A stretch of DNA of 37,479 nt from a virus. The first letter of the stretch is position 1; the number at the start of each line of letters is the position of its first letter. Where the stretch lies: the IMG/VR virus record IMGVR_UViG_3300017598_000268, positions 1 through 37,479 of that record; one strand, 5' to 3'. Of the stretch, positions 1 through 37,479 are shown piece after piece. The translations under genes and the position numbers were made by a program. Below the pieces are notes generated by a model, which saw nothing but the letters and a program-made list of their open reading frames with translations, had not been told where the DNA came from and ran no database searches.

Positions 1-603
1 ACATTCACTGAGGATTCATTAGAAGCTCCGGTGATGCTCGCTCGATATGATATTGCTCGTCAATATGTATTGAGGCAGTTTCCGTGGGGCTTTGCTAACA
101 GGACAGAGCCTGCTGCTCTGGTCACTGTTGACCCACAAAAATATCTCTATGCTTATGCGTACCCTAACAACTGCCTGAAGCTGAAACACATCGTCCCTTA
201 TTATGTGCTTGGTACCGACCGAACTGTTTACTTGCGGTTTGGTTCATTAATACCAGAGCCACAACTGCGTGATACTGAGGAGTTAAATATTCCTTATGAG
301 ATAGCTAATGAGAATGGTGTTCAGGTGATACTCACTGATATGCCTGAAGCTTATCTTCAGTACACGATTGATGAGAAGGACACCAACTTATACAGCCCAG
401 ATTTTGTTGAGATGCTGTCTTGGTGGCTGGCTTCTCAAGTTGCTGTGCCGATTGCAGGTGCTGAGAAAGGTCGTGAGATGAGAAGAGATGCTCTGAGGAT
501 GTATGACCAGATCAGGAAAGAAACGCAGGTGGCAAATGCCAATGAGCGGTTCAGGCAGAAAGAGGATGAGTCTGAGTACACGCAACTAAGAGAACAGTAC
601 TAA
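1..603 (+). CDS. Tail tubular protein A / head-tail adaptor (T7 gp11-like), 5'-partial
   Basis: The frame is open to the left edge of the window (10 sense codons precede the GTG at 31 and the ATG at 34), so the true start is upstream and this is the C-terminal ~200 residues. The segments LARYDIARQYVLRQFPWGFA and YLYAYAYPNNCLKLKHIVP match the conserved core of T7 gp11-type tail tubular protein A: a helix ending in PW-FA, then a YAY-P-DCL-type strand. This protein forms the ring that joins the portal to the nozzle in podoviruses. The C-terminus is charged and helical, as in the family. The stop overlaps the next start by one base (TAATG), so translation of the nozzle protein is probably coupled. 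The family call rests on motif recall and gene order. Confidence 0.82.
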   Translation, partial: TFTEDSLEAPVMLARYDIARQYVLRQFPWGFANRTEPAALVTVDPQKYLYAYAYPNNCLKLKHIVPYYVLGTDRTVYLRFGSLIPEPQLRDTEELNIPYEIANENGVQVILTDMPEAYLQYTIDEKDTNLYSPDFVEMLSWWLASQVAVPIAGAEKGREMRRDALRMYDQIRKETQVANANERFRQKEDESEYTQLREQY

Positions 604-2906
604 TGGCAGAAACCATTCAGAGGAGTTTCACTGCAGGTGAGATATCTCCTGCACTTGGAGCCAGAGCTGACCTTAACAAGTATCAGACTGGGTTGGCAAA
701 CCTACTTAATGGCATGGTTCATCCAGAGGGTGGCGTGTCAAATCGTGCAGGCTTTTCATTTATTGGCTATACACCAAGCAATGCAGCAGCCTGTCGATTA
801 ATCCCATTTCAATTTAATACCGAGCAAACTTATACGCTGACATTCATCGATAGCAAAATGATGGTTATTAAGGACGGTGAGTTTGTTACCAACACCCCCG
901 TTGGAATTGAAGGAATATCTGCAGCAACCACTGCAGTTGTCACAATGACTGGGCATGGGTTCACTGATGGAATGGAAGTCTTCATTACAGGTGCATCTGC
1001 TCTTCTGGATAATCAACGGTTCATTGTCAAGAATCCAACAGCTAATACATTTGAAATCTACTGGTTGAGAGATAACACTCCAGTCAATAGCCTGCTCTAT
1101 TTTACGGTCGCATTGGGTGCTGGAGGCACTGCTGCGTCAATCTTTGAGATGTCGCACGGGTATGACTCTACAGAAATCACAGAGCTGCGCTTTGTGCAGT
1201 CTGCTGACATCATGACTATCGTTCATCCGAACCATGACCCTGCAGAGCTACAAAGAACTGACCACAATGCATGGACTCTGGTTGATGTTGATTACACAAC
1301 TGTATTATCAGCTCCATCAATATCAAGTATTGTCGATAGTGGAACAACAGAGACCACTCACCAGAAAGTTTACGAGTATGTGGTCACTGCTGTAGATGCT
1401 GATGGCAATGAGTCTCTCCCTTCAACTGCATCTGTGACAGCCTCAATAGTTGCTCTGGATGTCACCAGAAAGAATACAATTACAGTAGGAGCTGTGACAG
1501 GAGCTACAAGTTACAACTTCTATAAAGCTGAGTCAGAAGGGTCTGGGGTTTATGGCTACATTGGTTCAAGTGAAACAACTAATTTCAAGGACTACAACAT
1601 AGCTCCAAATGTTAGCGATAGTCCTCCAGTCGACAGGCTGCCGTTTGGTACTGTTGGCGATGCAAGCACCACAACCAAACCAAGTACCGTTGCTTATTAT
1701 CAGCAGCGAATATTGTTTGGTGGTACCGTGGGCAAGCCAGAAACAATTGATGTATCAAAGACCGCCAACTTCCATTCAATGAGAACGTCTATCCCTTCAA
1801 AGGATGATGACTCAATTAACTTTACTATTGCATCACAACAGGTGAATGAGGTCAGGCATATTCTGGCTGTTGGTTCACTGCTTGTTCTGACTAGTGGTGG
1901 TGAGTGGAAGATAACTGAGGGTGAGAATCAGGTGCTGACCCCATCAACAGTGTCAGCAAAGATACAATCTTACTATGGGGCTTCAAGAGTATCTCCAGTA
2001 ATTGTTGGTCACACTGCATTGTATGTGCAGGAGTCTGGCTCACGAATCCGTGACATTGGTTACACGTTCGAGAGCGACAGTTACACTGGGTCTGACCTAT
2101 CGGTTATGGCTCAACATCTATTTAGAAACCACACAATCACTGATATGACATTTGCTCAGGAGCCACATCGAATGGTCTGGGCTACCAGAGATGACGGTGT
2201 GCTGCTTGGACTCACTTATCACAAAGAGCATAAGGTCACTGGCTGGTCTCATCATGAAACCTCTGGAGATTTCGGATCATTGAGTGTGGTCAAGGAAGGG
2301 CAGGAAGATATTCTGTATGTCACTGTTCAGCGAGTAATCAATGGAAATACTGTCAACACCATCGAGAGACTTCATGAAAGAAACTGGGACTTGGCAGTTG
2401 ATGCCTTCTGTGTAGATTGTGGACTAACTTATGACAGTGCTGAGACAGCAACTATCATAGGATTGCACCACCTCGCAGGACAGGAGGTTATTTGCCTTGC
2501 TGATGGCAATGTTATCACTGGGCTTATTGTTGAGGATAGAGGAGCTTTGGTGCTGCCTAATCCTGCAAGCAAAGTTCACATTGGTCTTCCGTATGTTTCA
2601 GAGATAAAGACACTGAATATTGATTCATCACAGCGTATGGTAAAAGGTAAAGCCAAGTCTATTGGTGAGGCAGTGATACAGTTTTATAATTCAAGGGGTG
2701 GGTGGACAGGATCAGAGTCTGAGTTCATGCAAGAGATTAAGCCACGGTTCCAGAGTGACAACTATGATGAGATGGAGCTGCAGTCATATGAAGAGCGAGT
2801 AGCTATCGATTCAGGCTGGACTCAGGGTGGTCAGATAATTTACAGGCAGCTCGACCCATTACCATTTACTATATTAGCGATTTCACCCGATGTCGAAGTC
2901 GGTTAG
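603..2906 (+). CDS. Tail tubular protein B / tail nozzle (T7 gp12-like)
   Basis: 767 residues, close to T7 gp12 in length and position. The N-terminus (SFTAGEISPALGARADLNKYQTG then GGVSNRAGFSFIG, residues ~8-52) is the signature of podoviral nozzle proteins. Residues ~104-155 (MTGHGFTDGMEVFITGA) look like the FCCH-type beta module often found in these proteins. Residues ~230-345 look like a fibronectin-III-like insertion (VYEYVVTAVDADGNESLPS). The protein should form the hexameric distal tail tube through which DNA leaves. The start is ATG in a TAATG overlap with the adaptor gene, and the end overlaps the gp13-like gene by 17 bases. Nothing suggests truncation. Confidence 0.85.
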   Translation: MAETIQRSFTAGEISPALGARADLNKYQTGLANLLNGMVHPEGGVSNRAGFSFIGYTPSNAAACRLIPFQFNTEQTYTLTFIDSKMMVIKDGEFVTNTPVGIEGISAATTAVVTMTGHGFTDGMEVFITGASALLDNQRFIVKNPTANTFEIYWLRDNTPVNSLLYFTVALGAGGTAASIFEMSHGYDSTEITELRFVQSADIMTIVHPNHDPAELQRTDHNAWTLVDVDYTTVLSAPSISSIVDSGTTETTHQKVYEYVVTAVDADGNESLPSTASVTASIVALDVTRKNTITVGAVTGATSYNFYKAESEGSGVYGYIGSSETTNFKDYNIAPNVSDSPPVDRLPFGTVGDASTTTKPSTVAYYQQRILFGGTVGKPETIDVSKTANFHSMRTSIPSKDDDSINFTIASQQVNEVRHILAVGSLLVLTSGGEWKITEGENQVLTPSTVSAKIQSYYGASRVSPVIVGHTALYVQESGSRIRDIGYTFESDSYTGSDLSVMAQHLFRNHTITDMTFAQEPHRMVWATRDDGVLLGLTYHKEHKVTGWSHHETSGDFGSLSVVKEGQEDILYVTVQRVINGNTVNTIERLHERNWDLAVDAFCVDCGLTYDSAETATIIGLHHLAGQEVICLADGNVITGLIVEDRGALVLPNPASKVHIGLPYVSEIKTLNIDSSQRMVKGKAKSIGEAVIQFYNSRGGWTGSESEFMQEIKPRFQSDNYDEMELQSYEERVAIDSGWTQGGQIIYRQLDPLPFTILAISPDVEVG

Positions 2907-3360
2907 CATTACGAAGGCATTGCCATCGCATATCGAACGCATTGCGAATGGAATGCGAACGCATGATGTGAAGGAGATTTGGTCTTCTCACAGGTCGCTA
3001 CCAGAGCAGGCACTGACAAAGGGACTGGCAAGAGGGAAGGCTTGGACAGCTTTATTAGATGGAGAGCCATTTGTTATGTTCGGTGTAACTGATGGTGATT
3101 TACTAACTGGTCTTGGTATTCCGTGGTTACTTGCCACTGATGAGCTGGATACAGTAAGCAGGGACTTTTTGAAGTATACTAAAGAGTATATGCCACAGGT
3201 CATTAATGGTTACAGCAGGCTACAGAATTATGTCCATGCTGAGAACACGCAGAGTATACTCTGGCTGAAGTGGATTGGATTTACATTAAGAGAGAAGTTG
3301 AGGTTTGGTTATGACAATGAATACTTCTACAGGTTTGAAATGAGGATAGATTATGTGTGA
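2890..3360 (+). CDS. Internal virion protein A-like (T7 gp13 family, DUF2833), GNAT-like fold
   Basis: 156 residues. The order directly after the nozzle gene and the pattern HIERIANGMRTHDVKEIW near the N-terminus, AWTALLDGEPFVMFGVT in the middle and a final WLKWIGF segment match the T7 gp13 / DUF2833 family, whose fold resembles GNAT acetyltransferases. In T7, gp13 is needed for assembly of infective particles and is scarcely retained in the virion. No intact acetyl-CoA signature is obvious, so enzyme activity is not claimed. The ATG at 2890 lies 17 bases before the gp12-like stop with no clear ribosome site, so coupling is likely. Codons ~7-24 carry an 11-bp DNA repeat array described separately. 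Confidence 0.75.
   Translation: MSKSVSITKALPSHIERIANGMRTHDVKEIWSSHRSLPEQALTKGLARGKAWTALLDGEPFVMFGVTDGDLLTGLGIPWLLATDELDTVSRDFLKYTKEYMPQVINGYSRLQNYVHAENTQSILWLKWIGFTLREKLRFGYDNEYFYRFEMRIDYV
2907..2961 (+). repeat. Five tandem 11-bp iteron-like units in the gp13-like gene
   Basis: Starting on the first base after the gp12-like stop codon, five consecutive 11-mers are CATTACGAAGG, CATTGCCATCG, CATATCGAACG, CATTGCGAATG and GAATGCGAACG. They match CAATGCGAACG at 8, 8, 8, 9 and 10 of 11 positions, with no gaps. That consensus is the one found on the minus strand at 36078-36132 and 36276-36319. Eleven is not a multiple of three, so the pattern cannot come from a repeated peptide. I infer a protein-binding array, but the function is unknown. 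Confidence 0.65.
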
Positions 3361-3862
3361 ACCAACTTCCATTATGATGGGCATGGGACTGGTAATGGGT
3401 GCTGTGGGTCAACACCAACAGGGCAAGGCTGCAAACGCTGCAGCCAAATCCAACGCCAAGATGATTGAGCTTCAGAATGAAGATACAAAAACCCAAGCTC
3501 TGGCTGAAGAGGATAAGATAAGAAGGCAGGGTGCAGCAACCAAGAGCCGACAGATTGTGCAGATAGCTGCCAATGGTGTTGAGGTTACAACTGGTAGTGC
3601 TGCCGAGTTAATTGCTGACACTGCAATGACCACCGAGCTTGATGCTATGACACTCAGAAATAATACTGAGCGAGCTATCTGGAGAGGCGAGTATCAGAAA
3701 GAATCTGTGCTTGCACAAGGAGCTAATGCTGAAGACCAAGCCAACATGGGTGCAGTAGGATCTCTTCTTGCAGGAGCAGGGAAGGTAGATAGTCAATGGA
3801 CAAAGTATAAGGCAGGGCAGTCAGCATTTAACAGTAAAGCCACAAACGCAAACCCAATGTAG
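3353..3862 (+). CDS. Internal virion protein B-like (T7 gp14-like)
   Basis: 169 residues with an N-terminal glycine/methionine-rich hydrophobic stretch (MMGMGLVMGAVGQHQQGKAA) followed by alanine-rich helix with many E, K and Q. The segment IAANGVEVTTGSAAELIADTA is typical of podoviral core proteins of the gp14 type. In T7, gp14 is ejected first and sits in the outer membrane as part of the DNA ejection channel. Size and position between gp13-like and gp15-like genes agree. The start overlaps the previous gene by 8 bases. Sequence identity across this family is low, so the assignment leans on order and composition. Confidence 0.65.
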   Translation: MCEPTSIMMGMGLVMGAVGQHQQGKAANAAAKSNAKMIELQNEDTKTQALAEEDKIRRQGAATKSRQIVQIAANGVEVTTGSAAELIADTAMTTELDAMTLRNNTERAIWRGEYQKESVLAQGANAEDQANMGAVGSLLAGAGKVDSQWTKYKAGQSAFNSKATNANPM

Positions 3863-3871
3863 GATAATAAA

Positions 3872-5848
3872 ATGCCGAGAGTCATACAAGCAGAACAGAG
3901 AGTTCAATCAAATGCACTGCAGGGTGTTATGCAGAAAGCTCCCAGCAATCAGGGTGCTATTGCATTAGGTCGTGGAGTAACTGAGTTCGGAAGTGACTTA
4001 GCTGATAAACAGAATTATGAGCGTACTCAAGTTAACAAAGCCAGAGTAAAAGATATTCAGGCTCAGTATCAAACCGAGCTACAGAAATCGCTTTATGGTG
4101 TTGATGGCTTTAAATCAAAACAAGGTCTTGATGCCAGCAGCCCAGAAGCACAGCAAGCTTATTTCGATAGCGTGAATGAGATTGGCGAATCATTCATGAG
4201 CCAGCTCGACAGTCAAGAACAGAAAGATATGTTTGCACCAATCATGCAGACACTTGGTGGTGGAGCAAGTAACAGAGCCATCTCTCATGCAGGTGAGCAG
4301 CGTGAAGCCTACAAAAAGGAAGCCAGTGAAGCTCTGGTAACCTCCTCAGCAGTTGGTATTCAGATGAACCCGAATGATGCAAGTGCTGTTGAGCTTAATC
4401 GTGGCATTGCTCATCGTGAGATCATTGAAACAATGACAGGCATGGGAGACCCTACAGAGAAAGGCTCCCCTGTTAATAACGCACTACTTGAGTTTGATAG
4501 CAAAGCATTCCTTGCTGCAGCTCAGAACCTTGTTGATAATGATCAGCCAGAAGCTGCTAAAGACCTAATCAATAACCAGAAAGGTGTTAATGGTGGCGAC
4601 ATCCTTAGTCCTGATGACCGAGAGTCATTTGATGACCTATTCGAGAAGAGTACATTCAAGCTGAAAGCCAAGAACATCATGGTTGAGATTTGGGATGAGG
4701 AAGGCTCCAGAGGTGATATGGAGGATCAGGTTGAGGAAATGGCAGGTGATGATGTTCTTCTTTATGAAGAAGCCATTCGTCAACTGGATAATCGATGGGA
4801 GCGAAAAGAAAAAGCTAAGGTAGAGACTCGCAGGGCATATGTTGAAGATAAGGCTGACCTCATTGAAAAGGGAGAGTGGCAAGTATCTGATATGACGGCT
4901 CAGGAGATTGATACACTTGACTCCAAAGATATTACCTACCTGAAGGCTTATGAGAAAGCCAACAATACACTGAAGCAGGAAGAGAGTGACCAAGATGCTC
5001 TCACTAGGTTTTGGAGCTTGGATGTCAAGGACATGGCAAAGGTTAACCTGAAATACTATGCAGACCGACTAACGCCTACTCATTATGAACAGGTTTTAAA
5101 GATTGTTCATTCTGCACGACAGGGCAAAGGGGTGAGTTCAGAGTCAGTGTCAACCCAGAACGACAACCAGAGATTGAAGACTGTCTTCGATGGCTTGAAG
5201 CTTGGCAAGACAAATAGCGACATAGAAACCAAGAAAAATATCAGAACTCGATATGAGGTTATTGCCGATTCATTTAAGAAGCGACATGGTTATGAGCCAG
5301 AGGGTCAGGAAGCTCAGAAGATACTGAACGAGATTGTCAAGGAGATATACCCAGTTAAGCATAATGACCCCATTGGCGAGTTCTTCAGGAAGAAGACCAA
5401 GCAGTTTGAGGTTGAGCTTAATCCAAATATAACCAGCAGCATGAGGTCTCAGATAATGGAGGCTGTTGAAGAGGATGGTGACATTCCAACTGTTCAAAAT
5501 GTAAATAAGAAGTATCAGGATTATCTTGATAGTAAGGGCGACACTCCTGCACAGTCTGCTGTAAGGCAAGCTAAGGATACGGTTACCAAGCTTGAAAATC
5601 AGGAGGGTGGCGACCTTCCGTCCGAAGAGATGGATGTTGCTGTGGCTGCACTCGAAGAGGCAGAGCAAGTCAAGAAGTTTCACAGTATGACTATGGAGCA
5701 GCTTACTGAGCTTGCTGCTATGAAAGCGACATCCAGAAAAGAGCGAGCTGCTATTAGAAAGTATATGCGAGGCATTGGTGATAACGAGATGTTTATGAGA
5801 GAAGCTATTGTCGATGATGACATAACGGAGTTTGATGACTATGCCTGA
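3872..5848 (+). CDS. Internal virion core protein (T7 gp15-like position)
   Basis: 658 residues, mainly helical and rich in E, K, Q and A, with no signal peptide or membrane segment. The N-terminus (RVIQAEQRVQSNALQGVMQKAP then LGRGVTEFGSDLADKQNYERTQV) is an amphipathic start followed by helical heptads. In T7 the periplasmic tunnel protein gp15 (~750 residues) occupies this place, and the length and composition fit. A ribosome site (TAGGA) lies 6 bases before the ATG. The 3' end overlaps the next gene by about 14 bases. I see no catalytic motif. The gp15 role is inferred from synteny rather than from a conserved motif. Confidence 0.55.
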   Translation: MPRVIQAEQRVQSNALQGVMQKAPSNQGAIALGRGVTEFGSDLADKQNYERTQVNKARVKDIQAQYQTELQKSLYGVDGFKSKQGLDASSPEAQQAYFDSVNEIGESFMSQLDSQEQKDMFAPIMQTLGGGASNRAISHAGEQREAYKKEASEALVTSSAVGIQMNPNDASAVELNRGIAHREIIETMTGMGDPTEKGSPVNNALLEFDSKAFLAAAQNLVDNDQPEAAKDLINNQKGVNGGDILSPDDRESFDDLFEKSTFKLKAKNIMVEIWDEEGSRGDMEDQVEEMAGDDVLLYEEAIRQLDNRWERKEKAKVETRRAYVEDKADLIEKGEWQVSDMTAQEIDTLDSKDITYLKAYEKANNTLKQEESDQDALTRFWSLDVKDMAKVNLKYYADRLTPTHYEQVLKIVHSARQGKGVSSESVSTQNDNQRLKTVFDGLKLGKTNSDIETKKNIRTRYEVIADSFKKRHGYEPEGQEAQKILNEIVKEIYPVKHNDPIGEFFRKKTKQFEVELNPNITSSMRSQIMEAVEEDGDIPTVQNVNKKYQDYLDSKGDTPAQSAVRQAKDTVTKLENQEGGDLPSEEMDVAVAALEEAEQVKKFHSMTMEQLTELAAMKATSRKERAAIRKYMRGIGDNEMFMREAIVDDDITEFDDYA

Positions 5849-7847
5849 TATGCTTATTGAAGATGAAGAAGAGCGTGAAGTCTTTCAGGATGCCACACAG
5901 GTTGATGAGGATGATTTCGCTGCGAGCTTTGCTAACTTCCAGAATACTAAAAAGGAAGAGAGAGGCAACTCTGTCGAGTCGTCAATGTATCAAGCTACGC
6001 AGAAAGACCCAGATCAACACGCCAAAACTGTTAAGGCTGCTGAGAGGGCTGGCGTCCCAGTGCTTGCTGCTGAGACTGATCCACAAACAACAGAGCAGCA
6101 GGGCAAGCTAAATGAGCGTGACTGGAGAGAGATAGCTGATGAGCATTATGAAACAGCAAAGCTACTGGGAGACCCAGATAAAGCTGCTGTCATTCAGGAC
6201 GATATCGACACTTATCTTGACCTTGAAACTATCTGGACTGAGGGAACCGATAAACTAATTCGTGCGCCAGCGGCAGGAGCCATTCAAACAATTGGCAATA
6301 TGCCTACCGCTGCAGGCGAGCTTATTGATGAAGCAACATTATTATCAACCAAGCTGATCGATGCTGTGCTGCCAGAGTCGATGGATAAGTACATCTGGAA
6401 CCAAGAAGACACTCCTGACATTATTAAAGATATCACCGAACTCAATGACCGATACGGCATTGTTGGAACTCTGAAAGGCAGTGGAGCTGCCGTTAAGCAG
6501 TTTGCTGAAGTGGTAGATGTTCCGCAAGAACGTAAAGACTGGATGACAGATATCACTGGGGCAATGGGTCAGATAGCAGGCATGGTTCTTGTCTCTAATT
6601 ATGGTGGCGCAATTGCAGGCACAGCATCAATGATGTCTCAGGGCGTTGTGATGCAGAACGATGCTATTGAAGAGTCTGGCAACAAGCCACAATTCTTCGG
6701 TGTAGAGACAAAGTTGCCAAATTTACTATTGGGTGGTGCGATTACTGCAGCCACTGAGCGATGGGGTATCGATAAATTATTCAACAGGCTGCCAAAGGAG
6801 TATAAGAACAAGTTTGTTGGTCTTACTCTTGATGTATTCAAAGCTGGTGGACTTGAAGCAGTAGAGGAGTTTACAGAGGGAATTGCTCACTCAACACTGG
6901 AGTATTTCACCTTTAATGAGGATGTTGACTTTACTCAGGGCATAATTGAGGAGATGAGGGCTGCTGCAGGAGCCGCAGGAGCATTTAGACTATTACTCCA
7001 AGTGTTTACACCAAGACGAGCTAAACTTAACCTGAAGGACTACTCAGGCGAGCAGACAAGGCTTGATGAAATGCTGAAGACCTTAGAGGATTCAGTATCA
7101 AAAGACAGAGACCCTAATCAGGTTAGAGAACATATCCAGAATCTGATTGAGAAAACTGGCAGAGATGGAGAGGTATTTATTCCTGCTCAGGATACTGAGG
7201 GGATGTTCGATGACCTATCTCTTGACCAATCCATACCAGAGGTTCAGGCTGTGCTGGAACAAATACCAGAGGCTCTTCGGCTGGGTGGTGATATTGTCAT
7301 ACCCACTGAGGACTTCATGGCTCACTTCTCTGATACCGAAACCATTACCAAATTGCGTGACCACCTGAGACTATCGAGCGACACCTTTACAAGGTCTGAA
7401 GCCAATGAGCTTGATACCGAATACAAGGAGGAGGTTCTTGCTGCAATGGAGATAGCTCTTGAGTTCGAGAAGACCAAAGAGGAAGCCAAAGAGATTGGTG
7501 ATCTGGTTTATGCTGATTTAGTTAAAACAGGAAAGATGAACAGCAAAGAAGCCAGAATGAATGCTAAATTAATGCAAGCAAGGATTGTTACCAAATCTGA
7601 AGAGCTTGGTGTTACGCCTACAGAACTATGGTCTCGACTTGGAGTGGAGGTTACTACTGGTGAAGTGTTCACTGGCACAGGAGTTTCTATGCAACAAGAC
7701 TTCGGAGATGTTAGAATTAAGGATGAGAAGATCCTGTCCAGCACAGGAAAGAAGCAAAGTATCGATGCACCTGCACAGAAAGTTTGGGAAACCAACGTAA
7801 AACGCAGGAATCAAGCTCAACGATTAAAGGACTGTATGAATGGCTGA
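5835..7847 (+). CDS. Probable internal virion protein, unassigned (670 aa)
   Basis: Starts are possible at TTG 5832, ATG 5835 or ATG 5841. A GGAG at 5827-5830 lies 4 bases before 5835 and 10 before 5841, so either ATG could be used. The first ~100 residues are acidic (EDEEEREVFQD) and probably disordered. Residues ~130-190 are helical. Residues ~235-275 form a Gly/Ala-rich hydrophobic stretch (GAMGQIAGMVLVSNYGGAIAG), followed by AGGLEAVEEFTEGIAHSTLEY at ~335-355. The rest is charged helix. Gly/Ala-rich segments of this kind recur in giant podoviral ejection proteins. With gp15-like upstream and a gp16-replacing giant downstream, an ejected core protein is the best guess. No enzyme motif was recognised. 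Confidence 0.5.
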   Translation: MTMPDMLIEDEEEREVFQDATQVDEDDFAASFANFQNTKKEERGNSVESSMYQATQKDPDQHAKTVKAAERAGVPVLAAETDPQTTEQQGKLNERDWREIADEHYETAKLLGDPDKAAVIQDDIDTYLDLETIWTEGTDKLIRAPAAGAIQTIGNMPTAAGELIDEATLLSTKLIDAVLPESMDKYIWNQEDTPDIIKDITELNDRYGIVGTLKGSGAAVKQFAEVVDVPQERKDWMTDITGAMGQIAGMVLVSNYGGAIAGTASMMSQGVVMQNDAIEESGNKPQFFGVETKLPNLLLGGAITAATERWGIDKLFNRLPKEYKNKFVGLTLDVFKAGGLEAVEEFTEGIAHSTLEYFTFNEDVDFTQGIIEEMRAAAGAAGAFRLLLQVFTPRRAKLNLKDYSGEQTRLDEMLKTLEDSVSKDRDPNQVREHIQNLIEKTGRDGEVFIPAQDTEGMFDDLSLDQSIPEVQAVLEQIPEALRLGGDIVIPTEDFMAHFSDTETITKLRDHLRLSSDTFTRSEANELDTEYKEEVLAAMEIALEFEKTKEEAKEIGDLVYADLVKTGKMNSKEARMNAKLMQARIVTKSEELGVTPTELWSRLGVEVTTGEVFTGTGVSMQQDFGDVRIKDEKILSSTGKKQSIDAPAQKVWETNVKRRNQAQRLKDCMNG

Positions 7848-8220
7848 TATCATCACACCAGAAGAGCTGGCTGAACTCGTTGAGAGTGGGGCTATCGTTA
7901 CTGAGCAGAAAGACCCAACCAAGATATCTGGCTGGGAATCACTCGTTGCACAACTCACTCGAATTGCTGAAGCCAATGAGCAACTCCTGAAGAAGCAGGA
8001 TGAACAAATTAAAGGTACGCTGGAAAAGATTGCAGATGTACTCAAGCGAAAGAACGTTGACACTACCCCATTAATTTCTTTATTGGGTGACATCAAAAAC
8101 AATACTGAGCAGCGACCAGACAATACAGACTTGAGGTTTGTAATGGTCAGAAAGAGCAGTGATAAGCTTCTCGACTATGTTGACGTTATTCGCAAACCAG
8201 AATCAAAGATTATCAATTAA
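7840..8220 (+). CDS. Small helical protein of unknown function
   Basis: 126 residues, starting at an ATG 8 bases after AAAGGA and overlapping the previous gene by 8 bases. The middle third (LTRIAEANEQLLKKQDEQIKGTLEKIADVLKRK, residues ~39-71) has clear heptads of a coiled coil. There is no signal peptide or membrane segment. Its place between a virion core protein and the accessory block suggests a virion or assembly role, for example a trimerising linker. I do not recognise a family. Confidence 0.6.
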   Translation: MADIITPEELAELVESGAIVTEQKDPTKISGWESLVAQLTRIAEANEQLLKKQDEQIKGTLEKIADVLKRKNVDTTPLISLLGDIKNNTEQRPDNTDLRFVMVRKSSDKLLDYVDVIRKPESKIIN

Positions 8221-8232
8221 GAGGAAGCTCAA

Positions 8233-8547
8233 ATGAGTGCAGAGGTACATAAGCAGCATCATGTAACACGATGGATAAGTAGTGGTACAGCTATAACTTT
8301 GCTTATTGCAAGCTGGAGCTTTGCTTCGGAGCTTGGAGAGATGAGAACACAGATTTCAAATCTAAGAGAAGAGCGAACTGAAATGGTGGACAAGGCTGTT
8401 GTTGAACAGATGTTGGCTGTAAGGGATGCTGAGATTAATAGTCTCCGTAGACAAGTGGAGAGATTAGATTCGAAACTGGACGAGAAGTTTGATAAGTACG
8501 ACCAGTACTTTCAACAAATTATGCTGAAGCTTGGCAACGGAGGATAA
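8233..8547 (+). CDS. Membrane-anchored coiled-coil protein (predicted)
   Basis: 104 residues preceded by GAGGAA 6 bases before the ATG. One hydrophobic segment at residues ~15-31 (ISSGTAITLLIASWSFA) is followed by a long heptad-rich coiled coil to the C-terminus (LGEMRTQISNLREERTEM and onward). The architecture, short N-tail then one membrane span then a periplasmic coiled coil, resembles an inner-membrane spanin (Rz-type) or a small virion anchor. The adjacent gene encodes a secreted protein, but it lacks a convincing lipobox, so a spanin pair is only a possibility. The gene lies among structural genes, away from the holin at 30804. Confidence 0.6.
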   Translation: MSAEVHKQHHVTRWISSGTAITLLIASWSFASELGEMRTQISNLREERTEMVDKAVVEQMLAVRDAEINSLRRQVERLDSKLDEKFDKYDQYFQQIMLKLGNGG

Positions 8548-8548
8548 A

Positions 8549-8797
8549 ATGAGATTCTTGCTGATTGTAGTTTTATTAACCTGCACATCAGTTCTTGCAG
8601 AGAGTAGGAAGGCTCACTTGGAATACTTACACACTAAGTTTGGGGTACTGATTAAGATTGTTAATGATTCACCAAGAACTATTAAGTGTTATGTAAGAGT
8701 AGATGGTGAGAAGAAGAGAGCGTATAAAATAAGAAGGAACAGCTATACCCTGTGGATGGACAAACCAAAAGCAAGGTGGAGTTGGGACTGTGATTGA
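8549..8797 (+). CDS. Small predicted secreted protein with two cysteines in the mature part
   Basis: The frame opens at 8531, but the ATG at 8549 is preceded by GGAGG at 8539-8543 with a 5-base gap and gives an 82-residue protein with a normal signal peptide: MRF, hydrophobic LLIVVLLTCTSVLA, and likely signal peptidase I cleavage after VLA. The mature ~64 residues hold IKIVNDSPRTIKCYVRVDG and end in WSWDCD, so two cysteines could form a disulfide in the periplasm. Spacing of aromatic and basic residues suggests a small beta fold. I have the impression of similar small exported proteins in other podoviruses but no named function. Its start lies directly after the stop of the membrane coiled-coil gene. 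Confidence 0.6.
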   Translation: MRFLLIVVLLTCTSVLAESRKAHLEYLHTKFGVLIKIVNDSPRTIKCYVRVDGEKKRAYKIRRNSYTLWMDKPKARWSWDCD

Positions 8798-8811
8798 TAG
8801 GTAATTAATTA

Positions 8812-9942
8812 ATGACATTTATTATCCCCACTGCTAATCATTTATTCCAAACCGATTGGGACGTTGACGGTAGGCGTAGAGGTGCATTTACCGAAGGGCA
8901 GTGGAATACAAGGAACACCAAAACCAATGGGTCACTTCCTCTTACAGGGAAAGCCACAGGATTTATTAATACAACCAGCACAGGAACAGCAGGATGTTGG
9001 TGGACTTTCAACACTTCTTACGATGTATCCTCAGATACTAAAGTGTGCGTGTTCCTATATCAATATAATGCCCCAAACAGACTGGAGTTAGATACTGCTG
9101 CGAATAACGGTATTATGTTTAGACTTGGCACTGGAACAGCCACCACTACGGTAGCCCCCACTAACTATAGAACTTTTCAAATGGGAGGCAGGGACACAAG
9201 GATAGGCAAAGAACGTGCATTCCCTGTTCACTTAGTTTGCGACTTAAACGCATCAAATCATGAAGCAACAGCAGGTACATTTGATAATACCGATGTTGAG
9301 TTTATAGGGTTTGGCTCTAAGACGCTGAACATGGGTGGCACTACTACTCAGTTATTTTTACAGCGAATGTTTATCCTTGATACTACAAAGGGTGCTACAA
9401 ACATTCCAAGATTTACTGGTGCAGGTAGTGACTGGGATGACATTATCACTGCAATGGGGACAGCTTATAATACGAAAATAACTCATGGTTGGCTGGCAAG
9501 AGAGGGAACAATTTTTAGTCTGGCTTGTCCTATTGAGTTTGGAAACAATAGCACTGCTACCACTTTCAATGATAACGGGGTTTCAGTTTTCTGGGGTAAC
9601 AATGACGACCCCACTGACCCAAGTATTCGTATCACAGACCAAGCATTCAGGGTATACATGAATCTACGGAACAATGCAGCGGATACAGCTACATTTTCAG
9701 GCTCTTATGATTGTGGTAACTCTTACCCAGACTGGGACTTTGACCAAGATGATAGTGCTGTAGTTACTTTCAGCGGAGCTGATTTCAAAGGAACAGGAAG
9801 GTTTGATGTAGGTAGTTCAATTACTGGGAATGCTAACTATAACGATTGCGGTGTGGTTTGGTGTAATGATAACGGGGTGGATTTAGATGGGTCAACCTTC
9901 AAGAATCCTCATGGAGACCATCTTATGAGGTTAGCCGCATGA
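8812..9942 (+). CDS. Fibre-like structural protein, shorter tandem paralogue
   Basis: 376 residues, rich in T, N, G and D, with no signal peptide and strongly beta-like. It aligns along its whole length with the first ~370 residues of the next gene. Shared landmarks include DVSS-TK, NAPNR, LNLRNNA-DTA-FSGS, DFDQDD-AVVTF, FKG-G-F-VGSSITG and DLDGS-FKN. It ends where the paralogue continues into a C-terminal extension. Its last codons overlap the next start (ATGA). It is probably an appendage or decoration protein attached to the tail. Cysteines (about seven) are more frequent here than in the longer paralogue. The function is inferred from composition and context only. Confidence 0.6.
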   Translation: MTFIIPTANHLFQTDWDVDGRRRGAFTEGQWNTRNTKTNGSLPLTGKATGFINTTSTGTAGCWWTFNTSYDVSSDTKVCVFLYQYNAPNRLELDTAANNGIMFRLGTGTATTTVAPTNYRTFQMGGRDTRIGKERAFPVHLVCDLNASNHEATAGTFDNTDVEFIGFGSKTLNMGGTTTQLFLQRMFILDTTKGATNIPRFTGAGSDWDDIITAMGTAYNTKITHGWLAREGTIFSLACPIEFGNNSTATTFNDNGVSVFWGNNDDPTDPSIRITDQAFRVYMNLRNNAADTATFSGSYDCGNSYPDWDFDQDDSAVVTFSGADFKGTGRFDVGSSITGNANYNDCGVVWCNDNGVDLDGSTFKNPHGDHLMRLAA

Positions 9943-11576
9943 CTTTTGCATTGCCTTCACCGACTGACGATTGCGATATCAGTCGTGGTGCTACTGACCC
10001 ATTATGGGTTGCAGATATCAATTCACCATCTAACACTGGGATAAAAGCTAATGGTAGTTTACCTCATCCTGATTCAGCCACTGAGTTTGATAACAATGTA
10101 GCTGGTTCTACCAAAGGTTATGCTAAGGAATTTGTCAATGGTGGAGCAGGGTATGATGTAAGCTCCAATACTAAGTTAATGCTTTGGCATAATCAGTCTA
10201 ATGCTCCGAACAGGATTCAACATGACAGTGTAGCGAATGGCGGTATTATCTTACGCATCTACTCAGGAACTGTGAATGGGTCAGTATATCGGGACTTCTA
10301 TGTAGGTGGGAATGACACGCCTTCTTCAGCGTGTATTTCAGGGCAGTACCCATTTGTCATTGACCTAAATGATTCCAGTCATGATGCTAGTAGTGGGTCG
10401 TTTGATAATACTGATGTAACTGGAGTAGCTATTTTAGTTACCAGAGCCAATATTGCAGGTAGCAGCACCAGTTGGAATTATCAAGGTAAGATGTGGATTA
10501 TAGACACAACTAAGACTTCAGCAGATACGCCTACCTTCAGTGGTTCAGGTGCTGTTATACAGGATATTGTCACTGAGGTTCAGGGGACAGACTATAGTGA
10601 TAAGCTAGGGTCATGGGTTAGACAGGCAGGATCGGCTATCTTTGTGGACTTTGGCTTTAGGATTGGAAACAACAGTTCTATTACTACCTTTGATGATGAA
10701 GGCAAGACTGTTATTAGCCCAGTCGCTAATGATGCGGCAGATCCTAGAAACCGACTTACTACTCAGGCTTGCAGAGTTTACTTGAACTTGAGAAATAACG
10801 CATCAGACACTGCTGATTTTAGCGGCTCATGGATTTGGCAGACAAGAGCGTTGTTTGATTTTGATCAAGATGATAACGCAGTTGTGACTTTCGATAGCCC
10901 CACCTTCAAAGGTATGGGAGAATTTACTGTTGGAAGTTCAATAACAGGAGCAGCTACATTTGACGATGTAGATCCTGTAATATATGCGGATACTGGTGCA
11001 GATTTAGATGGTTCAGTATTCAAGAATCAAAACGGCAGTCATGCCTTAGAGATGGTGGTAGGAGCTATGGATATAGCAGATATGAGGTTTGAGAGTTATG
11101 CAAGTAAACACGCAATTCTCATTGATACAGCAGGGACATATAATTTTGATAATGTGTTCTTTGACCAAAGCGGAACTAACGATATTGAAACTACACATAG
11201 TTCTGGAGTAGTAACCATTAACATTACCAACGGTGGAACGGTTCCTACAGTCACAGAAACTGGTGCAGGTACAGTAGTAATAAACAACAACGTAGACTTA
11301 ACAGTAACCGTTCTTGATGACTCAACTGGGCTTCCAATAGCCTCAACAGCTCATGTGATGATCCTTAAAGAATCAGATAAATCAGAGCTTTTAAATAGTG
11401 CTGTGAACGGTTCAGGCGTTGCTACTGATACTTTCAATTATTCGACTGATGTTGATGTAGTTGGATGGGCAAGAGAAATGAGTTTATCAGGAACTGATTA
11501 TGTACAAAAAGATTTTAGCGGAACAATTACTTCAGGTGGGTTTTCCACCATTGCTCGATTAACCCCCTTAACATAG
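9939..11576 (+). CDS. Fibre-like structural protein, longer tandem paralogue with C-terminal module
   Basis: 545 residues. Residues 1-~370 are homologous to the preceding gene product. Residues ~371-450 look like beta-helix rungs (DIADMRFESYASKHAILIDTAG, then VTINITNGGTVPTV). Residues ~452-545 form a separate Ig-like or carboxypeptidase-regulatory-like module (VDLTVTVLDDSTGLPIASTAHV) ending in DVVGWAREMS--GTDYVQKDFSGTITSGGF. The same ending recurs in the next gene product, which suggests a transferable C-terminal unit. The start ATG overlaps the previous stop (ATGA). A receptor-binding or appendage role is inferred. Confidence 0.6.
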   Translation: MTFALPSPTDDCDISRGATDPLWVADINSPSNTGIKANGSLPHPDSATEFDNNVAGSTKGYAKEFVNGGAGYDVSSNTKLMLWHNQSNAPNRIQHDSVANGGIILRIYSGTVNGSVYRDFYVGGNDTPSSACISGQYPFVIDLNDSSHDASSGSFDNTDVTGVAILVTRANIAGSSTSWNYQGKMWIIDTTKTSADTPTFSGSGAVIQDIVTEVQGTDYSDKLGSWVRQAGSAIFVDFGFRIGNNSSITTFDDEGKTVISPVANDAADPRNRLTTQACRVYLNLRNNASDTADFSGSWIWQTRALFDFDQDDNAVVTFDSPTFKGMGEFTVGSSITGAATFDDVDPVIYADTGADLDGSVFKNQNGSHALEMVVGAMDIADMRFESYASKHAILIDTAGTYNFDNVFFDQSGTNDIETTHSSGVVTINITNGGTVPTVTETGAGTVVINNNVDLTVTVLDDSTGLPIASTAHVMILKESDKSELLNSAVNGSGVATDTFNYSTDVDVVGWAREMSLSGTDYVQKDFSGTITSGGFSTIARLTPLT

Positions 11577-11586
11577 GAATTTTAAC

Positions 11587-13317
11587 ATGGCTATTTATGA
11601 TACAGATGCAGACTCCTCCACGGCAATTACTGCGTGGCTCTCTCAATTTAAAGTGGCAGCTTCAGGAGCGATTACATATGTTTCTGGCTCTCACACATTC
11701 CACGTAAAGTGGATTAACAGAGCGTTGCAGAAGCTTGCTTGGGATTTTGTTATTTCTGGTGATGATGAAGTAAACCTATCATTTCCTAACCCTTCAAAAG
11801 AAGAAGCATTAGGTAAGATTGTTACCCTGAATGACCATACAACTGATTACTCAGTTAATTATACCGTTACCGATGAAGTGATGGAGTCGCACTTTGGTGG
11901 TTCTGTTTCACAGAATGGTGGTGATGATATTTACTATGGTTTAATTGTACTTGGTAGTACATCCATACCTTTGCCCGTTAAGATAATTCAAGATGAGGTT
12001 GAACTAACCTCTCACTGGGGCAATGGTAAGAATCAAACAGATGGCAACACTTTATTAAGAGTGATGGTAAAAGGCAGGGATGGCGGAGCTGATACTGATG
12101 GTTTGCGTATTGTTGTCAAGGCAAGTACTTGGCTCGAAACATACGCTATTTGGGAAACCACTTTAGCATTAGGTGAATCAGTTGCATCCATAACTACAGC
12201 AGATGACCCACAGAACACCACTCTGCAAGCGACCGTTGAGGCTTACGGTATTACTAAATCAGAAGGTTATAATCTCCTTGATTTAGATGGTGCAGGTAAC
12301 AAACCTTATCTTGGTGAATGGTCTTATGCCGGAGCTGGTGCAGGAACTAAGAAATCTCTTTATGAGTTTGTTAAAGCAATACTTGTAGATGGCAGCTCAA
12401 ACACTTTATACGGTGTTGATGGCGATTTATGGACTGGTCGATTATACGACATGACCATTGATGCAGGAACAGGAACATGGGTTCAGAATGAAACAATTGA
12501 CTGGGTTACAGGTAATGGTAATTTGGTTGGAGTTGACTCCTTATCTGGTGGTAGTACTACCCGATTCATCCTTCATTTAGGTGCTGGTGTTCCTCCTGTC
12601 GATAATGATGTTATCACAGGCAACGGTGGAGCAACTGCAACTTTATCTGCGGATTCAGTGAAGATGCCAGCCAGCCCGAATCACTTGGCTCAGTTTACTG
12701 GTGCTTGGATTGGTGCATTAGGTATTGGTTTTGACAGCGGTGAAATTGGCTCATCTGACTCCTTCAAGGACTTGGATGGCAATATTGTTACTCCACCAAA
12801 CTTTGTATCTGTATCTGGTTCAATTGAAGCACTTAACTCAGCAGATGACTTACACGTGTTCCTTGCTAAGAAAGATGCAGTTCTCAATGCTCCTGACTAC
12901 ACTGTTTACACAGCAGTCGGTGAATCAATAGCTTCAGCAGAAATAGAAATGAACGAAGCTATCGCTTCTGATACACCTCAGACTGGCTGGGTTGGTGTTC
13001 TCAAGACAGGAACCACAACTTACAAGTTCTATGAGTATGATAGTTGGTCAGGAAGCACATTCCAGTTAGTGGGTACAGTTGCCGATGATGCGATCACTGC
13101 ATCTGATGACTGCTTCACTGCAATCATGTATGACTCTATGACTGGTGGCGGCACTACCAAGACCTTTAGTAACTCACTAATCTACAGCTCTGATATTTCA
13201 GTAGTTGGTTGGGTGAGACATGGCGATGCTTCTGGTGTTGACAAAATCATTCCTATATCTGGAACGATTGGTGCGGCAGGATTCTCCTTCTCAGGTACAA
13301 TGGAAGCAGAAGTATAA
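11587..13317 (+). CDS. Large beta-rich virion or appendage protein
   Basis: 576 residues, with TAGGA 10 bases before the ATG. The N-terminal ~110 residues (AITAWLSQFKVAASGAITYV, then WINRALQKLAWDF) look like an attachment domain. The middle is beta-rich with many G, T and D. Residues ~435-520 form a jelly-roll-like stretch (YTVYTAVGESIASAEIEMNEAI). The end (SNSLIYSSDISVVGWVRHG--KIIPISGTIGAAGFSFSG) matches the C-terminal module of the gene upstream. Proteins of this general type are frequent in uncultured marine podo- and siphophages. I cannot name a family, and the tail-fibre role is inferred from context. Confidence 0.55.
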   Translation: MAIYDTDADSSTAITAWLSQFKVAASGAITYVSGSHTFHVKWINRALQKLAWDFVISGDDEVNLSFPNPSKEEALGKIVTLNDHTTDYSVNYTVTDEVMESHFGGSVSQNGGDDIYYGLIVLGSTSIPLPVKIIQDEVELTSHWGNGKNQTDGNTLLRVMVKGRDGGADTDGLRIVVKASTWLETYAIWETTLALGESVASITTADDPQNTTLQATVEAYGITKSEGYNLLDLDGAGNKPYLGEWSYAGAGAGTKKSLYEFVKAILVDGSSNTLYGVDGDLWTGRLYDMTIDAGTGTWVQNETIDWVTGNGNLVGVDSLSGGSTTRFILHLGAGVPPVDNDVITGNGGATATLSADSVKMPASPNHLAQFTGAWIGALGIGFDSGEIGSSDSFKDLDGNIVTPPNFVSVSGSIEALNSADDLHVFLAKKDAVLNAPDYTVYTAVGESIASAEIEMNEAIASDTPQTGWVGVLKTGTTTYKFYEYDSWSGSTFQLVGTVADDAITASDDCFTAIMYDSMTGGGTTKTFSNSLIYSSDISVVGWVRHGDASGVDKIIPISGTIGAAGFSFSGTMEAEV

Positions 13318-13320
13318 TTC

Positions 13321-14538
13321 ATGGCATATACAGTTGATTGGCTTGCAAGGACTATAGTAGTCCCAGTATCAGACTTAACTCTGGTATCTGGGACTCGCTA
13401 TCAACTGGATATGGCTGACTTTCTTATGGAGTGTAGAAGGTTAGAATGGGAGCCGACTGAAGGATTGTGGGCTGCTCCAATACTTTTACATACCGATGCA
13501 CAGATTGATTTTGCTGGTGCGGATTACGCTGGCTTTGATAAGATAATTAACGGGTACACTGTTGAATTTGCTTTACCTGCTCAACGGGTTGACCTTCTTG
13601 GTTCAAATAACAATATTGTTGACGTACTGGTAGGGAATGTATCTGTTGTTCCAAGTAACTCTGCTGGACTTCAGAGAATTCAAACAGGTTCTGGATTAAC
13701 AACTGCGCAGTCGCTGCAACTGGAGCAGGTACATGGTCAGGTCGATAGAGCTTTATATATTGATACAACGGCAGCTATTAATGGCAATGGCTATCAACAG
13801 TCTCCTTATAATAATATTATTGATTTACTAGATGATGCAGAAGCAAACGGTATTGGTATTGTCAAATCCTTTGATGAGGTATTACTTTCTCGCAGCTTTA
13901 GAAATATAGCTATGGATGGTATTGGGCTGCCATTGTTTAGATGTGGTGGTCATAGTTTAACAGGCTCCAAGTTTAGAAATGTTCGGTTTAAAGGCGTACC
14001 ATCAGGAGCTGGGTCATTCATAATTCAAGAGTCTCAAATAGAGCCAGAAGCAGGACTTTACGGGTACATAGAAAAATCTGTATTTACTGGTGACGTAGAG
14101 CTTGTTGGATCTACACACATTGTTAAAGGCATATCTGGCAAAGAAGGTGCTGGATATATTTCAATTAATACTAAAGGATTTACGCTTCAAATTACAGATT
14201 GGCATAGGTCGCTTGGTATTAGTAATATGACTGGAGGTATTCACACTGTTGAGATGTATGGTGGGCAATTACATATTGGTTCAGATTGCACAGGCGGAAC
14301 AATCTACCTAAGAGGTCAATATAGTTTACCACCTAATATTAATCCGGCTGCAACAACTGTAGTTATTGACCAAACCGAGACGAAGAAAATCCTTGACCTA
14401 CATCAGCGAATGGATTTAGACCCTAACGATCCAAACATTTATAGTGATGATGGTTCATTAATTCAGAATGACGAATGGAGACTCGAAAAGACTGATCTTG
14501 GAAATGGTACTTTCCGAGTTCAGTTGGTGCTTCTGTGA
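13321..14538 (+). CDS. Baseplate/fibre-type structural protein with beta-helix-like region
   Basis: 405 residues. The N-terminal ~120 residues (YTVDWLARTIVVPVSDLTLVSGTRYQLD, then FAGADYAGFDKIINGYTVEF, then VDLLGSNNNIVDVLVGNVSVVPSNSAGLQ) form a conserved beta domain that I recall from many phage genomes. It is followed by a short helical hinge (LTTAQSLQLEQVHGQVDRALY). Residues ~155-370 look like rungs of a right-handed beta-helix (NIAMDGIGLPLFRCGGHSLTG and similar). The protein probably serves in the tail tip or fibre. The end overlaps the next start (GTGA). Confidence in a structural role is fair. The precise position in the virion is unknown. Confidence 0.6.
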   Translation: MAYTVDWLARTIVVPVSDLTLVSGTRYQLDMADFLMECRRLEWEPTEGLWAAPILLHTDAQIDFAGADYAGFDKIINGYTVEFALPAQRVDLLGSNNNIVDVLVGNVSVVPSNSAGLQRIQTGSGLTTAQSLQLEQVHGQVDRALYIDTTAAINGNGYQQSPYNNIIDLLDDAEANGIGIVKSFDEVLLSRSFRNIAMDGIGLPLFRCGGHSLTGSKFRNVRFKGVPSGAGSFIIQESQIEPEAGLYGYIEKSVFTGDVELVGSTHIVKGISGKEGAGYISINTKGFTLQITDWHRSLGISNMTGGIHTVEMYGGQLHIGSDCTGGTIYLRGQYSLPPNINPAATTVVIDQTETKKILDLHQRMDLDPNDPNIYSDDGSLIQNDEWRLEKTDLGNGTFRVQLVLL

Positions 14539-14744
14539 TTAATTCGGGCTGGGCTAATGATTGTGGTAAGGAATTATTCACCATTGGCTGGGTGACTTGT
14601 GATATTGTCGAGCCAATAGAAAAAAAGAAAATAGGTGGTGGCACTAACTTTAGCTATGCGCCAAGTAGATTGAAGGAGCAGTTGCTCAGAGAAGATGAAG
14701 AAATACTTGCAGTAATAATGGCATTTATGAGGATAATAGATTGA
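14535..14744 (+). CDS. Small conserved-type protein following the fibre gene
   Basis: 69 residues starting at GTG 14535, which overlaps the previous stop (GTGA). The opening INSGWANDCGKELFTIGWVT resembles short proteins I recall after the same fibre-type protein in other phages, which supports the GTG start and the gene being real. The middle is basic, and the C-terminus is an amphipathic helix (LREDEEILAVIMAFMRIID). It overlaps the giant gene by 4 bases (TTGA). The function is unknown; an assembly partner of the preceding fibre protein is possible. Confidence 0.6.
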   Translation: MINSGWANDCGKELFTIGWVTCDIVEPIEKKKIGGGTNFSYAPSRLKEQLLREDEEILAVIMAFMRIID

Positions 14745-17700
14745 GCTTACAAGATTGTTTGAAAAAAGTAGCGATGAGCAGAACAGACAGAGAGAAACTA
14801 AACTCTATGGCTTCCAGTGCTGTTAAAGATGGGATGACTCCAGAGGATGCCGCTGCTGCAGAGAGTACTGTTATTAATCAATTTATGGAGAACGTTGACT
14901 CTGACCTTGACGCTATTGCAACTCAAGCTGAAGCTCAGGGCGTTACCGTTTCCAAGAGAGACGACAAGAAGATTGAGGACGGGCTAAAGCTCGAAGAACA
15001 AAAATTACTCAAAGAGCAGAATGCAAAGCTTGGATTATTCAGCCCAGTGGAGCGAGCTGTACTTACCATGAAACTGCCTGCGTGGGACTCTACGAAGAAG
15101 AACCCAGAGGGCAAGGCACTTGGGTCAAACATCTACGCAAACATCAGGAAGGCATCAGGAGTAAAGCAGGAGGAGCTACATTGGCTCGGTCTGCAGGAAA
15201 TACTTGAGGTCGACCCAAAAGCAAAGTACACCAGAGAAGAAACTGCCAGTATTATTCAAGCCATCGAGCTTAATGTTATTGAGACAGTAGCAGGCGATCC
15301 AAAACCTCAAGACATAGACATTACCGATGAGGTTGAAATATATCATAATGAACCTTTTCAGTACGACATAGAGATGGTTGAAGAGGCTCTTATTGACCAT
15401 GCTGTAAATGGATTGAAGCAGCAGTTCAGGGGGGGTGACTTAATAATTGCTCAAGAACATTTGCCATTTGGTATTTCCATTGATATGGGTACTGAGTATA
15501 GTAAGTGGGTGATAGCCAATGTCGATAAGGTTTTTGAGGTGTTTAAAAACAAAGATAATAAGCTCCTTACTGATGAGGAGATATTTCAGCTTGAGAAATA
15601 CTTTGCAGAAACAGACAGTAACACCAGAAAGAAAGTTGCACTTGAACAGTCGGTTCGCTTATCTGAACTAAACCCATTAGGTTGGGAATTTTACAATAAC
15701 GGGCAGGTTCAAGCTTTAGCGATAGACCATCTTAGTAACTTTATTGGCTCTGCTGTCAGAGGTGGAATGGAGATATACAGGGACAGGGATAACGACACGC
15801 ACACTCTTGAGGTTATCAGGCGAAATCAAGGGGAATCAAACTCATTTTTACTTGGTAACGATGAGTCAGGCTACGGTCACTTTTTTGGCTCTGCCGCAGG
15901 CGTTCATGGCTTTATGATTGAGAGTGGAGATACTCTCTCGCATAACGAGGGATTCGTCAGGCTTGAAGACGCTGGTCGTGACGAAGATGCCAGAGAGGCT
16001 GGCTACTTAAATCATCAGGATGCGATTGAGTCCCAGATGGACGGTGAGTTTGAACATAGCGTATCAACCCCAGTTGAAGAGAGAGCAAAATGGGGTAGCA
16101 GCAACTACAACGTTAACCACCCTGATTTGAATTATAATGAAGACACAAATTACCGTGAAATAAAAATCAAAATGCCAGACCTGACCACAAGCGCAGGAGA
16201 GCGGTTTACAAACACGGTTCACTTTGATGACGAGAACATCATCACCTTCCTGCGAACAAACGACCGAACTGACATGGGCGGTCTCAGTGGTGTGTCGCTA
16301 CACATTGAAGAGCAGCAATCAGACCTTCATCAGAAGGGCAGGCAGGTCGGTTATTCAGAGCGCAGTCTTACTGACTTGGCTGAAGCCAAATCTCAAATCT
16401 CATCTGAGATGGATAGCTTGAGCAGAACTCTATTTGAGACACAAGAGGTTACAGATAAGGATGGTGAGAAATACATTCTTACTGAAAGGTTCGATGAAGG
16501 TATTATAGAGGAATCATTCCTCTCTGCCATGAATACCTATGTTGAGATGTACAGCAAGCATCAGGATAAAGGCGATCTGGATGCATGGCTAATAAGGTCT
16601 TCAGCATTTCATCAAGTCTTGTCTGATCGCCACAAAAAGAGTAATGGAAAAAGCTTCACGGTGTTTGCTGAATTATTCGCAAGCAACCCGAAGATAGCCG
16701 AGCAATTGATAGACCTTCATAATCAGAGAGCGATTATTGAGGCTCAACAGAAGAAAGAGATTAAAGCTGTACCAGATGCCCCATTTAAAAAGACTGAGGC
16801 ATGGATTGATTTAGGGTTAAAGCGAGCGTTGCTGACGGCAATTGCTGAAGGTAAAGACCATCTCACTTGGAACAATGCAGCATCAGTGGCAAGTACTTGG
16901 AGCAAGGAATACCTTGAGATGTACTCTAACCAGTACAACAAATTAATGCCTGCACGAATCAAGAAGATAACAGGTATCACTCCGACAAATATTGCATTTG
17001 ATGGTGACCCTGCACACACCTACAGTAAGCCAAGTTTTGAGGATTCAATTATTATTGAGAATGACTACTGGGCTGGTAATCAGGGACAATATGTCATTAG
17101 CATAAAGCGACATGGGTTAGGGGCGTATGGGTACGAAAAGATTCAAGGAACAGATACTTATGCCACCAGAGTGAAGTTCGACACCAGAGAAGAAGCTGAG
17201 GCAGTGGGTCGGAAGTTGTACGAACGAATTCCTGCAGAGACTGACGCTGGCTTCTGGCACATTCCAATAACAGAAGAGCTTCGTAACAAAGTCATGAATC
17301 AGGGTCTCAGCTTATTTCAGCCTGACAAGGATATGGGTAAGAGCCTGACAAAGAAGGATGAGCGTGATGCCAAGTTGGTCTTGCTGCCAAACACTCTGAC
17401 CGATAACTACCATGATAATTACGACAGGATTGTCGCTGAAGCAGCGATTGTTAACCCAGATGATTTTATTGGCGCAACTTTCGCTCCAACGCTGGCTGAT
17501 TTAACTGGTGGCGGATTCCTGTTCACTGGTATTGACTCCAGTCAGGTGGACTACCCAACAGAAATGCAGGGCGGTCAGTCATTCCCAATGCTGGAATCTT
17601 ACCATAATGGCAAGATTGTCTGGGCTGTTAATGACGTTGGTGGAGTAACCAAACTACAAAAGTCTGATTATATTATTGTCTCTGCAATGGCAGCAGACAC

Positions 17701-20700
17701 TCATCGGTCGAACGCATCCGTTATGGAGGCTTTATTCTCGACACTGGAAGCCTACATCAGAGATGGTCGAATTGATAAGGATGGTCAGAAAGAATTAACC
17801 CAACTTATCAAGCATGGCAATAAAGCCAAAGCAACCATGAAGGAGCTTGGATACAAGCTGTCATGGAAGAGCGACAAAACTATTCAGAAGTTCTTGGAGG
17901 ATATTCCACCAAAGAAAGTTCCAGTGGCAGTCAGAAAGACCATTGATGAGAGCGCATGGATAGGTTACGAGACATCTGGCAAAAAACATAAGCCATTATC
18001 AGCCGAAGATAAAGCGACTCTTACAGAGGCTCTCAGGGACTTTATGTCAGACAAGACATTTGAACAATTTCCCAGCTTCAACAACAGGAGTGAGCTACAC
18101 AAATGGATTAGTAGTCTAACATTTCATAATAGAAAGGTACTTGCTGATACTCTGGCAACCAAAACAGCTCAGAATCTCGGCTCACCAAATGTTAACAAGG
18201 TGCTGAGAGAAACTATTGATAAGTCGGTGGCAGGTTATGCCTATGGCGATGCAATGCTGATCATCAAGGTTGATAAGGGCAAAGATGCACAGGTCGAACT
18301 TGGCGATAAGACTGGTACCAAAAAGCACAGGTCGTACAAGTACGGAGTCACTGGGAGTGTTGTTGGCAAATTTCATAAGCCTGTTGGCATGGAGACTATG
18401 TTCCCAGACTGGGCAAAGTCTCGCAGGGATAAGAACGCATCAATCCCACATGGTAAGCGTAGCTTTATGTTGGCACTGCCAGAGCAGAAGATGACTAAAG
18501 AGATGGCTGATACCATCAACTCTCTCGAATATAACGCCATACAGACACCGAAGCAGGCTCGACTTGCACAGGACTTTAAGCGTAGCAATTGGCGTTCATC
18601 ATTATTGACAAAGGATGCCCAGAAAAAAGAAACAGGCAAGGAAGGGTTTAGTGCTGCTGATTTTATTCATGCACTCAAATCTTCACCGTCCTCTTCAACA
18701 CTGACTATCCCAAACTCAAAGTTAATCAACAGAGAGATTAATGCAGCCAGAAAGGGCGTGGTTCCAGACTACAAAGAAGATAAAGACGGGAACGTTGTTA
18801 ACACAGGGTTAAGCACTCGCATATTCAACCTCGGTCAATCAGAAGTTTACTTTGCTCTTAGTAGTGGGTATAATTATAATCGAGAGTATGGCATTGATTT
18901 GGAGGCAGCAGGTCTGTCCGAGAATGAAGTTGCCATCAACGGTGTCATCAACAATGAGCTTGGAGCCAAAGGTATAGCGGCTCCTGCTGTCATGTTGAAA
19001 GCCATTGAAGAGGGAGCCACCGTACTCGATGCATATGCAGTGAAGAGCAAGGATTATAAAGATGGATTCCTGCCTTCTCTCTATGCAGAATACGGGTTTG
19101 AAGTCGCTGCTACTGTACCGTTTGACCCAGAGTATCATAAGGATGTTAATGAACTTAACGACCTGAAGAGAACATGGGCTGCAGACGGGTGGAAGGAGTC
19201 AGATGGATTTCCCGACATAGTTATAATGAAATGGAGTGGGACTAATGAGCAAAGAAAAGGGCTACAAAAAAGGTGGCTACAATCCGTTAAAGATGGCACT
19301 GACTTCTCAACAACTGAGAGTATTGAGTCAGAAGCAAGAGAACTTGCTGATGAATGGAATAGCGAGACTGATCCAGAAGCACGGGTCAGAGAACGTAACG
19401 CCAGACATGATAAAGGGTCAGTACAAACTGGTAGTAGAATACCATCTTCCGACAGACTTAGAGCAATACTTGGCGAGTTAGATAGTCTAACTCCTGCTGA
19501 GAGAATTAATCTTAATCTCGAAGAGGGCAACCTCTTCTATCAGCCCAACGAACAGGACAAGAATAATGCCAGAGGTAATATTCTTTTTAAGGATGATAAA
19601 GCTATCATCACCCTGTTCGAGAAGGCTGACCTATCAACCTTCCTGCATGAATCTGGACACCTGTTTTTGGAAATGGAGAGACAGCTCTCTGACCCAGAAA
19701 ACCTAACAGAAGACCAGCAGAAAATACTACAGTGGCTTGGTGTTAATTCATTTGATGAAATTGGCGTTGAGCATCACGAGATGTGGGCAAGAGGTTTCGA
19801 GAAATACCTTTATGAAGGTAAGGCTCCGTCAGAAAATCTACGTTCTGCATTCAGTGCATTTTCAAACTGGCTGACTCAGGTTTACAAGGGCGTGGTCTCA
19901 AAACTTAATGTCCAGCTCAACGATGACATCCGTGGTGTTATGGACAGAATGCTTGCCAGTAAAGAGGAAATTGCAGAAGCAAGAAGCAGTAAGGATTATC
20001 GCAACCTATTCCTGAATGTGAAGACTGCTGGTCGAGAAGCTACCGCTGATGATCAGGCGACAGTACTTACCGAGAAGGAGATGGAGACCTATCAGAAGAA
20101 GGTTAGGCAGGATGCCGAGAAAGCTGATGAGACACTCCGCACGAAACTATTTAATGAATTAAAGCGAACCAAAACAAAACTCTGGAAGAGTGAAACTGCC
20201 CAGCTCAAAAAAGAAATTAAAGCCGAGCTGATTGAGAATGATCCAGTCTACTCATCCAGAGACAAGATGCGTAAGCCAATTGTTGATGACAATCCAGACA
20301 CCAAGATGAACTCTGCTGCTGTCAGGGATTTCTTTGATGGCAAGATACCAATTGAATACGCAAAGATGGTTCACGAAGACAGCACAATGAATATCGATGA
20401 AATGGCAGAGCGTCATGGATTCGCTGATGGTGCCACTATGTTTGCAGACCTCTCTGAAGCTCCTCCACTTAATGACCGTGTGAAGGAAATGGCTGAAGAT
20501 GAGATGCATAAACGTCATGGCGATATGCTGAATGACGGCACCCTTCAACAAGAAGCTGAAGCTGCAGCCCACCATGAAGGTCGAGCTGAATTTCTTCTTT
20601 ACGAACTTCGTTTATTGAATAGGCAATTGAAGAGAAAGCCTGCTATTGATAAGCGACAGCTCAAGGAGGAAGCTAGACTGTTTGTTGAGAGAACTCCATA

Positions 20701-23371
20701 CGATAAACTGGTTCCAAGCAAGTTCAGAAGAGCAGAGGTCAAGTATGCAAAAGAGGCTCAGAAGGCAGTTGACAAAGGGGATACAAAAGCAGCGATTGAG
20801 GCAAAGACTTTACAGGCGGCAAACTTCTACTTGTACAGGGCAGCGACTGAAGCAAAGATGAAAGCCGAGAGGGTTAGTGCCAAGCTCAAGAGAATGCAGA
20901 GCAGGGATTATTCCAAGAGCATGAACCCTGAGTACATTGCCAGAATGAAGCAGCTACTTATTGCTTATGATTTCAGGCGGTCAGTAAAGGATGCTCCAGA
21001 GGCAGCTCTCGACAAAGTAAAGGCAATTGCTCTATGGGCTATTGAGCAGCAAACAGATTCGTTTGAGATATTCCCATACGACAATAACATCAGGCAGATT
21101 ATGATGGCTCTCGACCCAGCCATTCCTGCTGCAGACAAACCTCCAATGCCAGAGCATATTAGGTCATACAAGGAGATGCCACTGAATGAATTACTTGGCA
21201 TTTCTGACATGGCTGACCACCTGCGATTTGTGGGCGGAAAGAACTACGATGAAGTTAAAGAGCAGAAGCTCGCTAACCATCAAACTATCGCTGATGACAT
21301 TAGAGCCACTACCCATATTGGCAGCCCAACTCACTCTGACCAAATGAAAGATGCGATGGGTAGAAATGTAAATGACTACATCACCACTGCATTAACTAAC
21401 CCAGAGAACTTGGTTAGGTACCTCGATGGTGATGAGCGTGGCACTGCTTACGAGCGAATTAAACGACCCATTGATGATGCTATCTCCAACAAGCTTCTCC
21501 CTATGCAGGAGCAAGCTAATGCCGATATGGTTGACATCTATGAAGAGTCATTCAATGAGCAAGAGCTGCAGGAGATGAATAAGAAGACCAAAGTCAATGG
21601 TCTGAACAGAAGCTTCACAAAGTGGGAGATGATCTCATTAGCCTTGAACTGGGGCAACGACTCATCAAGACAGGCTGTTATCGACTCGAAGGTTGATGGC
21701 ACTCTGGAATATCCCAGAGGTGAAGATGATGTTATGGCTGTGATTAATAACCTCACAAAGAAAGAATGGGATTTTGTGAAGAAGGTCTGGGCATACAATG
21801 ACAGTTACTGGAAGCAGCTCTCTGATCTTGAGTATAAGAGAAAGGGCGTTCGACCCATGAAGGTTCAGCCAACTTCATTCATGACTAAGTTCGGTGAGAT
21901 GGAGGGTGGTTATCATCCACTATCTTACGACCCAAAGACCTCGCTCAATGTATCAGAGGAAGACCTGAGAGACTCTATCAATAGTGTTTCAATGGGAAGG
22001 TTCACCAAAGCTCAAACTCCTGATGGAATGCTGCAGGAGCGACAAGGCTCTGGAGGCAGACCTGTTCTCCTTGATATGTCAGTATGGCACCGTCACATCA
22101 CTGGCAACATCCAGTTGATAGCGATGTCTGATGCAATCAATGAGGTTCAGGAATTGCTCTCATCAAAACCGTTTCGGGATATGATGACCGAGACCAGAAA
22201 TATATCCACCTACAAAGCTCTTGATGTCTGGCTAAAGGATATTGCGATTGGCGAGCAGGTTGGTGGTGATATTGTTAGTCGATGGTTGAGAGGCATCAGG
22301 ACAGGATTCTCTGCAATGGCTATTGGCTGGAACTTCTCAACAGTGCTAATGCAGCCGCTTGGATTATTTACCACCATGCCTGTTATTGGTTACGGAAATA
22401 CTGTCTGGGCGTTAAGCCAGTTTGCCAGAAGACCATTTGAGATGATTGGGTATATGCAGGACAACAGTAACTTCATGAAGCACCGTGGAGAGTCATTCAA
22501 CAAAGACCTGATGGATACGGTTAATGCGATGAAGCAAGACCCAACAAAGGGCAGCAAGGTTGTTCCACGATGGGTAGCTAAGTCGCTGTTCAAGCCGATA
22601 GCATTTGTTCAGAGAATGGTTGATGCTATCTCATGGCACGGTGCTTACAGAAACTCTCTTGGAAGAAATCCAGATTTCACTGAGGCAGATCATATTAGTG
22701 AGGCAGATAATATGGTTAGGCGTTCACAGTCTTCAGGGGATTTCTCTGACAGAACTGCGGTTGAGCGTGGCTCACTATCAACATCTATCAGGCAACAGGA
22801 GTTCGTTAGAATATTCACCTCACTTGGCGGTTACTTTTTCAACAAAGGTAACATCATGGTGGAGTTCACTCGCAAGGCTAACAAAGAGGGTGTTGCCAAT
22901 AAAGTTCGGTACGTTCGTGACATCATGACAATGCTCGCTGCAGAAGCAATTATGGTTGGAGTTATTAAGGGAACCATTGAGGGTCTCGGTGACGATGAAG
23001 AGGAAGACTCTCTTCCGAAGTGGATAGCAAAAGAGACGGCTAAAAGTGCGGCAGGGTCATACCCGTTAATCAGGGAAATGGGTTCAGAGATATCTGGATT
23101 CAGGGGTGGCTCCACAATGAGAACATTCTATGAGGTTGGCGGTAAGGCGTTCAATGCTTTTGGCGATGTATTCGCTGCACCATTCGATGATGATGTTGAG
23201 CTTGGCAGAAAACAAGTTAAGGCGATTAATGATCTTGGTGGTATAATGTTCAAGTACCCAAGTAAAGCCATGAATAGATTTGGGGAGTCGTTCTACGATG
23301 ACGTAATCGAAGGTGAGGATGTCGACCTGATGGACTACCTAATGTGGACTAAAGACAAAGAGGATAAGTAG
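14741..23371 (+). CDS. Giant polyvalent ejection protein with LPD domains and HESGH zinc metallopeptidase
   Basis: 2,876 residues, starting at TTG 14741 with GAGG at 14729-14732 (8-base gap) and overlapping the previous stop. Residues ~470-860 form the large polyvalent-protein-associated region typical of phage ejection polyproteins: NYREIKIKMP at 470, EEQQSDLHQKGRQVGYSE at ~521, PDAPFKKTEAWIDLGLKRAL at ~678, and IPITEELRNKV then GLSLFQ near 840-860. Residues ~885-1260 form a second such region (FLFTGIDSSQVDYPTEMQGG). Residues ~1310-1500 resemble a GNAT-type C-terminal half (LPSLYAEYGFEVAATVPFD). HESGH at 1636-1640, with E1687 in WARGFEKYLYEG as possible third ligand, marks a gluzincin-like metallopeptidase. 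Charged coiled coils span ~1720-2150, and hydrophobic segments lie near 2521-2550 and 2730-2750. It occupies the T7 gp16 place but shows no lysozyme or transglycosylase motif. Processing by its own protease is conceivable but unproven. Confidence 0.8.
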   Translation: MSLQDCLKKVAMSRTDREKLNSMASSAVKDGMTPEDAAAAESTVINQFMENVDSDLDAIATQAEAQGVTVSKRDDKKIEDGLKLEEQKLLKEQNAKLGLFSPVERAVLTMKLPAWDSTKKNPEGKALGSNIYANIRKASGVKQEELHWLGLQEILEVDPKAKYTREETASIIQAIELNVIETVAGDPKPQDIDITDEVEIYHNEPFQYDIEMVEEALIDHAVNGLKQQFRGGDLIIAQEHLPFGISIDMGTEYSKWVIANVDKVFEVFKNKDNKLLTDEEIFQLEKYFAETDSNTRKKVALEQSVRLSELNPLGWEFYNNGQVQALAIDHLSNFIGSAVRGGMEIYRDRDNDTHTLEVIRRNQGESNSFLLGNDESGYGHFFGSAAGVHGFMIESGDTLSHNEGFVRLEDAGRDEDAREAGYLNHQDAIESQMDGEFEHSVSTPVEERAKWGSSNYNVNHPDLNYNEDTNYREIKIKMPDLTTSAGERFTNTVHFDDENIITFLRTNDRTDMGGLSGVSLHIEEQQSDLHQKGRQVGYSERSLTDLAEAKSQISSEMDSLSRTLFETQEVTDKDGEKYILTERFDEGIIEESFLSAMNTYVEMYSKHQDKGDLDAWLIRSSAFHQVLSDRHKKSNGKSFTVFAELFASNPKIAEQLIDLHNQRAIIEAQQKKEIKAVPDAPFKKTEAWIDLGLKRALLTAIAEGKDHLTWNNAASVASTWSKEYLEMYSNQYNKLMPARIKKITGITPTNIAFDGDPAHTYSKPSFEDSIIIENDYWAGNQGQYVISIKRHGLGAYGYEKIQGTDTYATRVKFDTREEAEAVGRKLYERIPAETDAGFWHIPITEELRNKVMNQGLSLFQPDKDMGKSLTKKDERDAKLVLLPNTLTDNYHDNYDRIVAEAAIVNPDDFIGATFAPTLADLTGGGFLFTGIDSSQVDYPTEMQGGQSFPMLESYHNGKIVWAVNDVGGVTKLQKSDYIIVSAMAADTHRSNASVMEALFSTLEAYIRDGRIDKDGQKELTQLIKHGNKAKATMKELGYKLSWKSDKTIQKFLEDIPPKKVPVAVRKTIDESAWIGYETSGKKHKPLSAEDKATLTEALRDFMSDKTFEQFPSFNNRSELHKWISSLTFHNRKVLADTLATKTAQNLGSPNVNKVLRETIDKSVAGYAYGDAMLIIKVDKGKDAQVELGDKTGTKKHRSYKYGVTGSVVGKFHKPVGMETMFPDWAKSRRDKNASIPHGKRSFMLALPEQKMTKEMADTINSLEYNAIQTPKQARLAQDFKRSNWRSSLLTKDAQKKETGKEGFSAADFIHALKSSPSSSTLTIPNSKLINREINAARKGVVPDYKEDKDGNVVNTGLSTRIFNLGQSEVYFALSSGYNYNREYGIDLEAAGLSENEVAINGVINNELGAKGIAAPAVMLKAIEEGATVLDAYAVKSKDYKDGFLPSLYAEYGFEVAATVPFDPEYHKDVNELNDLKRTWAADGWKESDGFPDIVIMKWSGTNEQRKGLQKRWLQSVKDGTDFSTTESIESEARELADEWNSETDPEARVRERNARHDKGSVQTGSRIPSSDRLRAILGELDSLTPAERINLNLEEGNLFYQPNEQDKNNARGNILFKDDKAIITLFEKADLSTFLHESGHLFLEMERQLSDPENLTEDQQKILQWLGVNSFDEIGVEHHEMWARGFEKYLYEGKAPSENLRSAFSAFSNWLTQVYKGVVSKLNVQLNDDIRGVMDRMLASKEEIAEARSSKDYRNLFLNVKTAGREATADDQATVLTEKEMETYQKKVRQDAEKADETLRTKLFNELKRTKTKLWKSETAQLKKEIKAELIENDPVYSSRDKMRKPIVDDNPDTKMNSAAVRDFFDGKIPIEYAKMVHEDSTMNIDEMAERHGFADGATMFADLSEAPPLNDRVKEMAEDEMHKRHGDMLNDGTLQQEAEAAAHHEGRAEFLLYELRLLNRQLKRKPAIDKRQLKEEARLFVERTPYDKLVPSKFRRAEVKYAKEAQKAVDKGDTKAAIEAKTLQAANFYLYRAATEAKMKAERVSAKLKRMQSRDYSKSMNPEYIARMKQLLIAYDFRRSVKDAPEAALDKVKAIALWAIEQQTDSFEIFPYDNNIRQIMMALDPAIPAADKPPMPEHIRSYKEMPLNELLGISDMADHLRFVGGKNYDEVKEQKLANHQTIADDIRATTHIGSPTHSDQMKDAMGRNVNDYITTALTNPENLVRYLDGDERGTAYERIKRPIDDAISNKLLPMQEQANADMVDIYEESFNEQELQEMNKKTKVNGLNRSFTKWEMISLALNWGNDSSRQAVIDSKVDGTLEYPRGEDDVMAVINNLTKKEWDFVKKVWAYNDSYWKQLSDLEYKRKGVRPMKVQPTSFMTKFGEMEGGYHPLSYDPKTSLNVSEEDLRDSINSVSMGRFTKAQTPDGMLQERQGSGGRPVLLDMSVWHRHITGNIQLIAMSDAINEVQELLSSKPFRDMMTETRNISTYKALDVWLKDIAIGEQVGGDIVSRWLRGIRTGFSAMAIGWNFSTVLMQPLGLFTTMPVIGYGNTVWALSQFARRPFEMIGYMQDNSNFMKHRGESFNKDLMDTVNAMKQDPTKGSKVVPRWVAKSLFKPIAFVQRMVDAISWHGAYRNSLGRNPDFTEADHISEADNMVRRSQSSGDFSDRTAVERGSLSTSIRQQEFVRIFTSLGGYFFNKGNIMVEFTRKANKEGVANKVRYVRDIMTMLAAEAIMVGVIKGTIEGLGDDEEEDSLPKWIAKETAKSAAGSYPLIREMGSEISGFRGGSTMRTFYEVGGKAFNAFGDVFAAPFDDDVELGRKQVKAINDLGGIMFKYPSKAMNRFGESFYDDVIEGEDVDLMDYLMWTKDKEDK

Positions 23372-24292
23372 ATGACAGTTCAAAATCAAACCATTACTGC
23401 TGGCGAGTACACTGGCAACGATGTGGCTTCAAGGTTTAACTACACTTGGAGAGTGACACACAAGGATCAGGTTATTGTAATCCAGACAGATGATGAGGGC
23501 GTTGAAACTGTCCTGACTGTTGATACTGATTACCGAGTTAATGGAATTGGTGATGACGGTGGTGGCGAGATTGTCTTGCTGGTTGATACTGCTGAGACAG
23601 CACTACCAACTGATTACACGTTGTTTATGCGGTCAAACTTTGTGCCTACCCAACTTACCAACTTCGAGTCTCAGGGAGCGTTCTACCCAGAGAATCATGA
23701 GGATGCCTTTGATAAGCTAACCAGACTGATTCAGCAGCTCATCTGGAACGATGACCTTACGCTGCAGTTTAATGCGAACACAACACTAAATAACTTTAAT
23801 CCTGCGCTACCAGCACCAAATTTACCGCTGGGTTACTTGAGAATTAATGCCGATGGTACTGCTCTTGAATGGGTAGAAAACTCAAGTGGTCTTGACTTAA
23901 GTCAAGCGTTTAACTTTACCAATGAATTGACAGTTAATGGTAATGATGTTTACACAATAGAAAATATTGCTGAAGCAGCTCTTCCTCCAATTGCCGAGGT
24001 AGGAACCGCCATTCAACTACTTGCAACCCACCAGAGTAAGGGTATGGTCTGTACAGCAGCTACACCAGTTGTCGTTACTGTCGAGGACTTTGCTACAGAG
24101 CCACTGCCTGTTGGTTCAGTGGTTCCAGTTTACCAAGCAGGGGTTGGTCAGGTATCGTTTCTTGCAGGAGCTAACGTTACAATTGAATACAAGGCTACTG
24201 AGGGCTTAAGCATCTCAGAGCAATTTGGCTTTGCTACATTATGGCAGAGAGCTACAAACATATGGGTTCTGTCAGGAAGCATAGCACCATGA
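23372..24292 (+). CDS. Tail fibre with T7 gp17-type N-terminal attachment domain
   Basis: 306 residues, starting one base after the giant gene's TAG. Residues 1-~150 match the particle-binding N-terminal domain of T7 gp17-type fibres: F-Y-WR with a tdy-vng strand, then TDYTLFMRSNFVPTQLTNFESQGAFYPENHEDAFDKLTRLIQQL, the hallmark YP--HE-A-D+LT---QQ. A short linker (LPLGYLRINADGTALEWV) and a small C-terminal beta domain (~200-306) follow. At half the length of T7 gp17 it lacks a long shaft, so it may be an adapter to which the LamG/Ig proteins downstream attach. It overlaps the next gene by ATGA. Confidence 0.85.
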   Translation: MTVQNQTITAGEYTGNDVASRFNYTWRVTHKDQVIVIQTDDEGVETVLTVDTDYRVNGIGDDGGGEIVLLVDTAETALPTDYTLFMRSNFVPTQLTNFESQGAFYPENHEDAFDKLTRLIQQLIWNDDLTLQFNANTTLNNFNPALPAPNLPLGYLRINADGTALEWVENSSGLDLSQAFNFTNELTVNGNDVYTIENIAEAALPPIAEVGTAIQLLATHQSKGMVCTAATPVVVTVEDFATEPLPVGSVVPVYQAGVGQVSFLAGANVTIEYKATEGLSISEQFGFATLWQRATNIWVLSGSIAP

Positions 24293-24561
24293 TAGGCGTT
24301 AACGCTTTAGTTAAAGCAATCAGGATTGAACATCCTTCCACCACTCAGGAGGATTTAGTTCTTCATTACACGATGGACAATGTGCCTGACGGAAGAAATG
24401 TGGAGATTGATGAAGGAAAATCATCGCTCCTAATGGGTGCAACAATTAGCCCTACATCAACATTTGGCTCGTCATCAAACATGAATGTAACCGTAGATAA
24501 ATCAATACATCCAGAATCTGAAATTGGGTTGAGTATGTCTGTCACAATCGTTTCACCGTAG
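24289..24561 (+). CDS. Short LamG-start-like protein or adapter
   Basis: The frame opens at 24241, but the ATG at 24289 overlaps the fibre stop (ATGA) and has AGGA at 24274-24277, so 24289 is preferred; this gives 90 residues. The segment EDLVLHYTMDNVPDGRNVEIDEG resembles the opening strand of the LamG domains downstream (LIMHHTFDNMSGNTSLDE), but the rest of a LamG fold is missing. The remainder is serine/threonine-rich beta sequence. It could be a remnant of a shortened LamG protein or a small linker in the fibre. The function is unknown. Confidence 0.5.
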   Translation: MIGVNALVKAIRIEHPSTTQEDLVLHYTMDNVPDGRNVEIDEGKSSLLMGATISPTSTFGSSSNMNVTVDKSIHPESEIGLSMSVTIVSP

Positions 24562-24571
24562 GAGATAAATA

Positions 24572-25909
24572 ATGTCGATTAAAATGGGAGCAACATACAC
24601 TTTTTATAAAAATGGGGAAGTGGTTGCAGAATCAAAAAACATATTAACCAACGGATTCTTTTCACGACTTCTTGGGTACGCATCTGGAAATCCACAGGTC
24701 GGACACTATTGTGCCTGCTTTGTTGGTACTGGGACTACAGAGCCAGTAGAGGCAGACACTGGGATGGAGACCAATGTTGCCACCAAGAGCAGGGTGGTTA
24801 ATGAACTGGACAATACAGGTGGAACAGACATAATCCAAGAAATGTACGGGATGATGTCTCAGTCTGGCGGCAAATATTGGGGAACTTATAATTGGGGGCA
24901 TTTATTTTCTGCAGGGACATTTTCTGGTCAGGCAATATCAGAGGTGGGAGCAAGATTCTCTCATGTTAATTCATCAAATCACTCATCAAGTACCACTATT
25001 GATAGTCATGCGCTAATAAAAGATGATAATGGTGCAGTTGTTCCAATCGTGTTAACTGCTGCTGACACATTATATGTTCATGTGAAGTTTACTTATTCAA
25101 TGCCGTATAACGAACAAAGTACCATGATGCTTGGCGGCAAACCCTACGTTGCACATTTCTCTTGTAATGATGTAGATGGCACATCAAAAGCATGGTGGTC
25201 TATATTCAGGAGGAATACAAGCAATGAGCAGGGTGCTTTTTTAATGGTCGCTGAAAACCCAACACTGTCCGACTCAGCATCACTGAATTACACATCCAAA
25301 TACACAACGTCACAATCTGTACCTACACCATATACACAAACGCATCCTCATTCCAGTGATGCGAACGCAGGGATATCTGCAGTATCTGCAAGTGTTGCCA
25401 ATAGAACGTTAACTATAACTTATACATTCGGCTTATCGTCTGGTGAGGCGGCAGGCTTATGGCAACTACAAATGGGTGCAACAAGCTCACAAAACTCATC
25501 AAACTTCAGCATTAATTTCGACCAAGCTGTCACTGGATTTTCTACTGGGTTAAACACAATTACAGTGACCTATCACTTTGGGCAATTAAGTGGGTATGGT
25601 GACAAGCCACCATTAACAGCATCAATGCATCCTGCATCAACCAATGAGACAGTGGCTAATGGTGCGGCAACCACAATTGCTAAACCGAGACTCGTGGTAA
25701 AGGGTGGTGTATCTCCAATCACCTATGCTTGGACTTATCAGTCTGGTGGGTCAGCACTGCTATCGGCAGATGCTGCATCTTCATCAATGACTGCATTCTC
25801 TGGAACTGGGACAAGCGAAACCTCTGCGGAGGTTTGGCGATGTACAGCAACCGATGCTGATGCAAATACTGCTTATGCAGACTGCACAGTCAGCGTAACT
25901 TGGGCATAA
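24572..25909 (+). CDS. Fibre-associated protein with C-terminal Ig-like domain
   Basis: 445 residues, with TAGGAGAT upstream of the ATG. Residues 1-~180 (TYTFYKNGEVVAESKNILTNGFFSRLLG) resemble the N-terminal part of phage fibre-cap proteins. Residues ~180-350 are beta-rich. Residues ~360-445 form an Ig-like module with GGVSPITYAWTYQSGG and the ending WRCTATDADANTAYADCTVSVTW. The same module occurs twice in the protein encoded at 28574. It is probably exposed on the tail and involved in carbohydrate or receptor binding, inferred from the domain type and from its place between the gp17-type fibre and the LamG genes. Confidence 0.6.
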   Translation: MSIKMGATYTFYKNGEVVAESKNILTNGFFSRLLGYASGNPQVGHYCACFVGTGTTEPVEADTGMETNVATKSRVVNELDNTGGTDIIQEMYGMMSQSGGKYWGTYNWGHLFSAGTFSGQAISEVGARFSHVNSSNHSSSTTIDSHALIKDDNGAVVPIVLTAADTLYVHVKFTYSMPYNEQSTMMLGGKPYVAHFSCNDVDGTSKAWWSIFRRNTSNEQGAFLMVAENPTLSDSASLNYTSKYTTSQSVPTPYTQTHPHSSDANAGISAVSASVANRTLTITYTFGLSSGEAAGLWQLQMGATSSQNSSNFSINFDQAVTGFSTGLNTITVTYHFGQLSGYGDKPPLTASMHPASTNETVANGAATTIAKPRLVVKGGVSPITYAWTYQSGGSALLSADAASSSMTAFSGTGTSETSAEVWRCTATDADANTAYADCTVSVTWA

Positions 25910-25912
25910 ATT

Positions 25913-28573
25913 ATGGCTTCTGTAATTGACGAAACTGGTAATGAACACACTGGAACAGAGGTTGGCTCACCAACATATTCTGCTGGTGCTATTGGTGCAG
26001 CCATCTCTCTTGATGGGGTTGCTGATCACCTGACTACTCCAGATGCTACAGACCTCAACCTAACAGCGTTCACCTACATGGCTTGGATAAAAACAAGCAA
26101 TGTCGCAGCGATGCCAATCTATTCAAACTGGTCATCAATAAATCCTGTTCGACAAGGCAGTATATTCAAGATTAATACTACTGGCGAAATTAGAGGGGTT
26201 GTTGCAGGAGGCGGTTGGGGAGGTGAAGGAGAAGCCGATGGCTACGCCCATGTAATCGGCTCAAATAATCTCTGTGATGGAAAGTGGCATCACGTTGCTT
26301 TCACCTATGACGGTCTTGTGTTAAGAGTTTTTGAGAGAGGGTATGAGGTTGCATCGAGAGACTATGTAAAAACAATTCCTTATGGTTCAGAATGTGCGGC
26401 TGCTGTGGGTTGCCAATATAACGATGGTGTTACTCCTGCACAGTACTTCACTGGTGACATAGATGATGCCAGAATATACAGAAAAGCTCTTAGTGAGGCT
26501 GAAATTCAGGAGATTATTGCAGGTGTTATTTTGTCCTTTGAGGACTCTGTTTTACAAGCTCTGCCAGCTTGGTATTGGCAGCTCGATGAGACCTCTGGAA
26601 TTATCGCTGAGGAGAAGAAGCTCGGTGTTGATAATCTTGAGTATGAGTCTGATGCAAGCACTAATAGCTATGCTGTAACAGCATCTCAGAATGACGGTAG
26701 AGGCACTGCAAAAAGTCTATCGGGCAATGCGCCTCCTACAGATATGTTGGCACACTGGCAAATGAATAATGAAGGTGGTGGTCAGGCAACTATAATTGAT
26801 TCTACTGCAAACGGATATGATGTCCCAACAGGAGGCTCGCCTACCGTAGGTGGTGTTGCAGGGGTAATAAACGAAGCCACATATCTTAATGGCGCACAGG
26901 TTGGTGTTTTAACTAGCCATGTGCCTTTTGATGTAACAAATATAACTATAGGGGCATGGGTTAAAACAACAGACACTGGAATTCAGTGTATATATAGTAA
27001 TTATTCTAATGACTTAAACGCAGTAAGTGGTGTTGATTTTAGGATTAAATCCAACGTAATTAGTTTGGTAATCGGCTCTAACACAGGAATGTTGCTTGGC
27101 ACGAATTATGATTTAGCTGACGGCACAACCACAGTTACTGATGGCAATTGGCATTATGTAGTAGGAACTTACGATGGGTTGTATATAAAAATATATACTG
27201 ACGGTGTTCTTGAGGCTACAGAACCTTATTCTGGAGGACTTTTTTATGACCTTCCTAATGCTAGAATGAATATTGCCTGTAGAACCGATGATTTCTATTT
27301 TAACAGGGTTAATTATCTAACTGGTACTTTAGATGAGGTGGTTTTCTTTGATAGGGCAATTACAGCGAGTGAAGTTTTTAACCTGTACAATGAACCGTCT
27401 ACAACTACTCCAACATCTCTTCAGATATACGACCCAACACTAACTCAGTTCCCAGAAGATTGGAATGTTGATTTGTTTACATATCCATTTGGATGGACAT
27501 ACAACTTTGGTTACGGCATAAGCAAGCAAATCTATGAGAGATACGACCAAATATGGTCATGGGGAGAGGAAACATGGGGAGATAGATGGAGAACCATCAA
27601 TGAAGACACTGGTGTTGGTGGTGATGGTAGAGCGGACACATCAAATGTGGCAAGCAGGGTTGTCAGAAGAGGGACGGCAGGAGGAAAGTATGTTGTCAGG
27701 TGGGACTACATAGATGATGTAGGGTTTAATAATGGTTTATCACTTACCTTCAAGATGGGTGGCAATGACCAAATGTTTCTTGGAACAATGGCGGCTGACT
27801 CAGGGACAGCAATAACTATCAGAGGTAGTTTTGAGGTGTTTAAGCAAAGCAACAGTCAAGGAGACTTGGGAACACTTGGTAACGGCAGTAGTTGTTATGT
27901 GTTTATTGATTATGACAATGGTCAGTTCCATGTAAGTAAGGGTGGGGCAATTCTTGGCACTTACACGTTCACAAGTATGGGTTGGATGTCAGTCATGTGC
28001 GGCAGAACAGGCGATAGAGCAAGTTCTGTAAGATTAGACCCAGACCCAGATATTAGCGGTGTCTCCGCACTTCCTGCAGGCACAGTAGAAGCAGACTGGG
28101 TTGGTTGGAATAATAAAGCAGATTTCGACTCAAGATACAATATTCACTACATACCTAATGACGCATCTTCTTGGGTAGGTATAAATGGTGGGTCTGTTAG
28201 TAACGAGACATCTCCAACAGGGGTATCTGTTAAGGTTACTGGTGGCACAGCGACTCTTGGAAACTGCTACTCTCAGCCATATGTAGTTCCAGTATCTGGT
28301 GAGTACATTATGGTTGTTGAGTTAGATGACACATCCTTACCAAGCAGAACCGATGAGGTAAAGAAAATATTTGGTTATATTAATGATGTTCAACAATCTT
28401 TTAACAGCACAATTGATGTGGGGAGTGATGATGCGTATGACTCATCTAAAGACAATGGCGTTATGACAACAAGATTCGTGGCATCAGCAGGAGACACTCT
28501 CAGGGTTGGGGTTGGCAGGGCGCATGATGCTGCAACTACATTCAGGAATGCTTATATAGTGGGGGTTAAGTAA
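25913..28573 (+). CDS. Tandem LamG (concanavalin-like) tail protein, putative receptor-binding
   Basis: 886 residues. Two LamG-type domains are clear. Domain 1 (~1-205) has FTYMAWIKTSN, DGKWHHVAFTYDGLVLRVF and FTGDIDDARIYRKALSEAEIQEI. Domain 2 (~278-495) has MLAHWQMNNEG, ITIGAWVKTTD, DGNWHYVVGTYDGLYIKIYTDG and LTGTLDEVVFFDRAITASEVFNLY. These are the W-H-v---YDG---+-Y--G and G--DE---f-+ALs--Ei patterns of the family. Residues ~500-886 are a beta-rich region with its own glycine-rich core (YVVRWDYIDDVGFNNG and on). LamG modules in phage tails commonly bind surface glycans. The ribosome site is weak and the gap to the previous gene is 3 bases, so translation is probably coupled. Confidence 0.75.
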   Translation: MASVIDETGNEHTGTEVGSPTYSAGAIGAAISLDGVADHLTTPDATDLNLTAFTYMAWIKTSNVAAMPIYSNWSSINPVRQGSIFKINTTGEIRGVVAGGGWGGEGEADGYAHVIGSNNLCDGKWHHVAFTYDGLVLRVFERGYEVASRDYVKTIPYGSECAAAVGCQYNDGVTPAQYFTGDIDDARIYRKALSEAEIQEIIAGVILSFEDSVLQALPAWYWQLDETSGIIAEEKKLGVDNLEYESDASTNSYAVTASQNDGRGTAKSLSGNAPPTDMLAHWQMNNEGGGQATIIDSTANGYDVPTGGSPTVGGVAGVINEATYLNGAQVGVLTSHVPFDVTNITIGAWVKTTDTGIQCIYSNYSNDLNAVSGVDFRIKSNVISLVIGSNTGMLLGTNYDLADGTTTVTDGNWHYVVGTYDGLYIKIYTDGVLEATEPYSGGLFYDLPNARMNIACRTDDFYFNRVNYLTGTLDEVVFFDRAITASEVFNLYNEPSTTTPTSLQIYDPTLTQFPEDWNVDLFTYPFGWTYNFGYGISKQIYERYDQIWSWGEETWGDRWRTINEDTGVGGDGRADTSNVASRVVRRGTAGGKYVVRWDYIDDVGFNNGLSLTFKMGGNDQMFLGTMAADSGTAITIRGSFEVFKQSNSQGDLGTLGNGSSCYVFIDYDNGQFHVSKGGAILGTYTFTSMGWMSVMCGRTGDRASSVRLDPDPDISGVSALPAGTVEADWVGWNNKADFDSRYNIHYIPNDASSWVGINGGSVSNETSPTGVSVKVTGGTATLGNCYSQPYVVPVSGEYIMVVELDDTSLPSRTDEVKKIFGYINDVQQSFNSTIDVGSDDAYDSSKDNGVMTTRFVASAGDTLRVGVGRAHDAATTFRNAYIVGVK

Positions 28574-30346
28574 ATGCCATTAACAGAAATAGCAGGACTG
28601 GTTACACCGAATTTTACTATTGAGTGTGCGTTCAGGATTGATAACTCAGTAGCAGGAATGGTTCTCGCAGGCAAGCAGACCAACACCCTTGAGTGGGGAA
28701 TTAATCTCGATGATGTTGATAGCAATAAATTAATGTTCTCAATACAGGATGAGACGAGTGGGCTTGAAGAGTTCACAGTTTGTAGTAGTTTGTCTTCTTA
28801 TGGGATTACAGCAGATAGCCAGTGGCACTACCTCTCTATTGTTATGGACTTTGATATAACAGGCTCACTTGATTGCAGAATCGATAACAAACCAGTTTCA
28901 AATACACTTCTTACCACAGCTACTGGCGTTTGGGATGTTGACCAAATTTCAAAAATTGTCATTGGTGCAGAAGCGATTGATGGCACAAAAACTTGGGAGG
29001 GTGGGGTTGATGAGTTTCAAATATATTTACACGCACTGAGCAGTGCTATCAGAGATAGGAATTATAATTGGTGGAGGTTTGATGCCGCATTTGGCACTGC
29101 TGAATTTGATGTTGATGTTAATGTTGCTGATATTACAGATACAGTTCCATCTGGTGCATACAGTACACCATTATTGATAGCATCAATTACTGGTGGTGTA
29201 GGGCAGTTTGCCTTCCTATGGACATCAGATGGGATTGCATTAACGCCAGACAGCCCAACTTCGGCAGCAACAACATTCTCTGGTGACAGGTCTGATTACA
29301 ATACAACTGAGACCTTGACCTGCACTGTTACCGACACAGGTAATGGTGATGCTCAAGTGTTTGATGTGGTGACAACAGATATCACTTGGGAGGCAATATC
29401 AAACCCTGCAGATCCTAACCTTATCATGCACCACACCTTTGATAATATGTCTGGCAACACATCTTTGGATGAAACAGATAATAATCATGATATAACATTT
29501 GCTAATACCCCAGACTTAAGGACTGGTCACGATGGTCTTGGTCTTTATGTTTACAAAGACAACACTGGGAACATTCCTTACCATGCAGATTTTGCCGTAC
29601 AACAGTGGTCAGCATCAATATGGGTTAACCCATTAAAAGCAAATAATAAAGAACAGTTCATGGGGTTCAGGACTACCAATGGAAGTGGCACAAGATACGG
29701 GTGGTACTTATCTACTGGAAGCTCAAATCTTTGGAACTTTTATATCGACAATGGCTATGAGGACAGGGCAAGAATCTACACAAACGAAACTCTCAATGTG
29801 TGGTCTCATGTGGTTGCTACCTTCGATGGCTCTTATATGCGGCTGTACATAAATGGCGTATTGAAAGGGACTAAATATCGAGGAGCTGCTGTTTACAACG
29901 GGGCTTGCTCACTCTTTATTGGTGGCGATGCTTATAACGATGTAAAGCATCGTGGTCGTGGCACTCTCGATGAGGCAAAGTTCTTTAATAAAGCGTTAAC
30001 TGCGAACGAGATATTAACTCTTTACAATGGAGTGCCTTCGTTTGAAGTTGATATTGCTCCAAGTCACATTGTACAACTGATAGACCCTGCACAGCAGTAT
30101 ACGTCCAGCAATATTGTTGCTACTGTAAATGGCGGTGTTGGTTCGTTCACTTATAACTGGACTCGGATATCTGGCAGCACATTTAGCATATTAAATGGAC
30201 AGGGTACTGACACAATTCAGATTCAAGGGTTGGGTTTTAATGACGAGACCACTGATGTTTTTGAGTGTGAAGTAACAGACACTGGAAATGGTGATGCGGT
30301 CACCACTGAAACAATGACAATAATAGTTAACTGGGATGCGGTTTAA
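28574..30346 (+). CDS. LamG-Ig-LamG-Ig mosaic tail protein
   Basis: 590 residues. The order is: LamG-like 1-~170 (FTIECAFRIDN, SQWHYLSIVMDFD, WEGGVDEFQIYLHALSSAIRD), Ig-like ~195-275 (GGVGQFAFLWTSDG to TCTVTDTGNGDAQVFDVVTTDITW), LamG ~285-470 (LIMHHTFDNMSG, WSASIWVNPLKAN, WSHVVATFDGSYMRLYINGV, GRGTLDEAKFFNKALTANEILTLY) and Ig-like ~492-590 (GGVGSFTYNWTRISG to CEVTDTGNGDAVTTETMTIIVNW). The two Ig modules share TDTGNGDA. The first LamG lacks the usual opening strand, which fits module shuffling. It starts right after the previous stop and ends in a TAATG overlap with the DUF5675 gene. A host-recognition role is inferred. Confidence 0.72.
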   Translation: MPLTEIAGLVTPNFTIECAFRIDNSVAGMVLAGKQTNTLEWGINLDDVDSNKLMFSIQDETSGLEEFTVCSSLSSYGITADSQWHYLSIVMDFDITGSLDCRIDNKPVSNTLLTTATGVWDVDQISKIVIGAEAIDGTKTWEGGVDEFQIYLHALSSAIRDRNYNWWRFDAAFGTAEFDVDVNVADITDTVPSGAYSTPLLIASITGGVGQFAFLWTSDGIALTPDSPTSAATTFSGDRSDYNTTETLTCTVTDTGNGDAQVFDVVTTDITWEAISNPADPNLIMHHTFDNMSGNTSLDETDNNHDITFANTPDLRTGHDGLGLYVYKDNTGNIPYHADFAVQQWSASIWVNPLKANNKEQFMGFRTTNGSGTRYGWYLSTGSSNLWNFYIDNGYEDRARIYTNETLNVWSHVVATFDGSYMRLYINGVLKGTKYRGAAVYNGACSLFIGGDAYNDVKHRGRGTLDEAKFFNKALTANEILTLYNGVPSFEVDIAPSHIVQLIDPAQQYTSSNIVATVNGGVGSFTYNWTRISGSTFSILNGQGTDTIQIQGLGFNDETTDVFECEVTDTGNGDAVTTETMTIIVNWDAV

Positions 30347-30804
30347 TGGAAATAAAATTACAGCGGTTTGCTGATAATGGAGAAACAACACTGGGTTGCC
30401 TGTCTGTAGATGGCGACCCATTCTGCCTTGCTCTTGAAGATGAAAGCAGAATTGAAAAGGTTCCACATGAAACAAGGATACCAGCAGGAAGGTATGAGAT
30501 TAAGGTTCGCAATGAAGGTGGTATGAATGAGCGGTACGGAGACAAGTTAGGTTCCAGACACAGGGGCATGATCTGGCTTCAGGATGTTCCTTCTTTCACA
30601 TGGGTATACATTCATATCGGGAATACCGATGAGCATACGTCTGGCTGCATCCTGACTGGATTCGGGATTGATATGAACCCTATGAAGAAGTGGCGAACAA
30701 CGAACTCCACAGGAGCTTACAATATGTTAGCTGCTTTGGTATATGATGAGATTCTCGACAATGGGAATAAGGTTTTTATAACAATAATTGATGAGGTGAA
30801 ATAA
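30346..30804 (+). CDS. DUF5675 family protein, lysis-associated
   Basis: 152 residues. The patterns LQRFADNGETTLGCLSVDGD-FCLALED, ETRIPAGRYEIKVRN, H+GMIWLQDVPSFTWVYIHIGN and TSGCILTG match DUF5675. The IHIGN then SGC arrangement recalls YkuD-type L,D-transpeptidases (HG--S--GC), which suggests a cell-wall-related fold, but no activity is assigned here. It is placed directly before a holin-like gene with a one-base overlap (TAATG), in the spot where phages keep endolysins. No other endolysin is visible in the window, so this is the best candidate for that job. There is no signal peptide. Confidence 0.7.
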   Translation: MEIKLQRFADNGETTLGCLSVDGDPFCLALEDESRIEKVPHETRIPAGRYEIKVRNEGGMNERYGDKLGSRHRGMIWLQDVPSFTWVYIHIGNTDEHTSGCILTGFGIDMNPMKKWRTTNSTGAYNMLAALVYDEILDNGNKVFITIIDEVK

Positions 30805-31229
30805 TGGCTTGGTATAACCCTTTAAGTTGGGGCGAGAAGACTGTTGATAATGTCATGGATAAAGATAACGGTCTTCTTACTCAAGTAGGAAATTGGATTG
30901 GCAACATGAAGCTCACTCCAGAGGAAGTCATGGAGGCTAACGGCAAGACTGTTGATAGTGTTCAGGAGTTTGTTAAAGCTACCCTGAGCGAGAATACAGC
31001 ACGTTCTATTGCCAGACGAGCTATTGCTCTCCTGTGGATAAGGGTTGAGCTGGGCATTGTTTTAATGTCATGCATATGCGCTCCGTGGGATATGGCTCTT
31101 GCTGAGTTCTATTTTAAAATGGCTGCGTCTGGCGTTATGTTTGGCGGTACCACTGCAATCATCGTATTCTTCTATGGCTCATATGGACTCGCAAGAATCA
31201 AAGCCACCAAAAATGGCAATACTAAATAA
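30804..31229 (+). CDS. Holin-like membrane protein
   Basis: 141 residues. A soluble ~70-residue N-terminal part (MAWYNPLSWGEKTVDNVMD) is followed by two hydrophobic segments, ~73-95 (AIALLWIRVELGIVLMSCICA) and ~103-130 (FKMAASGVMFGGTTAIIVFFYGSYG), and a short basic tail (KATKNGNTK). Two membrane spans, a charged C-terminus and the place after the DUF5675 gene fit a phage holin. It is the last gene before a strong terminator, so it closes the late transcript. The long N-terminal domain is unusual for a small holin but occurs in podoviral examples I recall. Confidence 0.65.
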   Translation: MAWYNPLSWGEKTVDNVMDKDNGLLTQVGNWIGNMKLTPEEVMEANGKTVDSVQEFVKATLSENTARSIARRAIALLWIRVELGIVLMSCICAPWDMALAEFYFKMAASGVMFGGTTAIIVFFYGSYGLARIKATKNGNTK

Positions 31230-31254
31230 ACTCAAGTTATAGCTCGACCCTTTT

Positions 31255-31279
31255 GGCAGGCTCACCACCTGCCTTTTTT
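31255..31279 (+). terminator. Rho-independent terminator ending the late operon
   Basis: GGCAGG (31255-31260), a 7-base loop, CCTGCC (31268-31273), then six T. A perfect 6-bp G+C-rich stem with a T tract lies 25 bases after the holin stop. It separates late genes from the region 5 promoters. Confidence 0.88.
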
Positions 31280-31290
31280 ATACCTTATTA

Positions 31291-31332
31291 GTCAAACAGT
31301 GCTTGACAGATATGTTTTAATATTGGTATTAT
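31291..31332 (+). promoter_or_regulatory. Promoter-operator unit 1 (sigma70-type with 17-bp palindrome)
   Basis: The palindrome GTCAAACAGTGCTTGAC (31291-31307) overlaps a consensus -35 TTGACA (31303-31308). The -10 is TATTAT (31327-31332) after an 18-base spacer. A leader with TTCACACAGGAG (31338-31349) supplies the ribosome site for the gene at 31361. Similar units occur at 32166 and 33381. Repression by a protein bound to the palindrome is inferred. Confidence 0.8.
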
Positions 31333-31360
31333 TCAGATTCACACAGGAGATTTAAAAATT

Positions 31361-31726
31361 ATGGCTAAGTTTTACGTTCGAGAAGATATGGTTGCTGATG
31401 TACATTGTGAGGCTTACGATGGCTCTCAAGTACTATCAGTGTTTTATATCGTTGGAGAAGAGGATACTGGTAGACGTTATCGTCACAACCATACATTCTC
31501 TGATGGTGATGAGGCTCAGGAGTTTTGCGATAAAGTAACTGAAGCCAGTCGTATTTGTATGGCTTTCTGGTCAGCAATAGCACCTGCTTATGGTTCTGCC
31601 TATCATGCTCATGTTGGTGATAGACCATTTGCAGATAAAGAAGAAGCAGAGAATATCAAGTGGTCACCGAATACAGTATCTCAGGGTACTGGCGAGTGGT
31701 CTCCAAACACAGTAAGTAGAGGGTAA
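31361..31726 (+). CDS. Small early protein with duplicated WSPNTVS tail
   Basis: 121 residues, with AGGAGA 10 bases before the ATG. The body (FYVREDMVADVHCEAYDGSQ to FCDKVTEASRICMAFWSAIAP) looks like one small alpha/beta domain with three cysteines. The C-terminus carries two copies of a short peptide, KWSPNTVSQG and EWSPNTVSRG, separated by two residues. The two copies use different codons for S, P, N and S, so they have been kept at protein level. I do not recognise a family. First gene of an operator-controlled unit, so probably expressed early. Confidence 0.6.
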   Translation: MAKFYVREDMVADVHCEAYDGSQVLSVFYIVGEEDTGRRYRHNHTFSDGDEAQEFCDKVTEASRICMAFWSAIAPAYGSAYHAHVGDRPFADKEEAENIKWSPNTVSQGTGEWSPNTVSRG

Positions 31727-31730
31727 TATA

Positions 31731-32150
31731 ATGGATGTTAACAAAGATAAGATTAGGATTTTAATCATGGAAACAGAGGAGGCTATCGCCAACTCACCAT
31801 ACACACTGGAAGAGTCGCTTGATGCACAAAACAGAATGCGTGAATGGATAAAGACAGATGACCAAGAGGTCTCTGAAGTTCAAAAGAAGATAGATATGTT
31901 CGCATCTGCAAAAGCTACAAACACTGCCTTCCTTGAGCGATTGCAGTCTACTCTTGAATCAGAATTGATGAAAGTCGATACAAAGTACGTCATTACCGAT
32001 ACAAAAGCTTTGATATCACCAGCAGGCTATGGCGCATCTGACAGGGTGTTTGTCCAGACTAATGTCGCTATTCATACTGATGATATTAATGCAGATGTCC
32101 CATCGTGCAACGTACCTCTGTATCGTCACACCCTTCAGACCTACCATTAA
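31731..32150 (+). CDS. Small early protein of unknown function, helical N-terminus
   Basis: 139 residues, starting 4 bases after the previous stop with GAGGGTAA as ribosome site. Residues ~1-85 are charged helix with probable coiled coil (VQKKIDMFASAKATNTAFLERLQSTLESEL). Residues ~86-139 are beta-like (KYVITDTKALISPAGYGASDRVF). There is no signal peptide or enzyme motif. It shares the transcript of unit 1. The function is unknown. Confidence 0.55.
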   Translation: MDVNKDKIRILIMETEEAIANSPYTLEESLDAQNRMREWIKTDDQEVSEVQKKIDMFASAKATNTAFLERLQSTLESELMKVDTKYVITDTKALISPAGYGASDRVFVQTNVAIHTDDINADVPSCNVPLYRHTLQTYH

Positions 32151-32165
32151 ATAAATAACATTTCA

Positions 32166-32206
32166 GTCAAACAATGCTTGACTCCATAATAGGGGTCAGG
32201 CATAAT
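32166..32206 (+). promoter_or_regulatory. Promoter-operator unit 2
   Basis: The palindrome GTCAAACAATGCTTGAC (32166-32182) overlaps -35 TTGACT (32178-32183). The -10 CATAAT (32201-32206) follows an ideal 17-base spacer. The leader TTCACAGTACATTAGGAATT (32216-32235) is shared with the other units and carries the ribosome site of the gene at 32241. Confidence 0.82.
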
Positions 32207-32240
32207 TGGGATTCATTCACAGTACATTAGGAATTACATC

Positions 32241-33173
32241 ATGGATAAACGATTAGCAGATATCAGCACTTTAAGCACTGACCTTAGTGCATCGGACTTT
32301 GCCAAGTCTTTGGTAAAGCAGTTTCAAATCAAAAACTCTCTATCTGAAAAACAATGGTACTGGGTTCATAAACTTGCTGACGAGAAGAATGCAAAAATCG
32401 AAGCTGTTCGTGATACTCGTAATGCTGAGTACCAAGCAATTAAAGAGCTTGATTTTTCAAACATCTTTGAGATGTTCGTTACAGCTAAAGAGAACCTTAA
32501 ATTCCCAAAAATTTATCTTGATACTAAATCTGGATCTCCAGTTAAGCTTCAGGTTGCAGGTGAGCGCAGTCGTTACACTGGTCACATCATGATTACCGAT
32601 GGTGGTTCTTATGAGGACAATATCTTCTATGGTCGTATCGACTTGGAAGGTGGTTGGAATCCTTCACGCCAAGTTAATCTTGAGGTTACTCGTTTGCTTA
32701 CTGAGCTTAATGATGACCATGTTGCAGTAGCTAAAGCTTTTGGTAAGCGCACTGACAACTGTTGCTTCTGCAATAAAGTTCTTTCTGACAACCGTTCTAT
32801 CGATGCAGGTTACGGCAAGAAATGTGCAAGCAACTACGGGTTACCGTGGGGCAATGCGCCAGCCAAGAAGGTAAACAAGAAGACTCCTGCAGGCGAGCCT
32901 CTTTCAAAGTTTGATTACCTGACCATAGAGTTTGATCATCAGTACGAATGGTGGACTGCATATGGCTGGGGAACTTATGAGCGCAGTTCAGTTCTTGCAG
33001 GTCAGAGTAAGAAGCAATTCATCGACTCTGGTGAGCTTGAAGCTATGAAGGAGCTATATCCTACTGCTGAAGTTCATGAGCATAAGATTGATGCAGGCAA
33101 CACAGTAGACCACCTTCCTGATACGCAGGATGATGGGTATTTCGATGACCACATAGACCATTGGGGAGATTAG
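32241..33173 (+). CDS. DUF6011-type zinc-binding early protein
   Basis: 310 residues. The N-terminal LSEKQWYWVHKLADEK (~34-49) is a helix that I associate with DUF6011 phage proteins. Residues ~80-150 are beta-rich (GHIMITDGGSYEDNIFYGRIDLEGGWNP). NCCFCNKVLSDNRSIDAGYGKKCASNYGLPWG (~172-203) holds the CxxC then C zinc-knuckle core of DUF6011; the loop SxxAGYGxxCAxxYGLPW is characteristic. The C-terminus is acidic. DUF6011 proteins are common in phage early or DNA-metabolism regions, but I know no established activity. It heads the unit 2 transcript with the 68-residue gene after it. Confidence 0.68.
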   Translation: MDKRLADISTLSTDLSASDFAKSLVKQFQIKNSLSEKQWYWVHKLADEKNAKIEAVRDTRNAEYQAIKELDFSNIFEMFVTAKENLKFPKIYLDTKSGSPVKLQVAGERSRYTGHIMITDGGSYEDNIFYGRIDLEGGWNPSRQVNLEVTRLLTELNDDHVAVAKAFGKRTDNCCFCNKVLSDNRSIDAGYGKKCASNYGLPWGNAPAKKVNKKTPAGEPLSKFDYLTIEFDHQYEWWTAYGWGTYERSSVLAGQSKKQFIDSGELEAMKELYPTAEVHEHKIDAGNTVDHLPDTQDDGYFDDHIDHWGD

Positions 33174-33174
33174 A

Positions 33175-33381
33175 ATGAGTCGATATAGAATAATGGTTGA
33201 AGGTGAGGACGGTCTCACCTTCTGCACGGAGGATGACTTATCATCCGATGAGATTCGTGAATCTTATGAGGAAGCTAACAAGAATTATCCAGAAGCCAGA
33301 GCCATCTGGTCTGAGACCATGAGGGATAGCTTTAGTATCCTTCAGGCTCGGTACGATAATGATGAGCAAGACCTGTATTAG
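33175..33381 (+). CDS. Small acidic early protein
   Basis: 68 residues, ATG one base after the previous TAG. Sequence SRYRIMVEGEDGLTFCTEDDLSS and then helix SYEEANKNYPEARAIWSETMRDSF. Strongly acidic, one short beta-strand pair then helix, as in small host-takeover proteins or DNA mimics in general, but no family is recognised. Its TAG stop supplies the first G of the operator in unit 3. Confidence 0.55.
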   Translation: MSRYRIMVEGEDGLTFCTEDDLSSDEIRESYEEANKNYPEARAIWSETMRDSFSILQARYDNDEQDLY

Positions 33382-33421
33382 TCAATCAATGCTTGACCTT
33401 ATCATTTAGGTCAGGCATAAT
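33381..33421 (+). promoter_or_regulatory. Promoter-operator unit 3
   Basis: The palindrome GTCAATCAATGCTTGAC (33381-33397) overlaps -35 TTGACC (33393-33398). The -10 CATAAT (33416-33421) follows a 17-base spacer. The leader CACACAGTAAATTAGGAATT (33431-33450) precedes the ATG at 33457. The layout is base-for-base parallel to unit 2. Confidence 0.82.
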
Positions 33422-33456
33422 TAGCACTCACACACAGTAAATTAGGAATTAATAAA

Positions 33457-34164
33457 ATGGGTATTTCAGAAAAGATTTTAAATCGAGTTAAGAAGTTACT
33501 TGCTATGGCTGCTGATGGCAGCTCGCCAAATGAGGCAGCAATTGCCGCCAAACGTGCCAGAGCTTTAATGGATAAGCATCAGATATCTGAGAAGGATATT
33601 GTTGAGTCTGATGGTTTTGGTGAAGAGACTGGTGGTAGACGTAGACAAGCTATCCCAAAGTGGGAACAGTTCATTGCTGTGAAGTGTGCAATGCTTAATG
33701 ATTGTAAGGTGACTTACGATTATGGCAAGTGGCATGAGGACGGCAAGACCTTCAGGTTTCAGGGTTTTGAATCCGATGTGGTTGTTGCTCGATTCATGTA
33801 TGGGTATCTGGTTGAGAATGGAAACCGACTTTGCAAGAGGTTCATGAAGACTGCAGAGGGTTCTGGTATTACAGTAACCAACACTTTTAAGATGGGATAC
33901 TCCAGAGAGCTGTGCGATAAAATTACCGAGATTATCGAGGAGCGTAAGTCACGGGTCGTTACCTCTACTGGAACCTCATTAGTTGTTCAGAAGACAGCAC
34001 TTGTTGAGCAGCGGTTCGGTGTGGCTAAGTACGGCAAATCAAGATCAACAAGGCATTATGGTTTTGAGTATGAAGCGGCAGCTCAAGCAGGTCGAGCAGC
34101 AGGTCGAGCAGCCAACATAACCACTGGCGTAACTGGAAAACAACAGGAGAGACTAGCACGTTAA
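33457..34164 (+). CDS. DUF2786 family protein
   Basis: 235 residues. The N-terminus (ILNRVKKLLAMAADGSSPNEAAIAAKRARALMDKHQIS, ~6-43) is the DUF2786 helical motif (K+-LaLA---pNE-EAa-A---A--lm-+h). The rest (~60-235) is the C-terminal domain often fused to it: WEQFIAVKCAMLNDCKV, VVARFMYGYLVENGNRL, then FKMGYSRELCDKITE and AGRAAGRAANIT. A 12-bp tandem duplication at 34087-34110 encodes AGRA-AGRA. The family is widespread in phages and plasmids and has no firmly known activity. Only gene of unit 3. Its stop codon overlaps that of the converging rusA-like gene. Confidence 0.75.
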   Translation: MGISEKILNRVKKLLAMAADGSSPNEAAIAAKRARALMDKHQISEKDIVESDGFGEETGGRRRQAIPKWEQFIAVKCAMLNDCKVTYDYGKWHEDGKTFRFQGFESDVVVARFMYGYLVENGNRLCKRFMKTAEGSGITVTNTFKMGYSRELCDKITEIIEERKSRVVTSTGTSLVVQKTALVEQRFGVAKYGKSRSTRHYGFEYEAAAQAGRAAGRAANITTGVTGKQQERLAR

Positions 34165-34520
34165 CCAGCACAGAGGGGTAGTATTGTTATGCTACCCTTC
34201 TTTCCCCACTTCTTCTTCATCCAAACATTATGTATTCCAGAATCATCGTCCAGCACAGCATCAAGCAGAGCTTTTAATAGATTATCAACGTCAGGTTTTT
34301 GCCTGTGAGGCTGCCCATCCATCTCCAGTTTCTTTTTCTTACTCCAAGATTTGGGCATAGGTACCTCAAATTCGACCAGAAACCCGTCTACATTCAATTT
34401 TAAGCCACTACCCCTTACAATGTCCTTATATTCCCAGTAGCGCATCACACAGGCTCTCCTGCGCCATTTGTCACTTCTGGTCATTCTTGGCTTTGGTACT
34501 GGGATTATGTTGTATTTCAT
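34161..34520 (-). CDS. rusA: RusA-like Holliday junction resolvase
   Basis: The longest frame begins at 34547, but the ATG at 34520 overlaps the stop of the upstream gene (ATGA) and starts the conserved domain at once (MKYNIIPVPKPRMTRSDKW), giving 119 residues, the usual RusA length. The core KPDVDNLLKALLDAVLDDDSGI contains the family aspartates that bind magnesium, and KKWGKKGSITI is the final strand. RusA dimers cut Holliday junctions, here probably to resolve recombination intermediates made with RecT and to debranch DNA before packaging. Last gene of the leftward operon. Its TAA overlaps the TAA of the convergent gene. Confidence 0.9.
   Translation of the reverse strand: MKYNIIPVPKPRMTRSDKWRRRACVMRYWEYKDIVRGSGLKLNVDGFLVEFEVPMPKSWSKKKKLEMDGQPHRQKPDVDNLLKALLDAVLDDDSGIHNVWMKKKWGKKGSITILPLCAG
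34176..34204 (+). terminator. Terminator hairpin for the DUF2786 transcript, inside the rusA-like 3' end
   Basis: GGGTAGTAT (34176-34184), loop TGTT, ATGCTACCC (34189-34197, one T-G wobble), then TTCTTTCC. A 9-bp stem followed by a pyrimidine-rich tract fits a moderately strong terminator for rightward transcription. It lies inside the last codons of the leftward rusA-like gene, because the two genes converge with overlapping stops. Confidence 0.6.
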
Positions 34521-34729
34521 GCAGCCAATCTCTCTGGTGATCTGCACTCTTCGATGTATCCGTATTGATGCTCTGATTGCCAGACAGCAATTATCTCGCC
34601 AAGCTTGGTCTTAACGTGCATCTCTCTGTTCCAAATATCTAGGGGCGCAGCTCCCATGTTCTTGGTAATGTATGCAGCCCAGTCGTCACGTTTGTGATAC
34701 TCAATAAACTTCTTTATGTTCCTTCTCAT
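34517..34729 (-). CDS. Small protein of unknown function between ref-like and rusA-like genes
   Basis: The frame extends to 34762, but the ATG at 34729 has GGAG (34736-34739) 6 bases upstream, so a 70-residue product is preferred. Sequence MRRNIKKFIEYHKRDDWAAY, then LDIWNREMHVKTKLGEIIAVW. Basic at the start, with helix then a beta pair. It overlaps the gene before it by 29 bases and rusA by 4. Co-transcribed with recombination genes, perhaps an accessory DNA-binding protein, but I know no family. Confidence 0.55.
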   Translation of the reverse strand: MRRNIKKFIEYHKRDDWAAYITKNMGAAPLDIWNREMHVKTKLGEIIAVWQSEHQYGYIEECRSPERLAA

Positions 34730-35036
34730 AGTATGCTCCGTAGAATTTTTCATATTCTTCAATTAATAATAACTCAAGAACATACTGCGTTCTCTTTGCC
34801 CATGCTTGCTGAGAGCCATGCTCATTCTCCCAAGCTTTATATCCATACCGATGTAACTTATCATGCATCTCTGGAGATAAGGGAAAGGTCAGGTCATCGC
34901 CTGCCTTTAACCCCATTCCAGAAACACCATGTCCAATGCAATGATGCACTTGAGCAGGCATTCCAGTCAAAACACAAGGTAATTGTGCGACTGCTTGTAA
35001 ATACTTTTTAGATTTGAAGCGTTTCCTCTTAATCAT
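34701..35036 (-). CDS. Ref-like HNH nuclease (recombination enhancement family)
   Basis: The preferred start is the ATG at 35036, overlapping the previous stop (ATGA), giving 111 residues. The N-terminal IKRKRFKSKKYLQAVAQLPCVLTG is basic. VHHCIGHGVSGMGLKAGDDLTFPLSPEMHDKLHRYGYKAWENEHGSQ (~34-80) matches the phage P1 Ref and related HNH family: HHCIGHG, PLS--MHD-LH, and a W--EHG-Q tail. P1 Ref is a RecA-dependent nuclease that cuts D-loops. In this phage, partners may be RecT and host RecA. It sits between NinB-like and RusA-like genes, as in lambdoid nin-type regions. Confidence 0.72.
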   Translation of the reverse strand: MIKRKRFKSKKYLQAVAQLPCVLTGMPAQVHHCIGHGVSGMGLKAGDDLTFPLSPEMHDKLHRYGYKAWENEHGSQQAWAKRTQYVLELLLIEEYEKFYGAYYEKEHKEVY

Positions 35037-35440
35037 TTCCTGTACTCTGGCTGTGGAACGTGCATTCCCTGTTGGGACATTAAGATTATACACTTATCGA
35101 TGTACTCTGCCATATCCTTCACAGTCATGACAGCTATCGATGGTCTTATCTCACGAACCTTACCAGAGATTATCTTCACTACTGGAGGCAGTACTTCCTC
35201 CTTGAGAACCTCATCAGCTTCAGCTTTTAAGCAGCCATACTCCTTCATAAAAACTGGGATTAAAACTCCCCAATAATATCCGAGCTGCTCAAGCGTTTTG
35301 TTGGTCTTGAACTTTTTAACAATAACCTCAACCTCATTATCTTCAGTTATCTCAATCGACATAAGGTGGTTCATGGCTCTGGATATCTGCTTACCAGTAT
35401 CATTACCATATCGAATTACCTGTTTGAAATCATCCATCAT
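35033..35440 (-). CDS. NinB-like recombination mediator (tentative)
   Basis: 135 residues, starting at the ATG at 35440 (ATGA overlap with the previous gene). The features FKTNKTLEQLGYYWGVLIPVFM (~43-64), KISGKVREIRPSIAVMT and MAEYIDKCIILMSQQGMHVPQPEY (~109-132) follow the order seen in lambda NinB: Q-N-+-W helix, then a m-v-e-ae-ie helix and a short tail. NinB (Orf) binds single-stranded DNA and helps RecA- or Red-type strand exchange. Sequence similarity is modest, and other small phage families share the QLGYYW helix. The neighbours (replication protein, Ref, RusA) support the role. Confidence 0.45.
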   Translation of the reverse strand: MMDDFKQVIRYGNDTGKQISRAMNHLMSIEITEDNEVEVIVKKFKTNKTLEQLGYYWGVLIPVFMKEYGCLKAEADEVLKEEVLPPVVKIISGKVREIRPSIAVMTVKDMAEYIDKCIILMSQQGMHVPQPEYRK

Positions 35441-35640
35441 ATGTACTCCCGATAAAATTCTCTAATGGTATTACCTATACCTTGAATAAGTGCGTAGTCA
35501 CCAACACTCAAATCAACCTCTTCAATAACTGCTCGCCTACACTTGTGTAACAACTGGTCATCAAGAAGTCTATTTAGAGCATCAAGCTCATGTGTTGTTA
35601 GTCTTAATTGGTAAACACCAATACATTCCAAATCTGCCAT
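35437..35640 (-). CDS. Small helical protein, unknown
   Basis: The frame opens at GTG 35649, with ATGs at 35646 and 35640. AAGGAG at 35649-35654 gives an 8-base gap to ATG 35640, so that start is chosen, giving 67 residues: MADLECIGVYQLRLTTHELDALNRLLDDQ. It looks like a beta strand followed by a helix and a C-terminal GIGNTIREFYREYI. Located between the replication and NinB-like genes, overlapping the latter by 4 bases. No family recognised. Confidence 0.55.
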   Translation of the reverse strand: MADLECIGVYQLRLTTHELDALNRLLDDQLLHKCRRAVIEEVDLSVGDYALIQGIGNTIREFYREYI

Positions 35641-35645
35641 TATCA

Positions 35646-36458
35646 TCACTCCTTAAATTTAGCCATTGATTTTTTAAACTCTTCTCTCGAATACTCTGCC
35701 TCAGACTTATAACCAAGCTTCCTCCAGACATCCTCCTCACTTTTTTTACGTTGAGCCTCTGTTGGTGGTTGTGGAGTAGCTGCCTCTGGCTTCTTAAATC
35801 CACTCTTCTTGGGTGGTGATGTATCAACATCATCATCCCATCGTTCGCCATTCATGTAGGTTGTCGGCATTGGTACGAACCCTTCGAGCCATTGCCTGTC
35901 TTTATTTAACCTGTTTTTTACATCAGCAATAATCATCTTATGGTTGTTACCAAGATTCTTCCTGCCCCAAATCTCTTTGGCTTTTTTCTTACTACGTTTT
36001 ACTGGGTAGATAGACCAAAAATCATCAAAGTGTGCAAAGCGATTTGCACTAGTCTTTTTTATTGGTTCTTGGTTCTTGGTTAGCATACCGTTCGCATTGC
36101 GTTCGCTATGCGTTTTGGATGCGTTCGCATTGCTCCTCTGAGAACCCCACCGTACAAGGGCTGAAGCCTGTGCCTTTTTGGATTTTTCATGATATGCAGC
36201 GATTGTCTCGTTGCAGTGCTTGTTTTCCCACCCGTCTTTTGACTCAAAAAAGAAGTCACTTAGCACATTTCTGAAAGCTTGCATTTCGTTCGCACTGCGA
36301 ATGCAATGCGTTCGCATAACTTTATTCAAATCTTTGTTCAGTGGCTTCTCCTCCAAATACACTGTATCCAAGAGCATACGGTAGATTCCGTGTTCCAATG
36401 GACTAAGGTGTGCGGTGCGCCTTCGATAGTCCCCAATGTTAAAATTGTAAAAATGCAT
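35646..36458 (-). CDS. DUF1376 / DnaT-like replication protein
   Basis: The ATG at 36458 has AAGGAG at 36467-36472 (8-base gap) and is preferred over GTG 36461. 270 residues. N-terminal domain ~1-100: MHFYNFNIGDYRRRTAHLSPLEHGIYRMLLDTVYLEEKPL, the DUF1376 (YdaU-type) winged-helix signature. A low-complexity linker ~104-140 (SNANASKTHSERNANG) follows. C-terminal ~143-210: FDDFWSIYPVKRSKKKAKEIW, then TTYMNGERWDDD, a DnaT/lambda-O-like helicase-loader region. These proteins stand in for lambda O: they bind the origin and recruit host DnaB. Two 11-bp iteron blocks lie inside this gene, at codons ~47-61 and ~109-127, which suggests an internal origin. First large gene of the leftward operon behind the Cro-like repressor. 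Confidence 0.8.
   Translation of the reverse strand: MHFYNFNIGDYRRRTAHLSPLEHGIYRMLLDTVYLEEKPLNKDLNKVMRTHCIRSANEMQAFRNVLSDFFFESKDGWENKHCNETIAAYHEKSKKAQASALVRWGSQRSNANASKTHSERNANGMLTKNQEPIKKTSANRFAHFDDFWSIYPVKRSKKKAKEIWGRKNLGNNHKMIIADVKNRLNKDRQWLEGFVPMPTTYMNGERWDDDVDTSPPKKSGFKKPEAATPQPPTEAQRKKSEEDVWRKLGYKSEAEYSREEFKKSMAKFKE
36078..36132 (-). repeat. Iteron block A, five 11-bp units in the replication gene linker (candidate origin)
   Basis: Read on the plus strand: GGTTAGCATAC, CGTTCGCATTG, CGTTCGCTATG, CGTTTTGGATG and CGTTCGCATTG, consecutive and without gaps (starts 36078, 36089, 36100, 36111, 36122). The second and fifth are identical. It lies in the linker between the two domains of the replication protein, the place where lambda carries its ori iterons in gene O. 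An 11-bp period cannot arise from codon repeats. Confidence 0.75.
36276..36319 (-). repeat. Iteron block B, four 11-bp units in the replication gene N-terminal part
   Basis: Plus-strand units AGCTTGCATTT, CGTTCGCACTG, CGAATGCAATG and CGTTCGCATAA start at 36276, 36287, 36298 and 36309. Against CGTTCGCATTG they match 7, 10, 7 and 9 of 11. Same period and consensus as block A, 143 bases away. The two weaker units make its borders less certain. Confidence 0.6.
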
Positions 36459-36470
36459 CACTGTGTCTCC

Positions 36471-36698
36471 TTAATAGCAATCTGGTCGAAGTTTAGTTGG
36501 AGATATGCCTGTTACCTTTGAAACCTGCTTCACCCTGTCGAGAGGAATATAACCCTTCTTCTTCCATACATGGATTGCCTGTTTTGTGACTCCGAGCTTA
36601 TCCGCCAGATCCACATCTTGATTATATCGAACAAGCACTAACTCAAGACCCTTCTCAAGTCTCCGAGCCATTGCCTCTGTTACTTCAAATTTACGCAT
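36471..36698 (-). CDS. Cro/YdaS-like HTH transcriptional repressor
   Basis: 75 residues. The ATG at 36698 has GGAG at 36707-36710 (8-base gap). The helix-turn-helix DLADKLGVTKQAIHVWKKKG (~29-48) is followed by YIPLDRVKQVSKVTGISPTKLRPD, the pattern of Cro/YdaS-type one-domain repressors (A--LGV-kqa-s-Wk--g-iP---v---e--tG----LRPD). It has no dimerisation/cleavage domain, so it is Cro-like rather than CI-like. It is the first gene of the leftward replication operon, and three palindromes lie just upstream. It is the best candidate to bind them and the three units in region 5, and to regulate itself. Its stop codon touches the ribosome site of the replication gene. Confidence 0.82.
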   Translation of the reverse strand: MRKFEVTEAMARRLEKGLELVLVRYNQDVDLADKLGVTKQAIHVWKKKGYIPLDRVKQVSKVTGISPTKLRPDCY

Positions 36699-36730
36699 TT
36701 TTGTTACTCCTGTTAAAATTAAAACGTTCG

Positions 36731-36747
36731 GTCAAATAGTAATTGAT
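36731..36747. promoter_or_regulatory. Operator-like palindrome OA in the divergent control region
   Basis: GTCAAATAGTAATTGAT, an imperfect palindrome: GTCAA at one end and TTGAT at the other, with symmetric TA-g-TA. It matches the spacing GTCAA-n-(C/T)A-n-T(G/A)-n-TTGA(C/T) of the region 5 operators. It covers the -10 and start area of the leftward promoter, so binding should shut off the repressor/replication operon. Confidence 0.6.
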
Positions 36748-36771
36748 ATAGACCCACAATGCAACAGTCAA
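36743..36771 (-). promoter_or_regulatory. Leftward early promoter (repressor and replication operon)
   Basis: On the minus strand: -35 TTGACT (36766-36771), a 17-base spacer and -10 TATCAA (36743-36748), or TATATC (36745-36750) with 15 bases. It lies ~45 bases from the HTH start codon. OA overlaps the -10 and OB the -35. Confidence 0.55.
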
Positions 36772-36783
36772 TTAATGTTTTAT
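36767..36783. promoter_or_regulatory. Operator-like palindrome OB in the divergent control region
   Basis: GTCAATTAATGTTTTAT. The left half (GTCAAT-AATG-TT) equals that of unit 3 at 33381; the right half is degenerate. It overlaps the -35 of the leftward promoter. Its centre is 36 bases from that of OA and 31 from that of OC. Confidence 0.5.
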
Positions 36784-36788
36784 TTATG

Positions 36789-36817
36789 TTGCACTGAATC
36801 AAATAATAGTTTACGAT
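36789..36817 (+). promoter_or_regulatory. Rightward early promoter (recT operon)
   Basis: -35 TTGCAC (36789-36794), a 17-base spacer and -10 TACGAT (36812-36817), each 4 to 5 of 6 to consensus. The leader TTCACAGTTAATAAGGATATT (36823-36843) is closely related to those of units 2 and 3, which supports transcription starting here. Confidence 0.6.
36798..36814. promoter_or_regulatory. Operator-like palindrome OC in the divergent control region
   Basis: ATCAAATAATAGTTTAC, a looser copy of the same 17-bp palindrome (aTCAA-n-TA-n-TA-n-TTtAC). It lies between the -35 and -10 boxes of the rightward promoter, where binding should block RNA polymerase. Confidence 0.5.
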
Positions 36818-36848
36818 GGGCATTCACAGTTAATAAGGATATTTTAGG

Positions 36849-36956
36849 ATGGAAAAAGAGAGCTTGAAAGAGCGGATTATAAGTTATATCGCAATGTTCA
36901 TTGTGATAATTTTAATAACTATAGACTGGGAGACACTACTATGGGCGGCACAATAG
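36849..36956 (+). CDS. Tiny predicted membrane peptide upstream of recT
   Basis: A 35-residue frame, MEKESLKERIISYIAMFIV, continuing IILITIDWETLLWAAQ. AAGGA at 36835-36839 lies 9 bases before the ATG. Charged start, then one membrane span (~10-25) and a short C-tail. It is the first gene after the rightward promoter and overlaps the recT start by 16 bases. It could be a leader peptide for coupling, or a small early membrane protein that acts on the host. No family recognised. Confidence 0.5.
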   Translation: MEKESLKERIISYIAMFIVIILITIDWETLLWAAQ

Positions 36957-37479
36957 CCATTATTGCTGATAACGAATTAGCGTTTCAGCAGGCACTATCT
37001 ACAAACGATGTAAACTGGGGTCAGGAATCTCAGTTTGCAATGCAGGCATTACAGAAGAATGACTTTCTTGCTAAGACAGCAAGCAACAATGTCACCTCTC
37101 TTCAGAATGCTATTATCAACGTGGCAGCAATCGGGATATCATTAAACCCTGCATTGAAACACGCATATCTGGTACCAAGAGATAAGGCAGTTTGTCTGGA
37201 TGTCTCATATATGGGGCTGCTTCATCTGGCAAAACAGTCTGGAGCTATAAAGTTTGGTCAGGCGAAGCTGGTTTATTCTAACGACACCTACCAGAACAAG
37301 GGTGTTGATAAGGCACCACTTCATGAGTACAAGGCGTTCTTAAATAGAGGCAAGACTATTGGGGTTTACTGTACTGTAAAATTACCCACTGGCGAGTACC
37401 TGACTGAAGAGATGGACTTGGATGCAATCAATCAGGTTCGCAACACCTCAAAAGCAAAGGACTCGCAATACTCTCCGTG
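36941..37479 (+). CDS. recT: RecT family single-strand annealing protein, 3'-partial
   Basis: The ATG at 36941 has GGGAG 8 bases upstream. The frame runs off the right edge after 179 codons. SLQNAIINVAAIGISLNPALKHAYLVPRD (~54-82), VCLDVSYMGLLHLAKQSGAIK (~85-105), AKLVYSNDTY, APLHEYKAFLNRGKTIGVYCTVK and a final VRNTSKAKDSQYSPW are the RecT core patterns. RecT anneals complementary single strands after 5'-strand resection. A partner exonuclease is expected downstream of the window. Transcribed rightward from the repressed promoter at 36789, opposite to the Ref/RusA operon with which it should act. Confidence 0.9.
   Translation, partial: MGGTIAIIADNELAFQQALSTNDVNWGQESQFAMQALQKNDFLAKTASNNVTSLQNAIINVAAIGISLNPALKHAYLVPRDKAVCLDVSYMGLLHLAKQSGAIKFGQAKLVYSNDTYQNKGVDKAPLHEYKAFLNRGKTIGVYCTVKLPTGEYLTEEMDLDAINQVRNTSKAKDSQYSP

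Follow-up and report, generated by a model that had tools for sequence, protein, structure and literature searches.

In phage lambda, each iteron is a 19-bp inverted repeat to which O binds as a dimer, and the phage is not known to have a second array in a virion gene. P1 incA and F incC are extra arrays of origin iterons which sit off the origin, lack an opening region and restrain initiation by pairing or sequestration, and such plasmid control arrays are non-coding and close to the rep gene. Iteron plasmids use handcuffing (PMC5395669), and in Vibrio cholerae the initiator RctB binds and is activated by crtS, a novel site (mentioned in PMC5395669). For lambda, plasmid inhibition of its (theta) replication depends on iterons lacking the AT-rich part and on transcribed oop as well (PMC3349717), and ectopic lambda origins arrest the phage (PMC4488673).

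Here we describe an array of iterons that lies inside a virion gene. The stretch of DNA analysed (the window) comprises the 37,479 bases of a linear virus record in IMG/VR. Podovirus genes similar to gp11, gp12, gp13 and gp14 lie in its left part. On the right are genes resembling RusA and NinB, a minus-strand DUF1376 replication gene, a small gene with a helix-turn-helix and a RecT gene cut off by the contig end (coordinates of the main features are in Table 1). The gp12-like open reading frame has its stop at 2906, so the first base after it, 2907, is also the first base of the array. The gp13 array recurs without change in a further, independent contig (L026) that aligns with window positions 1-8534 at 99.78% identity and reaches 5.3 kb further upstream.

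Table 1. Features of the window that bear on the two iteron loci.
Feature	Position	Strand	Remarks
gp13-like internal virion protein gene	2890..3360	+	phrog_308; GNAT fold predicted; array = codons 6-24
Remote array of five 11-bp iteron units, no gaps	2907..2961	+	consensus CAATGCGAACG
DUF1376 / phrog_9327 primosomal (replication initiation) protein	35646..36461	-	presumed iteron binder
T-poor repeat tract AACCAAGAACCAAGAACCAATAAAAA	36056..36083	-	directly after main cluster; candidate strand-opening element
Main iteron cluster	36078..36132	-	linker of replication gene
Second iteron cluster	36276..36319	-	DUF1376-coding part, ~200 bp upstream of main cluster

Other repeats are present in the window. 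A 72-nt direct repeat (81%) occurs at 32165-32236 and 33380-33451, upstream of two plus-strand genes, and has the appearance of a promoter or regulatory region that was duplicated. A 39-nt inverted repeat (7047-7085 and 16593-16631, 95% complementary) joins the gene at 5832-7847 with a 2,876-aa open frame in the tail/virion region (14741-23371, TTG start).

The five gp13 units, at 2907, 2918, 2929, 2940 and 2951, are CATTACGAAGG, CATTGCCATCG, CATATCGAACG, CATTGCGAATG and GAATGCGAACG, and they match the consensus CAATGCGAACG at 8, 8, 8, 9 and 10 of 11 positions, respectively. These scores confirm a preliminary description of the locus, which had reported five ungapped 11-mers with 8 to 10 matches following the gp12-like stop; it was also right that the array lies on the coding strand in both gp13 and the replication gene, and the peptides ANGM and MRTH are indeed common to both translations. 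Two of its points hold in part. The separation of 33 kb applies along the linear contig, but the opposite way round may be shorter, as the true ends are unknown, and the replication gene does contain the same consensus but in two clusters, not one array.

Summed over the five units, the gp13 array scores 43 of 55, the top plus-strand value in the window, where all other high 5 x 11 scores fall at the gp13 locus itself or in the replication gene. Random sequence does not produce arrays this good, which had been named as a possible objection: among 300 genomes of the window's length simulated with an order-3 Markov model, the genome-wide maximum averaged 28 and was at most 32. With a weight matrix made from 46 distinct arrays, all from phages other than the window's, the units score 9.6, 10.7, 8.2, 12.2 and 15.0 bits, and values of at least 8 bits occur at 0.07% of positions. 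With a matrix made from the window's own replication gene, the gp13 array scores 36.6 (best unrelated place, 4.7; reversed control, 12.7), which marks it as a further array, located outside the origin, of the same iterons that the origin has. An RNA hairpin at the start of gp13 was not supported (z = 0.17).

The replication gene has the layout of a lambda-type origin, i.e., tandem short repeats within an initiator gene. The structure prediction for the N-terminal domain of its DUF1376 protein has high confidence (block means mostly above 94), and a Foldseek search with the initiator model gave no significant match, only weak winged-helix resemblances. The tract beside the main cluster has a T-poor score of 0.82 (background 95th percentile, 0.56), consistent with an opening-type element adjacent to the array. 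As a separate observation, the upstream cluster rewrites the DUF1376 domain (MRTHCIRSANE), and the two-cluster layout occurs in more than one iteron class.

The same iteron is found in many other phages. The exact 23-mer GCAATGCGAACGCAATGCGAACG is present in 55 viral contigs, for which a rough chance expectation is far below one, and in only three species-level bacterial genome contigs. Nearly all matches are in frames of approximately 220-370 aa; when ten of these frames were compared with Pfam, seven matched DUF1376, one matched Lin1244_N and two matched nothing. Translated, the array gives a repeat of 11 residues (e.g., RTHSERNANAM), but the array-bearing records span a G+C content of 0.34-0.66, so it is the DNA, not the peptide alone, that looks conserved. 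A T-poor, short-period tract follows the main cluster in 36 of 47 arrays (median tract score, 0.88; background, 0.26%), and a second cluster 180-215 bp upstream is frequent in replication genes (L019, L142, L152, L207, L244-L245 and the window). Some arrays are free-standing, lying between genes or where there is no plausible replication frame (L165 5942-6095, L125 ~5040-5090 and L206 ~1919-1980). Other DUF1376 phages (L214, L215, L216, L022 and L024) have different 11-bp classes (GCACGAAGCGT, TCAACAGCCGT and GGAAACCGAAT) at the same linker position.

Judged from sequence, the iteron is a DNA element conserved across many unrelated phages, and its combination with the T-poor tract in a DUF1376/Lin1244 gene suggests an origin of lambda-O type that lies within the gene of the initiator. 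It differs from ori-lambda in the repeats, which are 11-bp direct repeats rather than 19-bp inverted-repeat iterons. The arrangement is alike: in ori-lambda, initiator-binding repeats inside the initiator gene are followed by a compositionally biased tract (PMC5043065), as the DUF1376 array is followed by the T-poor tract here. A literature search, in which few subscription journals were covered, returned nothing that links DUF1376 to replication origins or prints the iteron pair.

The gene that hosts the remote array is a T7-type gp13 by similarity (phrog_308, E = 1.7e-36) and by synteny (gp12 before it, gp14 after it), with the Pfam gp13 model scoring 22.8, under its cut-off of 25. A GNAT fold is predicted for the protein with high confidence, and the array encodes the first strand and helices. 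At this position the gp13 family has the motif I-A-x-x-M-R-x-x-D, with which the iteron-coded peptide, E-R-x-A-N-x-M-R-T-H, is compatible. The family does not account for the array, however: 400,000 sequences drawn from the family profile and given the window's codon usage reached an iteron score of 32 at best, 200,000 synonymous recodings of the window's own gp13 averaged 31.3 and reached 40 (vs the actual 43), and the 5' ends of real gp13 relatives other than the window's score at most 27.

Both the protein family and the iteron DNA are visible in the start of gp13, which is thus under dual constraint, because the iteron mismatches sit at residues the family needs and residues unseen in relatives follow the iteron. 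Mismatches occur at I7, H14, I15 and I18, where the iteron would code N, Q, C and N, and none of 75 relatives has those residues at those sites. Conversely, T24 and H25 follow the iteron exactly and are found in 0 of 75 relatives, which mostly have Q and A. At codon 20, which is AAT for AAC, a synonymous iteron mismatch has been left unrepaired.

So far, the gp13 array has been seen in a single lineage, represented by two contigs. Known gp13 relatives are either near-identical (99.78%) or share at most 47% protein identity, and the latter are without the array; searches for closer relatives, using the single protein and gp12, yielded just L026 and a single distant relative. A scan with the exact gp13 array segment and two scans with degenerate array patterns found, besides L026, only replication-gene arrays. 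Whether the pair (replication gene and gp13) occurs together in related phages had been put forward as a check; joint occurrence was rare, with gp13 in two of 50 array records (G041 and G049), neither of which has a second array.

More broadly, all 18 near-whole records with an array have it at one place, whereas the window has two. The isolated Acinetobacter phage phiAC-1 (JX560521.1, L223 2176) has a weaker second iteron site at 22075-22119, between convergent genes and approximately 19 kb from its replication gene, which scores 27.4 (vs a maximum of 15.3 in 150 Markov genomes) and, like the gp13 array, is without a T-poor tract. In Obolenskviruses, the locus homologous to this second site has degraded units and the replication gene has a different iteron class; no remote site was found in them with their own matrix, nor was there a clear remote array in four phages with other iteron classes. 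Remote arrays are therefore not general, and neither is any control role they may have.

The reading we favour, and hold tentatively, is that the DUF1376 initiator of the phage has a second, bare binding site at 2907-2961, which probably serves to limit initiation late. That a single factor recognises both loci had been proposed from the first; the wide spread of the element and the fit of all five gp13 units to the other-phage matrix support this, and we infer that the DUF1376 protein is the iteron binder at both and that the remote site has a control function. Within its own gene, the initiator would bind the 11-bp iterons, which would form an internal origin of lambda-O type. Gp13 may host the remote site in its first codons because the family motif happens to tolerate the iteron-coded peptide, and the gene would then be a settled compromise between protein sequence and DNA sequence. 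Initiator bound to the helically phased gp13 units would most likely pair with the origin array or draw initiator off it, and either effect would mean fewer initiations late in infection, as with ectopic or remote iterons of lambda and iteron plasmids.

Restraint by pairing or sequestration is preferred because the site is bare and has precedents in lambda and the iteron plasmids. T-poor scores beside the gp13 array are 0.39 on both sides, which is background level, so the array lacks an opening-type tract and has the make-up of remote control iterons, not that of a complete origin. It is like P1 incA and F incC in repeating the origin's iterons outside the origin, with no opening region beside them, but it lies kilobases away inside a conserved virion gene, and its control effect is our proposal. 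It likewise resembles the lambda inhibition phenotype, where the iterons act without the opening part, although those decoys were plasmid-borne experimental copies and this is an extra copy in the phage's own genome. With crtS it would share being a separate site for the initiator outside the origin, where in that case RctB activity is altered; crtS is a novel activating site, whereas the gp13 array repeats the origin's iterons. Counting against a control role, the need for copy control is less obvious in a lytic phage than in a plasmid. The restriction to one lineage, the 18 near-whole records with a single array, the Foldseek result for the initiator and the unrepaired mismatch at codon 20 also weigh against the favoured reading. 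We see as possible, with rather more doubt, a wider version in which the array hidden in the virion gene is a site for remote replication control or for a switch from replication to late phase, with the initiator coupling the origin to the structural operon and gp13 reshaped by DNA-level selection.

Among other explanations, the array could be a captured relic, i.e., a short iteron stretch of the replication gene that recombined into gp13 at the A-x-x-M-R codons and now has no function. The gp13 segment does resemble known arrays (48 of 64 bases overall at best, and 29 of 34 to L150 and L155), its motif is compatible with the iteron peptide and no other gp13 relative has the array. We nonetheless consider this unlikely: all five units are still strong even though the family-conserved residues are in place, which suggests that there has been time enough for decay, and A25, kept in 62 of 75 relatives, gave way to the iteron-coded H.

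Somewhat less probable is control of late transcription, with the initiator or another early protein delaying gp13 and downstream genes from the gp12/gp13 junction. The array's position, starting on the first base past the gp12 stop and within the structural operon, would suit this, and a phased multi-unit site could serve as a roadblock. However, a roadblock within a co-transcribed virion operon would be unusual, and the remote copy in phiAC-1, being between convergent genes, could not control a start.

A second or late origin at gp13 had been raised at the outset; multiple origins occur in some phages, and the iterons at gp13 are identical in kind to those of the presumed origin. This idea is weakened, and we give it a slim chance, since the tract that follows most replication-gene arrays, including the window's main cluster, flanks the gp13 array on neither side and no initiator gene adjoins it. 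An even smaller probability attaches to the array being the target of a host or satellite factor instead of the phage initiator: the consensus recurs with two initiator N-terminal families and in phages of distant hosts, as such a factor might predict, but the differing 11-bp classes of other DUF1376 phages are better suited to initiator-specific recognition. Finally, a chance array driven by gp13 protein constraints is ruled out by the Markov, family-profile, own-recoding and real-5'-end nulls, even though the family does encode its I-A-x-x-M-R-x-x-D motif at the array.

The census indicates a widespread and apparently undescribed candidate type of origin in DUF1376 or Lin1244 genes, made up of 11-bp iterons plus a T-poor tract; cultured phages, among them phiAC-1 and Vibrio phage 1.052.A, are open to tests of it. 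Control by iterons is well known from plasmid textbooks. If the initiator-site reading of the gp13 array is true, however, a control-like array within a conserved phage structural gene, where protein and DNA sequence visibly compromise, would give a clean example from nature of selection for coding and for binding sites in the same DNA.
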